64,000 bases of DNA from Eutreptiella sp. 'Long Island Sound 2002' (taxonomy: Eukaryota; Euglenozoa; Euglenophyceae; Eutreptiales; Eutreptiaceae): the NCBI GenBank assembly GCA_964036045.1, contig OZ038381.1:103731367-103795366 (forward strand), in the 5' to 3' direction. This document shows, one piece after another, positions 1 to 64,000 of the stretch. A program made the position numbers and the translations under genes. The first letter of the stretch is position 1. Each line of letters begins with the position of its first letter. The notes under the pieces are model-generated. The model was not told where the DNA came from, ran no database searches, and saw nothing but the letters and a program-made list of their open reading frames with translations.

Positions 1-480
1 TGCCCTGTTTCCCTGTGTCGTGTTCTATGGTGCTGTGCTGTCGCGTGGTGCTTTGCTGTCGTGCTCTGCTGTTGTTTTGCGGTGCTGTTTGTGCTTGCTT
101 TGCCCTCCTGTGGCCTGTCGTGCGGCGCCGTGCTGTGCTGTGCTATGCTGTTGGTTATCTGTGCTGTTCTTTGCCCGGTGGTGGCGTCTGTGTGCTCTGG
201 TGCCCTTTCCCTCCCTGTCGGCACGCACAAAAAACATTGATTTTTGCCCTGTGTTACCCCGCGCCCATCTCTGTGTCGGGGGTTTACGTCGTTGAAGAAG
301 CTGGTCTTGTCGTTCGCCGTTTTGTTGTTGATCCTGGCAGCATTGTCTTTGATGCAGTCGCCCTGTTCGTCGTCTCTTGTGTTGATGGTGTCGTCTCTTC
401 TTGGGTTCGTCTCAACTTGGCTTGCCTGCAGCAGACTGAGGGCAAAGATGGCGAGGGTGGGGTGGAGTCGGGAGGGGGAG
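1..480. other. G/T-rich non-coding stretch at window start
   Basis: The + strand is strongly G/T-rich with repeated TGCTGTG-like words. Its short open frames overlap one another in several frames and carry no recognisable motif. The composition resembles the 3' part of the minus-strand LINE near 45600-46050, so this may be the edge of another minus-strand element cut off by the window. That is inference only. Confidence 0.4.
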
Positions 481-809
481 GTACATGGTGAAGAATACAA
501 AGCAAGAGGGCGCGAGTTCAGGGGCGTAGCGTCTTGGAAAAGTATTTTTCAGTTTTTACGCGCTGCTCGCGGAGCGTCTTTCTTGACGTAGACGGCGTGT
601 TAGAGAGCAAGGGGCACGGCGTTCTACTCGTACGTTCGCTACGGTGCTTACAGCCTTTACTATTCACCTGTCTAAGGCCGAAAACTTTTTTGTCGCGTTT
701 TTACACGTTTTGCAGCGCACTTTTTTGCCTAGCTGTTTCTTATGCTAATTAGCTATATTTTCAGCTATTTAGAAACATTTTTGGTCATGTTTTACTTATC
801 TCTTTATTG
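481..809. other. Spacer before the + strand LINE
   Basis: This is a mixed-composition, T-rich stretch with no coding pattern. At about 810 the base composition switches abruptly to the A/C-rich bias seen throughout the + strand LINE, so I place the LINE's 5' limit here. I see no promoter motif. Confidence 0.35.
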
Positions 810-1254
810 AATCCTGGCACAGGACGCCAGCGCACGCAGCACAACACAACACCACGCGACAAGACACAACACCACACGACCAACCGCAACATACTCCTGC
901 ACAAGGTGACACAACCCAACACCCGCCAAGACATGACACCACCACCTGCGTCTACCCTATGTGTCGCAGCTCTTCCAAATGGCAGACCGGCCCCAAAGCC
1001 TGGAATAGGGGGCGCTACGCAAAGGAGGAACAGCACCCAGGCCAACAAGCTCCACTACAGGGGAAGGGCAGAGGCCGGATGACACCAAGGCCAAGGCCGA
1101 GGCCAAGGGCAACAGATATGCACCCAACCCGCCCCATATGTAGTGCACACACACATGTGACAACACGCAGCATGAGGTGCACGCACATGCAGCACCTCAG
1201 CGCCAAAATACACGGAGACGAAAGACCACACATGCAGCACAAACATAGAACACG

Positions 1255-2481
1255 ATGGAGCAGGAGGGCAAAGACGACGCCCACGGGGAACCCACAGCGG
1301 CTACGCCGAGCACACCGACAACGACTACGACCCGAGAGGGGGGACAACACCCGGCCGACCCCAACGACCTCAACAGCCCCAGCATCAGGAGCCGGGGACA
1401 AGCACCAGGGGCACACATACCAAGCCCCACCCACCAGTGTAAAGCGCACAACAGGAAGAAACCCGACCAACCCATGCAACGACCCAATTGCACATCCGCC
1501 ACTGCCCCAAGACGGCCGACAGAACCGGACCCCACGGGGGGAGGGCAACAGGAGGGCGAACAGCACAGCAACGACTCGGGGACCCGGAACCAGACCACGC
1601 CCCATCACAACGCACTAACTACAGCGGCGGCGCCACAAACCGAACCACAAGCACCACACCGCGCCGGCGTACCCCGAGCCTGGACCGCACGGAGTATAGC
1701 GCCCAAAAACACAGACTACAGCCACACACCTCGACACAAGGCACAACACCACGACAACCGGGACAATGTACCGGGGCCAGAACCACAAACGGCGCCGTTG
1801 ACCATGGAGGCAACGCAGCCGGCCATACCAGAGGACCACACACACGAGGCACCACTATCTGTGTCCAGCAGAACGTCCAATACCGCGCTGGAAACCCACT
1901 CCCAAGTATCCACCCCTGCCGATGCACATAACCCACCCCAGGAACCGCTACCCAGTGGCCTTGACATCCCCGTGACCCACGTGCCCATGGACCTTGACAA
2001 CGACCCACTGCAGGACAGCATCCAACGCGTACTGCAGGCGGCAACCGCCGCGCAGCAACGACCGGCATGGAGCTTGTACCGAGCACTCAACCAAACGCAC
2101 CAACGGATAACGGAAACAGAAGAGAGCCGGGACCCAGGAACATACATCCGGGAACTACGACAGGGCATACAAGACGCCCGCCAACAGTCACTGGAAGGAG
2201 CCGTGGTGCAAGGACGGGTATCCAAAACTGGAGCCTGGACGTACCTCGTGGGATCCCCACACACGCAGGAAGCCTTGACCTTCATCCAAGAATCCGCCGC
2301 CCCACTGCCAGCAACCCACAAAGAAACAGCAGCGGCTCTCGTCCTAACCCTGCACAGCTGGACTCGGGGCCACACCATTGTCCTACATGACAAAACGGGG
2401 CCCCCCTATGCACGCACCGCAACATGCCGACCGACCACCGCGTCAGCGGGCGAAGCCCACGTGGAATGGACACCCGAATGA
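1255..2481 (+). pseudogene. LINE ORF1-like protein, Pro/Thr/Gln-rich
   Basis: This open frame of about 408 codons is the longest in the 5' part of the element. The N-terminal half is low-complexity (Thr, Pro, Gln, His). The C-terminal third, from about residue 240, looks more like folded protein, with amphipathic stretches such as SIQRVLQAATAAQQRPAWSL. It precedes the endonuclease, which is the usual place for a LINE ORF1 nucleic-acid-binding protein. I see no RRM or CCHC knuckle and no close family match. The first AUG is not firm because similar composition extends upstream. Confidence 0.4.
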
Positions 2482-2778
2482 GAAGACAACGAATACACCC
2501 TGTCGCACAGCACCGGCCACGGGGACAGGCCGGCTGAAGGGAAAGAACCCACACCTGACCCGACCACAACTCCCCCGAGGAGACCAGCTCCCCGACACTG
2601 GACCCCATACAAACAACCAGCCCATGCCCGCACCCTAGCCGAGCACAGTATCCAACCGTACAGGGACGCCGCATACGTGGAACGCATGCTACAAGAATGG
2701 ACCAAGTAAGAAGCGCAGATCCTGGAGGGACACACGGGGCCACCGGGTACTACGCCTAGTACAACAGGGGACAGCGTA

Positions 2779-4054
2779 GTGCCAGACAGAGACATCGGGG
2801 CCCTAGCTGCGACCGTTCGCAACACGAAGCCCGGTCACCCATTCGGGGACGACTACGACCCCGCCATCACGAACACCATCCCGCACAAGGACCCACATGA
2901 ATGGCACCCTGTTGGGCCACCAGCGCTTGAGGTCTGCCTGCACGAAAACGCAACCACTGGGCCACACAGCATCACCAGCCTTCTGCCGACGGCGCCACAA
3001 CCGATACCGGAACCGCACATACCCCCCAGCCCAACAAAAACCCCATACGCCCCCACTTGACAACTCTCCACAAGGAGGACAAAGCCCACCGGCCTACAAA
3101 GGAGCCGAACCTCCCAGCGCCACCGCGATCATCCAGCATCTCGCCAAGCCCTTCACCACACGCGACGTCCCGGATAACTAGCAACTGCGCCCAGAGGGGA
3201 ACCATACCCGGAGCACGGCAGCAGCATGGCGGTTGCCGACGGGCAACATCGACTGGAAGATAATCCTCCGGGGAGTAACAACGATGGAAGTCATGCACCT
3301 CCTCACGCCGGACCGGGTACAACTACCAGAGGCCTTGCACCTTTTCATAACCAACCAGGGCACAGCCACCATTGAGGGCACAGCCCTTGGAGACGACGAC
3401 CAAACACCCAGGCACGACCCATGCAAGCCTTCTGGGTAAGCGCGACAGCAAACACTGACATTGCCATTGACCCCAACCCGGAGTGGACAGCTGTCCACTA
3501 CACGCTGGACTGCGCCGAAAACTACCCCGCGCTGGCAGACTGGCGGACACCGTGGGCCGCCGAAGTCGACCGCCTCGACGACATCACCCTCAACGACACA
3601 CCCGAGCCACAGACAATGGAGCCCGCGAGACGCGCCGCCCGTACACACCAGGGGGGCCAGCAAGCACACCCTCCGGCACTACCCAACTACCATACACCCA
3701 GAGGCAGTGACCCAATCAAGGAGGCACTCTCCCCAACTCTCCCAGACACCCACAAAGCCCACCAACCAGGGATCTTCACAACATACTGGAACTTCCCAAC
3801 AGACACCGGGATGGTACCCCAGGTCGACGAACCCACCCTGCCGCCCACCGTCACGGGGCTCGCCAAGGCGACTCAAGCCATGGTGCACAGGTAGGCTGCC
3901 CCACAGGACTGGACGCCAAACATCCTCGTCGAACAATGCGCCCACGACAACGCCAACAAAGCACAGCAGACAGGGCGCCAGATACACCCACCCATACGAG
4001 ACAAAGACCGGAACCTTCACCCCCACAGCCCTTCAATGGTACAATTCGTCCTAG
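2779..4054 (+). pseudogene. Fragmented ORF1-like region
   Basis: Several short + strand frames (2779-3060, 3233-3439, 3421-3894) continue the A/C-rich coding-like composition but break at stops and change frame repeatedly. No domain is recognisable. Position suggests they are remnants of the same 5' LINE protein(s) as the 1255-2481 frame. Confidence 0.3.
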
Positions 4055-4779
4055 AGGAACACCGAGACAATCAGAAAGGCACTGAGTCACAAATCACACA
4101 CGGCTTAGCGCACACACACCTCCACTACACCGTCCCAGCCTCAAACATAATCGCCACCTACGGCAAAACACAGACGTCCGCATACAGATTGCTGGCTGAC
4201 ACCGAAGGTACAGCATACACGGTATACACCTGGGCACAATACGGGGACCTGCCAGCCCTCATTTGGCATCCGGACCCATCCTTGCACCAACCACTCCATG
4301 GGAGGCGTGTACCCCGTCAAGGCGCGAAGCCTGTGGGGAGCAATGCTACCGCTGCTCACGGCATTCGGCCCCCGAACATCATTAACTCCGCCCTCGCAAA
4401 CGCCAGGATGCCCCTCATCCATACCGGGTGCCCCACCCCGGATGAGACCACCCAACGCAGGGCGTGGAGCACCATCAGAAGGGCCATGCACCACGACATT
4501 GACCGAGTCCAAGCCACCTGGCTCGACCAGGGCTCCACCACCATCACGGCGGGGGGATGGTTGAACAACCTGAAGCCCAAAAAACTGCGCAGGGTGGCGG
4601 GATACTACATCCTATACCCCATACCCGGCGGCATGGATGACCACTGCCCAGGACTCCGGCCCGGGGACCCCCCCTGCGGGCACCCTTGCCTCCACGCCCT
4701 GTTCCAACCATTACCCCCACAGCCCGCCCCACTCCCAGGTTTATACCTTAACGCGGTAGCAGGCACCAAGGGAGCGTAA
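4036..4779 (+). pseudogene. LINE 5' protein fragment of unknown function
   Basis: This 247-codon frame is less repetitive than its neighbours and has a balanced composition with aromatic residues, for example YGKTQTSAYRLLADTEGTAY and LRRVAGYYILYPIPGG. It probably belongs to a globular part of the LINE N-terminal protein. It ends at a stop shortly before the next fragment at 4825. I do not recognise a family. Confidence 0.35.
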
Positions 4780-4824
4780 CTCACGGCGAGAGACACCGCG
4801 GACCAAGCCGTCCCCCTCGGTCAG

Positions 4825-5400
4825 GTGCACCACATGGACATGGGACCACGACTGTCCAAGACCGACAAGCCACGTCACCCGTTGGCGAGGCGCGGGGCAC
4901 GCGACCCCAGGCCAACGGACCCGAACGCCCCGAGCCCAGACAGAGCGCTGCAACACCTCACAATGAAACTCAGGGCCAAACTCCCGGCCACCCTGGCGGG
5001 AGAAAGGCACTTCATCATGGAAGGCCTAACGGACGATGTCATCACCCTACCAGCCAACACCCTGTCGGCCGCCACGGACGCTTGGGACGACACCGTGGGA
5101 CACCCGACGGCACGTAAGGACAGGGTGAAGGAAAGGGAGGACACCCTGACACCGGACCTTGTGGACCACCTGGTGCAGCTAACAAGCCCAACAGAGCAGC
5201 ACAACCGGAAGACAACGCCAAGGGTCACTGACTGGACATTTCTCGACAGGCCCCCCAACACCCCCACAGTGACACTAACGTGCCACCAACAGACCTGGTG
5301 GGTCGCGCAGTGGAATGCCACAGGCACAGCGGACAGAGTCCATACATTCACACCAGAAGGCGAGGACAGCAACCCCACTGGCACTGGAGGATGGTTTTAG
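4825..5400 (+). pseudogene. LINE 5' protein fragment, charged
   Basis: This is a 191-codon + strand frame lying between the 4036 and 5843 fragments and sharing their sense-strand bias. It has a charged middle section (DRVKEREDTLTPDLVDHLVQ) and a hydrophilic C terminus. There is no recognisable domain. It is plausibly another piece of the ORF1-like protein. Confidence 0.3.
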
Positions 5401-5842
5401 CCACTCCGGCCGTCACACCGACCACCCCCTGGCGCACTGATTGGCCCTCAAGACGACTATGCACGGGACAGTAGATGCCCCAACCACAGACACCACACTA
5501 CCCGCGACATGGCTCACTCACACTCGCAACCTGGCAGCATACATACGCAAACACGGGACATCACAGGCGGAACGCTGGATGTCCTGGCCCACGGACACGG
5601 AACAAACTCTCAAACATGGCACCACCAGCTTGCAAGCCCGTGCGAACAACCTTCGAGGTATGCCACGACCCCGTGAGGGCCAAGGGCCGGCATAAAGCAT
5701 CTTCCGCAACCGCAACGCGCCGAAGCCAGCCCCGACGCCGGCGCCAGAACAAGCCTCACCCAACCCACGGCCTTGTCCTGGAGGGGCCGGCATCCCAGCT
5801 GGCCAGGCCAAACGACCCAAGCCGGCAGCGAAAGCGGCCCCA

Positions 5843-6292
5843 GTGCCGCCGCTGCCAAAGCCAAAGCCCCAGGCATGCCCATTCTTCACGGTGGCGGAAC
5901 GTAACGCCATGCACCCCGAATGGCCAGATGGCGCAGAAGTACAAGGGGTATTCCGAGCCACGCTCAAAGGACAACCAAATCAGTTCGTATGGTTCCGGGG
6001 CAAGATAAAGTGCAGAATGGCCACGCCAGGCCAACATGGAAACCTGCAGCTGAAGATCGCATGGCAAGCCCCATCGCATCTGGGCGAGAAAGCGGAAACA
6101 CAGAACTTCGAACTCTGGGACGACGGGCCGTTGCCGGAGTGCCTGGTACAGCTCCGCACCCCCACCAACCAAGTACCACCGGGCACCGCCTGGACAGGTG
6201 ACGTGCCGCAAGCATGGCTGGAGGAGCCAAATATCCCCGAGGAGCAACGGGTGGAGACAGCAATCAGCCTCAAACTACGCCTGGGGCAATGA
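5843..6292 (+). pseudogene. LINE protein fragment before the endonuclease
   Basis: This 149-codon frame begins within Pro/Lys-rich sequence and continues into a globular-looking segment with many aromatic and Gly residues (for example QFVWFRGKIKC). It lies directly upstream of the endonuclease and may be the end of ORF1 or the start of ORF2. No catalytic motif is visible. Confidence 0.35.
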
Positions 6293-6370
6293 CTACTACC
6301 CCGCCGCGCAAGGGGCCCCCCAGAGACCGCCAGGACGCACACCCACGAAGCCATCAATGCGCTCATCACC

Positions 6371-7490
6371 GTGATGTTCCCCAACGAACCAGGCGTCCTG
6401 TACAACGCAGCCAAAGCTCTGGACCTGCGAGACGTACCTGTGATGGCTGGATGTGACCAAAAAGCCATGTTGTGGCAGGAACAGGCCCTCAAGACCCACG
6501 TGACCCACGCCAGCCTCAGCCCCATCCTCGCCAGGACAGGGCACCAATCCTGCAACACATGGGTCAAGGGGGTGCCCATATCCCACAAAAGTGAGGTCCT
6601 GGTTCAGGTCCGCCACCACCTGGGCGTGGAAGACCGCCTGGCGACATACGAACTGGTTGCCCCGACGTGGCAGCTAAACGTATAAACGTTCATGTCCCCC
6701 TTGGAGACGCCACGAAGACATTCCTCAAACACCTCATGGAGGCCTACCGACAAATAGCCATTATTGGGCCGACTGTCATCATAGGCGACTCCAACGCAGC
6801 TCCGTCAATGGACGATCGGGGGGGGCAGCAAACGCCCGAGGACACAGCGGTGCAAATGGCCATGCAACACATGGGCCTACAGGACCTCACACCCTCCCTA
6901 GGAGGCCACCCCTCACACTGACCCCCGCAACCAGGCTCAACAGATTGCCGCATCGACCTCTGCTAAGCAGACCCGGCACACGTCGAGGTAACGCGGGCGC
7001 GATACCACGACCTGCAATTCAAGGCCACTGGAAATCGTCCCATGGAGGTACCAATAAGGGTGTTTCAAGTGCTTCCGGCCTCCAAGGAGGACGTGGACCA
7101 TGACGAACAACCACCTCTGGGGCCACCAGACGAACACGACACACACAGATGGACGCCGCACTACCGCAGGGTGCAGCACATCCTGAGGCAACAAGACAAG
7201 ACAGACCTAAACGTTGCCATGCGACAAGCGGCCACGGCGTGTGGCCTCCACGGGGGAGACACACAGGACAATGCCATCCCGCATCAGGACCTGCGATCCA
7301 TGGTCACCGCCATATGGGGCAACAAACAGGAACTACATACAGCGATACACTCCCATGACCCACAGGCCAAGCAAGACGCCCAGAACACTGCCGCACAACT
7401 GGACACCACACGCCAGCAGCTCAGGGAGTGGCACGTCCGCCGAGCGAAGGAGCTGGCACAGGAACAGCAACGCTACCTTTAAGAACCCCA
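6371..7490 (+). pseudogene. LINE apurinic-like endonuclease domain (decayed)
   Basis: Two consecutive frames, 6371-6685 and 6667-6921, carry the exonuclease-endonuclease-phosphatase type domain used by LINEs to nick target DNA. The GDSNAAPS motif near 6784 corresponds to the conserved GDxN active-site segment, and the minus-strand LINE has the matching GDLNAAP. Downstream, 7042-7482 (146 codons) is a charged linker leading to the reverse transcriptase. The domain is broken by a stop at about 6684, another at 6919-6921 and one at 7480. Everything from 6858 to 7499 is duplicated at 16661-17302, where it joins the reverse transcriptase. Confidence 0.7.
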
Positions 7491-7499
7491 AGCCCTACA
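6858..7499 (+). repeat. 642-bp direct repeat, left copy
   Basis: By eye this copy matches 16661-17302 base for base except for two C/T differences near its start (about 6900 and 6911). It ends exactly where the inverted-repeat-bounded insert begins (7500). It is LINE endonuclease/linker sequence and is continuous with the LINE upstream. The relation is that of a target-site duplication, but hundreds of times longer than usual. Confidence 0.9.
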
Positions 7500-7512
7500 C
7501 ATAGGTTTTTAA
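7500..7512 (+). repeat. Left terminal inverted repeat (CATAGGTTTTTAA)
   Basis: It is a perfect 13-bp inverted match to 16648-16660. The 14th base differs. It abuts the left 642-bp direct repeat without a gap. Confidence 0.9.
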
Positions 7513-7639
7513 AGGCAAAAGTGTTAGTTTATTCCGAAAACTAAGAAAATGGCGGAGTGACTTGTTTTGGGGCTTGAATATCATGCCAAACATGGTGCGA
7601 AAGCTATTTTGGTGCGTTGGGCACCTGCAAAATAGCGTG
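7513..7639. other. Subterminal unique sequence
   Basis: This is A/T-rich, non-repetitive sequence between the left inverted repeat and the satellite array. It includes CTAAGAAAATGGCGG. There is no coding pattern. Confidence 0.4.
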
Positions 7640-9960
7640 CGGGGGCCTTGAAAGGAGCCCCCAAGCCTAAAACATACAGATTTTTTTGCAAAATATTGGC
7701 AATTTTAGGCCATTTTTTGACACATAATGTCCTTTTTCAGGTCGAAGAGGCCCTGAAAAAGCTATTTGCTGGCTCCAATAATTTTGAATACATGTTTTTT
7801 TGCGTCAGGCATCTGCAAAATAGGGTGGGGAGGGCTTGTACTGGCCATCAGAGCCCAAAAGAAAATGTTTTCTTGCCCAAAAATTGGCGTTTTTAGGCCA
7901 TTTTTGGGCAAAAAATGGGCATTTTTAGGGGGAGCGGCCCTGAATCACCCATTTTCTAGGTTTCTAACCCTGCAACACATGTTTTTTTTTTGTCGGGCAC
8001 CTGCAAAATAGGGTGGGGGGGTGTTGAATTGACCACCCGAGCCCCAAAAACACTGGTTTTGGCCCAAAAATGGCATTTTTAGGCCATATTTGGGCAAAAA
8101 ATGACCATTTTTGGGCAAAAAATGGCCATTTTCCAAGGGGGGGGGGGGCGCTGCATCACCCATTTTCTGGCTCCCTAATCCTGCGACACATGTTTTTTTG
8201 AGTCGAGCACGTGCAAAATAGGGTGGGGGGGCGTCAAACTGACCACCCGAGCCCAAAGAACACTGTTTTTGGCCCAAAATTGGCATTTTTAGGCCTTTTT
8301 TTTGGCAAAAAATGGCCATTTTTGGGGGGGGGGGGGGCGCCCTGAATCACCCATTTTCCGGCTCCCTAACCCTAAAACACACGTTTTTTTGAGTCGAGCA
8401 CCTGCGAAATAGGGTGGGGGAGCGTCAAACTGACCACCCGAGGCCAAAAAACACTGTTTTTGGCCCAAAATTGGAATTTTTAAGCCATTTTTGGGCCAAA
8501 ATGGCCATTTTTAGGGGGGGGGGGGGGCTGATTCACCCATTTTCCGGGTCCCTAATCCTGCAACACATTTTTTTTGAGTCCAGCACCTGTGAAATAGGGT
8601 GCGGGTGCGTCAAACTGACCACCCGAGGCCAAAAAACACTGTTTTTGGCCCAAAAATGGCATTTTTAAGCCATTTTTGGGCAAAAAATGGCCATTTTTTT
8701 GGGGGGGGGGCGGCCCTGAATCACCTATTTTCTGGGTCCCTAACCCTGCAACACATGTTTTTTTGACTTGGGCACCTGCGAAATAGGGTGGGAGGGAGTT
8801 GCACTGACCACCCGAGCCCAAAAAACACTGTTTGTGGCACAAAAATGGCATTTTTAGGCCATTTTTGGACAAAAAATGGCCATTTTTTAGGGGGGGGGGG
8901 GGGGGGGCTGAGTCACCTATTTTCTGGGTCCCTAACCCTGCAACACATGTTTTTTTGAGTCGAGCACGTGCGAAATAGGGAGGGGGGGCCTTGAAATGGC
9001 CACCCAGTGCCCAAAAAACACTGTTTTTGGCCCAAAATTGGCATTTTTAGGCTTTTCTTGGGCAAAAAATGGCCATTTTGGGGGGGGGGGGCTGAATCAC
9101 CCATTTTCCGGCTCCCATACCCTGCAACACATGTTTTTTTGAGTCGGGCATCTGCAAAATAGGGTGGGGGGCCTTGAAATGGACACCCAAGCCCAAAAAG
9201 TATTGTTTTTGGTCCAAAATTGGCATTTTTAGGCCTTTTTTTGGGCAAAAAATGGCCATTTGGGGGGGGGGGGGGGCGGCCCTGAACCCATTTTCCGGCT
9301 CCCGTACCCTGCAACATATGTTTTTTTGAGTCGAGAACCTGCGAAATAGGGTGCGGGGGCCTTGAACTGACCACCCGAGCCCAAAAAACACTGTTTTTGT
9401 CCCAAAATTGGCATTTTTAGGCCTTTTTTTGGGCAAAAATTGGCCATTTTTTGGGGGGGGCGGCCCTGATTCACACATTTTCCGGCTCCCATATCCTGCA
9501 ACACATGTTTTTTTTTTGAGTCGAGCACCTGCAAAATAGGGTGGGGGGGCCTTGAACTGGCCACCCAAGCCCAAAAAACACTGTTTTTGGCCCAAAATTG
9601 GCATTTTTAGGCCTTTTTTGGGCAAAAAATGGCCATTTTGGGGGGGGGGGGGGGCTGAATCACCCATTTTCCGGCTCCCATACCCTACAACACATGTTTT
9701 TTTGAGTCGGGCACCTGCGAAATAGCGTGGGGGGGCCTTGAACTGGCCACCCAAGCCCAAAAAACACTGTTTTTGGGCCAAAATTGGCCTTTTTGGGGCA
9801 AAAAAAATGGCCATTTGGGGGGGCGGCCTTGTTTCGGGCCGAAAAATGGCATTTTTCTCCGTTTTCGGGCGAAAAATTATGTTTTTTGGTGCTGGTGGCC
9901 TCAATGGCATGCAACACATGTGCTTTTGAGTCCAGCACCCTCAAAATAGGGTAGGGAGGG
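7640..9960. repeat. Satellite array, about 188-bp units with poly-G runs
   Basis: About eleven to twelve head-to-tail units are present. The anchor CAACACATGTTTTTTT and its variants recur near 7973, 8184, 8375, 8561, 8749, 8941, 9125, 9313, 9499, 9689 and 9913, a spacing of roughly 186-211 bp (about 224 for the last). Each unit has repeated TTTTTGGGC/GGCCATTTTT words followed by a run of 7-18 G residues. The long open frames on the minus strand here are translations of the repeat and are not genes. Confidence 0.9.
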
Positions 9961-10535
9961 CAGGAATTGACCACCCGGACCTAGATAACACTGATTTGGG
10001 CCCAAAATTGGTATTTTTTGGCCATTTTTTGGGCGAAAAATGGTGTTTTTTGGTGCTGGTGGCCCTGAAACAGTTGTGAAATGGCTTCAATGGCATGCAA
10101 CACATCTTCCTTTGAGTCCAGCACCCTCAAAATAGGATACCGGGGGCACCAACTGACCACCCAGACCCAGAACACACTGATTTGGGCTCGAAATTGGTAT
10201 TTTTTGGCCAAAAAACTCAATTGTTGACAAAAATTGGCCATTTTTGGCCGATTTTTGATGAAAAATGGCAGATTTTGGTGCATACGGATGGTGTAAATTG
10301 TGTTTTCTTGATGTGTGTGTCCACACAACTTGCTTTTTCACATCCCGCACCCTCAAGCTGCTCGCCTCAGGCCAAAAACTCAATTTTTGGCTAAAAAACT
10401 CAATGAATCTTGGCCTATTTTTGATAAGAATCCCCCCCCCTTGCAAAGTCCCACAAGGGTCCCTCCCTCCGTCAAGGAGCACAGCATTCCTGCACCCAAG
10501 CCCAATACTCACACTGCATTGGACTGTATGCACTG
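9961..10535. repeat. Diverged satellite units
   Basis: The array continues with altered units. The words GCAACACATC and TTTGAGTCCAGCACCCTC recur near 10095, and TTTTTGGCCAAAAA words continue to about 10400. The G-runs disappear. Sequence becomes unique after about 10500. Confidence 0.65.
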
Positions 10536-10751
10536 GCCAGCAGAGGTTTGCTCGACGGCTTGCCAGAAAAGATGATCTGAAACACCAGAATTAAATTAAA
10601 GACCATGATCTCCATGCTCCCCAATAGGAGTGGAACTTGTTTTCAGATCCAGGAGGCCTCCATGGAGTAGGCCAGAACGGATGCCCCATAGAGAACGTTC
10701 CCAGGTATGGCCAACAAAACTAAGTAAATACAGAGGTCCTGCCAAAAGACA

Positions 10752-11388
10752 GTGCAGTGTTCACAGTGCATGCGTACGGTGTGCACAGTGTGCATGTTCA
10801 CAGTTCGTGTGTGCAGCGTGCACAATGCGTGCATGCAGTGTGCACAGTGCGTGCGTGCAGCGTGCACAATGCGTGCGTGCAGTGTGCACAGTGCGTGCGT
10901 GCAGCGTGCAGAATGCGTGCGTGCAGCGTGCACAATGCGTGCGTGCAGCGTGCACAGTGCGTGCGTGCAACGTGCACAATGCGTGCTTGCAGCGTGCACA
11001 ATGCGTGCGTGCAGTGTGCACAGTGCGTGCGTGCAGCGTGCACAATGCGTGCGTGCAGTTTGCACAATGCGTGCGTGCAGTTTGCACAATGCGTGCGTGC
11101 AGCGTGCACAATGCGTGCGTGCAGCGTGCACAATGTGTGCGTGCAGTTTGCACAATGCGTGCGTGCAGCTTGCACAATGCGTGCGTGCAGTTTGCACAAT
11201 GCGCGCGTGCAGTGTGCACAGTAGGCGCGTGCAGTTTGCACAATGCGTGCGTGCAGTTTGCACAATGCGTGCGTGCGTGCAGTTTGCACAATGCGTGCGT
11301 GCAGTGCGCACAGTGCGTGCGTGCAGTGTGCACAATGCGTGCGTGCAGCGTGCACAATGGGTGCGTGCAGTGTGCACAGTGCGTGCCG
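10752..11388. repeat. 22-bp minisatellite, block 1 (about 29 copies)
   Basis: Tandem 22-bp units consist of GCGTGCGTGCAG followed by YKTGCACAAT (or ACAGT). They are built on alternating G-C/T steps and the palindrome GTGCAC. Because 22 is not a multiple of three and the unit lacks stops, several frames on both strands stay open for about 200-260 codons. The open frames are a by-product of the repeat. Confidence 0.95.
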
Positions 11389-12027
11389 AGTGGGAGCCCC
11401 AAGAATGGCTAATTTCTGCACACAGTGGACACGGCGCCTGTTAGGCCCCCTTCCTTTATCGCTGAGCCTGCATCAAAGCCAGAGAGGGGCATCGTCTCCA
11501 TTCCAAGCTGGTGGTCCTCTCACGCACTGTGCCGGGTGTGGTACAGCGCAGCTGCAGCGTGCATCAAACCTTCAAACAGATTATCGGACGGCCAGCATCC
11601 CCCCCCTCCCCCCCCTGAACCTTCTTCATACTCCATCCCTGGTCAGCAGGTGTGTGCTTGAAAAGGAGGAGGAGGAATTGGAGATTTGCTTGTGCCAGTG
11701 CAGTTGCAGAATTCGTGGCGCCGAAACACAGTTTTCGGCTTTCTTTTTGGCCACAAGGGGAAATGACCCAAACACTTTTGCCCAAAACCAATTCGTGGCT
11801 CAGACATAAGAGAGGAGGCTAGAAGAGGGGGTCGGGGTGGAGGGGGTTAACAAACCGCCATTCCAGCACCAGACTATCACGCGTCAGTCATATGGTAGAT
11901 GGGCCTGCCCCTTTTTCTGCCTGCTCATACCCATAGGCTTTCGGTTGAAATCCATTTATACTGCCATATGATGGCCCAGATTGCCATTCATCGCCTGAGA
12001 AGGAGAGAAGGGCTGCATGCAAAAGCG
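11389..12027. other. Non-repetitive spacer between minisatellite blocks
   Basis: I see no tandem repeat and no convincing exon. Short open frames overlap on both strands. A C-rich patch occurs near 11598-11621. Confidence 0.4.
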
Positions 12028-12345
12028 CACAGCGTGCACAATGCGTGCGTGCAGCGTGCCAATGCGTGCGTGCAGTTTGCACAATGCGTGCGTGCAGCGT
12101 GCACAATGCGTGCGTGCAGTTTGCACAATGCGTGCGTGTAGTTTGCACAATGCGTGCGTGCAGTGTGCACAGTGCGTGCGTGCAGCGTGCACAATGCATG
12201 CGTGCAGTTTGCACAATGCGTGCGTGCAGCGTGCACAGTGCGTGCGTGCAGTGTGCACAATGCGTGCGTGCATCGTGCAGCGTGCACACTGCGTGCGTGC
12301 AGTGTGCACAATGCGTGCGTGCAGCGTGCAGCGTGCACAGTGCGT
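12028..12345. repeat. 22-bp minisatellite, block 2
   Basis: It is the same 22-bp unit and the same strand orientation as at 10752-11388, with a few truncated units (for example near 12055 and 12270-12285). Confidence 0.95.
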
Positions 12346-13535
12346 GGTGTCGAGTGGCTGCAGGCCATGCTGGAATTTCCCGTAAAGTGAAATTGCTGGT
12401 GTGCACAAGGCTTCTCAGCGCGAGAAAACTACTGATGAGAATGACACGGTTCATTGGACAGTTCTGTAGGTAGCAAAAAAACTAAAGCTCCATAACAAAC
12501 CACAAACTCGGATCTCCCATGAAGGGGCTACCTGTGCATGGGGAAGTCTGTGCAAACAATGAACATCACAAGGCAAGCATCCCTGCACATTGCTCCAATG
12601 ATCACTTCATTTCCTTCGCCTTCTGAAGAAACCCATCAATTACTTTTGAACATGTGCCATTTATTCCAAAACGCTCAACGATGAAGACGATCCCAGAGTA
12701 TGCAGAGAGGCGTTTGTCCAACAGCCTCCAACTGCACTTTTGACGGAAAGGCCATAAGCAAAACCCCTCCTGCCCCACCCATGCCCCAACACCCCAGAAC
12801 AACGGTTAAAAGCCCACATGAACCCTCAGCAAGCCCCACCAGCCCCAAGCAATCCTCAACACCCCTCAATACCCCTGACTGGTCACGGTCCAATACCCCC
12901 CTTTCTTGGACCGCTCCTGCCAAAATAGTCCAACTCTTGGCCAAACGAACACACGCACGACAACACAATAAATAGAGAGGCCAAAAATACCTCGGATGAA
13001 CAGGTGCACCCCTCCACCACAGCTCCACCTTGAGGGGAATAAAAAGCGTTTGCAGGCGCATCCATTATCAAGTAAGGACAGGATTGTTCCACAGGCTTGC
13101 CCATCCTTGAGAGGTTGATGAAGGAGGGTGCGGTTAGCATGTGCTGGATGTGGACTATGACCAAATGCTTCACAACTATTCATCTACGAAAATGCAAAAT
13201 GTGTTCATTGTCCAATCCTTGCAGCCAGCCCGCCCTCGAGCGGCTAGCTAATGCCCATATTGACACTGTGCCGCCAACGCACTACAGCTCTTGCCCTGAA
13301 ACCCAGCCACAGTGTGTGGTTGTGTGGGTGAAACCCATCAATTTTGGAAACCACAATCAGACTTTCCACATTGCAGCAATGTTCGGGTACGCTCCACCGC
13401 GTCCTTTCCGCTCTCTGTCACGGCACTCTTTTGTTTTCCACAACTCTCATTGTGCTCATGGTGCTTGGGCACAACTCATTTGCACATGAACATGGGACCA
13501 AAGACCAATCTGCCGCTCCCTCCTGCCCTTTCACT
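12346..13535. other. Spacer with possible captured gene fragments
   Basis: This unique sequence lies between minisatellite blocks 2 and 3. One minus-strand frame near 12602-12712 looks like a terminal exon and is listed separately. A + strand frame at 13097-13489 (130 codons) has balanced composition but no recognised domain. Confidence 0.35.
12602..12712 (-). pseudogene. Possible terminal exon of a captured host gene
   Basis: On the minus strand a frame reading LDKRLSAYSGIVFIVERFG, then INGTCSKVIDGFLQKAKEMK and a stop, looks like real protein and not repeat translation. It is preceded by a plausible 3' splice site (a pyrimidine/purine-mixed tract ending in GTGCAG near 12732). A candidate upstream exon ends with a GAG|GTATTT donor near 12990. 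I do not recognise the family. It could be a fragment of a cellular gene carried in the insert. Confidence 0.3.
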
Positions 13536-13735
13536 GTGCACAGTGCGTGCATGCAGTAGGCACAGTGTGTGCGTGCGTGCAGCGTGCACAATGCGTGCAG
13601 CGTGCACAATGCGTGCCTGCAATGTGCACAATGCGTGCGCGCAGCGTGCACAATGCGTGCGTGCAGTGTGCACACTGCGTGCGTGCAGTGTGCACACTGC
13701 GTGCGTGCAGTGTGCACAGTTGGTGCGTGCGTGCA
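13536..13735. repeat. 22-bp minisatellite, block 3
   Basis: This is the same unit and orientation as blocks 1 and 2, slightly more diverged (GCGCGCAGCG, TGCCTGCAAT variants). Confidence 0.9.
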
Positions 13736-14344
13736 ACATGGGATGTGCACGGGGCAAACGGTGCATACCATCAAGAGCCGAGGCGTGATATGTTGCTTCT
13801 TCTTGTTTTCTCTTGATGCGTTGCCCGCAAGCTCCAACATCTCGGCGCTCAAGAACTCCAACACACCAGCCACATACACAGGTGCTCCCTTGCCAACACT
13901 GGAAGAGTACCGCCAATTTGCGGGATAGACGACATTGCTTTGAGAAGAGAAGTGGAGCATCATGCATCATGCATCATGGATTGCAACCGCAGCAGAATCA
14001 TCAACCACCACAACGGCAAGCCAAACCACCACTTGAATGGAGAGATGGGACAGGCGGGCAAAAAATGACCGACACAACTGTGATATTTCCTCTGTGATAT
14101 TTCAAGTATGATATTTCTAGCATAGACCCACAAGCTCCCTAACGCTTGCTTCTGTCCTCCACCACTGGGTCGAATTTAAGCATTCCCATACAATTCACCC
14201 AAAATACCATCAATATGCAAATGCAAATGTGTGTACAACGCAATGCCAAAGGCAACAAGCAAAGGCTCAACAGATGCATGGAGTTGTCTTGTTGGGTTCC
14301 ACAAATCACTCAGGTTGGTAATCACGACGAAATCACAACAAAAT
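13736..14344. other. Unique spacer inside the insert
   Basis: No gene is recognisable. A short tandem CATGCATCATGCATCATG occurs near 13961-13978. Composition becomes A/T-rich toward the right. Confidence 0.35.
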
Positions 14345-14965
14345 CACTCTAATCCACATTTGTGGCTTCAAAAGTGGAAATATGGCTATTTAGGGGCACT
14401 TTTTGCACCCTCCGGAAGATTATCTTGAGTAAAAGGCATGTAGGGTCACAATTTGTTGCTTGGCAAGCCTAACAACGGAGCTCTAGGGAAAAATTTCATT
14501 AATGCCAAATCACACGAAAGCACAACGACATCAATGAAATCAACCATTGTGGGTTCAAAAGTGCAAATACAGCTGTTTGGGAGATTGTTGGCACCCTCCG
14601 GATAATTATCTTGAGTAAAGGTCATGTAGGGTCACAGTTTGTTGCTTGGCAAAGTTTGTTGCTTGGCAAGCCTCACCTAGCTCAAGGGACAAACTTGATC
14701 AACTTGAGATCACACGAAAGCGTGACGGTATCACTTTAATCAACATTCATGTGTTCAAAGGTGCAAATATCGCTGTTTTGGGCCTTTTTCGGCACCCTCC
14801 GGGTTATTATCTGGGGTAAAGGGCATGCACGGTCACAAATTGTTGCTTGCCAGGCCTCACGTAGCATTGAGGACAAACTTCATCAATTTGAAATCACACG
14901 AAAGCGCGACCGTATCACTTTAATCAACATTTATGTGTTCAAAACTGCAAATATAGCTGTTTTGG
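14345..14965. repeat. Tandem repeat, about 190-bp units (3-4 copies)
   Basis: The phrase TTCAAAAGTGCAAATAYAGCTG and its variants recurs near 14370, 14556, 14755 and 14939, giving spacings of about 184-199 bp. Each unit also has GGCACCCTCCGG, ATTATCTTGAGTAAA and ATCACACGAAAGC. It is unrelated in sequence to the poly-G satellite apart from its period. Confidence 0.85.
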
Positions 14966-15080
14966 GCCTTTTTTGGGCGAAAAATGGTGTTTTTTGGTCA
15001 TGGCGCCCCTGAAACACTTGTTCAGTGGCTTCAATGGCATGCAACACATCTGTCTTGGAGTCCAGCACCCTCAAGTTACG
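14966..15080. repeat. Solitary satellite unit
   Basis: The stretch has the same words as the diverged units near 10020-10130: GGGCGAAAAATGGTGTTTTTTGG at its start and GCAACACATC with GAGTCCAGCACCCTC at its end. It lies about 4.5 kb from the main array. Confidence 0.7.
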
Positions 15081-15107
15081 GGGGGCAAAATCTCACCATC
15101 CAGCCCT

Positions 15108-15506
15108 GAAATTCCCGGTTTTAGCACTTTGTGAGCACATTTAAGGTCATCCATGGTGTGTTTCGGCCTTTGAGGTGCTAAAAACGGATTTAGAGGGCTG
15201 CCACCATGAAGTAAGAGGTTGTTTTCCTTTGCAAGTGTCCAATGGTGCTCCATGCAACATATGACGCTGATTTCAAGGGTTCAAGAGGCAATGCGCATGA
15301 GTTATTCCCGGTTTTAGCACTTTGTGAGCACTTTTAAGGTCAGCCATGGTGTAGTTCGGCCTTTGAGGTGCTAAAAACGGACTTAGAGGGCTGCCACCAT
15401 GGAGTAAGAGGTTGGTTTCTTTTGCAAGTGTCCAATGGTGCCTCCATGCAACATATGACGTTGATTTCAAGGGTTCAAAAGGCAATCCGCATGAGTTATT
15501 CCCGGT
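15108..15506. repeat. Tandem repeat, 197-bp units (2 copies)
   Basis: Two consecutive copies begin with TTCCCGGTTTTAGCACTTTG (near 15112 and 15308), and a third start is visible at about 15499. The copies are nearly identical. Confidence 0.85.
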
Positions 15507-16647
15507 TTTGGTTCCCCTGTGAAATGGGTGTCATGAATCGACGATTAGATCAAGTAAACACGCCAAATCAACACCAAGTAAAAGCGACGTGAGCAAATGC
15601 AAAAGAAGGAACACATCACGTTTATCCAGCAGAGATGTCCGTTGATTCATGCCACCTCGTTGGCATGGTTGAAATGGTTGGCATAGTTGGCATGGGAACA
15701 CCCAAAAATGGGCCCCTCCAAATGCAAAAAATTGCATTTCGGATAATGGAAGATGTATGAGTCGTGCACCTACCTCAGGCCTCACCCCCGTCATCCTCAT
15801 CAACGCCTCCTTCACTTAGGTTCTTCCGGCTTCGAGGAGTCGTGACTCCTCCAGAGCTTCCCCCGAGATCTTGGCAAGATATCCCACTCTGGGTTTAGTA
15901 TCCTACTACCGGGCGTCATCACGAGAGCGCCAGCCCTCGCTCCACCTCACAATAGTTGCGAATGCAAATGGGCACCTTGGGATACACATTATTTTCCACC
16001 GGGATCACCTTCGTGTTGGAATCGTTAAATTGGAATCAAAGAGTGCTACCGGATAGGGTTAACACTAGTAACACCAGCATCGTACTTCGTCCTTCTCCGA
16101 GAATAAGGCTCCAAAAATGGCCATTTCGTGCCCAATATAGAGTCTCGGTCGGGTTTGGTTCCGTCAATTGTATAGCCAAGAAGTGCAACAAAGTCATCTT
16201 ACTTAATGTGTCCCACATAAGGACTACATGGCCACCCCTTCCAAGGTGCTGGGTGGCGTAATGTGACCCCTCTATGCAAAAAAGAAGGCCAAAAAGGCTC
16301 AAAAAGGGCTTATTTTCGTCAAAAATCCACTGGGAGGTTGGATTCGGGGGAATGTGAATACTCAGATCTATAGATGCGCTACGATCAATACTATTGAGCA
16401 ATTCACTGCTGCTCTCCCAGTGGCAGATTTTGCGAAAATGGCATTTCTTTGACTTTCATTTTGCGGCGATCGGTGCCGCGGCAGTTGCATGCGGGTACAG
16501 TCCGGCTCTGGCGATGGAACTCAAACCACAGTGATTTAGGAAATAAGAAATTGACGATTCGTTTCCCGGTTTTCTCGACAATCACGTCAGGACTGATAAC
16601 TTGAAAACGAAAATGCTACATTTCTGAATTTACAGACAAATTGGAAA
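15507..16647. other. Unique right part of the insert
   Basis: This is about 1.1 kb of moderately A/T-rich DNA without tandem repeats or a convincing reading frame. The subterminal sequence shares the word AAAATGGC with the left end. I see nothing else. Confidence 0.4.
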
Positions 16648-16660
16648 TTAAAAACCTATG
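16648..16660 (-). repeat. Right terminal inverted repeat
   Basis: TTAAAAACCTATG is the exact reverse complement of the left terminus at 7500-7512. The right 642-bp direct repeat starts at the next base. Confidence 0.9.
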
Positions 16661-17302
16661 GGCCATGCAACACATGGGCCTACAGGACCTCACACCCTCC
16701 CCAGGAGGCCACTCCTCACACTGACCCCCGCAACCAGGCTCAACAGATTGCCGCATCGACCTCTGCTAAGCAGACCCGGCACACGTCGAGGTAACGCGGG
16801 CGCGATACCACGACCTGCAATTCAAGGCCACTGGAAATCGTCCCATGGAGGTACCAATAAGGGTGTTTCAAGTGCTTCCGGCCTCCAAGGAGGACGTGGA
16901 CCATGACGAACAACCACCTCTGGGGCCACCAGACGAACACGACACACACAGATGGACGCCGCACTACCGCAGGGTGCAGCACATCCTGAGGCAACAAGAC
17001 AAGACAGACCTAAACGTTGCCATGCGACAAGCGGCCACGGCGTGTGGCCTCCACGGGGGAGACACACAGGACAATGCCATCCCGCATCAGGACCTGCGAT
17101 CCATGGTCACCGCCATATGGGGCAACAAACAGGAACTACATACAGCGATACACTCCCATGACCCACAGGCCAAGCAAGACGCCCAGAACACTGCCGCACA
17201 ACTGGACACCACACGCCAGCAGCTCAGGGAGTGGCACGTCCGCCGAGCGAAGGAGCTGGCACAGGAACAGCAACGCTACCTTTAAGAACCCCAAGCCCTA
17301 CA
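16661..17302 (+). repeat. 642-bp direct repeat, right copy
   Basis: It matches 6858-7499 except for two bases. It continues without a break into the LINE reverse transcriptase, whereas the left copy is continuous with the upstream LINE. Removing one copy plus the insert therefore rebuilds an uninterrupted LINE. Confidence 0.9.
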
Positions 17303-18460
17303 AGTCCTTGAACCACGTCGACAAAGTCCTGGGGGAAACTGGCCACCGGGGCATCAAGGCGGTGCGCCTGCAAAAGGGCACAGTGACAAACGACCCCAAG
17401 GTGGTCCTGGAAGAAGTCCTAAACAGCTTCCAACGCCAACACAATACCGAGGACGAGCAGTTATCCGCGTACACGGAGGAATTGATATCGCATTTGCCGA
17501 AACTCTACAACCCGACACAAGGACGAGACATGCACTGCACCCCGTTCACCCTTCGGGAACTGGATAAAGTACTGTACAATCTACAACCAGGAAAAATCCC
17601 GGGGGTAGACGGCCTCCCGGCAGAGCTCTACCGCAGGCTCCCACTGAACCTAAAGAGGCACTTGGCCGCGCGCCTATGGGATATCGCAATTAGGAAAAAA
17701 GAAATACCACCCGATTGAGCAAACCTGGTACACCCGCTGTACAAGAAGGGCAAGTGGGCGAAATGAGACAACTGCAGACCCATAGTGTGCGCCACCACGG
17801 AAGTCAAACTCATCTTCATGCTCATCCTCAAATGGGTGGCCCCGGCAGTATACCGCACTGTACCGCCCACGATGTGGGGTGTCATACCAAGTAGGTCGCC
17901 GCTGGAAGCCATATTTATACAAGACGCCGTGGTAGATATGGACCCGATCAGCGTCACCAGCATGACCCTGGATGTCTAGGGGGCCTTCCCCAACACCCCG
18001 CACCGCCTTGTATGAGCCGTCTGAAAACGCATGGGACTCCACTTTCAGGGTTTCCTGCACGCATACCTTGCCACCCGCATGTATGCAGTGAAAGCTGATG
18101 TGGGCACCACCCCATGGGTCCACTTCACCAGTGGAGTCCCACAAGGGGGTGCGGAGGGCTCATCTCTCTTGCTGCTCGTCAGCCCCCCGCTGTCTTTTTA
18201 CTTCCGACGCACCTACCCGGACGTGGCACCATACCCCCTACAGACCACGCTCATAGCGTTCGCGGACGACATGGCAGTGGTGACCGCCACCACCCGCCAG
18301 CCCCTGCCAACCAGCCCGGACACCGCAAGGGCCACCAAAGTACTCCATGATGTCACCAACTATCTGGAGGGCAACCAGCTACTGGTGCACAACGTCAAGT
18401 CTGCCACCATGGAACACAACGCACTACTGCCGCCGCGGAGACCCGCCCATGAACCAAGTA
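17017..18460 (+). pseudogene. LINE reverse transcriptase (decayed)
   Basis: A single frame carries the non-LTR reverse transcriptase blocks in order: PGVDGLPAELY (about 17600), CRPIVCATTEVK (about 17780), TLDV-stop-GAFPN (about 17975), SGVPQGGAEGSS (about 18130) and the catalytic FADDMAV (18259-18279). The enzyme copies element RNA at the nicked target. The frame has at least five in-frame stops (mostly TGA). Two TGA codons sit where the minus-strand homologue has Trp, and a TAG sits where it has Gln. Such stops can arise by single C-to-T or G-to-A changes. The catalytic Asp pair is intact, but the gene cannot make a full protein. Confidence 0.85.
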
Positions 18461-20160
18461 GGCACGGCCACCTACCTGGGAGTCCAACAAGCGGCCACCA
18501 AGAACGAGGTCAGCCTACCACCCAACCTGCTACGGCAGCTCAGGCAAACACTTGTCATAGCATGCATCGTGGCGCTCTCCATCCAGGCCCTGGCATACTT
18601 CCTCCAAGCCGTACTCAACGCAGCCATAGGGTTCGGAGTCCTGCACCTGACGCACCCCCAACTAATGCTGCAGGAGGCCGCTGCCACGGTACAGCGGGCG
18701 TGGGCCATCCATGGCCACCGACCCACGTCACTACCCGCTGTGGTGCGCGCTGCGTCACCACCATACTATGGGGACAACACCGATCACCTAGTCAGCAATG
18801 CCTACACGGCTCACACCGCGACCCACCTGCACCGCCTCATGCAGAACCATGAACCGGAGGTGAGGGAGGTATTCACGCTGACACTGCGAGAGGCCGAATA
18901 CCATTGCAACACATGTTCCCAGTACATACTTCATCAATGGGTCCTCCCCCCCATAGTAGGGACCCGCATATGGAACCACCTACAGCTCCTGCTACCCCAC
19001 CACCAACATGTCATCGAAACAAACCATCCGTGCAGGGAAACAGGTCCTGTGGCAATCCTACACACCGATGTGGGTGGAGGACCGACGGGGAGCATGACCA
19101 CTCTGGACCTATTCGGCACCGACCTACACCTACTACGAGTCACAACAAACGAGATGCGGGCCCTCCAGCGAGTGGGCAAACACCATGTCCCCTTCCTGCA
19201 GCACCCGGAGTGGCCTAACAAATCAGTCGCGGAAAATCACATGCAAAACGCGGCCACACCTACCGGACACCCACAGCCGACCGATGGGGAGGTACGTGAA
19301 GCGTACGATCTGTTTTGGTGCACACACAAACACCCACTACAGCGAGCCCCACCACGCAGGAACCAAGCCCACCACCGGCCGCTGGAACAAGTGGAATATG
19401 TACCGGGCACCACAGTCCCAGCGGTACTCCTCCTGGCACCCAACGGACTCAAACCCACATTGCGACGTGGCAGGGCGCACCGCAACTTGCGGATGCTACC
19501 GCCGCCCACGGCACGCAACTTCAGCCCGCCGCCACTGCCACAGAAGGCGCTGACGGGCACCCCCACCCCTTGCGGGAGATGTGGACCCCAAGCGCTGGCT
19601 ACCCCGTGGCCCCTCCTCCAACTTCTGGCAGCATATCACCACACACCAACGGCCCACGCTACGCCGGAACAACACCGATGGCTACATACACACTTCGAAC
19701 AGGCTTCGGCGGAGGACACGACCAGCGTTGCGTGCGGACCCAACACCACAGCGGAATGGAGATTCCAACAGGGAGCGTGGGACACCAAACACCCAACCAT
19801 TACCTCCCTGGTGCTGGCCAAACACCGCAGCACCACGCCGGAGGCCCCCGCCAACCCTTTTAAACACCACTGCTCCGAAGTCCAGGACTGGCAGACACCT
19901 GAATGGACCACATTCCACCCACAGAGGGCGTACCTGCTCCAATATGTGTACAGCGATGTCACGCAAGGCCACGAAGGGAACAAGGAGTATGTACGCATCA
20001 ACCGAGCAGCAACCGAGATAATCCACCAAGGAATAGGTGTCTACGCTACCCGAAGGCTACAACCGGCCATAACCACGCCATGGGCCACCGCGGAGCAGGG
20101 AGCGCAACTTCACGCCTACCACCCGATGGCGCCGTGCCGTCTGCCCCGCCTGGATGACCG
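18347..20160 (+). pseudogene. LINE reverse transcriptase thumb/connection region
   Basis: An open frame of about 600 codons follows the FADD block after a frame change. It contains the thumb-like segment (for example LGVQQAATKNEVSLPPNLLR) and a His/Thr/Pro-rich connection leading to RNase H. The minus-strand LINE has the same order (GVTQATRHHHKTLPNNLEGR at about 54150). The middle part, about 19300-19880, is low complexity. It is part of the same polyprotein. Confidence 0.6.
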
Positions 20161-20162
20161 CA

Positions 20163-20555
20163 ACACCCCCATCTTTGCGGATGCCTCCAGCACCACGAAC
20201 CTCACCCCAGCGGCTGGGGGGGGCAGCCTTCGAGCTGCGGACGGACACGGCGGGCCGACTACGCCAACGCCACCTCATGGGGGCCACCATCTTTGGACCC
20301 TCCTCGCACGGAGAACTAAAGGCGCTAGCGATCATCGTGGACGCCATCAACGACATCCACCAACAGCCGCGGGACCACACGCACGATGTGTGGGTCGTAG
20401 TGGACGCAGCGGTGGACTTCCAGATCGTCCGCAAACTGGCTTGACAGCCCCTACACAAGGGAACCGACTCCCGCCTGCGTACCCAAGCCCTTCACCTCTG
20501 GGTGGCCTAATGGCACCTCCCGAAGCATGTCGTCTTACACCTCGTCGAACAAGAG
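20163..20555 (+). pseudogene. LINE RNase H domain, split by the LTR element
   Basis: The frame has an RNase H-like start, IFADASS, with the first catalytic Asp near 20178. Then come HGELKAL with the Glu near 20310 and VWVVVDAAVDFQI with the next Asp near 20400, followed by HLVEQESHGY at 20540-20567. This matches the minus-strand LINE RNase H (YFTDASG, SLGELRTL, ISVVVDTTVD, HIVEQESHRY). It would degrade the RNA strand of the cDNA hybrid. A frameshift falls near 20210, and the domain is cut by the LTR element after codon Tyr at 20563-20565. The final stretch resumes at 23758. Confidence 0.75.
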
Positions 20556-20563
20556 TCCCATGG

Positions 20564-20567
20564 ATAC
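20564..20567 (+). repeat. Target-site duplication ATAC, left
   Basis: These four bases immediately before the 5' LTR are repeated immediately after the 3' LTR (23754-23757). Confidence 0.75.
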
Positions 20568-21653
20568 TGATACATTTGTGGCTATGGGCTCATATGCAGG
20601 TTCATTTTTATAGGTAAAAGTATCTCCATGGAGGCCAGGAAAACTCCAGGAGTACGCTGACACTCCAGTGCAGATGTCAGCTACTCTGTGGTATCAGAAG
20701 GTAGCTTCAGCTTGGCCTGCGAAAAGCTATTTTAGTCATTTTTTTAAAGTTTTTGAAGTTTCTAAAACATTTGAAGGTTCATTGAAGCTTCAAAGTAATT
20801 AGAACCAACGGGGCGGCAGCGGGCGCCAGTTGTTGCCGTCATTTTTACGACATTATTATCATGACGGAAAATGTCTTAAATGTTCTTAAAAGCTCCAGAA
20901 AAGCTGTTTTTATATCAGTTTTTAATGAATTATGATGTATTTTTAGTGTATTTTATAGCATTTTTCAAGAAAATGCACCATCTTGCACATTTCCTACTGA
21001 CCGCCTGCTGCGACGGCCGTTCCCTCCCCTATGGGGGATATTAAGTATAGGTCCATAGGGTTTCAGAAAAAATATCAAATGGCGCCAGAATGCCCTAAGG
21101 CCTCTAGGCTGGCGCTTGGGGGGAGACCCATGTTTCAAGTTTTAACCATGTTTTCAACATGTTCATGACATTGTTTGACTTGTTTGACCTTGGTTTGACC
21201 CAGAACTGACTTACACATGTTGACAACAGCACAGTTCATGTCAACGACAGTCGTTGACGACCTGAATCTCAGGTCAGAGGGCCTGTGGTGCCCTGATTTA
21301 CTGTGATTTTTCCTCAAGATTTGACCTTAGCACATGGTTTGGTACTTAGGTATGTTTACATGTGTAATAACCTAAGTTATTGCCTTGTTTGCCCTCTCTT
21401 CATTCTACAGGATACCAGATTGTGTCATGTGCCGAGCAAAGCTTCTAGAACAATTTGTATTTGCGTGGTATTACGGAATCTCTTGTGCCTATTTGCTCTT
21501 CTAATGTGTCTTGAAGAGTGCTCACATAGCCTCTAAAATGAGTGCTCCATATGCCTCAAAAAAGACTACAAAAATGGGTTTGAAAGTCCTCCAGCTCCTC
21601 CCCATGGAGCAGATTTCAGTACCCAAGATCCAAGGGCGTACCAATACGCGTCA
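20568..21653 (+). repeat. 5' LTR
   Basis: It begins TGATACATTTGTGGC and ends ACGCGTCA. It matches 22684-23753 along its whole length with scattered substitutions and small indels. A plausible splice acceptor (TTCATTCTACAG near 21411) lies upstream of the element's ATG at 21538, which is itself inside the LTR. Confidence 0.88.
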
Positions 21654-22314
21654 AAATTGTTCTAGAGTCGATGCAGCTCTGAAGAAGAACCCGGAGTTCT
21701 TTGTGTTCTTCAAGGTCTGTGGACCCCCGGCACAAGCAACAAGAAGGAGCCGACCGAAGGAGCTCGACCTCTTCACCAAGGCCAAGATTGGACCGCAGCC
21801 CAACCAGTGGACGCCCTGGTCAGGCCTGGGGAGGCCTGGAGCAACAATACATCCAGGTATGTCCTCCACAACGTCCACCTCCTCCTCAAGTACTTGGACT
21901 GGGGAGCATCATCAAGAACGTCAAGAAAATCAAGGAATTGATCATGACCAAGATAGTCAGCCTTGGTGGGCCACTTACTCTCGCTCAGAAGCGGCGGCGA
22001 TCGCCGAATATTTTACGACCAATTCGTCAGCGACGTCCTGCGACGACAATGGGCCAGAAACCAGCCCAATAAAATGGTATGACAATGCTCCACATGAGTT
22101 TCAACAAGCCATTGATTCTTATGAATCCCAACATCACAACGATCAAGAATGTGACATGTGGAACAGCTCCAGGGAAGGTAGCTGTCGCCAGACGACGACG
22201 TCAAGAAGAAAAGAGCGTCGTCCCCTCACAGCCAAGGAGCTGGAGATCTTTGACAAGGAGATGGACAAGTTCTTCAAGAAATATAAGAGCCCCATTGGCT
22301 CTGAGAGTTGCTAA
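21538..22314 (+). CDS. LTR-element protein of unknown function (orphan)
   Basis: The ATG at 21538 gives a protein of about 258 residues. The first 38 or so codons lie in the 5' LTR; the rest is interior. It is hydrophilic, with a basic N terminus, a Ser/Thr-rich stretch near residues 108-120, several Gln/His-rich segments and a Lys-rich C terminus (LEIFDKEMDKFFKKYKSP). It has no zinc knuckle, protease or polymerase motif. It occupies the place of gag but I cannot assign it to the Gag family. The same N-terminal codons recur in the 3' LTR, where they run into LINE sequence. It might be a structural protein or the remainder of one. Confidence 0.5.
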   Translation: MSAPYASKKTTKMGLKVLQLLPMEQISVPKIQGRTNTRQNCSRVDAALKKNPEFFVFFKVCGPPAQATRRSRPKELDLFTKAKIGPQPNQWTPWSGLGRPGATIHPGMSSTTSTSSSSTWTGEHHQERQENQGIDHDQDSQPWWATYSRSEAAAIAEYFTTNSSATSCDDNGPETSPIKWYDNAPHEFQQAIDSYESQHHNDQECDMWNSSREGSCRQTTTSRRKERRPLTAKELEIFDKEMDKFFKKYKSPIGSESC

Positions 22315-22672
22315 CCCTCTCTAATCATATTAGTTTGATTTTTCCAAGCCCTTTGTCATTTCTTGGCAGTCCTGCCAGAGTCCCAGTGATATATATTCGG
22401 GGGGTTTTGTTGTAAATACTTCTGTTTTCCGGCGATTCTTGCCATTGTTTGGTTGTACTATACTTTTTTTTAAGGTTGTTTGAACCATACATTTTACTTG
22501 CAGCCCAGCTTTTTATACTTGTTTCCTTTGCTTGTGTCTTCTTGCCCACGGACTCTGTTTTTTCAGGATGGGTATTTTTGGAAACACTGAAGCAGGAAAA
22601 ACATATAGGGCAAAGCATGAGGTACTTTTACCCCTTCGAGGTTTCTCTAAGCAAAGCTCATAGAAACCTTTT

Positions 22673-22683
22673 AAGGAGGGGGG
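22673..22683 (+). other. Polypurine tract
   Basis: AAGGAGGGGGG directly abuts the TG of the 3' LTR. This is the usual place for the plus-strand primer of LTR elements. Confidence 0.8.
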
Positions 22684-23753
22684 TGATGCATATGTGGCTA
22701 TGGGCTCATATGCAGGTTCATTTTTATAGGTAAAAGTATCTCCATGGAGGCCAGGAAAACTCCAGGAGTACGCTCACACTCCAGTGCAGATGTCAGCTAG
22801 TCTGTGGTATCAAGAAATAGCTCCAGCTTGGCCTCGAAATAGCCATTTTGTCATTTTTTTAAAGTTTGCGAAGTTTCTAAAACATTTGAAGGTTCATTGG
22901 AGCTTCAAAGTAATTAGAACCGACGGCGCGGCAGCGTGCGCCAGCCGTCGCTGTCCTTTTTACGACATTTTTTTCTTGACAGAAAATGTCGGAAATGTTC
23001 GTAAAAGCTCCAGAAAAGCTGTTTTTGTATCAATTTTGATTTTTAGTGTTTTTTATAGCCTTTTCCATGAAAATGAACTATCTTGCCAATTTTCCAAAGA
23101 CGGCCTGCTGCCACGGCCGTTCCCTCCCCTATGGGGGATATTAAGTATAAGTCCATAGGTTTTCAGAAAAAATATCATATGGCGTCAGAATGCCCTAAGG
23201 CCTCTAGGCTGGCGCTTGGGGGGAGACCAATGTTTCACGTTTTAACCATGTTTTCAACATGTTCATGACATTGTTTGACTTGTTAGACCTTGGTTTGACC
23301 CAGAACTGACTTAGACATGTTGACCACAGCACAGTTCCTGTCGACGACAGTCGTTGACGACCTGAATCTCAGGTCACAGGGCATGTGGTGCCCTGATTTA
23401 CTGTGATTTTTCCTAAACATCTAACCTTAGCACATGGTTTGGTACTTAGGTACGTTTACATGTGTATTAACTTAAGTTATTGCCTTGTTTGCCCTCTCTT
23501 CCTTCTACAGGACAAAAGATTGTGTCATTGGGCAGGCAAAGCTCCTAGAACAATTTGTATTTGCGTGGTATTACGAAATCCCTTGTGCCTACTTGCTCTT
23601 TTAATGTCTCTTGAACAGTGCTCACATAGCCTCTAAGATGAGTGCTCCATATGCCTCAAAACAGACCACAAAAATGGGTTTGAAAGACCTCCAGCTCTTC
23701 CCCATGGAGCAGATTTCAGTACTCAAGATCCAAGGGCGTACCAATACGCGTCA
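22684..23753 (+). repeat. 3' LTR
   Basis: It begins TGATGCATATGTGGC and ends ACGCGTCA. It is the second copy of the 5' LTR, 16 bp shorter. Confidence 0.88.
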
Positions 23754-23757
23754 ATAC
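23754..23757 (+). repeat. Target-site duplication ATAC, right
   Basis: It repeats 20564-20567. LINE coding sequence resumes directly after it. Confidence 0.75.
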
Positions 23758-24486
23758 ACCCTGGGCAACAGACACATAGACTTACCCGCCCACAACCAGC
23801 TTGCAGAACATGTGCCGGACGGCGAGGACCCGCCGCTCCAATACCACATGCACACACACCTCCAACACCTGCCGCCGATCCCACACCCCGGGGAACCACC
23901 GACCTGGGTACCAGACGAACGGATGTATAACGACACGGCACAGGCGTACCACTACCTGCAACCCATCTGCACCATGGTGCACATTTGAGGCAGCCACGCC
24001 GACAACGCCCTTATGAATCGCCTCCAACATGAGCTGCAGACCGCGTTATACTTCTCAGCTCTTGACCCGTCCCGGCTACCGGTACACCTACAAACACGAC
24101 GTGTCCAACTTCTACTTGAACAAACGCCCCTCATGGACAGGGTGGCACGCTGGTATGACCGACGAGGTATAGACGTACCCCCGGAATACACCATATGCCC
24201 ATGCCACCTCCAACAGCCAGCAACGTGGGAACACTTCAAACAGTGCCTGCTGGCTCAGGAAGACAACCTCCTGGCCACGTGGGAACCGGAGGACACGATT
24301 GCACAACACGCCGGATGGGGACCAACCGCGCCGCCGGCAAATGAAATCCGGCGCCTCATGCGGCAACTGGAAATCAGGGAGGCAGTGCTCGGGGGGGCGA
24401 TGCCACTCCAGCTCTACAGGGTCATCGCCAACCACGCCCCAGAAATTGAAGACCACAGTACGTCACATGCAACTCACCGCCGTTAA
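23758..24486 (+). pseudogene. LINE C-terminal tail with zinc-finger-like motif
   Basis: This resumes the LINE protein after the LTR element. HTHLQHLPPIPHPGEPPTW is followed by TALYFSALDPSRLPVH and the motif TICPCHLQQPATWEHFKQC (about 24190-24250), which has the C-x-C...H...C spacing of zf-RVT-like tails found after LINE RNase H domains. The minus-strand LINE has the matching segment at 52137-51346. One stop at 23986-23988 separates the two halves, which stay in the same frame. It presumably binds nucleic acid. Confidence 0.65.
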
Positions 24487-24868
24487 GAGGGCAGATGCAC
24501 AGCTGCAGCACCGCGTCCACCTGTACACACAGGAACCACAACAGACCTTCCACGGCCACCCTGTGTATTACAACCTCCTCATCCATTACCAGCCAGCGCA
24601 ACCCAGCGACTAGCCACACACACTGAGGCACGGCAACCCCCGGGGGACTACAACCGCACCACCCGCCAGACTGCACTGCAGGAAGGCGCGCGCAGTCTCA
24701 AAAGGTAACCCGGTTGTCCCACGACCTGTACCTCTCCTCAGGATGCCCGCCAGTGAAACCCCAACGGCCGAGCGGGCCTGGAAACCGTGCAACATCTGCT
24801 AGAAAAGAGTCGGGGACGACGATGCCCCGCTCCTTGGGCATGATCTCGGCTGGGGCAGCGCGGATACG

Positions 24869-25576
24869 ATGCCCTGGTTCTGCAGCCAGTGCATCGCCTG
24901 GCTGCATGCGTGCCCACTTTGCATACGGGCGCACCCCCTCTGCACAGCCCCGCGGCCGCGAGAAACCCAAACTGACGACCTCCGGCTCATCACGCTGCGC
25001 GGTTTGATTGCCCAGAACGTCTGGGCACCCCATGACGCCAACGAAGGGGACAGCCCCGACGTTACGTGGCTGGATGTCCTCGGCGAGGAGGACCCGGCGG
25101 CACCGCCGCCCTGCCCTCCCTGGCGCGCCCCAACGTGGACGCTGCCAGACTTGGAGGGAGACCCCACGGTCTGGGTTCCAGACCACGAACATTACGGCGG
25201 CGTACCACGGGGTATACTGCCCCCTGTCGGCAATCTGCCGGACAGATGGGGCCCCATTGGCCCCATGAACCTCAAAAGCTGGCTCACCACCGTCCCCAAC
25301 CTTACCACCCGCCTCTGATTCACCATCGGCTGGCCGGTGGGGGACGCGGAATAGGCCATGGGGATCGCTCGCGGCACACGTGGCCACGAGTGGGGGGAGT
25401 TTTTCCGCCGCAGCGGGAACATGACCGAAGGGGCACCCGAAAGGCTGATTGCGGCCTATCTCACGTGGAGGGGGATACCCCTCCCCCACAGACTCGTGCC
25501 AGTGGCGCGTTGCGGCCGCCAACCATCGGTCACACTGCCGCAGCCGCGCGCATACGGCAATGCACCAGTGGCATGA
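24869..25576 (+). pseudogene. LINE conserved Cys-containing domain of unknown function
   Basis: The + strand carries CSQCIAWLHACPLC near 24880-24925. An Asp/Glu-Pro-rich link and a segment RGHEWGEFFRRSG...APERLIAAYLTWRGIPLP follow in another frame (25358-25576). The minus LINE has a counterpart at 51049-50579 (CPHCGDL, then NGAARHILLALYLQH). Conservation in order and position across the two LINEs argues it is a genuine domain, but I cannot name it. Confidence 0.4.
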
Positions 25577-28500
25577 ATGGCAGCCGGGGGTGCCCGACAC
25601 CACAGCTCCTCCACATCCACCCGGAGAGTCGCGACGATCACCACTCAGCCCCGGCCTCGCATAACGGCCGCAACCAGGGCTACAAGTGTACACGCTCTGG
25701 CACCATCGGGGACCAGCATGACACGAAGCCCAACAACCTGCACGTCCTCCACCCCATCCACCTCCACACCCCACAAGACCACCGACGCACCACGCCGAAT
25801 ACAGGCCATCGAGGCCACAAGGAGTACTGGCGATTCGACACCATCGGGGACCGGCACGCCACAAAGCCCCCGACAAGATCGTGCGGCCAAACGGGCGCCA
25901 CAACGTCGCCTACCGACACCGCAGCAGCACGCGGCCACAGCAACCCGGGAACACCAGGCATCACCTACCAGGAGGGGAAGCCTGCCCAGCCACAGGAATA
26001 CGGCAACCACAAGGTCCCGGCCCGAGCAACCCCTCGGCACCATGCGCCCACAAACGAGCCCACGCCCGGGCCCCGCCGGCGACCCGGGTCCACAACCCCT
26101 AACGCCACCAGACGCGTCCACACGCGGCCACTCGCCAGCTGCCCCGCACAGGCCAACCCGGGGCCCCACCCGCACCACAACCCACCAGTCTGACCAGCGG
26201 CAAGCCCCACACACACACCGTCAGACGGCCCTCCCACTCCAACTCCAAGACCAACCCCCAAACAGACACGTACCGCTACCCCGATCGACGCCCCCAGCGC
26301 CCGGCCCGAGCGACCCCTCGGCACCATGCGCCCCCCCGCCGATGTCCCCACCGGGAGCCCCGGTCCCCAGGCTCCAGCCGCACCCTGCACGTCAACCCCA
26401 GGGTACCATCTACCAGCCCCGGCGCAGGCCGAACCGGCGCCCCATCAACGCCAAGACCCACCAGCCGGACCGGCAGTACGGCCCATAGATGCGCCGCCTG
26501 GCAGTCCACCGGCCCCCAGCCCGGACCCGAACGCGGACCCGGCCCGCGCCACGGTCCCGACAAACGCCCTGCAGGCAAACACGCCAGGCCACGTGCTCCC
26601 AACGATGGTCCCGCATCCAGAGGGTGGGACACCGGCAGCCCGGCCCGCCGCGGCGGAGGGGAGTGGTATAATGCGCACACTGGCAGGCCACATGGGAAGC
26701 CAGCCCAGGCCGGCGCCCGTACCAGATGGCGAAACCCGTGCGGCGACGCTAACAAAAGAGGACGTAGCCGCGCAACCCGCACCGCCAGCCCAGCCACACG
26801 CGAGGAGCCCACGGTGGACACAGGTGCTGGACCATCCAGGATGCGGAGGGACGCCCGCAGCAGAAGGATGCATCGGTGCCAACGGCGAGCCTAAAAGCCT
26901 GGGGACCGCCCAGAGCGGAGATACCTGGCGGGATGACGGCCAGCTGGGTAGCCAGCACACCAGCAAGCCAGCCAATCACCCGCCAGATATGGCGGCACGT
27001 GAAAGTAGCGAGGCACCAGACACTGGCCAACCCGATACGGGACCTGGGGGACCAACGCCGGGCGCCAGGCATGCCGCCGACCCTCCCCAGCCGCCCGACC
27101 AAGAGGCGCACACAGCGGGTCACGCAGGCGCCGCTCCATCCACGGCCCCAGCAAACCGCAGCGACACGGGCACGCCAGCGAAAGTAACGTCGCGGGAGGC
27201 ACCAACCCAGGGCCCGACTCGAGCCCGCGCGGAGTTCGACATCCGGGCAACAACCCCCGACACACCCAAGCGCGCAACAGATCGGGGGCCGTCACCCGGC
27301 GGACACACCCGCGACGACGAGTCGTTCGACGCCTTCATGGCGTCCCGCAGGAACGCCCCCCCAAGCGGCCCCAGCGCCGACTGCCCCACGCAGCCACCTT
27401 GAGCCACGAGGCAACCATACAGAGCCTGCACGAGACCCTGCAAGGGAACCCCTCAGGATGTCCCGCCAGACACACCTCCATCGCAATTACGCCGCCCTGG
27501 GGGCGAGGACTGAACACACCGCCGCCACGAATGACAGGCGCGCGACTGCAAGCAGAGCAGCGGACCAGACCCCTGAAGAACCGCCCCGGCACAGCACCCA
27601 AGGGAGCGGAACGCGTGTGGAGACGGGCACCAACACCGCTAGCGACCTGCCGAACAGCCACCGCAGGCCAACCCAGCCTGGGGGCGGGGGCATCTGGACT
27701 ACGCGCGGTTGGAAGGCAACGCATGCAGCCCCAACACCCTCGCGGAACAGGCAGCAGACCAAGACCGTGACCTGTGGATCACCAGGATCACGGTAGGGGA
27801 GCGACTCGCCCTGAGAGTCAGCATCAGATGGCTGCTTCAGCAGCTACGCCACCTCGAGGATGGAACCCGCAGCATGGCGGAAGTTGCCTTGGGCCATCAA
27901 GCAGCACCGCACACACACCCCACAACCATGGACCATTCCAGCCAGTGGCACTACCTGGCCACCCGGCTCATGGCGCATATGGGGACCTATAGGCCGGACG
28001 AAATGAACGGGCTACACTGGCGGTGGCACCAACGCGCGGCCCTCCGCGTCCGTGCAGCCATGCAAAAACACAACGTCTGGACCATCTCTGGGTCCCCAGG
28101 CTCCCAGGGACAAGCCCCATGACACCAGCGACCACGGTCGCAACAGGTCCCGGAGCAACCAAAGCAAATGGCACGCAATGCCTCCCCAAGACGCCACCAG
28201 GGGCCACCAAGCGGTGTGGGCTCCCCCTCCTGCACAGACAGAAGCCCCCTCCAACCATTCGCACCGCGGTGGGACCGAGGCAGCCCTGATGCCCCGGGGA
28301 TGAAGGGCCGGACGCCCGCCTCGCGAACGCCCGACCAGCACCAGGAAGCGAGGAACCCTGACCGATCCCGGCGCCGCAGCCGCACGCCACACCCTGCGGC
28401 GCGGCGAGTCGTCTTCCACGAGGGTGCGGACAGAGGCTGTGGAGGCCCCAAGGACCCGCCGGCCCGACAGGCATCACCTACCGCCGATCCCCGGCGCTAG
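25577..28500 (+). pseudogene. LINE Pro/Ala/Thr-rich linker region
   Basis: Overlapping long frames (25577-26488, 26326-27402 and others on both strands) are almost entirely Pro, Ala, Gly, Arg and Thr, as expected from G+C-rich low-complexity DNA. They show no motif. The minus LINE has an analogous Pro/His-rich section (50387-49210) in the same relative place, so this is probably a disordered linker before the protease-like domain. The 27709-28122 frame (137 codons) is the most protein-like piece. Confidence 0.35.
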
Positions 28501-29149
28501 TCCGAGAGGCCCCGCACGGAGTGGACGCACATCCCCACCATTCCCTGGCCGGCCGAGCGAGCGCGGCAGGCAGCGCTCCACACGTGCCCCCACCAGGCAA
28601 CCAACGGTGCATCCAGCTCGTCTGTGGGCTGCCTCCCAGCGTCACGGGCCGGTCTGCCGCCAGGGGGACGGAACTCCGCGGGCGCGCGGCCAAGGAGACC
28701 CGCAGCAGGCCAGCAACCCGGACAGGGGGTCGGAGCACGAACCCCTCAGAGCCCCCCCCCGCACGCTGGGCATGACAGCACCAGCACCGGACACGGGCAC
28801 CGGCCGCCCGGGCAACAGGGCCAAGGCGCCACGGGGCTCCTCACCCTGGCTGTGATGCCGCCAAGCCACAGGGACGCGGAGGACCTACCACAAAAGCGGG
28901 GGCACGACGCAGGCGACCCGGGAGCGGACAAAGAAATGACAGAGGCCTCCGACCCTCAGGAGTCCGATGACCACCCGCCCACCAAAGCGTCCCGTCTGAT
29001 GTCCCCGCAACAAGAGCCCTCCACAGGGTGCGTACCTGAGAAACACCCTGACACCACCTCGGGGGATCCCTCCCCGGCTGGCACCACCCTGGACCAGGAC
29101 CGGGAGGCCATGCCCCCCCCGGCCCCCAGAACCACCACAATGGAGGGAC

Positions 29150-30201
29150 ATGGACCCCCTTGACAGGGAGGACTTGAAGGCAATCTACGACATCCGACCC
29201 AACACACCCCCGTGCGAGCTGGTGGCTGCCCTCCGGAGAGACCTCCAGGACATCAACCCAAACAGGCTCTTCGCCTGGTTCCCCTGCCGCACGCCGCAGC
29301 CAGCAACATCTCTGTGCGGCAGCTCCAGGCACTCGTCACCCCCAGGAATGCACATCACGGACCACCTCGTCGACGCGTGGATCTGGTGTTTCAACTTCAA
29401 CCAGCCGAACCAGGAACGCGTGTGGGTCCCGCACCTGGGCTGGGCGCACACGCTCATTGCGCCGCCAACGGAGCCCAGGCCCGCGCCAAGCACCGGAGGC
29501 CGGCAACGGGCCGCCCCACAACTGAGGGCTAACCCCCACAATATTCCGCCGTTCAATGGCCTGGCGGACTGGGAAAGCAGGACAGACCCGACAGGGGGCG
29601 CAACCGCAGGGACATGGTGGAGTGATACCCACCAGGGGCAGAGACGGCACGCGGGGGACCCCTGCGACACGAAGATGACCCCAGCACCATCTCCATGATC
29701 GTGTTGGAAAGCGGCCACTACTACCAGATGCGGATCACCCCGCACCCACATGAGTGCCACTGGAACCTGGAAGCTGTCGACTCCATGCTCCCAGCGAGCG
29801 CAGCCCAGCCGGACGGCCCCACCCCCCTGCCCCAAAACCAGCCCCCGGACCCCCTGACGGGCGTCGTGTTGGGTGAAGCCGGCAGCTGACACCCGGGGCA
29901 TGCCCTCTACTGCCTCTGGCGGTTGGCTCAGCGCCGCTTGTTGCACACCAAGGACTGGTCGGGGATGTGGAGGCTCCACCTGGACGGCCGACAGCAACTG
30001 GAGGCCATCTCCAGACGCGAGCGAATGACGGGGAGCCCCGCTACAGGAAACCTGTGCCCCGTCTTTGCTATCCACCAGACACCATTGGGATCGCCGCGTC
30101 CCACCCAAAACGGCACACGCATGACCTGCCTGCTGCAGCAGGCCACCGGCAGTGGAAGGGCACAACACTGTCGGCTATCCGCATCTCCCCCCCCCCCCTA
30201 A
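29150..30201 (+). pseudogene. LINE-encoded Ulp1/SENP-like (C48) cysteine protease domain
   Basis: Frame 29150-29698 carries PNRLFAWFPCRTPQPATS, then ITDHLVDAWIWCFNFNQPNQ and RVWVPHLGWAHTLIAPPT. Frame 29695-29889 has ESGHYYQMRITPHPHECHWN and the adjoining LEAVDSM. Frame 29923-30201 has ATGNLCPVFAIHQ. The His-Trp...Asp-Ser pair and the later Cys give the order expected for the Ulp1 catalytic triad (His near 29755, Asp near 29780, Cys near 30054). The minus LINE has matching segments at 49203-48370. Family members cleave ubiquitin-like tags or precursor proteins; the role in this element is unknown. A frameshift near 29695 and a stop at about 29887 show decay. Confidence 0.5.
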
Positions 30202-30709
30202 GTCGCGGCGACCGGCCAGAGGACCCTCCAAGAACCGGCAGGGCACTGCGGCCGATATGAGACGACACACCGCCGCGCACACGAGGCACGGGCTCCATTG
30301 GGACAACCCGCTGATGGGAAGACAACGCGGCACCATTCGGACCGCCTCATGCCACCCGAGGCCCCGAAGATGGTCGTCAAACCAGCAGCTGAGACACCAA
30401 CCATAACCCGCGACGACCCCGGGCAGGCCAACCATGCCCGGGAAGGCCCCCCGCAAAACCTGACGCCGCACGGCCGCGCAGCGCCCCCCGCCGAAGCCTG
30501 TCCATCGGGCGCACTGGCGAGAGTTACACTGGGCTACTGGACTTCTGCCGCGGCCGCCCGTGAATGCGGGTCAGCCTTTACAGCCCTGCAACCCGTGCTA
30601 TGGAGCAAGGACACTACCCTATGACCTCACCGAGCCCATTCCTCTCACGTATCTTGGAATGGGGCCACCCTCTCCACGCCCCGCAAATTTGTCAGCCTCA
30701 AGGAATGGG

Positions 30710-31565
30710 AAGGGGACCCCAACACAGACCTATCTTCCTGCCTGACCTCCCTTTCCTACAAGTCAGACACGAGGTGGACCAAGTGGTGCAGCCCAACACA
30801 CGAGACCCACGGGCCCGCCGGCTCCCGCCCGCGAACACCGGAATGTTACGTTGGGCCCAGCCCGCCACGCCATGCGGGATTCCCCGACGTCAGAGCACAT
30901 AATCCTCGAGAATGATACTTCCAAGGGCAGGGGGTCAAGGGACGAATGTGCCACCAGAGCCGACAAGCATGACCTCCGCGAAAGTTATACACAAAGGGAC
31001 CAGGTCACAGGGCGCCCATGGCGGCACCACTTGGGCGCCCTCAGCGCACGTAACCTGCGACACTGTTGCGAGGGACAAGCACCCCGCAGCCCCAAAGGCT
31101 ATCAGCGTCAAGGAGCGGAACGGGGGCCCCGACACTGACCTATCCTTCCGCCTGACCTCCCTTTCCCACAAGCCAGACACGAGATGGGCCAGGGGATGCA
31201 GCCCACCACACGGGACCCATGAGCCCACCGGCTCCCGCCAGCGAACACGGGAGTATTACGCCGAGCCAAGCCCGCCGCGCCATACGGGGTTCCTTGATAC
31301 CACAGCACATCAGCCTTGAGAATGTTACCTCCCAGGGCGGGGGTTCAGGGACGAATGTACCGCCGGCACACATGACCTCCGAGGAAATCATACACCAGGG
31401 CACCAGGTCACAGGGCGCCCATAGCAGCACACTTGCGGTCCCGACGTCAGGGGACACAATCTGCGAGCATGTTATATCCAAGGGCAGGGGGTTGAGGGAC
31501 GAATGTGACAACAGCATCAATGCGCGTGGCCTCCGAGAAAGCTGAACACCAGGGCACCAGATCAA
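30710..31565. repeat. LINE 3'-region tandem repeat, about 410 bp
   Basis: Phrases such as CTTCCNGCCTGACCTCCCTTTCC (30735 and 31145) and GAGAATGNTACNTCC (30909 and 31318) recur about 410 bp apart. A shorter third partial copy starts near 31455 (AGCATGTTATATCC). The copies have diverged. This is probably 3' untranslated LINE sequence. Confidence 0.7.
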
Positions 31566-32119
31566 AGAACTCTTGTGGCGGCGACGACAGCGGGGGGGCG
31601 AGAGAACAGCCACGCCACGCTAAGGGCGGCGTGCCACCAAGCAAAAGAGGCCTGACCTCCGGCAACCGCCCTGAGACACCGACGCGCACACCACCGGAGC
31701 CGCGAAGCGCGGCACGGCACCGAACACAGCGAGCCCCGCACCCCGCAAACCAAGCCAAGGCGACTGGCCAGCGGATGCGAGCGCAAACACAGCACCACCA
31801 CACAGGCACAGCACCCCGGGGCTCCCATAGGGAACACGGGGATGCACCGAAGAGGATGGCAAACCGAGGGGCTTTGCCACCGACAGGGATGTACATACGA
31901 TCGGCACAAGGGAGACCGAAAGGAAAGCCGAAGGGCACCGCCACGTACAGGATGACGGGTTGTGCATGTAACGCTGGCTCCAGGGCGGGGCAGGGCATGT
32001 CGTACCAATTTTCAAAATGTTTCTCAGCAGGGGTCACGGAGGGGTCAAGACCAGATGAGGGGCAGTAAGACACAACCTGCGCGGCCGGCGAAACAGAGGA
32101 GGAACCCAGACAAATTGAC

Positions 32120-32605
32120 CGCACCGGCCACACCGTGATGCGCAACGCCCGCCGACCACCACACCCAGGTGCACAACAGATCACCGCAACACTACCAATA
32201 CGCAACCGACCAACCACCATTACCACACTACACTACACCGCAAATGGACGAACCAAGACGCAACTGACCAGCCCCAGCACGAACGAACCGCCTACACAAA
32301 CCACATCCGGCAGCAGAGTGACGGAACCCACGCTAAACAAGCCGGCCAACGAGCGGCCTAGACCACCGCTCACCAACCACACCGCAGCTGCAGCCGAGAC
32401 CTCCCCATAAACAGACGACACGCGAGTCGGCCAACACTAAACCAGCCAGGCGGGCATGGGTCGAAACGGGAGCAGCGTCAAACGGGTTGGCCACATCATG
32501 ATGCACCACGGCTGCCGACCACCATACCCACTGACACGACCGAACACCGCAACTCTGCTATTACGCAACCAACCAACTAACATTGACAAACTGCACCGAG
32601 CCCCC
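32120..32605. repeat. Diverged direct repeat of about 120 bp, spaced about 361 bp
   Basis: 32120-32240 and 32485-32605 share TGATGC, GCCGACCACCA, CCGCAAC and TACGCAACC in the same order. The strand bias is the same A/C-rich one as in the LINE, so this is likely the end of the LINE 3' region. Confidence 0.55.
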
Positions 32606-32650
32606 GGGCCCCCGGTGAGCGCAAGGTCAATCGAGGCCTGTAGGACGTGG

Positions 32651-33289
32651 TTCTTCAAGTTGTCTCAGGCCTACTGAAAACCAACCCAGGTTGGGGCGCC
32701 TGCAGGACAGGCCCTTTGGCCTGGTTCCGGGCCCCCTGGGCCAAGGATCCAGAGGTTGATGAGGATGTGCGATGGGACCCTCCCCGACGTATCATCCGCC
32801 CGAAGGAGAGGAATTTGAGACTTCGGTCGAACATGAGTTGCCTCTCTGGGCAGAGTCCGCAGTAGCCTACTGCTCGCGGAGACCGTGCTCTTCCCCCATT
32901 CGAAGGAGCCGCTTTGTGGGGGCATGCTAAGTAGGGCCGTTCGTGGGTGAGCAAAAGCCCCTTGGTAAGACCCCCCCATCATTATAGACTTGACCGGAAC
33001 TGACGGGACCCTGTTTCAACCGTATTTGAATGGTTTGAACCACCGAAAAAATTCAAATGGGTTCAAATGGGAAATTAATTCAAACGTCAAGCGCCGCCGC
33101 TGCCGCGTGCGCCGCCAGGAACCTGTCGCATTCTGTCGCAAATTTTGCACTTTTTGCAAGTTTTGCAATCTTTTAGACGACCGCAGACGATTCCCACGGA
33201 GTATTTACATGCAATCAGGACCGCTTTAGCACCAGTTTTGCAGGGATTCTCATTTTCTTGGTTTCCACGTTCCTCTTCACCATTTCACG
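32651..33289. other. Spacer with no recognisable gene
   Basis: The A/C bias of the LINE ends here. From about 33050 the first GTTCAAATGGG/AATTCAAACG words appear that mark the next gene region. There is no clear promoter element. Confidence 0.4.
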
Positions 33290-33606
33290 TTGGCAACTTT
33301 CCTTGTTGCAAATGCAGCGCCTTTTGGCATGTCCCAAACGCTAAGGGACGCGTTAGAACCGGTCTACGGGCGCCGCCCAAACCGGAACGCGATTGTGGAG
33401 GCCGATTTGGTGGCATTTTTCAAACACGCGTATGTCCGTGCCTTGTTACGCCGGGTGTCAACGAAAGTCGGTGTTTCCCTTCGGATGAAGAGGAGCATCA
33501 AACAAAAAATGGAGGAGGTGTTGACCCCAACGGAGGCTGTTCGATTGATTTTGAAATTGCAAATGCCCCATTCGAGGTGTGCGTTTGAATGCGTGTTTGA
33601 ATCGAT
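33290..33606 (+). CDS. Exon of transposase-like gene A (5' part)
   Basis: The frame reads protein-like from LATFLVANAAPFGMSQTLRD through VYGRRPNRNAIVEADLVAFF to KLQMPHSRCAFECVFES. It ends at a good donor, GAT|GTAAGT (33607). It is helical and Arg/Lys-rich in the middle. The family is not recognised. The first exon boundary is uncertain; an upstream ATG-less extension in another frame is possible. Confidence 0.45.
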
Positions 33607-33651
33607 GTAAGTGCTTCAAACGTGTACTTTGAACTTGTTTGAAAACTTCAG
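33607..33651 (+). other. Short intron, TTCAA-rich
   Basis: It is bounded by GTAAGT and TTCAG, with internal CTTCAAACG, TTTGAACTTG and TTTGAAAACTTC. It is 45 bp long, short for a nuclear intron, so a longer alternative is possible. Confidence 0.45.
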
Positions 33652-35190
33652 GTGATTCAAACACGGATGTCACACCTCAGGTACAAAGATTTCCTAATTT
33701 GGGTCCACGAAAAGGCAGTGCCGGCAGAAGTGCCCGCGCTGGAAACGTGGTGCAAATGCTTTCCATCGTATGAAAGGATGGTCGCTACGTGGGAACGCCT
33801 CGCCTCCGTTCAACAGCTGGAGGCAAAGATTCATGACCCTTCGGCAGGTTAAGATTCGGCGGCGGAAAAGTTTGTAAGTGTGTTTTGGCCCTTTGAGGAC
33901 TTTTTGGAGTATTTCTCCTCCCAACCGGATCTAATGGATCTGGTTGGTATGGAATTTCACGAGCCAGACTACCGCGATGTACTCATCGTCCGAGAAGATG
34001 AGTTTCCATGCGGTGCCCGCCCACGGTGTCAACCACGGGGAGCGTCCTCGGAGCATTAACTACACCTGGACCTGGGATTTGTCACTTTGCTCCAAGCACA
34101 ATGTAGAGGCTCTTCGGGATTTAATGCCACACAACTTGGAGCGCATCCAACATGTTCTAGACAATCGTTACATTGTGTTGTGTGGTTATGCGGTTGATTG
34201 TAGATGCATCGTCGGGGGTGATTCACCTTGGCTTCGCCATGCCTTCGGGTTGAGTGTATGGTGGGGGGTGGGGTCTCTCTACACATATGCGATGTGGAAT
34301 GCGGCGGGCAACCAATGGGAACACACTACCACGGTCTGTTCCTGGAAGGGGCAGAAATTTCTCAAAATTCTTCAACGGAGTCCGCCAAACGCTACCGTGT
34401 CCGGTTTTTTTGGGTGCATCCGCCTGCCTCCTTTGAAAGTGCAGGACCGGTATTTTTTAATTGTCATGTGCATTTTGCACTGTTTAATTTCTGTGGGCAA
34501 GCAAACCACGATTTACGTGCGCCGCTACGCCAAGACGGTGGCACGGGCCGTGCGTGCTGAGGTCCAAAGAATTTTGACCAATGCAAATACGATAATCTCG
34601 CTCCAAGGGAAGGCCAGCCCAAAGGGTGAGGAAACATGGCGTCTGTTGATTGTGTGGCCGGCAATCGCTCATTTGTTGCATGTGCCCCGTACTGCACAAA
34701 AGGCCGTGATTGCGATGGGCAAGCTGTGGCAGCTCTGTACTGTAAATATCAGAAGCCCTCTACACTTAAGTGTGCCAAAGTAGCGCGTAGGCTTCAGGAA
34801 GAAATTTGCCCGGGTCTTCGCTCGCCATATCTGTTATGGCTTCGCCGTGATGCACACAGGGTACTGGATGCCATACGCCCTTGGGGATGTGCGATGTTTT
34901 CGGGGGATGTTGTGGAGTCGCTGAATGCTTTGTTGAAGGACTCTTTTTTGACTGCCACGTCTCGGGGAGGGAGGAAGGGCACACCGGAGGAGCGACTCAT
35001 TGAGTTACCCTTCCACGCAATGAGCTGTGGTTTCTTGCACAACGAAATGCCACGTTGGAGGGAGGTGCAGAGCCTGGGTGCTCTGCAAATCCAACATTCT
35101 GCGGACGTTGCTAGGGAGTACTTGGGGGAAACGTTGGAGAGTCGGTGTTGTATTCCCATGGGACCACGGGGGGGGGGTAATTTGTCACTG
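33652..35190 (+). pseudogene. Transposase-like gene A, main part (decayed)
   Basis: After the intron the frame reads RYKDFLIWVHEKAVPAEVPA, then EDFLEYFSSQPDLMDLVGME, then (frame change near 34040) SINYTWTWDLSLCSKHNVEA and NLERIQHVLDNRYIVLCGYA. Further frame changes follow, with a last open part 34636-35190 containing LYCKYQKPSTLKCAKVARRL, YLLWLRRDAHRVLDAIRPWG and FSGDVVESLNALLKDSFLTA. The combination of a Cys-bearing middle and a conserved-looking VVESLNALLKD helix resembles transposase-type proteins of algal elements, but I cannot assign a superfamily or catalytic triad. A TAA near 33850 and at least three frameshifts mark it as a pseudogene. Confidence 0.4.
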
Positions 35191-35195
35191 CGCAT

Positions 35196-35388
35196 ATTAT
35201 TTTGGTCGGTTGGAATCCGTTTGAATCAATTCAAGTGCTTCAAGTAGGACATTTGAATCACGTAGGGCTATTCAAGTGTCATTCAAACGTCGTGTATTTT
35301 ACATGTTTTGACCCGTCCGCTGCGTGGTGGTGTTCTCGTTGGGCTTCCTCCGTCAATATTCCGGTGTACATTAAAGGGCCTGTTGTCA
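35196..35388 (+). other. TTCAA-rich stretch between gene A and gene B
   Basis: From about 35210 to 35290 the sequence is packed with GTTTGAATC, AATTCAAGTG, CTTCAAG, TTTGAATCACG and CATTCAAACG. It may be an intron joining A to B or the A/B intergenic region containing the B start. A GC-rich segment follows up to the ATG at 35389. Confidence 0.4.
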
Positions 35389-36318
35389 TGGCGGGACTGG
35401 ACCAAGCGCTGTCGGGCTTGGCCTCGGGTCAGCTGCAGGCGATCGTGGCGGCAGCGCAATGCAAACTGCAAGCAGTTCCGACAACTGGCTCAACGTCCGC
35501 TTCAGCAGCTGTTGATGTCGCCGTTCACGACACCAAGATTCTCTTTCCACCCGTCTTTCCCATGTTGCCAGATATGTCGAACGGGCGCTTCCCCCACCCA
35601 GAGTCCGGGCTCGCACGGGCCGGTCCCGGGTTCGGGTGGCTCACCGACATAACCGCGAGATACCTCTTCAAACAAACGTTCTACATCTGGAAACACAAGC
35701 GGGGCGGTGCCACGTTGGCTGGTCAGACCGTGTTTCCGTGGGAGACGACTCCACTGTCATGGTCCGACTGGCAGGGTTGGAAAGTTGCCAGCGTCGGATT
35801 GGGCACCAATGGAAAAACGACGTTTGATGCACACCAAGTTCAGCGTCTTTCTGAGATGTGGAGTCACCACGGACTGGGAACTGTGGCTCCTGGGGGGATC
35901 AATACCCACAGCCAATCATATGGGCCGAAGTTCTGGTTGAAAAACAAAGATGAGATCGACCCTGACTGGCATCCAGCGGAGGGAGTGCAGCTCACAACGT
36001 CCTCGGTGCGCAAGGTGGGGGGGACCATTTCGACTGGCGGGAACAAGGAGAGGCTGCAGGGCTTGATTGGTGAGCTCGAGGTAGACGGGAGCGAGCAGCC
36101 GGAGAAAAAGCAGCGGCGTACGATGGGCGCATCAGCATCCGCATCAGCATCCGCCGTTGTTGCCCTGCCTTCCGCGACTCCAGCCGAGTCTATGGGCATG
36201 GAGGCCGTGGTTGACGAGTCGCTGCACGTACTACCCTCGGTGATCAAGCAGGAGTCGCAGGACGAGATGATGGCCCCCACAGCCGGTCCATCCGCTGCCC
36301 CGGCGCTGTGCCGGTGTG
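35389..36318 (+). CDS. Gene B exon 1, unknown protein
   Basis: The ATG at 35389 opens a frame of about 310 residues starting MAGLDQALSGLASGQLQAIV. It is Ala-rich and helical at first. A globular part follows, with many Trp residues (ITARYLFKQTFYIWKHKRGG, TTPLSWSDWQGWKVAS, QVQRLSEMWSHHGLGTVAPG). The C-terminal third is charged and disordered with an Ala/Ser repeat (ASASASASAVV). The exon stays open to a probable donor near 36318. The Trp-rich part may bind nucleic acid, but no family is recognised. Confidence 0.5.
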
Positions 36319-36478
36319 TGATGCTCTATAGGTTCAAACCTGTCTTGTGTACTTCAAACGCAATTCAAATGCCTCCTGTGTGGTTCAAGCGTGATTCAAG
36401 CCCGGCTTGTGAACTGCGTTTGAACTATCGGTGTGACGTTTGAATCACGGTTGAATTTCGTGTCACCGTCTCCAACAG
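36319..36478 (+). other. TTCAA-rich intron of gene B
   Basis: It contains GTTCAAACC, CTTCAAACG, ATTCAAATG, GTTCAAGCG, ATTCAAGC, GTTTGAAC and TTTGAATCACGG, and ends with a pyrimidine-mixed tract and CAACAG at 36478. The donor is probably the GTGTGTGATG near 36314. Confidence 0.55.
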
Positions 36479-37156
36479 GTGTTCGGAGCCGTGTTCGACC
36501 ACGACGTGTTGGTGCTTGATGAGCGGGGCCCAGGCGTTCTTCTCGCTGGCGGCAGCATGGTCACCAGCATCAGCAACTACATTCACCGCAGCAAGACTCC
36601 AGACACGCTGGAGAGGCAGGTCCGACGATGGATGAGGTCCATGAATCAAGCCCGGTCGGATTTCGCTGACGCGACCCCGCCTGCAGACCAGCCCAAACTG
36701 GGAGAGTATCTGAGACCAAGGGCAACAATGCCGCAGCCACCACTGCTCTCGTCCGGAACGTCAGCAACGTCTGCCTTCCCGTGTGCCGTCCCGTCTGCCG
36801 TCCCGTCTGCCGTCCCGCCTGATAAGGCAGCTGCGCCCAAGGACATCACGGCAAACCCTCGACTCGCCAAATTTTTGCGACCGTTGCAACCGCAGCAACG
36901 AAGGCCCCCGCCAGACTCAAGCACGGAGGACTGCCGGATCCGCCAAACAGAGGAGCGGCTGTCGCAGAAAGAAGCCACGAAATCCAAGCCAAGGGGCAGC
37001 CTGAAGCGAGCCACGGTGGCGGCTGCTTTGGCGAATGTCAGGTTGCGCGATCGAGTGCGGGAGGCAGCGGCAGAGGCCCGCGCGGCAGACGACTCTCGAC
37101 CACAGCTTCAAGTAGCGACTTCCAACCATCGCTGGCTCACAAAACCCGCCTACAGG
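36479..37156 (+). CDS. Gene B exon 2, Ala/Pro/Arg-rich
   Basis: The frame reads FGAVFDHDVLVLDERGPGVL and then RQVRRWMRSMNQARSDFADA. Two related pieces follow (PKLGEYLRPRAT and NPRLAKFLRPLQ), then a Lys/Arg-rich helical tail (LKRATVAAALANVRLRDRVR). A three-fold CCGTCCCGTCTG repeat at about 36786-36816 encodes VPSA units. The frame closes at a TGA near 37157, while coding-like sequence continues in another frame, so an intron or frameshift lies near 37120-37150. Confidence 0.45.
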
Positions 37157-37593
37157 TGAAGCCGAGTGGCCGCCAGGTGACTGGAAAGCAGCAACTCAGA
37201 GAGGCTGTGAAGGCGCACGCTGAAGCCAAGGGGTCAAGGAGTCATGGAAGTCAAGGAAGGAGTCAAGCACCCAAAGAGTCCCGGTTGGCTGAGTACACCA
37301 AGAAGGTGAAGGCTTCGGCGGTGGCGGAGGCCAAGAAAGTGGTGAGGCACGCGAAGGACGAATCCGTCAAGACGCAGGCCGTCACGGAGCAAGCGGCCAA
37401 GGATCAGGTCGCCAAGGGACAGACCGCCACGGGGCAAGCCGCCAAGCCGCAGGCCGCCACCGTCGAGGGTGGCAATAAACGGGATCCGACAGCGGGCTTT
37501 GTTGCTGATTTCGTTGCTGCCAAGAATGAGGCCACCAAACAGCAGGAGGCCAACGAGGACGAGGGCGAAGAGCAGCCTGAGGAGCCTGCGCAG
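37146..37593 (+). CDS. Gene B exon 3, Lys/Ala/Gln-rich coiled coil
   Basis: It is highly charged: KQQLREAVKAHAEAKGSRSH, then RLAEYTKKVKASAVAEAKKV, then degenerate AKxQxATxQ repeats (residues about 75-105) and an acidic end (EDEGEEQPEEPAQ). It stops at CAG|GTGCGC (37594). It is probably an extended helix. No family is recognised. Confidence 0.45.
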
Positions 37594-37735
37594 GTGCGCC
37601 CATTTCAAGTGCATTTGAATTACGGTCGACCTAATTCAACCACTTCAATCATCGAACTTGAACCACTTGAATGGCGTTTGAATTCCGTTCGAACCCAGCC
37701 CGACCCCCAGCACATTTGCCCTTTTCATACTGCAG
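37594..37735 (+). other. TTCAA-rich intron of gene B
   Basis: It is 142 bp, GTGCGC...CATACTGCAG. It contains TTTCAAGTG, TTTGAATTACG, ATTCAACC, CTTCAATC, CTTGAACC, CTTGAATGG and TTTGAATTCCG. The flanking exons lack these words. Confidence 0.7.
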
Positions 37736-38469
37736 GAAGAGGACTCTGACGACGCCAATGAACGGGCCAGGAAGAGTATGGGCTCCCAGCGAAAGCTGCT
37801 CTGCGATTTGCGGTGTTTGAGGACGACGGCGAGATCCGCGTTATGCCGGGAATCCGGGCCAAGTCCTCGACGAAGAAAACGGACCACGTCCAGGTCCAGG
37901 AGATCAGACAGGGAGGCAGAGCCAAAAGTTACTGGACTGTGAAGGTGTACAAAAAGACAGCGAGCTTCACCAGCAAGCGGAAGGCCGAAGAGGCGGCAGC
38001 AGCTCTGCGCGCGGACCATGCAGCGCGGCAGCCGGGAACCAGGAGAGCCAGAGACAGAGCTGTGGCGCCGGCACCGGAGGCGCAGGGTGCATCGGCACCA
38101 GACGCAACAACTGGCAAACTGGGGGCGCAGGCTGCAGCACCAGACACATCGGCTGTGGAACCGGCGGCTGTGACACACGACGATGGTGATGAGATTGTGC
38201 AGGAGGGCGGTGGTGCTGGCGTGCAGGGTGTGGAGGGTGTGGAGAGTGCAGAAGGCGTGGCGGGAGCGCACGATGTATTGGTGAAACTGGAGCCAGAGGA
38301 CAACCTTGGGGACACCAAGATGAAGGTGGTGCCGGAGGACAACCCTGTTGCAGAGGACAGTGCGGGGGTACAGGGCAATGCGGTGTATGCGGACAGTGCG
38401 GAGACGCAGGACACGCAGGTGCTGTGGCAGAGTGTGGCGGACAAAGATGCGGCTGAGGTCCGCCGATGA
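37736..38469 (+). CDS. Gene B exon 4, acidic/Ala-rich
   Basis: It begins EEDSDDANERARKS, then after a likely frameshift continues RFAVFEDDGEIRVMPGIRAK, SYWTVKVYKKTASFTSKRKA and a long Ala/Glu/Val-rich part with repeated motifs (APDATTGK, APDTSAVE; VKLEPEDNLG, VVPEDNPV). The KTASFTSKRKAEEAAAALRA segment is basic and may contact nucleic acid. The frame ends with TGA at 38467-38469, but coding-like sequence continues in a second frame into the oxygenase-like domain. Confidence 0.45.
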
Positions 38470-38479
38470 CTCGCAAGAG

Positions 38480-39060
38480 CAAAAGGTGTTCCCCTTTTGC
38501 GAGAGCTGCAGACTGCGTCCGGTTGGCGACTCGAGGTGAAGCACAATGCCAAACTGCGGTCGCTGTACTTGGGTGCCATGCGCAGGTGCTCCGTGGTGAC
38601 GGTGAGTCCGGCGATGCAAGCAAACCGCAGCCTGACCACGCGCCTGAACCGGTTTGGACGCGTCCTGTTTCCCACGTTCTCCTGGACGGGGATAGGAGTA
38701 TTCTGTTTCCTCGAAGAAGGCCAACCCATGTTGCTGCACATGCACCCACGTGACGATGTGTCTGTCTCGTGCGAGGTTTCGCTTGGCGCACACGTCGGTG
38801 GCGAACTCTGGACGAGCGGTTTGTTGAACGGCTATGGCGCTCGTTTGCGGCCGTCATGGGTGCAGTGGGACTGGGGCCCGGCTGTATGGAGGCACCATCT
38901 CACCGCGCGAAGGGGTCGCCTTCAATGCATACAGGCCGCACTGCCTGATGCGCTGGACGGGCGAGCGCTGCGTGGTGGTCTTTTCTTCGATGGTGGGGTG
39001 GACCAACACCACCCGAGAGGTTGCCCACAGGCTGGAGGCAACCGCATTCCCATGCTAACC
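38480..39060 (+). pseudogene. 2OG-Fe(II) oxygenase-like domain (TET/JBP-type fold suspected)
   Basis: Frame 38497-39072 reads NRSLTTRLNRFGRVLFPTFS, then LHMHPRDDVSVSCEVSLGAH followed by VGGELW (GGELW at 38797-38811). In another frame, after about 38890, come EGVAFNAYRPHCLMRWTGER and CVVVFSS. The order His...Asp, GG-E-L-W, F-x(4)-PH...G-x-R, V-V-x-F is that of double-stranded beta-helix dioxygenases that bind iron through two His and an Asp and 2-oxoglutarate through an Arg. The second His is at 38939-38941 and the Arg is in TGER near 38966. The first metal motif is imperfect, and a frameshift separates the halves. In fungi and some algae TET/JBP oxygenases travel with KDZ transposons, so its place after a transposase-like gene is suggestive. 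Confidence 0.45.
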
Positions 39061-40927
39061 AATTCCAGATGACCGCAGATGACCCACATGAGTGACCTTG
39101 AGTGTGTCAATGAGAGTAAGGGGGTGGGATTCAGGCAATTTTTCTGTTGAACCTGATCCACACCAGACATCCAATGAGCTTTGGGTCGTACGCGCGTTCT
39201 TAGCAGACCCCCCACCAGAACAAAAATACCGGCAACGGCAAACTACTCTGTGATTTCCCTGTTTTTCATCTCCTTTGGTGAAGAAACAGGTGTGGGTACA
39301 TTTCAGCGCTTGAATGGATTCAAACAGGAGGTGGGCGATTCAAACGGGGCATTTCAATCACCGTGTGGGCGTTAGAATTGTGTATGAAGCGTGTCGGGTG
39401 TTTGTGAGATTTAGGGCGTTCAGGCTGTTTACACGCTCTCTGACCTCATCCGAGATACTGCAACCCAAACTGCAAGCCAGCCAGCGGTCATGTTGTATGT
39501 TCTGGGAATGTTCCGGGATGCGGGTTAGTAGGATGTGTGGTGAGCGTGGTGTTGACAGAGGGTAAGTTGTTGGGCCGGGCCTGAGGCACCACATGCACGG
39601 AACTGAACGCACAATGCACCTGGGCACGTCATTGCACCCTTTATGCGCAGTGCCGATGCTTCGCTGTTGCGGGGAGGAAGCGTGGAGAGGGCCAAATCAA
39701 GTGGAAAACAGCACCGAAGTAGTAACACGGGGACCAGGTCGATTCAAGTGATCCAAATACCACACTTGAATTGAGGTTTGAATCACGGAGGCTCTGGCGG
39801 CTATACCAACGGGCACAAGAGGGGGGGGGCTCCCGGGTGCTACACCACAGCAAGGGTGAATAGTATCTAGTAAGCAGGTTGCACAATGGCTAAGCAGTTT
39901 TTTCAGACGCCTACGGGCTGCAGAATGTTACGAAAGGACACTTCGCCACACAACGGTGTTTGAATCACAACCTGAATCAGCGCAGGCGGCAACGGCACAC
40001 CGAATCTGTTACTTTTTTGTTGGAAGCCGTGCAGGTTAGTTTTGAAAGGCAATGTTTTTGATGAAACAAACAAACGGGGAGTCCAATAAGCCACAAGGGC
40101 AGCAGAACGGCGCACAAGAAGAAAAAAAATCATGCCTTTGTCCATACCACTGGGCTCCTAATTCAAACATGATTCAAACGTGGTTCAAGTTAATTCAAAC
40201 ACCGCCCCTGAATCACATTTGAATCACTTTGAATCAGGGGGCTGTGTCAGCTGCGGTCATTTCTATCACCATGGGCCCCTTTGGGGCAATCCCAGTCCCG
40301 AGAAGACCTACCTACCGACCTTTGCTGGGGGGGGGGGTAGGCCGGAGCAACCTTCGAGGGGGGACCGGATGGAGCATGCGTGTGGGCAGCGCCTGAGGGA
40401 AACCTACCACAGGTCATGCCCCAAGGGAACCTGGTTGAAGTTCTCGGCCGTGAGCTGAGACGCCAGGGGAACTGATGGTCGAGAGCCCACCTTTCTGCCA
40501 GAGGTGGCCAACATGTAGAACAAACAGGGCAATGTTAGACGAGGCTGCGTTCGTGGCCGCCCTTACTTACTTAGTTACCTGGCCAGCCGCCAAGACCCAT
40601 CACAACGGCCTAAAACCAGGCCGGTTGTTGCCTCACCAGATTCCATTCGGCAGGGACCTCCCCGGATAGAGACTCCCCATGTCAAGTGATGTGATAGCAG
40701 TGGATGCCAAGGAGTTCTTTGCGTGGTAGGGTTAGGCTGCCGAAACAGATACACATTTGTACCAGGGTTGTTAGAAAAATGAACAGAACAATATGGTGGG
40801 TAAACTCTACCAAATATCCCCTTTTTTGTCAACAATCTTTCTAATCAGGAATGGTCTCAAAAAAGTCAATTTTCAACAAGGCGGTACAAAAGGGGTGCCT
40901 TTTTACACTTATGACTCAAGGATTGGG
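39061..40927. other. Non-coding stretch with TTCAA motifs
   Basis: No exon is convincing. Clusters of GATTCAAACG/TTTGAATCAC words recur near 39305-39365, 39740-39785, 39955-39975 and 40160-40240, like those in the gene A/B introns, so decayed exons or intergenic parts of the same unit may be here. A run of 10 G lies at 40328-40337. Confidence 0.4.
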
Positions 40928-41210
40928 AGGCCTCGCAGTGCAAAAATCGTTTTTGTGGGAAGATGGAGCTATTTAGCCACATCTTGATCGCCAGGCCTCG
41001 CAATACAGTCGATACGAATGTGTAAAAGGACCCTGCTTCATTAATATGTGGTTGCTGTTCAATGCAGCTATCATTGTAAATAGGTATCAAAAGGGGGTAA
41101 AACAGCCACATTACCCAGTTTGGAATGCGAGGCCTCGCATTCCAATTCAGAATGCGGGTAATTCAATGGGCTTACCTACATGTTCAATTTCGATTGCAAG
41201 GCCTTGCAAT
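40928..41210. repeat. Cluster of AGGCCTCGCA motifs and palindromes
   Basis: The core RGGCCTYGCA occurs near 40928, 40993, 41129 and 41198, at spacings close to 67 bp or twice that. Two occurrences are centred in perfect palindromes: 26 bp at 41120-41145 (half-site TTGGAATGCGAGG) and 18 bp at 41193-41210 (half-site ATTGCAAGG). These could form hairpins or bind a dimeric protein. Confidence 0.7.
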
Positions 41211-41505
41211 ACAAATTTGGAATGGCATCATTTATCTACGTTCTTCAGTCAGTGAGCATGCAAAGGCTTAAACAACATCATGACAAAACGTTGTGCGGTA
41301 TGAAAGTAAAAACCTAGGGTAACGAACTTAAAATACCCCGGACTTTGGACTTTTACCAGAAGACGATAGGTAATTTGCCAAATTGAGCATATGCTTTTTT
41401 GGGCCAAAAACATGCATTTTTGGGGGTAATTGGATCAAAAAGCTGACTGCTTAAAGTTTCCCTCCGCAACAAGTAGGGAAATGAGGCAAATTACCCAGTC
41501 AAAAC
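41211..41505. other. Spacer
   Basis: The A/T-rich sequence contains TTTTTTGGGCCAAAAACATGCATTTTTGGGGG (41395-41426) wording similar to the satellite of the 7640-9960 array. No gene is seen. Confidence 0.35.
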
Positions 41506-42061
41506 TTGCAAAGAGCCCGGTACAAAAGTGTACCTGTTTCCGCCGCTCAAGTAGGTAGGAGACAACAGCGCGGGGGATCCGTCAGCACCGTGAAAAGGAG
41601 CATGCCCTGCGGGCCAAGACCGACCAAAAGGGGATGGCAGAAAGGTTCAGGGTGGGTGAATTGGTATGGGGATTCAGCCCCCGTGCCTATAGGCACTCAG
41701 TACACCAGTACCTGGTTTACACCTGCATGGATTATTCGAAAGATTGGTGACGAAGTCTACCATGTAAAGGTAGGCCCCAGAAGTTCAGAGAGAGGCATGA
41801 GAGCCAACTCCATGCCAATGTCCTTGACATCTACGGCAAGTTGGTGTCCCCAGACTACGCCACCCGTGAGGCCGATTCCGACAACACCTACGTTGAGCAG
41901 GACAACTACACCGTCAAGAAGATCCTAGCCCAGCGTCCGAACACCTCAGCGCCAGGAGATGTGGCGTTGAAAGTGCATTGGTAAGGCTAGGGGCCATCCA
42001 ACAACACTTGCGAAGCCGTCTCCTCCTTTGTGCCGAAGATCAACACAACCTTCATGGTGTA
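41506..42061 (+). pseudogene. Ty3/gypsy-type integrase C terminus with chromodomain (relic)
   Basis: Frame pieces read FRVGELVW near 41650, then TPAWIIRKIGDEVYHVK (41730-41770), which fit the C-terminal domain of Ty3/gypsy integrases. Then comes NYTVKKILAQRP (41905-41939), ALKVHW (41964-41981), two stops, and GPSNNTCEAVSSFVPKINTT ending at 42061. This is the layout of a chromodomain: an E/V-x-K-I-L-x-R start, a VxW core and a closing W/C-E-P/A-x-x-x-x helix. Chromoviral integrases use it to target chromatin. TAA (41982) and TAG (41988) and at least one frameshift make it non-functional. No other part of the element is visible nearby. Confidence 0.65.
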
Positions 42062-44856
42062 GGTTCCCCGGCACAGGATCCAGCTCCACGTCTCTAACCT
42101 GGAACCTCTGACCCGGTGGATTGCAGTCTTGGGCGAGGGCTCCCCGCCTTGAGCTCTATCCAGGATGGAAAGATGCAGCACGTCTGTCAGATTAATGTTG
42201 CGTCCCTTGCTTGCTTCGTTTTCTAGTTAAGTTGCAATGTTTTTGCGCTGGCGTGGTTGATGTGCTGCACGTGTCGAACAGCCCCACAATCTGTTGGTTT
42301 GACGCAGCTGTTGCGTGTTGCTCTGACCTATGCGCAATACCAACCTCCCAATGCTGAGTTCACGGGACCCAGCTCTGCTCTCACTGCCTCTCCCACTCAT
42401 GGTCCAAGCGAAAAGCCAAGGCGCTGCTTGTTGACTCTGGCAGTTGAAGTCGGAGCTGGAGCAATTTTCTGGCTCTCCGGCACGCTTGGCGTGCACCGCT
42501 ATACTGAACCAGGCTGTCGCAAGCGAGGAGCTCTAACAACAAGAACGGTCGGCTAATGTAGCTGGTCCCACCCCCCCTGCTAATCTTGTGATGTCCAGGG
42601 AGCGAGGGACGTTCAGATTGATAGAGGCATTGATCGGGAAGTTAAATACTTGAGTTCGGGCCCCTGAGCCCCAGACGCAGGTAACAGTTGAGACGTGGTT
42701 GGTCACGTGCTCTGGTTGTAGCCGCTACATGACAAACTGTATAAACACAATATCACAAATATGCAAAAAACAGCCTTAGAAGTAGGGAAGCACGCGAAAC
42801 CTGCAATAGACATTATTCATTTACTGGCACTCACACTACACATACCGCAACTAGGTCCACCTTTATTGTAGTGTCGATCTCCGGTCAGTCTTTTGGCATC
42901 TGTAGGTTGTTTCAACAATCAAGAGCGCTCACTCTTATGTATCAACCACAAAATACTGGGAAGGGAATAACAATCTGCACTTCAACATCTCCATCGCAGA
43001 CAAAAATGCAACAAGCTTCCGGAAACCTTTGTTGCTGCTCTGCATGAACAGCATCATGCGCGGGGCGTGCGCCCAACGTTGGTAGCAGTCAAGGAGAACC
43101 TTGACATCTGGTAGAAAAACCTTCTTGGCTACCCCCTGCTACATGCCTCCAACCATAGAAATAGTAATCTCCATTACTCTCACGAAAAAACAAGTTCCAT
43201 CCTAAAACATCATATTCAAGACTATCTCCGTATTTTACTTACGTGCACGCTCATTGCACGCATGCACATTACCGAACAGCACTTACAATCAGCTGATCCA
43301 ACACATGTCCGCGATACAGCTCAGACCTAGTGTACCCACTACCATTCCCTGAAACCTCGCACCTAGGTGCTCTGAGTGAAGTAAAACCGTACCCTTGCAA
43401 CCTACACAGGCGGCCCATATGGAAATGTACCATAAGTACATCCCCCTAATGTGTCGATTCTGACCATCAACCACATGTCGCTGGAGAGTGTCCTTTGTGA
43501 GCAGGTCACCTCCTATCAGACTTCGCTGTCTGTCTATTCTCACTCCTGGTACTGCTCATGCCACACCGCATCAGGTCACGACACACCTTGCTAGCCCTCA
43601 GGTTAGCTGTAGACGACCGAAGATTGTCGTTTCCAGATGTGATGCCCAGCAATGCATCCTGTTGAGCATGATGACCCTACGTCCTCAACGCTACCGGAGG
43701 CTCAACACTCCCACCGAGCCCGGCTTCCGCGCCGGCCAAGGTAACGGATCGAATGGGTCACTTACGGTGGGAATAGCTTGAATACCTGTGGCTGCCCCAT
43801 ATCGCATTGCCTCAGTTAACAGGACATTGGATCAACACTCCTTCCTTGCCCGGCTGTGTTCCGTACCATCTTTTTCTTTTCCATCACTTTTCCCCTTCAA
43901 CAAAAAACCAGCCTGGCCTCCCATCCAATACCCTTGTGGCCTCCGGACTATTAACCAAAGCCGACAGGTCGGGTAATGTAACGTATCACCATTGAGAAGT
44001 CACTGCTTCGCACAAAGTGCCCACCGAAGGACTTTTTTTGAAGGCTGACTTTGGTTGGGCCTGCCCTCGATAAACCAGTAAGTCTCGCATACCCTCCTCG
44101 CCGCACAATTCTTCCTCACACCAAAAGTTCTCATCTCACCCTCCAACTCACCTCCTCTCTCCTCCAATGCATGCCCCTCGCAACCTACACAACACCCAGC
44201 CACTCCAACCTCAAGCAGACAAACAACTACAAGAATACAAAAATCTCTACACATATGCCAATTCATTCAGGAGTCTTAAGGGCCAGTGGTTCCAGTCCCC
44301 AAAGGTCAACAGGACACACCAAGGTGGGCCTGCAGACTCCTTCCCCCGCCTCTGGTCGCCCTGGTGTCACGCACCCGTGGGCCCATCAGCACCAGCTCCT
44401 GCGCATCCACTCACTGTTCAAGTCAGCTTGAAAGACGTCTCGCACAAACATGTGGGCCCCACACAGTGACTTCCGCCTCGGTTACACGCAGGATTCGCTT
44501 GGCGGTTCCTCACAGTGCCAAACTCTTCCAAAGATTTGCAGCCATTGTTCACGCTGATTGTGCACAAGGCACTTGGGCTTACGAGGCTTCAACACCTCCA
44601 TATCTGATTGTTTGCTGCCTTTGTAATGCCTGTATGTCGCTTTGCTTGTCATCATTGTGATTTTCAATTGTACAATACCCGGGCCTATTACAAAATCTTC
44701 ATTTATGTGATGCATCAATGTTACCTGTCTACTACACATTTGCTCATGTCAAGTGTCGAAATTGTAATAGAGCAGCCACCTTCTCATACAAACCCCTTGT
44801 AGATGTCTCAAACAAACTAAAGAACCCCTCTTCCCCCTTTGAATTGCCCCCTCCAG
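42062..44856. other. 2.8 kb with no recognisable gene
   Basis: Short open frames occur on both strands (for example 42257-42556, 43488-43781, 44051-44431) but none shows a motif, splice context or coding-like composition I would trust. The 44167-44469 frame (KQLQEYKNLYTYANSFRSLK) is the most protein-like. A pyrimidine-rich tract precedes the splice acceptor at 44856. Confidence 0.4.
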
Positions 44857-45234
44857 ACACTCCATCTTGAGGCAATTGGAAAGGTGGCGAAGAAGAAAAC
44901 GACAATGCTGCCAAGTGAGTTGCCGGCGCTAGAGCCGGAAACAAAGTTTTTTGATTCATCCACCGGGGCTGATTACAGTGATAGGGTGATGCCTGAAGTT
45001 CAGTCAGAAAAAGGGTCAAAAGCTCTTGACAAAGTCGTGTCTGCCGGGGATAGGACAGTTGTGGTTGCTGGTTCAGCCAAATACAAGTGTGGCAAAAAAG
45101 TACTGTGATGTTTGTACAGTGATGCTCTCCGTGCCAGTCTGACAGAACTGAAGGTGCAACCAGGCTATTTGAAGATTGTTTTCAACAACAAGAGCACACC
45201 ATATTTGTTTCATCGGTCCAAAGTGTTGTTACAA
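44857..45234 (+). CDS. Gene C exon, unknown protein (upstream of the LINE insertion)
   Basis: Following an acceptor CCCCCTCCAG (44856), the frame reads TLHLEAIGKVAKKKTTMLPS, EPETKFFDSSTGADYSDRVM, then SAKYKCGKKVL, one TGA (45106-45108), and in the same frame LYSDALRASLTELKVQPGYL and VFNNKSTPYLFHRSKVLLQL. It continues into the 254-bp repeat. The continuity across the TGA suggests a single nonsense mutation. It is Lys- and Ser-rich. The family is unknown. It is broken from its continuation at 56270 by the minus-strand LINE. Confidence 0.45.
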
Positions 45235-45488
45235 CTCCCGCCCCATGCCAAGGTCTCTGACAGTGTGGTGATTCCTAGTGAGGCTTGCAGTGAGGCAGAG
45301 AAGGGGATGCTGATGGCGAGGATAACAACTCTGCAGATGACCCTGGTAATGATGACTCGGAATACACGGGCAAAGGTACGGCAAAGCTCAAGAAGTCGAC
45401 CAAAAAAAAGGCAGTTGAGCCAGAGGGTGCTGACAGCGGTGAGGATGCACCTCAGAGCGGGAGCAATTTAGAGACAAAAAGTAAGAAG
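45235..45488 (+). repeat. About 254-bp direct repeat, left copy (gene C acidic exon)
   Basis: It aligns with 56270-56524 at roughly 88% identity (about 29 differences counted by eye). It encodes SDSVVIPSEACSEAE, then, after a 1-nt deletion relative to the right copy, the acidic DNNSADDPGNDDSEYTGKGT and a Lys-rich part. It ends exactly where the LINE's (GTAG)n tail starts. Confidence 0.8.
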
Positions 45489-45507
45489 GTAGGTAGGTAG
45501 GTAGGTA
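45489..45507 (-). repeat. LINE 3' microsatellite tail
   Basis: It is (GTAG)n on the + strand, (CTAC)n in LINE orientation. Many LINE families end in a short simple repeat instead of poly(A). The same tail ends the truncated copy at 61567. Confidence 0.75.
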
Positions 45508-46480
45508 TCTTCAGAACTCGGGATGCCTCCTTTGACAATGCAGGAAGAACGTCTTACCAAGAGGGTGTCCTGTCCCTCCCACTGCCCTGGGTCAGGTGCC
45601 TCTTAAGCCGCTCCCGCAGGCGTTTGTCATTGCCCTCGATGCAGCCTGGCCGGGCTCGGACCAGTGGCCCAATTGGCGCCTGTTCACCGGTGCGCGCGCT
45701 CTGTGCCGTTTGCGTGTGCTGTTGGTGGTTGTGCCCCCCCTCACTGCCCCCCTATTTTTTTTTTTGCTTTGTATTTGTGTTTTTTTTCCTTTGTTGTTTT
45801 TTGTTCTTTTTTGATGGAAAACCCGCCTGTGCACATTGCAGGCACAGGCATGGGCAACTGGTGCAGCGGTGCAGTAGTGTTGCGTTCTCTGGTGTGCGTC
45901 GTTAGTGCTTTGTCAGCAGCCGCGCCCCAGAGGTGTGGCTCGTGCGTCTTGATGTACATGGGTGCGGGTCAGGGTTGGTTTGGTTAGTTGTCTCTTTGCG
46001 TTTTGGTGCTGGCTCGTTAGACGGCCGTGTGGGCTGTGGGTGTGGGTTGTGGCTACTGGGCACCCGCGGTCGGCTGGGTTAAGGGACAGGGGTCAGAGGT
46101 TACGGGGTGTGGCTCGAGTTCCTCAACTCGTGATGAGGCTTCGGCTGGGGCTGGGCGGCTGTGGTGGGTTAGGCGGTTTTGACGGCCCCGGGCTTGCATT
46201 CGGCGCCGTCGGGCGTAGCGGGGCCTGTTGGCGTGCGCATTGGTGTCCATCGGCTTCCGGTCTGCTTGGTATCCTCTCAACGCGGTTCGGCGTGACGTTC
46301 CGTGACGTTGGCTGGCTGGTTAGCGGGTAGCAATGGGTCACTATAGGGGGTGACATCGGGCGGTTCGTCGGGCTGGGTTGGCCCCTGGGCGGCTCGGCCG
46401 GCGGGCGGGTTCGCCTTCGTCGGCTCAGCTGAGGCGGGTGTGTGGGCTGTTGGGGTGGCAGGGAGCGTCGTCAGCGTGCG
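45508..46480 (-). other. LINE 3' untranslated region
   Basis: 45508-45630 is about 85% alike to 61583-61713, defining the family's 3' end. It includes T-rich patches on the + strand (45752-45815). No protein is seen. Confidence 0.6.
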
Positions 46481-46481
46481 C

Positions 46482-47957
46482 CTACGCGTGACCCAGGGAG
46501 TATCCCCCCTTGGGGTTAGGTTGTGGCGCCGGTGGCCGGGGGTTCAGGCGCGTCCTGCTGTGTGGCGCGCGGGGCTCCCGGGGTGCTTTGGCTGCTGCCG
46601 TTGTCTGTGCGTCGACACTTGTAGGGTGACGAGGGGGTGTGTGTGCGTCGGGTTGGACTTGGGGTGATATCCCGCAGGCGCCTTCCTCCTCTTTGCGTCT
46701 CCTGGAGGGTCTCTCCCAGGCGTCTGAGGACATACGGGTGGTCCCGGGGTGCGGTGAGGTTGCGGAGGTGAATTCCCTGGGGAAGGAGCGCAGCAGCCAG
46801 CATGGCTTCCCATGCGGCCTGTGGCATCCAACCCCGCACCGGCTGGAGGCGGCGATTCTCCCCCGAACCCTTGCGGGGCCGGTGGACCAGGCCCTTGAGG
46901 GACGGCTCTGCCCGGGCGCATTTTTGCAGCTCCCAGAGCTGCATGTTGGTCCAGCAGCGCCACCACTGTCCATGGGCAGGGCTATGGCCTTGGGCGGAGG
47001 TGTGGGCGTGGGTGTGTGTGGTGGGGTCATGGGGACTGGTGCCCGTGGCGGGCCCGGGGGAGTCCTCATAGTCCTGTGCCGTGGGCGTGCGTGGGGAGCG
47101 GGAGCACGGGCGTACGTGGACCTGTGGATACGCAAGCACGGTCTCCTCTTCGGGGTTGGGCTGGGATCTGTGGTGGCGGCGGTAGCGGGGCATCTGCTGG
47201 ATGTGCACCGACATCGGGGGTTGGTAGGGCAGCGGGGACGCTGCTGGTGGGCCCCGGCGCTGCTCTCGTCTGGGCGGGGGTGGTCCGTGGGCCTGGGGTG
47301 CGGGCTTTGATGGGTGGCGGGACGAGGTGCGTCGCGCCTTGGGCGCGGCGCGCTCAGCCATGAAGGTGGTGGCGGCGGCATCAGTGACGGCCGGGGGGCG
47401 CCGTGCTTGGCGCTACTGCTGCTGGGTCTGGGATGGCTGGTGCCGGAGGATCTAGAGGACGTCCTCGGGTCGTTGGGCTCGCGCTTTCGCCGTGGCGCGG
47501 AGCTTGGGCTTGGGCTTCGGTTTGGCAGCGGGCTGGCGCCGCGGTGCGTCGACGGGCTTGGGTGGCTGCTTGGGGGCGATTTTGGGTTTTTGCCGCGTTG
47601 CGGGCGTGGGTTTCACCAGGGGGGTGGCCCATTGCGTTGGCGGGGGGACTTGTGGTGGGGACAGGTTTTGGGAGCCCGTTTGGGGGGTTTTCCCCGCGGC
47701 TTCGGTGGTGGTGTACTGGACGAGGATGTGGTGGTGGTGGCGGACGAGGGGGTTGCTGTCGTGGAGGTTGTGGAGTCGGAGGCGGAACAGACAGATGTGG
47801 GGGACAGTGGGGGGTCCCGGTCGGCGGGGGGGGGGCGCCGGATGCTGGGTCCTGTGAGTAATGAGGACGAGGGTCCGGGTTCGGGAATCGGGTGTGTGCG
47901 CGCACTGTCCCTGGTGTCCCGCGTTCGTGCCGGTGCAGGTGCTGTGGGTGGTGTCAT
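46482..47957 (-). pseudogene. LINE Pro/Arg-rich 3' frames
   Basis: Long minus-strand frames (47957-47613, 47905-47381, 47381-46482) are dominated by Pro, Arg, Thr and His with no motif. They may be extension of the polyprotein beyond the protease-like domain or simply open because of base composition. A segment at 47361-46516 has the only non-repetitive stretch (LTAPRDHPYVLRRLGETLQE). Confidence 0.3.
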
Positions 47958-48069
47958 GTGTGGTACGTGGTGGCGTAGTTGCGTTGCCTCGGCTGCGCAG
48001 GTGAGTGGGTTATCTTGGGGAGGTCCACTTCAGCTCCAGGACGTGTGGGTGTGTTTGCTGGAGGTAGTC

Positions 48070-49203
48070 AAGGGTGCTTAAGAAGCATCGCTCGATGTCG
48101 GGCATGTCCTCTTCTGTGAGGTTGGGCTAGTTTTGGGTCGGGGTGTCTGGGCCCGGCTACAGCAGGGTCATGAGGCCGGCTGCCACCATGTACAGGCAGA
48201 GTTGCAGGGTGGTGGGGCGCAGGGGTTGGGGCCCATACGGTTCGGGGGAGCCTCCCTCTGCGGGGGACGCAGTGTGACCTTCCACATCCCCCGCTCCCTC
48301 GGGATCTCCCAGGTTCGTTGGGTCCATTTGGCAAGGCGATGCATCGCCTTGCCAGTGTCCTAGTTGCGGTTATGGATGGAGAGCAGCGTGTCCAGGGACC
48401 TGCACTCCAACGTGCCCCGGATGTGGTGGTTGTCCGGCTCGTCCTCTCTGGTGTACGTGTCGGGGGCCGGGTCGTGCGGGGGGGTGGGGGGCGTAGTCGG
48501 CGGGGAGGAGGGAGTCGGTGCCGTGCACCACCCAGGTACCGGTGGGTGCGTGGTAGTGGGTGGTGGAGAGGGTGTAGTGTATGTTGTACATGAGGGTCAT
48601 GTACATTGGGGGGGGCTGGCTGCTGGTTGTCGGGGGTGGGGACATCGCCCGGAACGTGGTCCCTGAAATCCCTCAGGGAGGCCATCCGGTCGACCCATGT
48701 CTCCCTTTCCCACGCCTTGGTATCGGCGGGGTAGGCGCTGCGTGGGGAGTGGGCCATGTTGGGCTCGTGGTAGCGGGTGCGGCCCTTGGTGTCCACTCGC
48801 CCCCGCACGGGATGTTCGACCAGTGATCGGCCCCAGGCGATGCAGGGTACCCAGACTCGGTTCCCTGTGGGGTGCGGGCTCTCGCCGTCAGGGTTGGCGA
48901 GCGGGGGGCGGTCGTGTTGGGCAACGTGCAGGAAGGCGTCGAAGAGGAAGTCTCGGACGCCCTCCCCTAGGGTGGCTGCCTGGACGAGGGTCGCCGGCTG
49001 ATGCGCTCGGTGGTGCTCCAGGTGTGGGGGCGTAGCACCCCGTGGTCTCCGAGGTCCCGGAGGTGCTGCCGTACCGCTGCGGGGTTGTGTAGGGCGTAGG
49101 GTTCGGCCGGTGCGGCGGCTGGTGGTGCCGGGTGTGGTGAGTGGGGTGCTGTGGGTTGGGAGGGGCGGTCGTCGCTGTCGTGTGTGGGGTCTGATGATGG
49201 CAT
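48070..49203 (-). pseudogene. LINE-encoded Ulp1/SENP-like protease domain (minus copy)
   Basis: Minus-strand frames give NPAAVRQHLRDLGDHGVLRP, then (other frame) EGVRDFLFDAFLHVAQHDRP and RVWVPCIAWGRSL, then MYNIHYTLSTTHYHAPTGTW followed by VVHGTDSLLPA (48645-48370), and DMPDIERCFLSTLDYLQQTH at the end (about 48110). The parts line up with the + strand LINE (LVDAWIWCFN, VWVPHLGWAHTL, CHW...VDSM), and the His...Asp-Ser-Leu pair is the Ulp1-type signature. The nucleophile Cys is not obvious in this copy. Frameshifts break it. Confidence 0.45.
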
Positions 49204-49209
49204 TTCCCT

Positions 49210-50387
49210 TGGTGGCCGCGAGAGGGGGGACTGGCGGTGGTGTGTGTCAGCGGAGGCTGGGGGTGGCAGGGGCTGGTTGGGGTCTTCGCGTGGTGCGTCA
49301 GTGGCCTGGTCGGGGGGGGGGGCGGGGGGGGATGGTGTGGAGGTGGCACTGCTGGTGGCAGGGGGGGGCGGGGATGGGTGCTTTGCTGGATGGGAGGCTT
49401 GGCGTCCTGCCGGGTCGTGTGGGTGTTGCGTGTGCGTGCCGTGCGGGCTTGCGGTCTCTGGCCTGCCGCGGTGTAGAGGTATGGTTCAGAGGTGGCTGCC
49501 TCGGCATCCTGGTGGGGCTGTGGTCCGTAGGCAGCGGGTGGCTGCTGGTGGATGGTGCTTTTTGGCATGTGTTGCGGGTGGGGGGGCTGCCGGTGGTGGT
49601 GGGGTGCTCCTTGTAGGCCCTGGAGCTGTTGGTGCGCGTGCATGGTCCCCTGCGGGTCTTTGGGGGCTTGGGGTGGCCCGAAAGTCGCGAGCCCGTGCAG
49701 TGCGGGCGTTACATGGTGCTGGACCGTTTGGTGGTGGTGGTGAGGGTGTGTTGGCTGTGTGTGGTACCACGGCGCTGCCGGGTACGGTGGTAAGGGTTGG
49801 TGGTGGTGGTAGGTGTGCCTGTGGTACACGTGATGGTGCGGCGCGCTGTTGTGCGCCGCGTGCGGTGGCCGGCCCGTGGGGGCCGGCTGCGCTGGGGCGT
49901 AGTGGTGATGAAGTTGGTGGGGGTCGCTGTAGTATTGGGGCATCCGGGGGTAGGGGTCGGGGGGGATGGGGGCGTCGTGATGGTGCTGGTGGTGCAATGT
50001 TCCCTGGCCCTGTGTGAATGGTGGTCCTTGTATGGCGTGGATGTGTGCGGTCAGTGGTCCTTGGCCGGGCTGCCGGGTTACGGTGCTGCGGTACGGTGGC
50101 GGTGGTGGGCGCTGGCTGGGCTGGTGCTGTTGGTGTGCCCCGGGGGTCTGGGAGTGGGGTGGTGGGGCATGGCTCGGCCTGGGTCCCGGCCGAGGTGCCG
50201 TGCCTTGTTGTTGGGCGCGCTGCCGGGCCCCCTGGCCTGTCTTGGTCTTTTTGGCCTCGTGAGTGTCGGGGGCGGGTGATCCTCCCTGTCCCCGCGGGGG
50301 TGACGGGGAGCGGGCCTGCCAGCGATGCGCCTCTCTGAGGCATGCCGCGATGCCCCTGGCGTAGGCGCGCTGGTCCGCGGGTTCCAT
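49210..50387 (-). pseudogene. LINE Pro/His/Gln-rich linker
   Basis: A 499-codon minus-strand frame (50387-48888) is mostly Pro, His, Gln and Thr, with long His-Pro repeats. The C-terminal part overlaps the protease-like domain in another frame. The position equals the Pro-rich linker of the + strand LINE. It is probably disordered. There is no catalytic motif. Confidence 0.4.
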
Positions 50388-50578
50388 CTGTGCGGCGGTT
50401 GTTCCGATGGGGGCCGCCAGGTGGGCATCCCGAAAGGACGCTCAGCTCTCTGGGGGCCTCAGCTGTGTGGGGTGGGCGGAATTTGCCGGTCAGAGGAGTG
50501 CGCTGAGTGAGTAGGGTGTTCCTTTCTGCCCGCCGAGGGCGGTGTTGAACCGGCGGCAAGTGATTCGGGGGTAGTCTG

Positions 50579-51049
50579 CTACCTCCTCTGGTGCCGTCTC
50601 CGCCCACGCTCCCGGCGCCAGGGCTGCTGCTCGGGGGCCGGGAGCTGTGGGTCTGGGAAGTGCAGGTCACGGTGCTGGAGGTAGAGGGCGAGAAGAATGT
50701 GGCGAGCCGCCCCGTTCAAGCCGACCCCGCTGTGGCATAGGGGTAGGCCGTGGGGGGGCAGGGGGGCGCCGCCCGTGGCCATTGCTATGGTCCACGCATG
50801 GTCCGCTGCCTCCCCCACGTAGTGCCCTCCCAGGTGGTCCCGGAGGGCCTGGATGCGTTGCCCGAAGAAGCTGGGGTGGCTGGCAGAGGGGGGCGCACCT
50901 TGGGCTGCGGGCCGCGTGCGGTTGTGGGGGTTGAGGTCCCCGCAGTGGGGGCAGTTGGTAAGGTGGTGTTCGGCTCCTAGGTAGACCAAGTGGTCTGGGT
51001 TGCAGGGTAGGGCCGTCTGTGGTAGCCGTGGCGCACACAGATGGGGCAC
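50579..51049 (-). pseudogene. LINE conserved Cys-containing domain (minus copy)
   Basis: This 156-codon frame contains LPCNPDHLVYLGAEHHLTNC and PHCGDLNPHN, giving a possible zinc-binding C-x(2)-C site. Helical sequence follows (QRIQALRDHLGGHYVGEAAD, NGAARHILLALYLQHRDLHF). It matches in place and in part in sequence the + strand segment at 24869-25576. Function is unknown. Confidence 0.45.
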
Positions 51050-51345
51050 GCGGTGGTTGGCGGTTGGCGTTACCTGTGGACGGACGGTGGTGTGGGGGCA
51101 ATTCGGGCTTGTGGTTCGCGCATGCTGGCGGGTGTGTCTGCGGTGTCTGTGGTGCTCGTGCGTGCCCTGTCGGTGTCGTGCTTGGTGGATGGTGTGCAGG
51201 CAAGGGGGGGGGGTTCCGTGTCGGGTGGTATGTTGCAGGTTGGGTTCTCACGGTTGGTAGAACAGGAGTTCGAGGAGGTGGCCCTGGTCTACAGGGGGCA
51301 GGGTGGCTGCATGCTGCAGGTATTTGTGGTGGGGTAGGCGAATCA

Positions 51346-52137
51346 TTATGCTGTCTTGGCGACCGCCGTCTGTTGCATGTGCGCTGCTGTGGCCTGGGGG
51401 TCCTCCGCGTGGGTGCGTAGCAGGGTAAAGACGGCAGTGGGGACGAGCCCCCTGCGGACTGCCTCGAGTACCTCTGTCTGTTTGAGGATGGTGGCGAGTT
51501 GTTGAATTGTCGGGGACCGTGTCGGCCATCCGGCGTGCTGTGCAAGGGTGTGGGTTGGGTTCGAGTCTGTGAGGGTGTCGAGCCCTCGGTACAGGGGGCA
51601 CGGATTGAAATCCTCCCAAGTTTCTTCTTCTGCGTGGCCACAGATGCATTTGATGTACCCTGCGGGGACGCGGATTGAGCGGCGTGCGTACCATCGGTAG
51701 TATCTGGTGAAGAGGAGAAGCTGCTTGAGGGCGAGCTGCAGTCGAGGTTTTTGAACGTGTGTTGGGAGGCTTTCCGGTCGTAGGGCTGAATAGTAGAGGG
51801 GGGTACGGACGGAGTCTTCGAGGCGTTGCACAAGTTCGGTGTTCGCTTGGTTGCCCAGTGTGGTGGCCAGCTGTTGGATGGGCGTGGGGGAGTGTTACTG
51901 TTTGTCTCGGTCCGTGAACGGCGTGTCCACGGGTATCCAGTGGGGGAGCTGTGTGGCCGAGGGTATGGGGGGTAGGTGCTGCAGGTGGCTGTGGTGTGGG
52001 GTGTCTAGTCGCACGTGTTCGAGCTCTGTAGTGTGGTTGGTGTTCTGGTGTTTGGCATGTGTGTCCGCGCGTCCATTGCCGTACCTGTAGCGGTGGGACT
52101 CCTGTTCGACGATGTGCAGGGCGTCCTGGGGGTGCAT
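51346..52137 (-). pseudogene. LINE RNase H end and zinc-finger tail (minus copy)
   Basis: 52137-51895 continues the RNase H (HIVEQESHRYRYGNGRADTH, the last His/Asp helix of the fold). It then gives SHLQHLPPIPSATQLPHW, matching 23758 onward on the + strand. 51831-51346 has TPLYYSALRPESLPTHVQKP and the finger-like IKCICGHAEEETWEDFNPC. It ends LRTHAEDPQATAAHMQQTAV. A frame change separates the two parts. Confidence 0.65.
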
Positions 52138-52186
52138 GCCTCTCTAGGCCATCCACAGCCCCAACGCTTCTGTGGTGAGACCGGAT

Positions 52187-52786
52187 TTAAGCGCCCTGTG
52201 GAAGGGGTAAGTCCGCAAGGCGCTTGGAGAGGTGGATGTCGACCGTGGTGTCTACGACTACCGAGATGTTGGGGGGCCGGATTGTTGTGGGTGGTAGTGT
52301 GGCGGTGACGGCGTCCGCCAGGGTGCGCAGCTCGCCGAGCGAGGACGCCCCGAAGATGGTGGCCCCGTCGTGGTGCTCCGCCTGGAGGCTGTCTGCGCGC
52401 CGGGTGATGAGCACAGAGGCACAACCGACTGTGGGCGTGCGCTGCTGGGGGCCGGATGCGTCAGTGAAGTAGATGATGTCTGTGGTGCTGGGTACGGGTA
52501 GGCGGGCAATTGCTGTGGGGTGATAGATGTATACGGGGTTCCCTTGGGCGGTTCCGGTGGTGGTTTGCGTAGGTTGCAGTAGCGGTGTGGCATAGACGCC
52601 TATCCCCTGGGGAATGATGGCCTGGGCCCGTGGGGTGAGGCAGGGGAGGCCCCTGTCGGGACGCCCGTGGGTGATGTACACACACCCTTCAGGTGGAAGA
52701 GGGATCCCGTATCGGGGTGGAACTTCTGGCACGTGATGGTCTGCCGCCGTTCCTTTTCTTCTTTGTCGCCGCGGAGGGTGGGGCAT
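52187..52786 (-). pseudogene. LINE RNase H domain (minus copy)
   Basis: Within this 199-codon frame, YFTDASGPQQRTPTVGCASV gives the first catalytic Asp, FGASSLGELRTLADAV the Glu and NISVVVDTTVDIHLSKRLAD the next Asp, the expected RNase H order. It is preceded by a connection segment (IPQGIGVYATPLLQ) also seen in the + strand LINE (IHQGIGVYATRRLQ). It degrades element RNA after first-strand synthesis in active relatives. Confidence 0.75.
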
Positions 52787-53946
52787 TTGTGTTGCACGGG
52801 GCGCATGGGTGCTTCATGAGGTCCTGCGCGTCGTGGGTAGCAGCAGTTGTACACTATGGCAATGATTTCTGGATCTGCCCGCTCGCTGGTGAATGTGCAT
52901 ACCGCCGCGGGCGTTTGAGTCCAGGCCACGTGCGCCGCATGGCCTCGGGGTACCGTGTAAAACCAGGGTGAGAGCCATGCCTGCTGGTCAGCGGTGGCGG
53001 CGGCGGTGGGGTGTGATAGTGGATGGAGATGAGGTGCAGCAGGGGCCATGGTATGTCGAGGGCTGCCGGGTCGCAGTGCCAGCACGTGCGTGGTATGCCT
53101 TGGTCGTTGTGTCTGACTGGTGGTACGTCTGTCTCCGGGGGGTTGTGTTCAGGGACGGACTAGGGGGTATGGTGCCACTGGACGGTGCGGGTAGCCTGTT
53201 TGTGGCTGTTGGGTGCTAGCAGCATGATGGTGGGTTGTGTCCCGCCTTCAGCTGACGGGGTGGGCTCCCCCTGCTTTGTGCCGCTGTCGTTGGAGGCCTC
53301 CTGCTCGTTCAGGCGGGGTCGGGGGTGTTGGCGTTGGAAGGTCTTGTACGCCGTGTCGATATCCTTGGGTCCTGGCATCGTGCGCCCTGCCTTTGCTTGG
53401 AAGATGCGGCGCGCTGGCCATTGCGGGTCTGAGAGGAACGAGGCGGGGTGGGCTCCGCACTGGGTCATGTCCCTCATCTGTGTGGGGGTGATGTAAACTA
53501 TGGCGCTGGTGGCCCCCACGGGGCTTGAGGTGTCCACCTCGCCTGCCAGGTGTTGGTGGACGTCAGTGTGTGTGGCCACGAGTAGCCCCTGCCCATCGCA
53601 ATGGTGGTTTGTCAGGATGGCATGAGTGTGGTGCGGTAGAAGGAGTTGTAGCTGGGCCTAAATGCTGGTGCCCATGGAGGAGGGGACACCGTGCTATGCC
53701 AATATCCACGGAGGGCAGGCGTTGCGGGTTGTTGGCGCGTCTTTGATGCGTATGGCTGCCGCTTCGCGGACCTCGGGTTGGTGGTTGTGTGTCACCCTGT
53801 GTAGGAGGTGCGCCGCGTGTTTGGCATAGGCCTTGTCAACTAGGGCGCCGGTATTGTCCCCGTAGTAGCGCCAGTGGGCCATCAGGGCCTCCTGGGAAAG
53901 ACGTGCGGCAGCCTCCGTGTTGCGTTCATGCCTTTGTTACTTGCTG
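52787..53946 (-). pseudogene. LINE connection region (minus copy)
   Basis: Several frames (53882-53694, 53579-53160, 53085-52600) link the reverse transcriptase to RNase H. WRYYGDNTGALVDKAYAKHA matches the + strand PPYYGDNTDHLVSNAYTAHT. The rest is less conserved and frameshifted. Confidence 0.5.
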
Positions 53947-55626
53947 TCAAGCGTGGCGTAGGGTGTCTCCGGGGTGCGGGAGTCGCAGGGCTTGGTATCT
54001 GATGGCTGTGTTGAGCACCGCTTCCATGAAGTATGCCACGCCCTGCGTAGACAGGAGGTCCCCCCTGGCAAGTTGGGGTAGTTGGGCGAGGCGCCCTTCC
54101 AGGTTGTTTGGGAGTGTTTTGTGGTGGTGTCGCGTGGCCTGTGTGACTCCCAGGTGGATTGTCGTGTCCTCCAGGTGTAGGGGTTCCCCTTTCTGGAAGT
54201 GGGGCGCGGGGGTTCCAACGTCGGCTAGCCCGACCGATTTACGGGGGTGCACCAGGAGTTGGTGGGCGCTGAGGTAGGCTGTGATGAGCTGGAGAATGGC
54301 GGACGCCTGTTCGGTGGTTGTTGGTAGCCCTGCGTTCGCTGCGTCGCGGTGACGCATGGCCGTTGTGAGGAGGCTGTCGTCCGCGAAGTTGATGAGGGGG
54401 GGGCGTGGCGGGGATGCGGCGTATCCCGGGTGCACCCGTGCCAGCTCGCATGCCAGCAGTAGGGTGACTAGGAGGTAGAGGAGGCGGCCCTCGGCGCCAC
54501 TTTGGGTGACTGCGCTGTCTGTGCCGGTCCAGGGGGTAAGGCCTGCGGCTGTGATGACAGCGTAGAGCCTGGTTTGGATGTACCCGGTCATGAAGGATAG
54601 GAATGGGACGCCCATGGTATCCCATACCTCTGTGAGGTGCCAGTGCGGGGCGTTGGGGAACGCGCCTTGGACATCGAGGGAGGTGACGATCATCTTTTAG
54701 GGGTTCATGTTCACCGTGGTGACCTGGAGGAAGATGGCTTCGTGGGGGTACCTGCCGGCCATGGCCCCCGACATGCTGGCGGGCACATGGGCGAGGACGG
54801 CCGGCGCCCCGCGGCACGGGATGAGCGTCCGCAGCAGCTTGACTTCGGTGGTGGCGCAGACTATGGGCCGCCAGTTTCCCGGCCGCGCCCAGTCCCCTTT
54901 GTAGTACAGGGGGTGGACCAGGTTGGCCCACTCGGGGGGAATAGGTGTCGTGCCCGTGACGATGTCCCACAGGCGGGCTGCCAGGCGGCGCATGACGGGC
55001 AGAGTGAGGCGTTGGTACACTTCGGCTGGTAGTCCATCGAAGCCGGGCACGACCCCCTTTTATAGTCAGTCTAGGGCGCGTTGGAGCTCTGCAATGCTGA
55101 AGGAGTCGTGTTCGATGGCACGCCGTTGTTCCCGGTTGAAGACCTTGGGCACATGTTCGCGGATGGTGCTTCTGGTATGGGGGTCGAGCTCTGGGAGGGT
55201 GTCCCTGTGTTTTGCCTGGAAGCTGTCCAGGACGGCCTGGAGGACGGTGTCGGGGTCGTTGGTGAGGCCCCCATCAGAGTTGTGCATCGCGTTGATGGTG
55301 CGGCGTGCCGTGTCCTCCAGGACACGGCTGGCGTACAGCAGGGACTTGTACGGCGTGTCGTTTCTGCCGTACCTTTTGCGTCCGTCAGCTGCGGCTGCTA
55401 TGTGGTGGGCGTGCCATTCCTGAAGCGGGTGGCGGCGGGTGGTGAGGGACGCGCGGAGGCGGACGTCCTGCTTCTGTGCCTCCGGTGTGCTGGGATGCAG
55501 CAGGGTGGCGATTTCCTCTTTTGTGGTCCAAATGTCATGGACGAGCTGTTGGAGTGTGAGGCCCGGTGGTGCTCCCGTGTGGCTCTTGTCTGGTCCCATA
55601 CCGCATGCTTGCTCCGCCTGGCGCAT
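53947..55626 (-). pseudogene. LINE reverse transcriptase (minus copy), three or more stops
   Basis: One reading frame runs from 55626 to 53947 with stops only near 55075-55066 and 54697. It has the blocks PGFDGLPAEVYQRL, NWRPIVCATTEVK, SLDVQGAFPNAP, QSGAEGRLLYLL and the catalytic FADDS (54387-54373). The N-terminal part (CGMGPDKSHTGAPPG to EHVPKVFNREQRRAIEHDSF) is the linker from the endonuclease. The + strand LINE is homologous throughout. The apparent openness across about 560 codons with few stops suggests a relatively recent loss of function. Confidence 0.85.
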
Positions 55627-55867
55627 GGCGGTGGTGAGTGTTGGTGCATCAGGGCGGCGCAGGATGGCCTGTAGGGCCCTGTTATACTTGTGCCAGGCGC
55701 CGTGGTCATCCTCGCCTGGGAACCGCAGCGTGGGTAGGGGGCTGTCATCAGGCAGGGTGGCTGCAGATGGGGGCTGTCCATGCGGGATGGGTGGGTGCCG
55801 GCCTGGTGGGGGTAGTGGGAGGGTGTGCCGGTGAGTCCTGCCTTGAGGTTGGTGAGGCCCAGTTGCT

Positions 55868-56269
55868 TCATGGCGTCTCGGACGGCAATGGCGGTGGCTG
55901 CCGGTGGCTGGTGCAGTCGTCGTCGGCGGGGGCGGCGTTCAGGTCGCCTATGATGATAGTGGGTGCTAGGAGGAGGAGACGGCGGTATGCCAGGCTCAGG
56001 GCTTCCAGGAAATCCTTGATTTCCTCCCCGAACGGGACGTGCATGAGTGGCAGGTTTAGCTGCCATCTGGGCCTGACGCACTTGTGCGCCCCGAGGCGAC
56101 CATCCACTCCGAGGTTGGGGTGGGCATGCACCGTGATCGATGTCTTTGGGTAGAGGGGCACCTCTCGTTGCCAGTGGGCCCGGTATTTGGTCCCCTCCGG
56201 GTCCAGGATCGGTGCTGGTTCGGGCTGGTCCGCCCTGCGAAGGGCTGGTTCCAGGAACCCAAGGAGGTC
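55868..56269 (-). pseudogene. LINE endonuclease domain, 5' truncated (minus copy)
   Basis: The frame reads DLLGFLEPALRRADQPEPAP, CVRPRWQLNLPLMHVPFGEE and the endonuclease motif IIIGDLNAAPADDD near 55945. The first residues MGRE of the open frame, including its ATG, come from the flanking gene C repeat (56270-56281), not from the LINE. Everything upstream of this point, including any ORF1, is missing, as in a 5'-truncated target-primed insertion. Confidence 0.75.
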
Positions 56270-56524
56270 CTCCCGCCCCATGCCGAGGTCTCTGACCGTG
56301 TTGTGATTCCTAGTGAGGCTTGCAGTGAGGCACAGCAGGGGGATGCTGATGGTGAGGATAATGACTCTGCGGATGACCCTGGTAGTGATGACTCGGAATA
56401 CACAGGCAAAGGTACGGCAAAGGAAAAGAAATCGACCAAAAAAGTGTCTGTTGAGCCAGAAGGTGCTAACAGTGGTGAGGATGCACCTCAGAGCGGGTGC
56501 GACTTAAAGACAAAAAGTAGGAAG
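56270..56524 (+). repeat. About 254-bp direct repeat, right copy (gene C acidic exon)
   Basis: It matches 45235-45488 with roughly 88% identity. It keeps the reading frame that the left copy lost: SDRVVIPSEACSEAQQGDAD, GEDNDSADDPGSDDSEYTGK and a Lys-rich part, ending KTKSRK. It then continues into unique gene C sequence. Confidence 0.8.
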
Positions 56525-56821
56525 CGTGGTAATCCGTCCATTCTGGGTTCGCAAGGCATCTCGCAGATGCTCCTGTCGAGAGGCGACAGCCACTATTAGC
56601 AGAAATTGAGACGGCAACAAAGCCCTATGTACTGGAAGTTCTGCACAGCCTGGCAATCGGGGCATCCGCAAGTAAGAACCTTACAGAGCTGAACTTGCTT
56701 CTTGCGGACCAGTCAAAGGGTTCAACAACCGTTCAATCATTGTTCGACCCGACTCCAGCTATTATGGAGTTCAAACCAGTGGACTGGAGTGACTTTGAAA
56801 AATTCCAAACAATCCACAGAT
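56525..56821 (+). CDS. Gene C, continuation and probable 3' end
   Basis: After GNPSILGSQGISQ a frame change leads into APVERRQPLLAEIETATKPY, VLEVLHSLAIGASASKNLTE and AIMEFKPVDWSDFEKFQTIH, ending at TAATAG (56821-56826). Composition is clearly coding-like. The protein combines an acidic/Lys-rich linker with a helical C terminus. The family is unknown. Whether the mini-exon array further on belongs to the same gene is not clear. Confidence 0.45.
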
Positions 56822-57056
56822 AATAGAAAAAAGGTAGATTTGCATGGACAGATAGTTTAATTATACTCTGATTTTGCTGTTTGTACTCATGCAATGAAAA
56901 TGCCTTGCACTCACACACAGCATTGCATTACACGCATGCACCCCAGTGTTCAAAAGGTTGTAACAACCGTATGCCGCTTAGACTCCATGGTGATCAGCTT
57001 AGAAAATATTGATAAATTTCCACATGCACCCTGCCCCAATTTTTTTTGTTGGCAGA

Positions 57057-57202
57057 GTGCAATTTAAAGTGCCGGGTGTGCCAATGCGCGCGAGCAGGCT
57101 GTGGTAATGCCACAGACCGACCCCAGGTCTTCACCAACCTGTCGCCTGGTGACAACAGGAAACTGCGGGCAGGGTTGTGTGGCGCAAGCTCACTGAAGCA
57201 TA
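57057..57202 (+). CDS. Cys-rich exon
   Basis: After GTTGGCAG (57056) the frame reads ECNLKCRVCQCARAGCGNAT followed by DRPQVFTNLSPGDNRKLRAG. Five cysteines in C-x3-C-x2-C-x-C-x4-C spacing suggest a small metal-binding module. It lies about 150 bp upstream of the first 87-nt mini-exon and may precede it in the same transcript. The donor is unclear; CTGAAG near 57200 is a guess. Confidence 0.35.
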
Positions 57203-57349
57203 CTCCTGTAGATAGACACATGGACATGCACGGACTCCAGTGTGTCGAATTTTGTAACAAGGGTATTCCGCTTGGAATCAATGTTTATGAGCTGAGAAAA
57301 CATTAATAGATTTCCACATGCACCCTGCCCCACTGTTTGTTGTTGGTAG

Positions 57350-60001
57350 AGTGCCCAATCGGAGGTTTCAGGAAACGATGCGGAAGTAGGTGGCAGGTCA
57401 TCAACACATGAACTCAAGAATACGCTCGATCCGGAGGTATGATTTGGTTGTTCGTGATGCATTCACCAATTATTCCTGCTGGTTTGCCCATTTCTTTGAA
57501 CGCACCTGTGGAAATTCTTCCCTTTACGGAGTCCTCCGCAAAATGCTTCCACAAAAGAGACTGCAGAAGAAACGGCCGGAGCGACCGATGGACTGCAGAA
57601 TGCAGCGACTGTGGAGGTCTGACCTGTTGCGTAATAGTTAGCAGTTGTTGGTTTTGTAATACTTCGCTTCTATAGGTTGCTTGAGTCGTTCATAATGCAC
57701 GTGCCCATTGTTACTGCTGGCTTCCAGATTTCTTTGAACACTCCTGTAGAAACTCTCCTTTGTACAGAGTCCCGAGCAGAATGGCTCGACAAAAAAGACT
57801 GCCGAAATACAGTCGAATGGACAGATGGACTGCACAATGCAGCCAATGTGGAGGTTTGACCTGTCGGGTGATGGTTAACAGTTGTTGGCTGCGTAATACT
57901 TTGCTTCTATAGGTCGCTTCGTTTCTTTCCGCGCCCATTATTCCTGCTGACGTGCACATTTCCTTGAACGCATCTGTGGATACCCTCCCTTGTACAGAGT
58001 CCCCAGCCGAACGGCACGGCAAACGAGACTGAACAGAGTGCGGTTGGAGCGCCAGATGGACTGCAGAATGTAGAGGGGGTGCAGGTTGGACTCGTCGTGT
58101 GATTCTGCTGGTTTGCACAATTCTTGGCACACACCTGTGAACAACCTGTTCTGCAGCCTCCCCACATGAGAGACACAGTGAAGGAGACTGCAGAAAGTGC
58201 AGTTGGGGCAACACCAGAGCATGCGAATACAGCAAGTGCCGAGGTCTGACGCTGTGACGTGTGATGTGATGGGTAGCACTCGTTATTTGTGTAATATATT
58301 CTTTTTGTTGGTCCGTCTCGTCCTTCTGTGTTTATCAATTACTTGTACTGGCCTGTACAGTGCTTTGCTCGCAACTGTGGACAAACTCTGTTGTGCAGAG
58401 TCTGCAGCCGAAAGAGAATTCAAAGGAGATTGAACAAAGGCAGTGGGGGCAACACATGGATCTGAGAATGGAGGGACTGTTGAAGTGTGACCCATCATGT
58501 GATGCATATCCGCCGTGGCTTTCCTAATACATTCGTAGGCATTCCCCTGCACTGATGGCAGGGAAATCTCTGTTGTGCAGAGTCTGCAGCCGAAAGACAC
58601 ATCAAACCAGATTGAACAAAGTACAGGTGGAGCAACACATGGATCTGAGAATGGAGCGACTGTGGTGGTGTGACCCATGATTTGATAAACTCGAACCGTT
58701 GCTTTTGTGGTACATTCCCTGGCATTCCACTGCACTATTTCGAGGGCAATCTCTGTTCTCAGAGTCTGCAGCCAAAGGACACATTAAAGGAGATTGAACA
58801 AAGGGGCAACACATGGATCTGAGACTGGAGCGACTGTGGAGGTGTGACCCCACAATGGATGCATACGAGCGGTTGCTTTTGTAATACAGTCCTTCGCATT
58901 CCCCTGCACTATTTGGTGGGCTCAAAAGGTGCAGCTGCAGAATGGCTCGACAAAAAGGACTGCCGAAAATGCAGTCGAAGCGACAGATGGACTATTCGGA
59001 GGGCAATCTCTGTTTTGCAGAGTCTGCAGCCAAAAGACACATCGGTCGTGAATGAACAAAGCGCAGTTGGGGCAACAAATGGATCTGAGACCGGAGCAAC
59101 TGAGGAGGTGTGACACAACAATTGATGCGGACCAGCCGTCGGTTTTGTAATACAGTTCCTCGCATTCCTCTGCACTATTTGGAGGGCTCAAAGAGCGCAA
59201 CCGCAACAAACAGAAGGCAGGATGTTATTCACCGCGCTCAAAGGTCACAAGCAGCTCAACTTGCAGCATCAACTGCAGCTCAACCGACCTATACAGCAGA
59301 GTAAATAGCAGCTGCCATGCGAGGTGTTCAGTTTGGCAGACCTGTGTCACTCAATATATCAATGGATAATGTCAGGATCTGCTCCAAGTACAATGAGAGG
59401 CCATAAGTCGTTGTGTGCCGTTTGCTGAAACCTGTTTGCTTCCAGTTTTTTTTGCCATTCTTTCAGCCAGAAGAGCCTGCAACAAAAGAACTCAATGCAA
59501 GAGCACAACCCGAGTGCAACAGCATATGTGGTGCGGCAGCTTCTTTCTATGGAGGTTTGAGCTGTGTGTAGGGCATTTTGTCCTGTGTTGTTTTGAACTA
59601 TATGCATCAGGCACTTTGTCACAGTTGTCCGTTTGTTTGGACGTAGCTGGGGACATTGTCCAGTTGTTCAGTCCATTGTTTGGCTTGCAGAACCCAGATC
59701 AGAAACAGTCCAAGGACCCGACTGATGAACCTGCCAGTACTGTAACGCTTGGTCACCAGAGTGGACAGGCTGTGGAGGTGTGAACTGTGTGCAGGGCATT
59801 TTGTCCTGTGTTGGCTTCTATTTCTATGCATCAGGCCCTTCGTTACGATTGTCCGTTGGTTTGCACGTAGCTGGTGGCATTGTCCAGTTGTTCAGTCCTT
59901 TTTTTTGTGTGCAGAACCCGTATCAAAAACAGTCCAAGGACCCGACTGATGAACCTGCCAGTACCGTAACGCTTGGACACCAGAGTCGACAGGCTGTGGA
60001 G
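57350..60001 (+). repeat. Array of 87-nt (29-codon) mini-exons
   Basis: Exon-like blocks, each preceded by AG and followed by GTNTGA, lie at 57350-57436, 57530-57616, 57768-57853, 57998-58084, 58157-58243, 58399-58484, 58581-58667, 58763-58841, 59021-59107, 59467-59554, 59691-59777 and 59915-60001. A chimeric block is at 58935-59020. Eight are exactly 87 nt and in the same phase; others differ by 1 or 8 nt and would shift the frame. They encode Ser/Thr/Ala/Gln/Glu-rich peptides such as SPPQNASTKETAEETAGATD and NPDQKQSKDPTDEPASTVTL. Introns are about 90-140 nt and are duplicated with the exons. It looks like one gene expanded by exon-plus-intron duplication. Function is unknown. Confidence 0.7.
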
Positions 60002-60128
60002 GTGTGATCTGTGAAAGTATTCAGCATCACCATTAGATTTCATCGTGTAGCACTTATGTATGTTTGCATTATGTACCACCTATGTACTGTTCACATCATT
60101 CTCACTTTTGCTATGAGTTCTTGCTTAG

Positions 60129-60641
60129 AAAATGCCTGTTTTAATTTTCGATAAGAGGCGAAAGAACATCAGTACCACCTTCACTGCCGCTGCCTGTCTT
60201 AACAGTAGAATCTTTCTAAGGGCACGCTTTTTTGTGAGACCCTCAGATTCTGACTCGGGACAGGACTTGTCTGACAGTGGGGAGGAGGACAAAGCACCAG
60301 AAATTGAGTTTTCTGAATATGAACTGCCTGCTCTGCTCAGCGACAGTGATGATGAGGATGATGTGATTCACTCCCAGGGTACAAACGTGACCGATCTGCC
60401 TCTGGCCAGCAATGATGATGCCCTGCGCAGCAGCAGTGAAAATGACAATGATGTGGTTGAAAATTATGATGGCACTGGCAGTGGCGGAGGTACTGACGAA
60501 ACAGACAAGGATTGGTCACCTGCCAGGCAGAGCCGCAAAATGCAGCCAAAAAAGCGTCGCAAGTATGCAGCACGGGAGAAGAAGCCTTTCTGCGAATTAA
60601 TGAAAAAAACCATTCAAAATCGAACATCTGAACTCAGATAA
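60129..60641 (+). CDS. Acidic exon after the mini-exon array
   Basis: Following an acceptor TTGCTTAG (60128), the frame reads MPVLIFDKRRKNISTTFTAA, then a strongly acidic run (PSDSDSGQDLSDSGEEDKAP; YELPALLSDSDDEDDV), and a basic end (SRKMQPKKRRKYAAREKKPF). Such acidic-then-basic layouts are common in chromatin proteins and in transposase N termini. MQPKKRRKYAAREKK could be a nuclear localisation signal. It closes at TAA near 60641, while coding continues in another frame. Confidence 0.5.
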   Translation, partial: KMPVLIFDKRRKNISTTFTAAACLNSRIFLRARFFVRPSDSDSGQDLSDSGEEDKAPEIEFSEYELPALLSDSDDEDDVIHSQGTNVTDLPLASNDDALRSSSENDNDVVENYDGTGSGGGTDETDKDWSPARQSRKMQPKKRRKYAAREKKPFCELMKKTIQNRTSELR

Positions 60642-60642
60642 T

Positions 60643-61508
60643 TTGCCGCCTCACCGAATCTGTCACACATGGTGGTTGGCAGTTTCAAAGCAAGCACTAC
60701 CAGTGCGCAAGAAGAATGATGCTGCAGCCGTGTTCGGGCTCCCAAAGCCACCTTGGAATCGACGGAGGGAGCACTGCTCGCCAAACTGCACAGCAAGGAC
60801 ACTTGAGAAAAATTTTATGCGGCGCGCAAGAAGAAACCAGTCTATGAGAAAGGCGTCTGTGAGCTGGAGCGCCGATTAACAGCCGACATGAGCCTCAGTG
60901 TTACAAACAGGGGTTGCTATTTGGACCATGGACAACTTATGCCATTATTTTTGCATCTGGCAGCCCGAGATGACGTACTGCAACCTCAGATTCCCGATTG
61001 GGCTGTCGCCCTATGCATCTTCTTTGGTGCCAATAATATGTTTAAAGGTAAGAAGTGTCAGTTGGTGAGCCTGTCCCTGCCCCAGGCAAAGCAGCCTCAT
61101 CAGCTTGCTTTAAACCTTAAGCTCTGCCGGTACATCGACACAAACCACCATGCAACAACTGCTGCACATTTGAAGCGGCGCAATTTGCTTCCTGCACTAA
61201 AACGGGCGCTCCAATGTGGTTGGCAGGGTAAGTCCATGCGCCTAGTCTGGTGGCCAGACTTGGCAGCACGTACCAAAACCCTGAACGCCCAGCCCCCGAC
61301 AGCCAAGGAGTGGTGCGCAGAGTGCCATGCACTCAGAGAAAGGTTTCGCGATCGCATGTGTCCTCCGGCAGCACTCAGGCAATTTTCAACGCTAGAAACA
61401 CAATATTTTGATTCCTTTGACCTGTTTACGAGCCCTCTCAATGTTGTCTACAACACGTTGCACTGTTGTGCACTCGTTCTCACAAATTTAGTTGTGCACT
61501 CCTTGTAA
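60643..61508 (+). CDS. Downstream frames of the same gene, unknown domain
   Basis: 60643-60879 contains HRICHTWWLAVSKQALPVRK and NDAAAVFGLPKPPWNRR. A second frame, 60888-61508 (206 codons), reads ITADMSLSVTNRGCYLDHGQ, DWAVALCIFFGANNMFKGKK, KLCRYIDTNHHATTAAHLKR and EWCAECHALRERFRDRMCPP. Two frame changes separate the parts. A GTAAGT at 61228 offers a donor, but the frame stays open and protein-like to 61508. I do not recognise the fold; a Cys/His-containing segment (WCAECHALRERFRDRMC) could bind metal. Confidence 0.4.
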
Positions 61509-61553
61509 ATATGGATGCAGAAAAATGCTGCCAATCGCTGGCCGCCCCTTATT

Positions 61554-61566
61554 GCACACCGTACGG
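61554..61566 (+). repeat. Target-site duplication, left
   Basis: GCACACCGTACGG matches 61714-61726 (GCACACCATACAG) at 11 of 13 positions and abuts the LINE tail. Confidence 0.6.
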
Positions 61567-61713
61567 GTAGGTAGGTAGGTAGGGGTCTTCGGGAGCTCGG
61601 AATGCCTCCTTTGACAGTGCAGGAAGAAGCTCTTACGGTGGGGGCATCCTGTCCCTCCCATTGCCCTAGGTCAGGTGCCTCTTAAGCCGCTATCGCAGGT
61701 GCTTGGGAAGGCA
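61567..61713 (-). mobile_element. Severely 5'-truncated LINE copy (3' end only)
   Basis: It begins on the + strand with (GTAG)4 and continues with about 130 bp that match 45508-45630 of the minus LINE at about 85%. It is flanked by an imperfect 13-bp target duplication. It therefore defines the 3' terminus of the LINE family independently. Confidence 0.75.
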
Positions 61714-61726
61714 GCACACCATACAG
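61714..61726 (+). repeat. Target-site duplication, right
   Basis: GCACACCATACAG is the second copy of the sequence before the truncated LINE. Confidence 0.6.
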
Positions 61727-61990
61727 TTTATTCAAACCGTCATCGCTACCGCCCCCCCAAAAGCACAACAACTCAGTGTGGGGACTGGGCAATGTTGAAT
61801 TCAATGACGAAAGATGTGATGGGGGATTCGCAGTTTTGGAATGGCCTGTTTGCCATCCTGCCTCGAACAGCAGATGGTCTCAGGTGCAAAGCACCCGCGG
61901 TGGATTGTAGCAGGCCCCTAAAAGTTCCATTCCAGGACTATTCCCTGATTCAATTTTGATGTCGAAACTGATGCAGCAGTTGATTTCATA

Positions 61991-62298
61991 GGCACCAGAA
62001 AATGTGGCTGAGAGAGATACCATGTGTGAGGGAGCTCATAGTCTACACCACGTGCTTGGCATCGAGAAGAGGTGCTTTGGTGTAGCGGCACATTACTTCT
62101 TGTGCGACTACACTGAATGCCTTTAGCGCCATGGGAGCCTGGTGGGCATGTGCTCTGAGGATGGAGAGCATGTCCACCAGCCCCATAGCATAATATGCGA
62201 GCGCAGACCATCCTGTCCTCTGGACAAATGTCCTACGGACCTGGTGGTCTGCATGCAAGATTCTAGGATTCGTTTGACATTGTGGCGGCAGAGCTGGA
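61991..62298 (+). CDS. Probable exon with HVLGIEKRCFG segment
   Basis: After TTTCATAG (61990) one frame reads APENVAERDTMCEGAHSLHH, VLGIEKRCFGVAAHYFLCDY, TECL, a single TAG, then (same frame) GSLVGMCSEDGEHVHQPHSI and CPLDKCPTDLVVCMQDSRIR. Several Cys and His are spread evenly. The frame has no ATG, so it is an internal exon or a fragment. The family is unknown. One stop suggests decay. Confidence 0.35.
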
Positions 62299-62304
62299 TG
62301 CACA

Positions 62305-62793
62305 TTGATTGTTTCTTTTGATGAGTTCGCATCAATGCCCGCAGAATGGGCATTGCAGCAGCTCCTTGTTACCGCTGCTTTCCTCGACACTTGCAAATAC
62401 AAACCCCCACCCTGCCCACATGTCTATGTGCACTACTGTGATTTAGAAGCTAAGCCGTTTGTACAATCGGTCGCAAACGGCGTGTTCCCTGAAGAAGCGC
62501 TTCGCGATGCAGCAAGGCAATTCAAGCAGCAGCTGGAGAAGGCCCGGGTTCTCTGTACAATTAGGAGGGTTGCGGCGCTTAAATTTCCAGAGATCGTGCG
62601 CGATATCATACACTGTACGCCAGCGCAGGGGCTATCAGTGTGGAGTTACCAGGCCCTGCAACTCCCCCCCTCTTCCATCCCTTCTTGCTTTACAAATTGT
62701 GGGGAGGTTGCGTTAGTAGCTCTTGTGGTCCTCAAATTAACAGGTGCCCCTGCTAATTTTCTTCTCATTGAGATCAGCAAGTTACTTGTGTGA
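62305..62793 (+). CDS. Unknown protein segment
   Basis: This 162-codon frame contains KYKPPPCPHVYVHYCDLEAK, EEALRDAARQFKQQLEKARV and FPEIVRDIIHCTPAQGLSVW and ends at TGA (62791-62793). The middle is clearly helical. No motif is recognisable. It is probably part of the same gene as the preceding exon. Confidence 0.4.
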   Translation: MIVSFDEFASMPAEWALQQLLVTAAFLDTCKYKPPPCPHVYVHYCDLEAKPFVQSVANGVFPEEALRDAARQFKQQLEKARVLCTIRRVAALKFPEIVRDIIHCTPAQGLSVWSYQALQLPPSSIPSCFTNCGEVALVALVVLKLTGAPANFLLIEISKLLV

Positions 62794-63197
62794 CTGTGCC
62801 CATTCTGTCCTGCCTGTTTCTGCATCAGAAGCAGATGGTTGCCTTTCCAGATGCAGAGTGCCAACTGCGGTTTGTTGCTCTGGTGTTTCTCTCCCCATCC
62901 ACCGCATGTGAGGTCGGCCCCCCTGCTCAAGTGTGGCGGGCACAGAAAATAGGGATGGGTCCGCTGTGGGCTGATCTCAGCCAGGGTAGCAGCATTCAAG
63001 TGCTCACAGGTGAACAAAGAGCTTGCGTAACCATACACACCCACCTTGTTTGGCATCCCTTAGTGAACAAAGAGGAATGGAATACAGGTTGTGCCTGGGG
63101 AACGGATTTTGTCACATTGGTTTCTCCGCGACAACGTTCTGGTTGGGATGATAGCTTCGTCGTGTTTCTCTGTAGATATGCTCTGTTTCAGCCTTGA
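62790..63197 (+). CDS. Unknown protein segment with hydrophobic core
   Basis: This 135-codon frame reads DAECQLRFVALVFLSPSTAC, QVWRAQKIGMGPLWADLSQG, HTHLVWHPLVNKEEWNTGCA and WDDSFVVFLCRYALFQP before a stop at 63197. Composition is that of a globular beta-rich protein. The family is not identified. The first codons may not be coding: CTGTTTCTGCATCAG at 62814-62828 could be a splice acceptor. Confidence 0.4.
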   Translation: MTVPILSCLFLHQKQMVAFPDAECQLRFVALVFLSPSTACEVGPPAQVWRAQKIGMGPLWADLSQGSSIQVLTGEQRACVTIHTHLVWHPLVNKEEWNTGCAWGTDFVTLVSPRQRSGWDDSFVVFLCRYALFQP

Positions 63198-63237
63198 CTG
63201 CTGTCAAGAGAACGAAGTCTTTGCTGTGTATTGATTT

Positions 63238-63419
63238 TTGGAAGCCACAGTTATTCCAGGAAACAAGCAGACACGAGCCGTGGCCACACAGTGGCGTAGT
63301 GGCCTGAAGAGTGGGCAGCTTCTATACTTTGAGGCATGCCTACAATGCCGTTTTTGTCGTCCATCCAATGACAGTGGCAAGGCAGTCAAGTGGCAGACAG
63401 ACAAAGTAGTTAGGAATAA
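63238..63419 (+). CDS. Exon with ACLQCRFC motif
   Basis: The frame reads AVATQWRSGLKSGQLLYFEA, CLQCRFCRPSNDSGKAVKWQ and TDKVVRNKPQQ. The C-x2-C-x2-C cluster may be part of a metal site. The frame runs on to 63525, but from about 63420 another frame becomes the coding-like one, so an intron or frameshift falls around 63425. Confidence 0.4.
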
Positions 63420-64000
63420 ACCCCAGCAGGACTTCCCCGCCCCGAAAAAAATCCAAAAACGGATCAACAGATTGCAGAGAGGGAGCGAAAGAAGATCGAA
63501 GATAGGCGCAGAGCTGAAAATCTAAAGAGAGCTGAGGCTCTCAAGAAGGCTCCATTGCAGAAACAGCAAGAGAACGAACGAAAGAGGGAAAGGGAGGCCG
63601 CAGCACGCAAGTGGAAGAGGGATGTAGTGACTGCAGCCAGGACAAAGCAAAAAACTGTTGCTCATAAAGGGGCAGCCATCAGTGTTCTGAGTCTTGTTGC
63701 TGGAGCATTTGTGGCAGCCGGTGGGCGGCGACTTGCGGCTGAAAATGTTTCTGCTGCAAAACGTACCAGCTCTGCCGCTGAAACGCACGAGTTCCCAAAC
63801 AAGAAGGTTGCTGCTCCTCCACAAGGCGAGACAGATGCGGGATTTGGCAGCCAAGAAGCAGCAGAGGTGACAACGACCCTGGCCACCGTCAGGACCCTTG
63901 CAGTTGAGCTGAAAGAAATGAAAAAGCATTGTCAAGAGGGACCACCTGTGCACTCAGGTGCCTGTCTGCCGTGGTTTCAACCTCGTGTTCGGTCAGTATA
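63420..64000 (+). CDS. Coiled-coil exon, cut by the window end
   Basis: A frame without ATG is open from 63420 (in-frame TAA just before) to the end of the window, about 193 codons. It reads NPKTDQQIAERERKKIEDRR, ALKKAPLQKQQENERKRERE and AAARKWKRDVVTAARTKQK, a long Lys/Arg/Glu-rich helix. Then comes a hydrophobic AAISVLSLVAGAFVAAGG that could be a membrane helix or a buried one. It continues with ENVSAAKRTSSAAETHEF and VRTLAVELKEMKKHCQEG. A CCCCAGCAG acceptor near 63429 fits its start. No family is recognised. Confidence 0.5.

Follow-up and report, generated by a model that had tools for sequence, protein, structure and literature searches.

In the window, that is, the whole stretch of 64,000 nucleotides that was analysed (C4:103731367-103795366), a 9-kb DNA transposon copy lies within a LINE, between two near-identical copies of a LINE segment of about 640 bp. 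This structure probably results from one-ended transposition, in which one end of the element would have been joined normally, whereas host repair would have attached the trimmed second end 640 bp upstream. The assembly does contain this structure, at a single locus that is known from the assembly alone. What had been supposed to be a 642-bp target duplication becomes a testable natural case, probably of one-ended DNA transposition with a long local duplication, and genome annotators could mistake such a structure for a long target duplication. Of more interest than the duplication in the window is the surrounding family, whose copies point to a 1-bp target duplication.

The interrupted LINE and its duplicated segment

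The segments 6858-7499 and 16661-17302 are direct repeats of 642 bp with two mismatches (640/642 identical, 99.7%; 0-based offsets 41 and 52 within the repeats), exactly as described in the original prediction, and they are the only two copies of this repeat within the window. The 9161 bp between them start with CATAGGTTTTTAA and finish with its reverse complement, giving perfect 13-bp inverted termini, as was also predicted; the inverted repeat of the window copy does not extend further inward. At up to two mismatches, this 13-mer is found four times in the window (0.58 expected), and the two exact occurrences are the two termini. That the inverted repeats adjoin the direct repeats holds for these 13-bp termini, but the ends of related elements are 15 bp (see below), which shifts the boundary by 2 bp. 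Because the 15-bp terminal repeat is present in the 24 relatives counted, the element is delimited as in Table 1 and the LINE duplication is about 640 bp long. The final CA of the left 642-bp repeat is, judged from these relatives, probably the first two bases of the element, and the LINE itself carries CA at the matching place. Here the paralogs L059 and L060 read CCCTACAAGTCC, and L061 reads CCCTAGAAGTCC, with GA and not CA.

Table 1. Features of the interrupted LINE and of the element within it (window positions).
Feature	Position	Strand	Remarks
Duplicated LINE segment, left copy	6858..7497	+	Runs on from the upstream LINE; agrees with 3/3 paralogs at both differing sites
Left terminal inverted repeat, CACATAGGTTTTTAA	7498..7512	+	Normal-looking, after target ..CCTA; CA in 23/24 relatives
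DNA transposon copy	7498..16660	+	No recognised transposase
Array of ~190-bp tandem units within the element	7607..10245	+	Matched in relatives
22-bp tandem repeat within the element, in three blocks (10752-11386, 12030-12346, 13535-13730)	10752..13730	+	
Right terminal inverted repeat, 13/15 bp, without the terminal TG (abnormal)	16648..16660	-	TG in 24/24 relatives
Duplicated LINE segment, right copy	16661..17300	+	Differences at 16702 and 16713, both derived here
CA of the LINE itself	17301..17302	+	Same as the first two bases of the element, by chance or microhomology
LINE, onward into the reverse-transcriptase region	17303..20230	+	Right limit: end of homology with the window's other LINE

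The duplicated segment is internal LINE sequence, and the LINE is continuous to the left and right of it, as had been claimed. When the insert and one repeat are removed, the resulting empty site (6518-10427) is collinear at the protein level with the minus-strand LINE at 52412-56215, and three genomic LINE paralogs (88-90% identity) cross both junctions uninterrupted at the DNA level, without the insert and with the duplicated segment present once. In a search of the genome (2.28 Gb, 2205 contigs), the next-best match to the segment has 90% identity among the 40 places scored of 568 candidates, whereas the two window copies are alike at 640 of 642 positions, which indicates that the duplication arose locally. 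Comparison with the three paralogs places both changes in the right copy, and both sit within 53 bp of the abnormal right joint. At the insertion point, the right copy is the same as two of the three paralogs and has no footprint.

The left joint of the element (..CCTA, then CACATAGG) is like those of relatives, and the opposite flank differs. The right end finishes with CCTATG, without the TG, and the GGCC.. that comes next is formed by the first bases of the duplicated segment; clear microhomology was not seen at the right joint. Two readings of the anatomy were rejected. An LTR-type element does not fit, given that the direct repeats are LINE sequence, and insertion exactly at the joint of an older tandem repeat would make the exact abutment a coincidence, with only two repeat copies in the window.

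Elsewhere in the window, a pair of direct repeats of about 1.09 kb (20568-21654 and 22684-23754; 90% identity), separated by 1.03 kb, is situated after the reverse-transcriptase part of one LINE and before the following GC-rich stretch, and 255-bp direct repeats (45235-45488 and 56270-56524; 89%) flank the GC-rich minus-strand LINE. Pfam comparison of the 26 window ORFs outside the element returned only sub-threshold matches, to RVT_1 (18121-18411) and to Auxin_canalis (E 0.00024), the latter in a 420-aa open frame on the plus strand (35181-36443). Neither Rfam families (at gathering scores) nor tRNAs were detected in the window.

Ends and target duplication of the transposon family

The 13-mer is present at 236 places genome-wide and its reversed control at 346; because the former number is not above the latter, many of the 236 places are probably due to chance. 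Pairing by hand among 100 listed places of the 236, on contigs C1-C3, gave 25 convergent pairs that are 0.7-11.7 kb apart, and with 236 places in 2.28 Gb (about one per 10 Mb), pairs so close are unexpected by chance. Both ends of all 25 pairs, which were thus taken from three contigs and required to carry an exact 13-mer at each end, were fetched with 1500-bp flanks. The pair L041/L042 was left out of the 24-copy counts that follow, as it has other internal sequence beside its ends. Other genomic copies share the ends of the window insert, rather than having unrelated ones, and the insert is therefore a real transposon.

In the 24 copies, after normalisation of orientation, the 13-mer is preceded by CA at the left end in 23 (by GA in L009) and followed by TG at the right end in all, which indicates that the terminal inverted repeat of the family is the 15-bp sequence given in Table 1. 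The next base outward is equal on both sides in 22/24 copies (exceptions, L037/038 and L043/044; binomial p ~1e-10 at a chance rate of 0.28), and a 2-bp match across the element is found in 2/24. Judged from the sequences of these 24 copies on C1-C3, the family makes a 1-bp target duplication, at targets that lean toward CC at -6,-5 and GG at +4,+5. Two copies located in tandem repeats provide natural empty sites, and at these sites the model of 15-bp ends with a 1-bp duplication restores the repeat best (scores of 140 versus 137 and 117 for the two alternatives at L020, and 130 versus 122 and 106 at L021); at L018, the score is 23 under all three models. Insertion into CATG with a 0-bp duplication was rejected: of the three models, it had the lowest score at each of the two informative repeat sites, and the bases at -3 and +2 match as a direct repeat in 22/24 copies.

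Of the copies read, only the window copy has the near-identical 640-bp duplication. The original prediction had suggested a genome search for similarly bounded segments, and in none of the 25 pairs does a near-identical long repeat adjoin both ends (1500-bp flanks compared); in 22/25 pairs, no direct repeat was found between the 1500-bp flanks (blastn E<=1e-3). The remaining three have repetitive flanks, namely a 50-bp repeat at 80% that does not adjoin the ends (L018), mainly 79-bp units that do not adjoin the right end (L020), and a GGGGCA-type array at ~81% that reaches both ends (L021). L009 has an irregular outer base pair yet no long duplication, and a changed end alone is therefore no proof of a one-ended event. 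The frequency of abnormal ends among other copies is not given by the 25 pairs, because they were chosen by exact 13-mers.

When the window element is aligned with L055 in 21 blocks of 500 columns, 18 blocks are 98.8-100% identical and the other three 96.2-97.6% (indels aside), and this high identity makes the window copy look young. Its ~190-bp units are matched in the 24 family copies compared, and the number of units seemingly varies between copies. The excluded pair L041/L042 (C3:80367700 to 80376159), which has other neighbouring sequence (AACCCCAAAG...) and CA in its right flank, may represent a related family or have paired by chance; there is another 13-mer nearby, at C3:80366593.

Origin of the flanking duplication

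The window structure has one end that is joined normally (CA at the left end after the target CCTA, with a different flank on the other side), a second end that is truncated (TG absent, and present in 24/24 relatives), and flanking host DNA that is duplicated locally over a long stretch. The same combination is known from retroviruses, and it is on this likeness that one-ended transposition is taken as the most likely origin. In aberrant one-ended HIV integrations, according to excerpts of the source, one end is normal and the aberrant end is often, although not always, truncated; host DNA is most commonly duplicated at the aberrant end, the duplication usually being far longer than 5 bp and reaching as much as hundreds or thousands of bp (PMC5041404). 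The window case is like these HIV and ASLV integrations in its normal end, truncated second end and duplicated flanking host DNA, and unlike them, as far as the excerpts describe an inhibited or mutated enzyme, in being a natural DNA-transposon insertion in a eukaryote (PMC5041404). Given that one-ended integration yields the same anatomy (PMC5041404, in the excerpted part), the two nicks about 640 bp apart, or the undescribed replicative mechanism, that had been proposed for this locus are unneeded.

By one-ended transposition, a recently active DNA transposon, whose 15-bp inverted repeats start with CACATAGG and which duplicates 1 bp of its target, would have inserted into a dead LINE. The left end would have undergone normal strand transfer after ..CCTA; at the right end, transfer would not have occurred at the paired position, and the last two bases (TG) would have been lost. 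Host repair, either end joining or replication-based repair, would then have joined the trimmed right end to a sister chromatid or homologue that lacked the element, at a point 640 bp upstream, so that the 640 bp separating the two joints would be present on both sides. Error-prone repair synthesis from the right joint may have introduced the two clustered changes in the right copy, although these are weak evidence of such synthesis, being only two and noticed afterwards.

An alternative that we consider unlikely is that both ends were joined normally to different target copies, by hybrid element insertion or by crossover between allelic copies 640 bp apart. It fits a single element flanked by two segment copies and a duplication of local origin, and P-element hybrid element insertion yields flanking rearrangements (PMC3744419, PMC2775673, in excerpt). 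Yet both routes predict an intact right end, whereas the window element lacks the TG that 24/24 relatives have, and allelic crossover additionally requires two insertions within one LINE. The absence of TG could be a later mutation, and two normally joined ends would then fit. The window resembles P-element hybrid insertion and maize Ac reversed-ends transposition in that duplications are bounded by transposon termini, and differs from both in that intact termini are expected there, as far as the excerpted accounts go (PMC3744419, PMC2775673). In the same excerpts, an element initiates each repeat in Ac reversed-ends transposition (PMC3744419, PMC2775673), whereas here the LINE is continuous upstream of the left copy. 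An assembly artefact, in which two haplotypes or copies that carry the element at different positions were fused inside it, seems to us quite unlikely. A repeat-rich 9-kb element could mislead the assembler, and the junctions are known from the assembly alone, but the 40 places scored, out of 568 candidates, include no second near-identical LINE copy, and the two segment copies differ at few, clustered positions, observations that count against a fusion without excluding it. Decidedly unlikely is a history of two events, namely normal insertion and tandem duplication of the LINE segment with the element, followed by precise loss of the second element, because this requires precise excision and an additional event; it would make the right joint a duplication joint, thereby accounting for the absent TG, and it agrees with the state of the right LINE copy at the insertion point, which is that of two of the three paralogs, with no footprint.

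The part of the original prediction that concerned an insertion with a long duplication is retained, but 642 bp as the target-site duplication of the transposon is not, with 1 bp in 22/24 relatives. A true 642-bp target duplication from nicks 642 bp apart would agree with the repeats adjoining the 13-bp termini on either side. With such a staggered cut, other members of the family should show the same duplication and the ends should be intact, and neither held: none of the 25 pairs read has such a repeat and the right end is not intact. This explanation is therefore not supported and is hardly credible. Recombination between dispersed LINE paralogs that carried the element at different places could draw on an LINE segment with at least 40 scored places and on a repeated element, but the segments are 99.7% alike and the next scored paralog 90%, which contradicts such an exchange unless a near-identical paralog is unscored or missing from the assembly, and leaves it a next to negligible probability. 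For HERV-K (HML-2), excerpts report target duplications of 111 and 250 bp, with discussion of rearrangement and the term 'pseudo-TSD' (PMC5488345). The window is like these in having long direct repeats around an element of a short-duplication family, and unlike them in that HERV-K is retroviral and in that the segmental-duplication recombination considered in those excerpts (PMC5488345) is unsupported here, the next scored copy having 90% identity.

Coding capacity and comparison with RAG1 and Transib

As had been noted from the start, no transposase is recognisable in the window element: Pfam comparison of its 10 ORFs gave three sub-threshold matches. The two end 20-mers of the element have 0 matches in viral contigs. 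An 11,058-bp family copy (L049, with L050; C2:185279072-185290129) has three long reverse-strand ORFs of 316, 595 and 642 aa, the 642-aa one being Q-rich. Four ORFs of long copies have no Pfam match at E<=1, three homologues (P0127, P0123, P0126) match no Pfam family at E<=10, and the transposase profile, compared with the sequences of solved structures, had one match only, to myoneurin (E 0.87). Only one named relative was found, a transcript of the MMETSP collection (marine microbial-eukaryote transcriptome).

With modest confidence, a homologue of an ORF in the longer relatives is predicted to have a RAG1/Transib-like fold, among the fold families that were listed. P0123 has D, D and E residues and CxxC and HxxxxH zinc ligands at the spacing of RAG1: D133-C152 (19), C152-C155 (3), H352-H357 (5) and H357-E377 (20) are equivalent to D708-C727, C727-C730, H937-H942 and H942-E962 of RAG1 (PMC4914335, in excerpt), with a mismatch in the first interval, D56-D133 being 77 and D600-D708 of RAG1 108. 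E377 is located in a region with pLDDT under 50, with E374 as an alternative candidate. The first D is replaced by N in P0126, and some motifs are absent in 4/8 homologues (P0121, P0122, P0126, P0128).

The PHIS transposases (Harbinger, ISL2EU, Spy) make no duplication or one of 1-4 bp, according to excerpts of the source (PMC10045372); this length is compatible with the 1 bp of the family, and the three homologues examined have no Pfam match at E<=10. The same three likewise give no Pfam family for CACTA, Chapaev or Mirage at that threshold. The phrase '1-bp target site duplication' was unmatched in the literature, which is no sign that such duplications are unprinted.

It is possible, although on balance doubtful, that the family is an undescribed lineage with a RAG1/Transib fold, CACA termini and a 1-bp duplication that was recently active, and that its propensity for one-ended transfer generates local host duplications, as a relative of the V(D)J recombinase might. 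A predicted RAG1/Transib-like transposase in combination with CACA ends and a 1-bp duplication would bear on the spread of V(D)J-recombinase relatives and on what determines the length of target duplications. Transib ends and RSS carry CAC, and the target duplication of Transib is 5 bp. The family differs from Transib in its duplication of 1 bp in 22/24 copies, and from both Transib and RAG1 in having no Pfam match; common to all are the fold, which is predicted for the family, the spacing of the second D, zinc ligands and E, and CAC at the ends of the elements.
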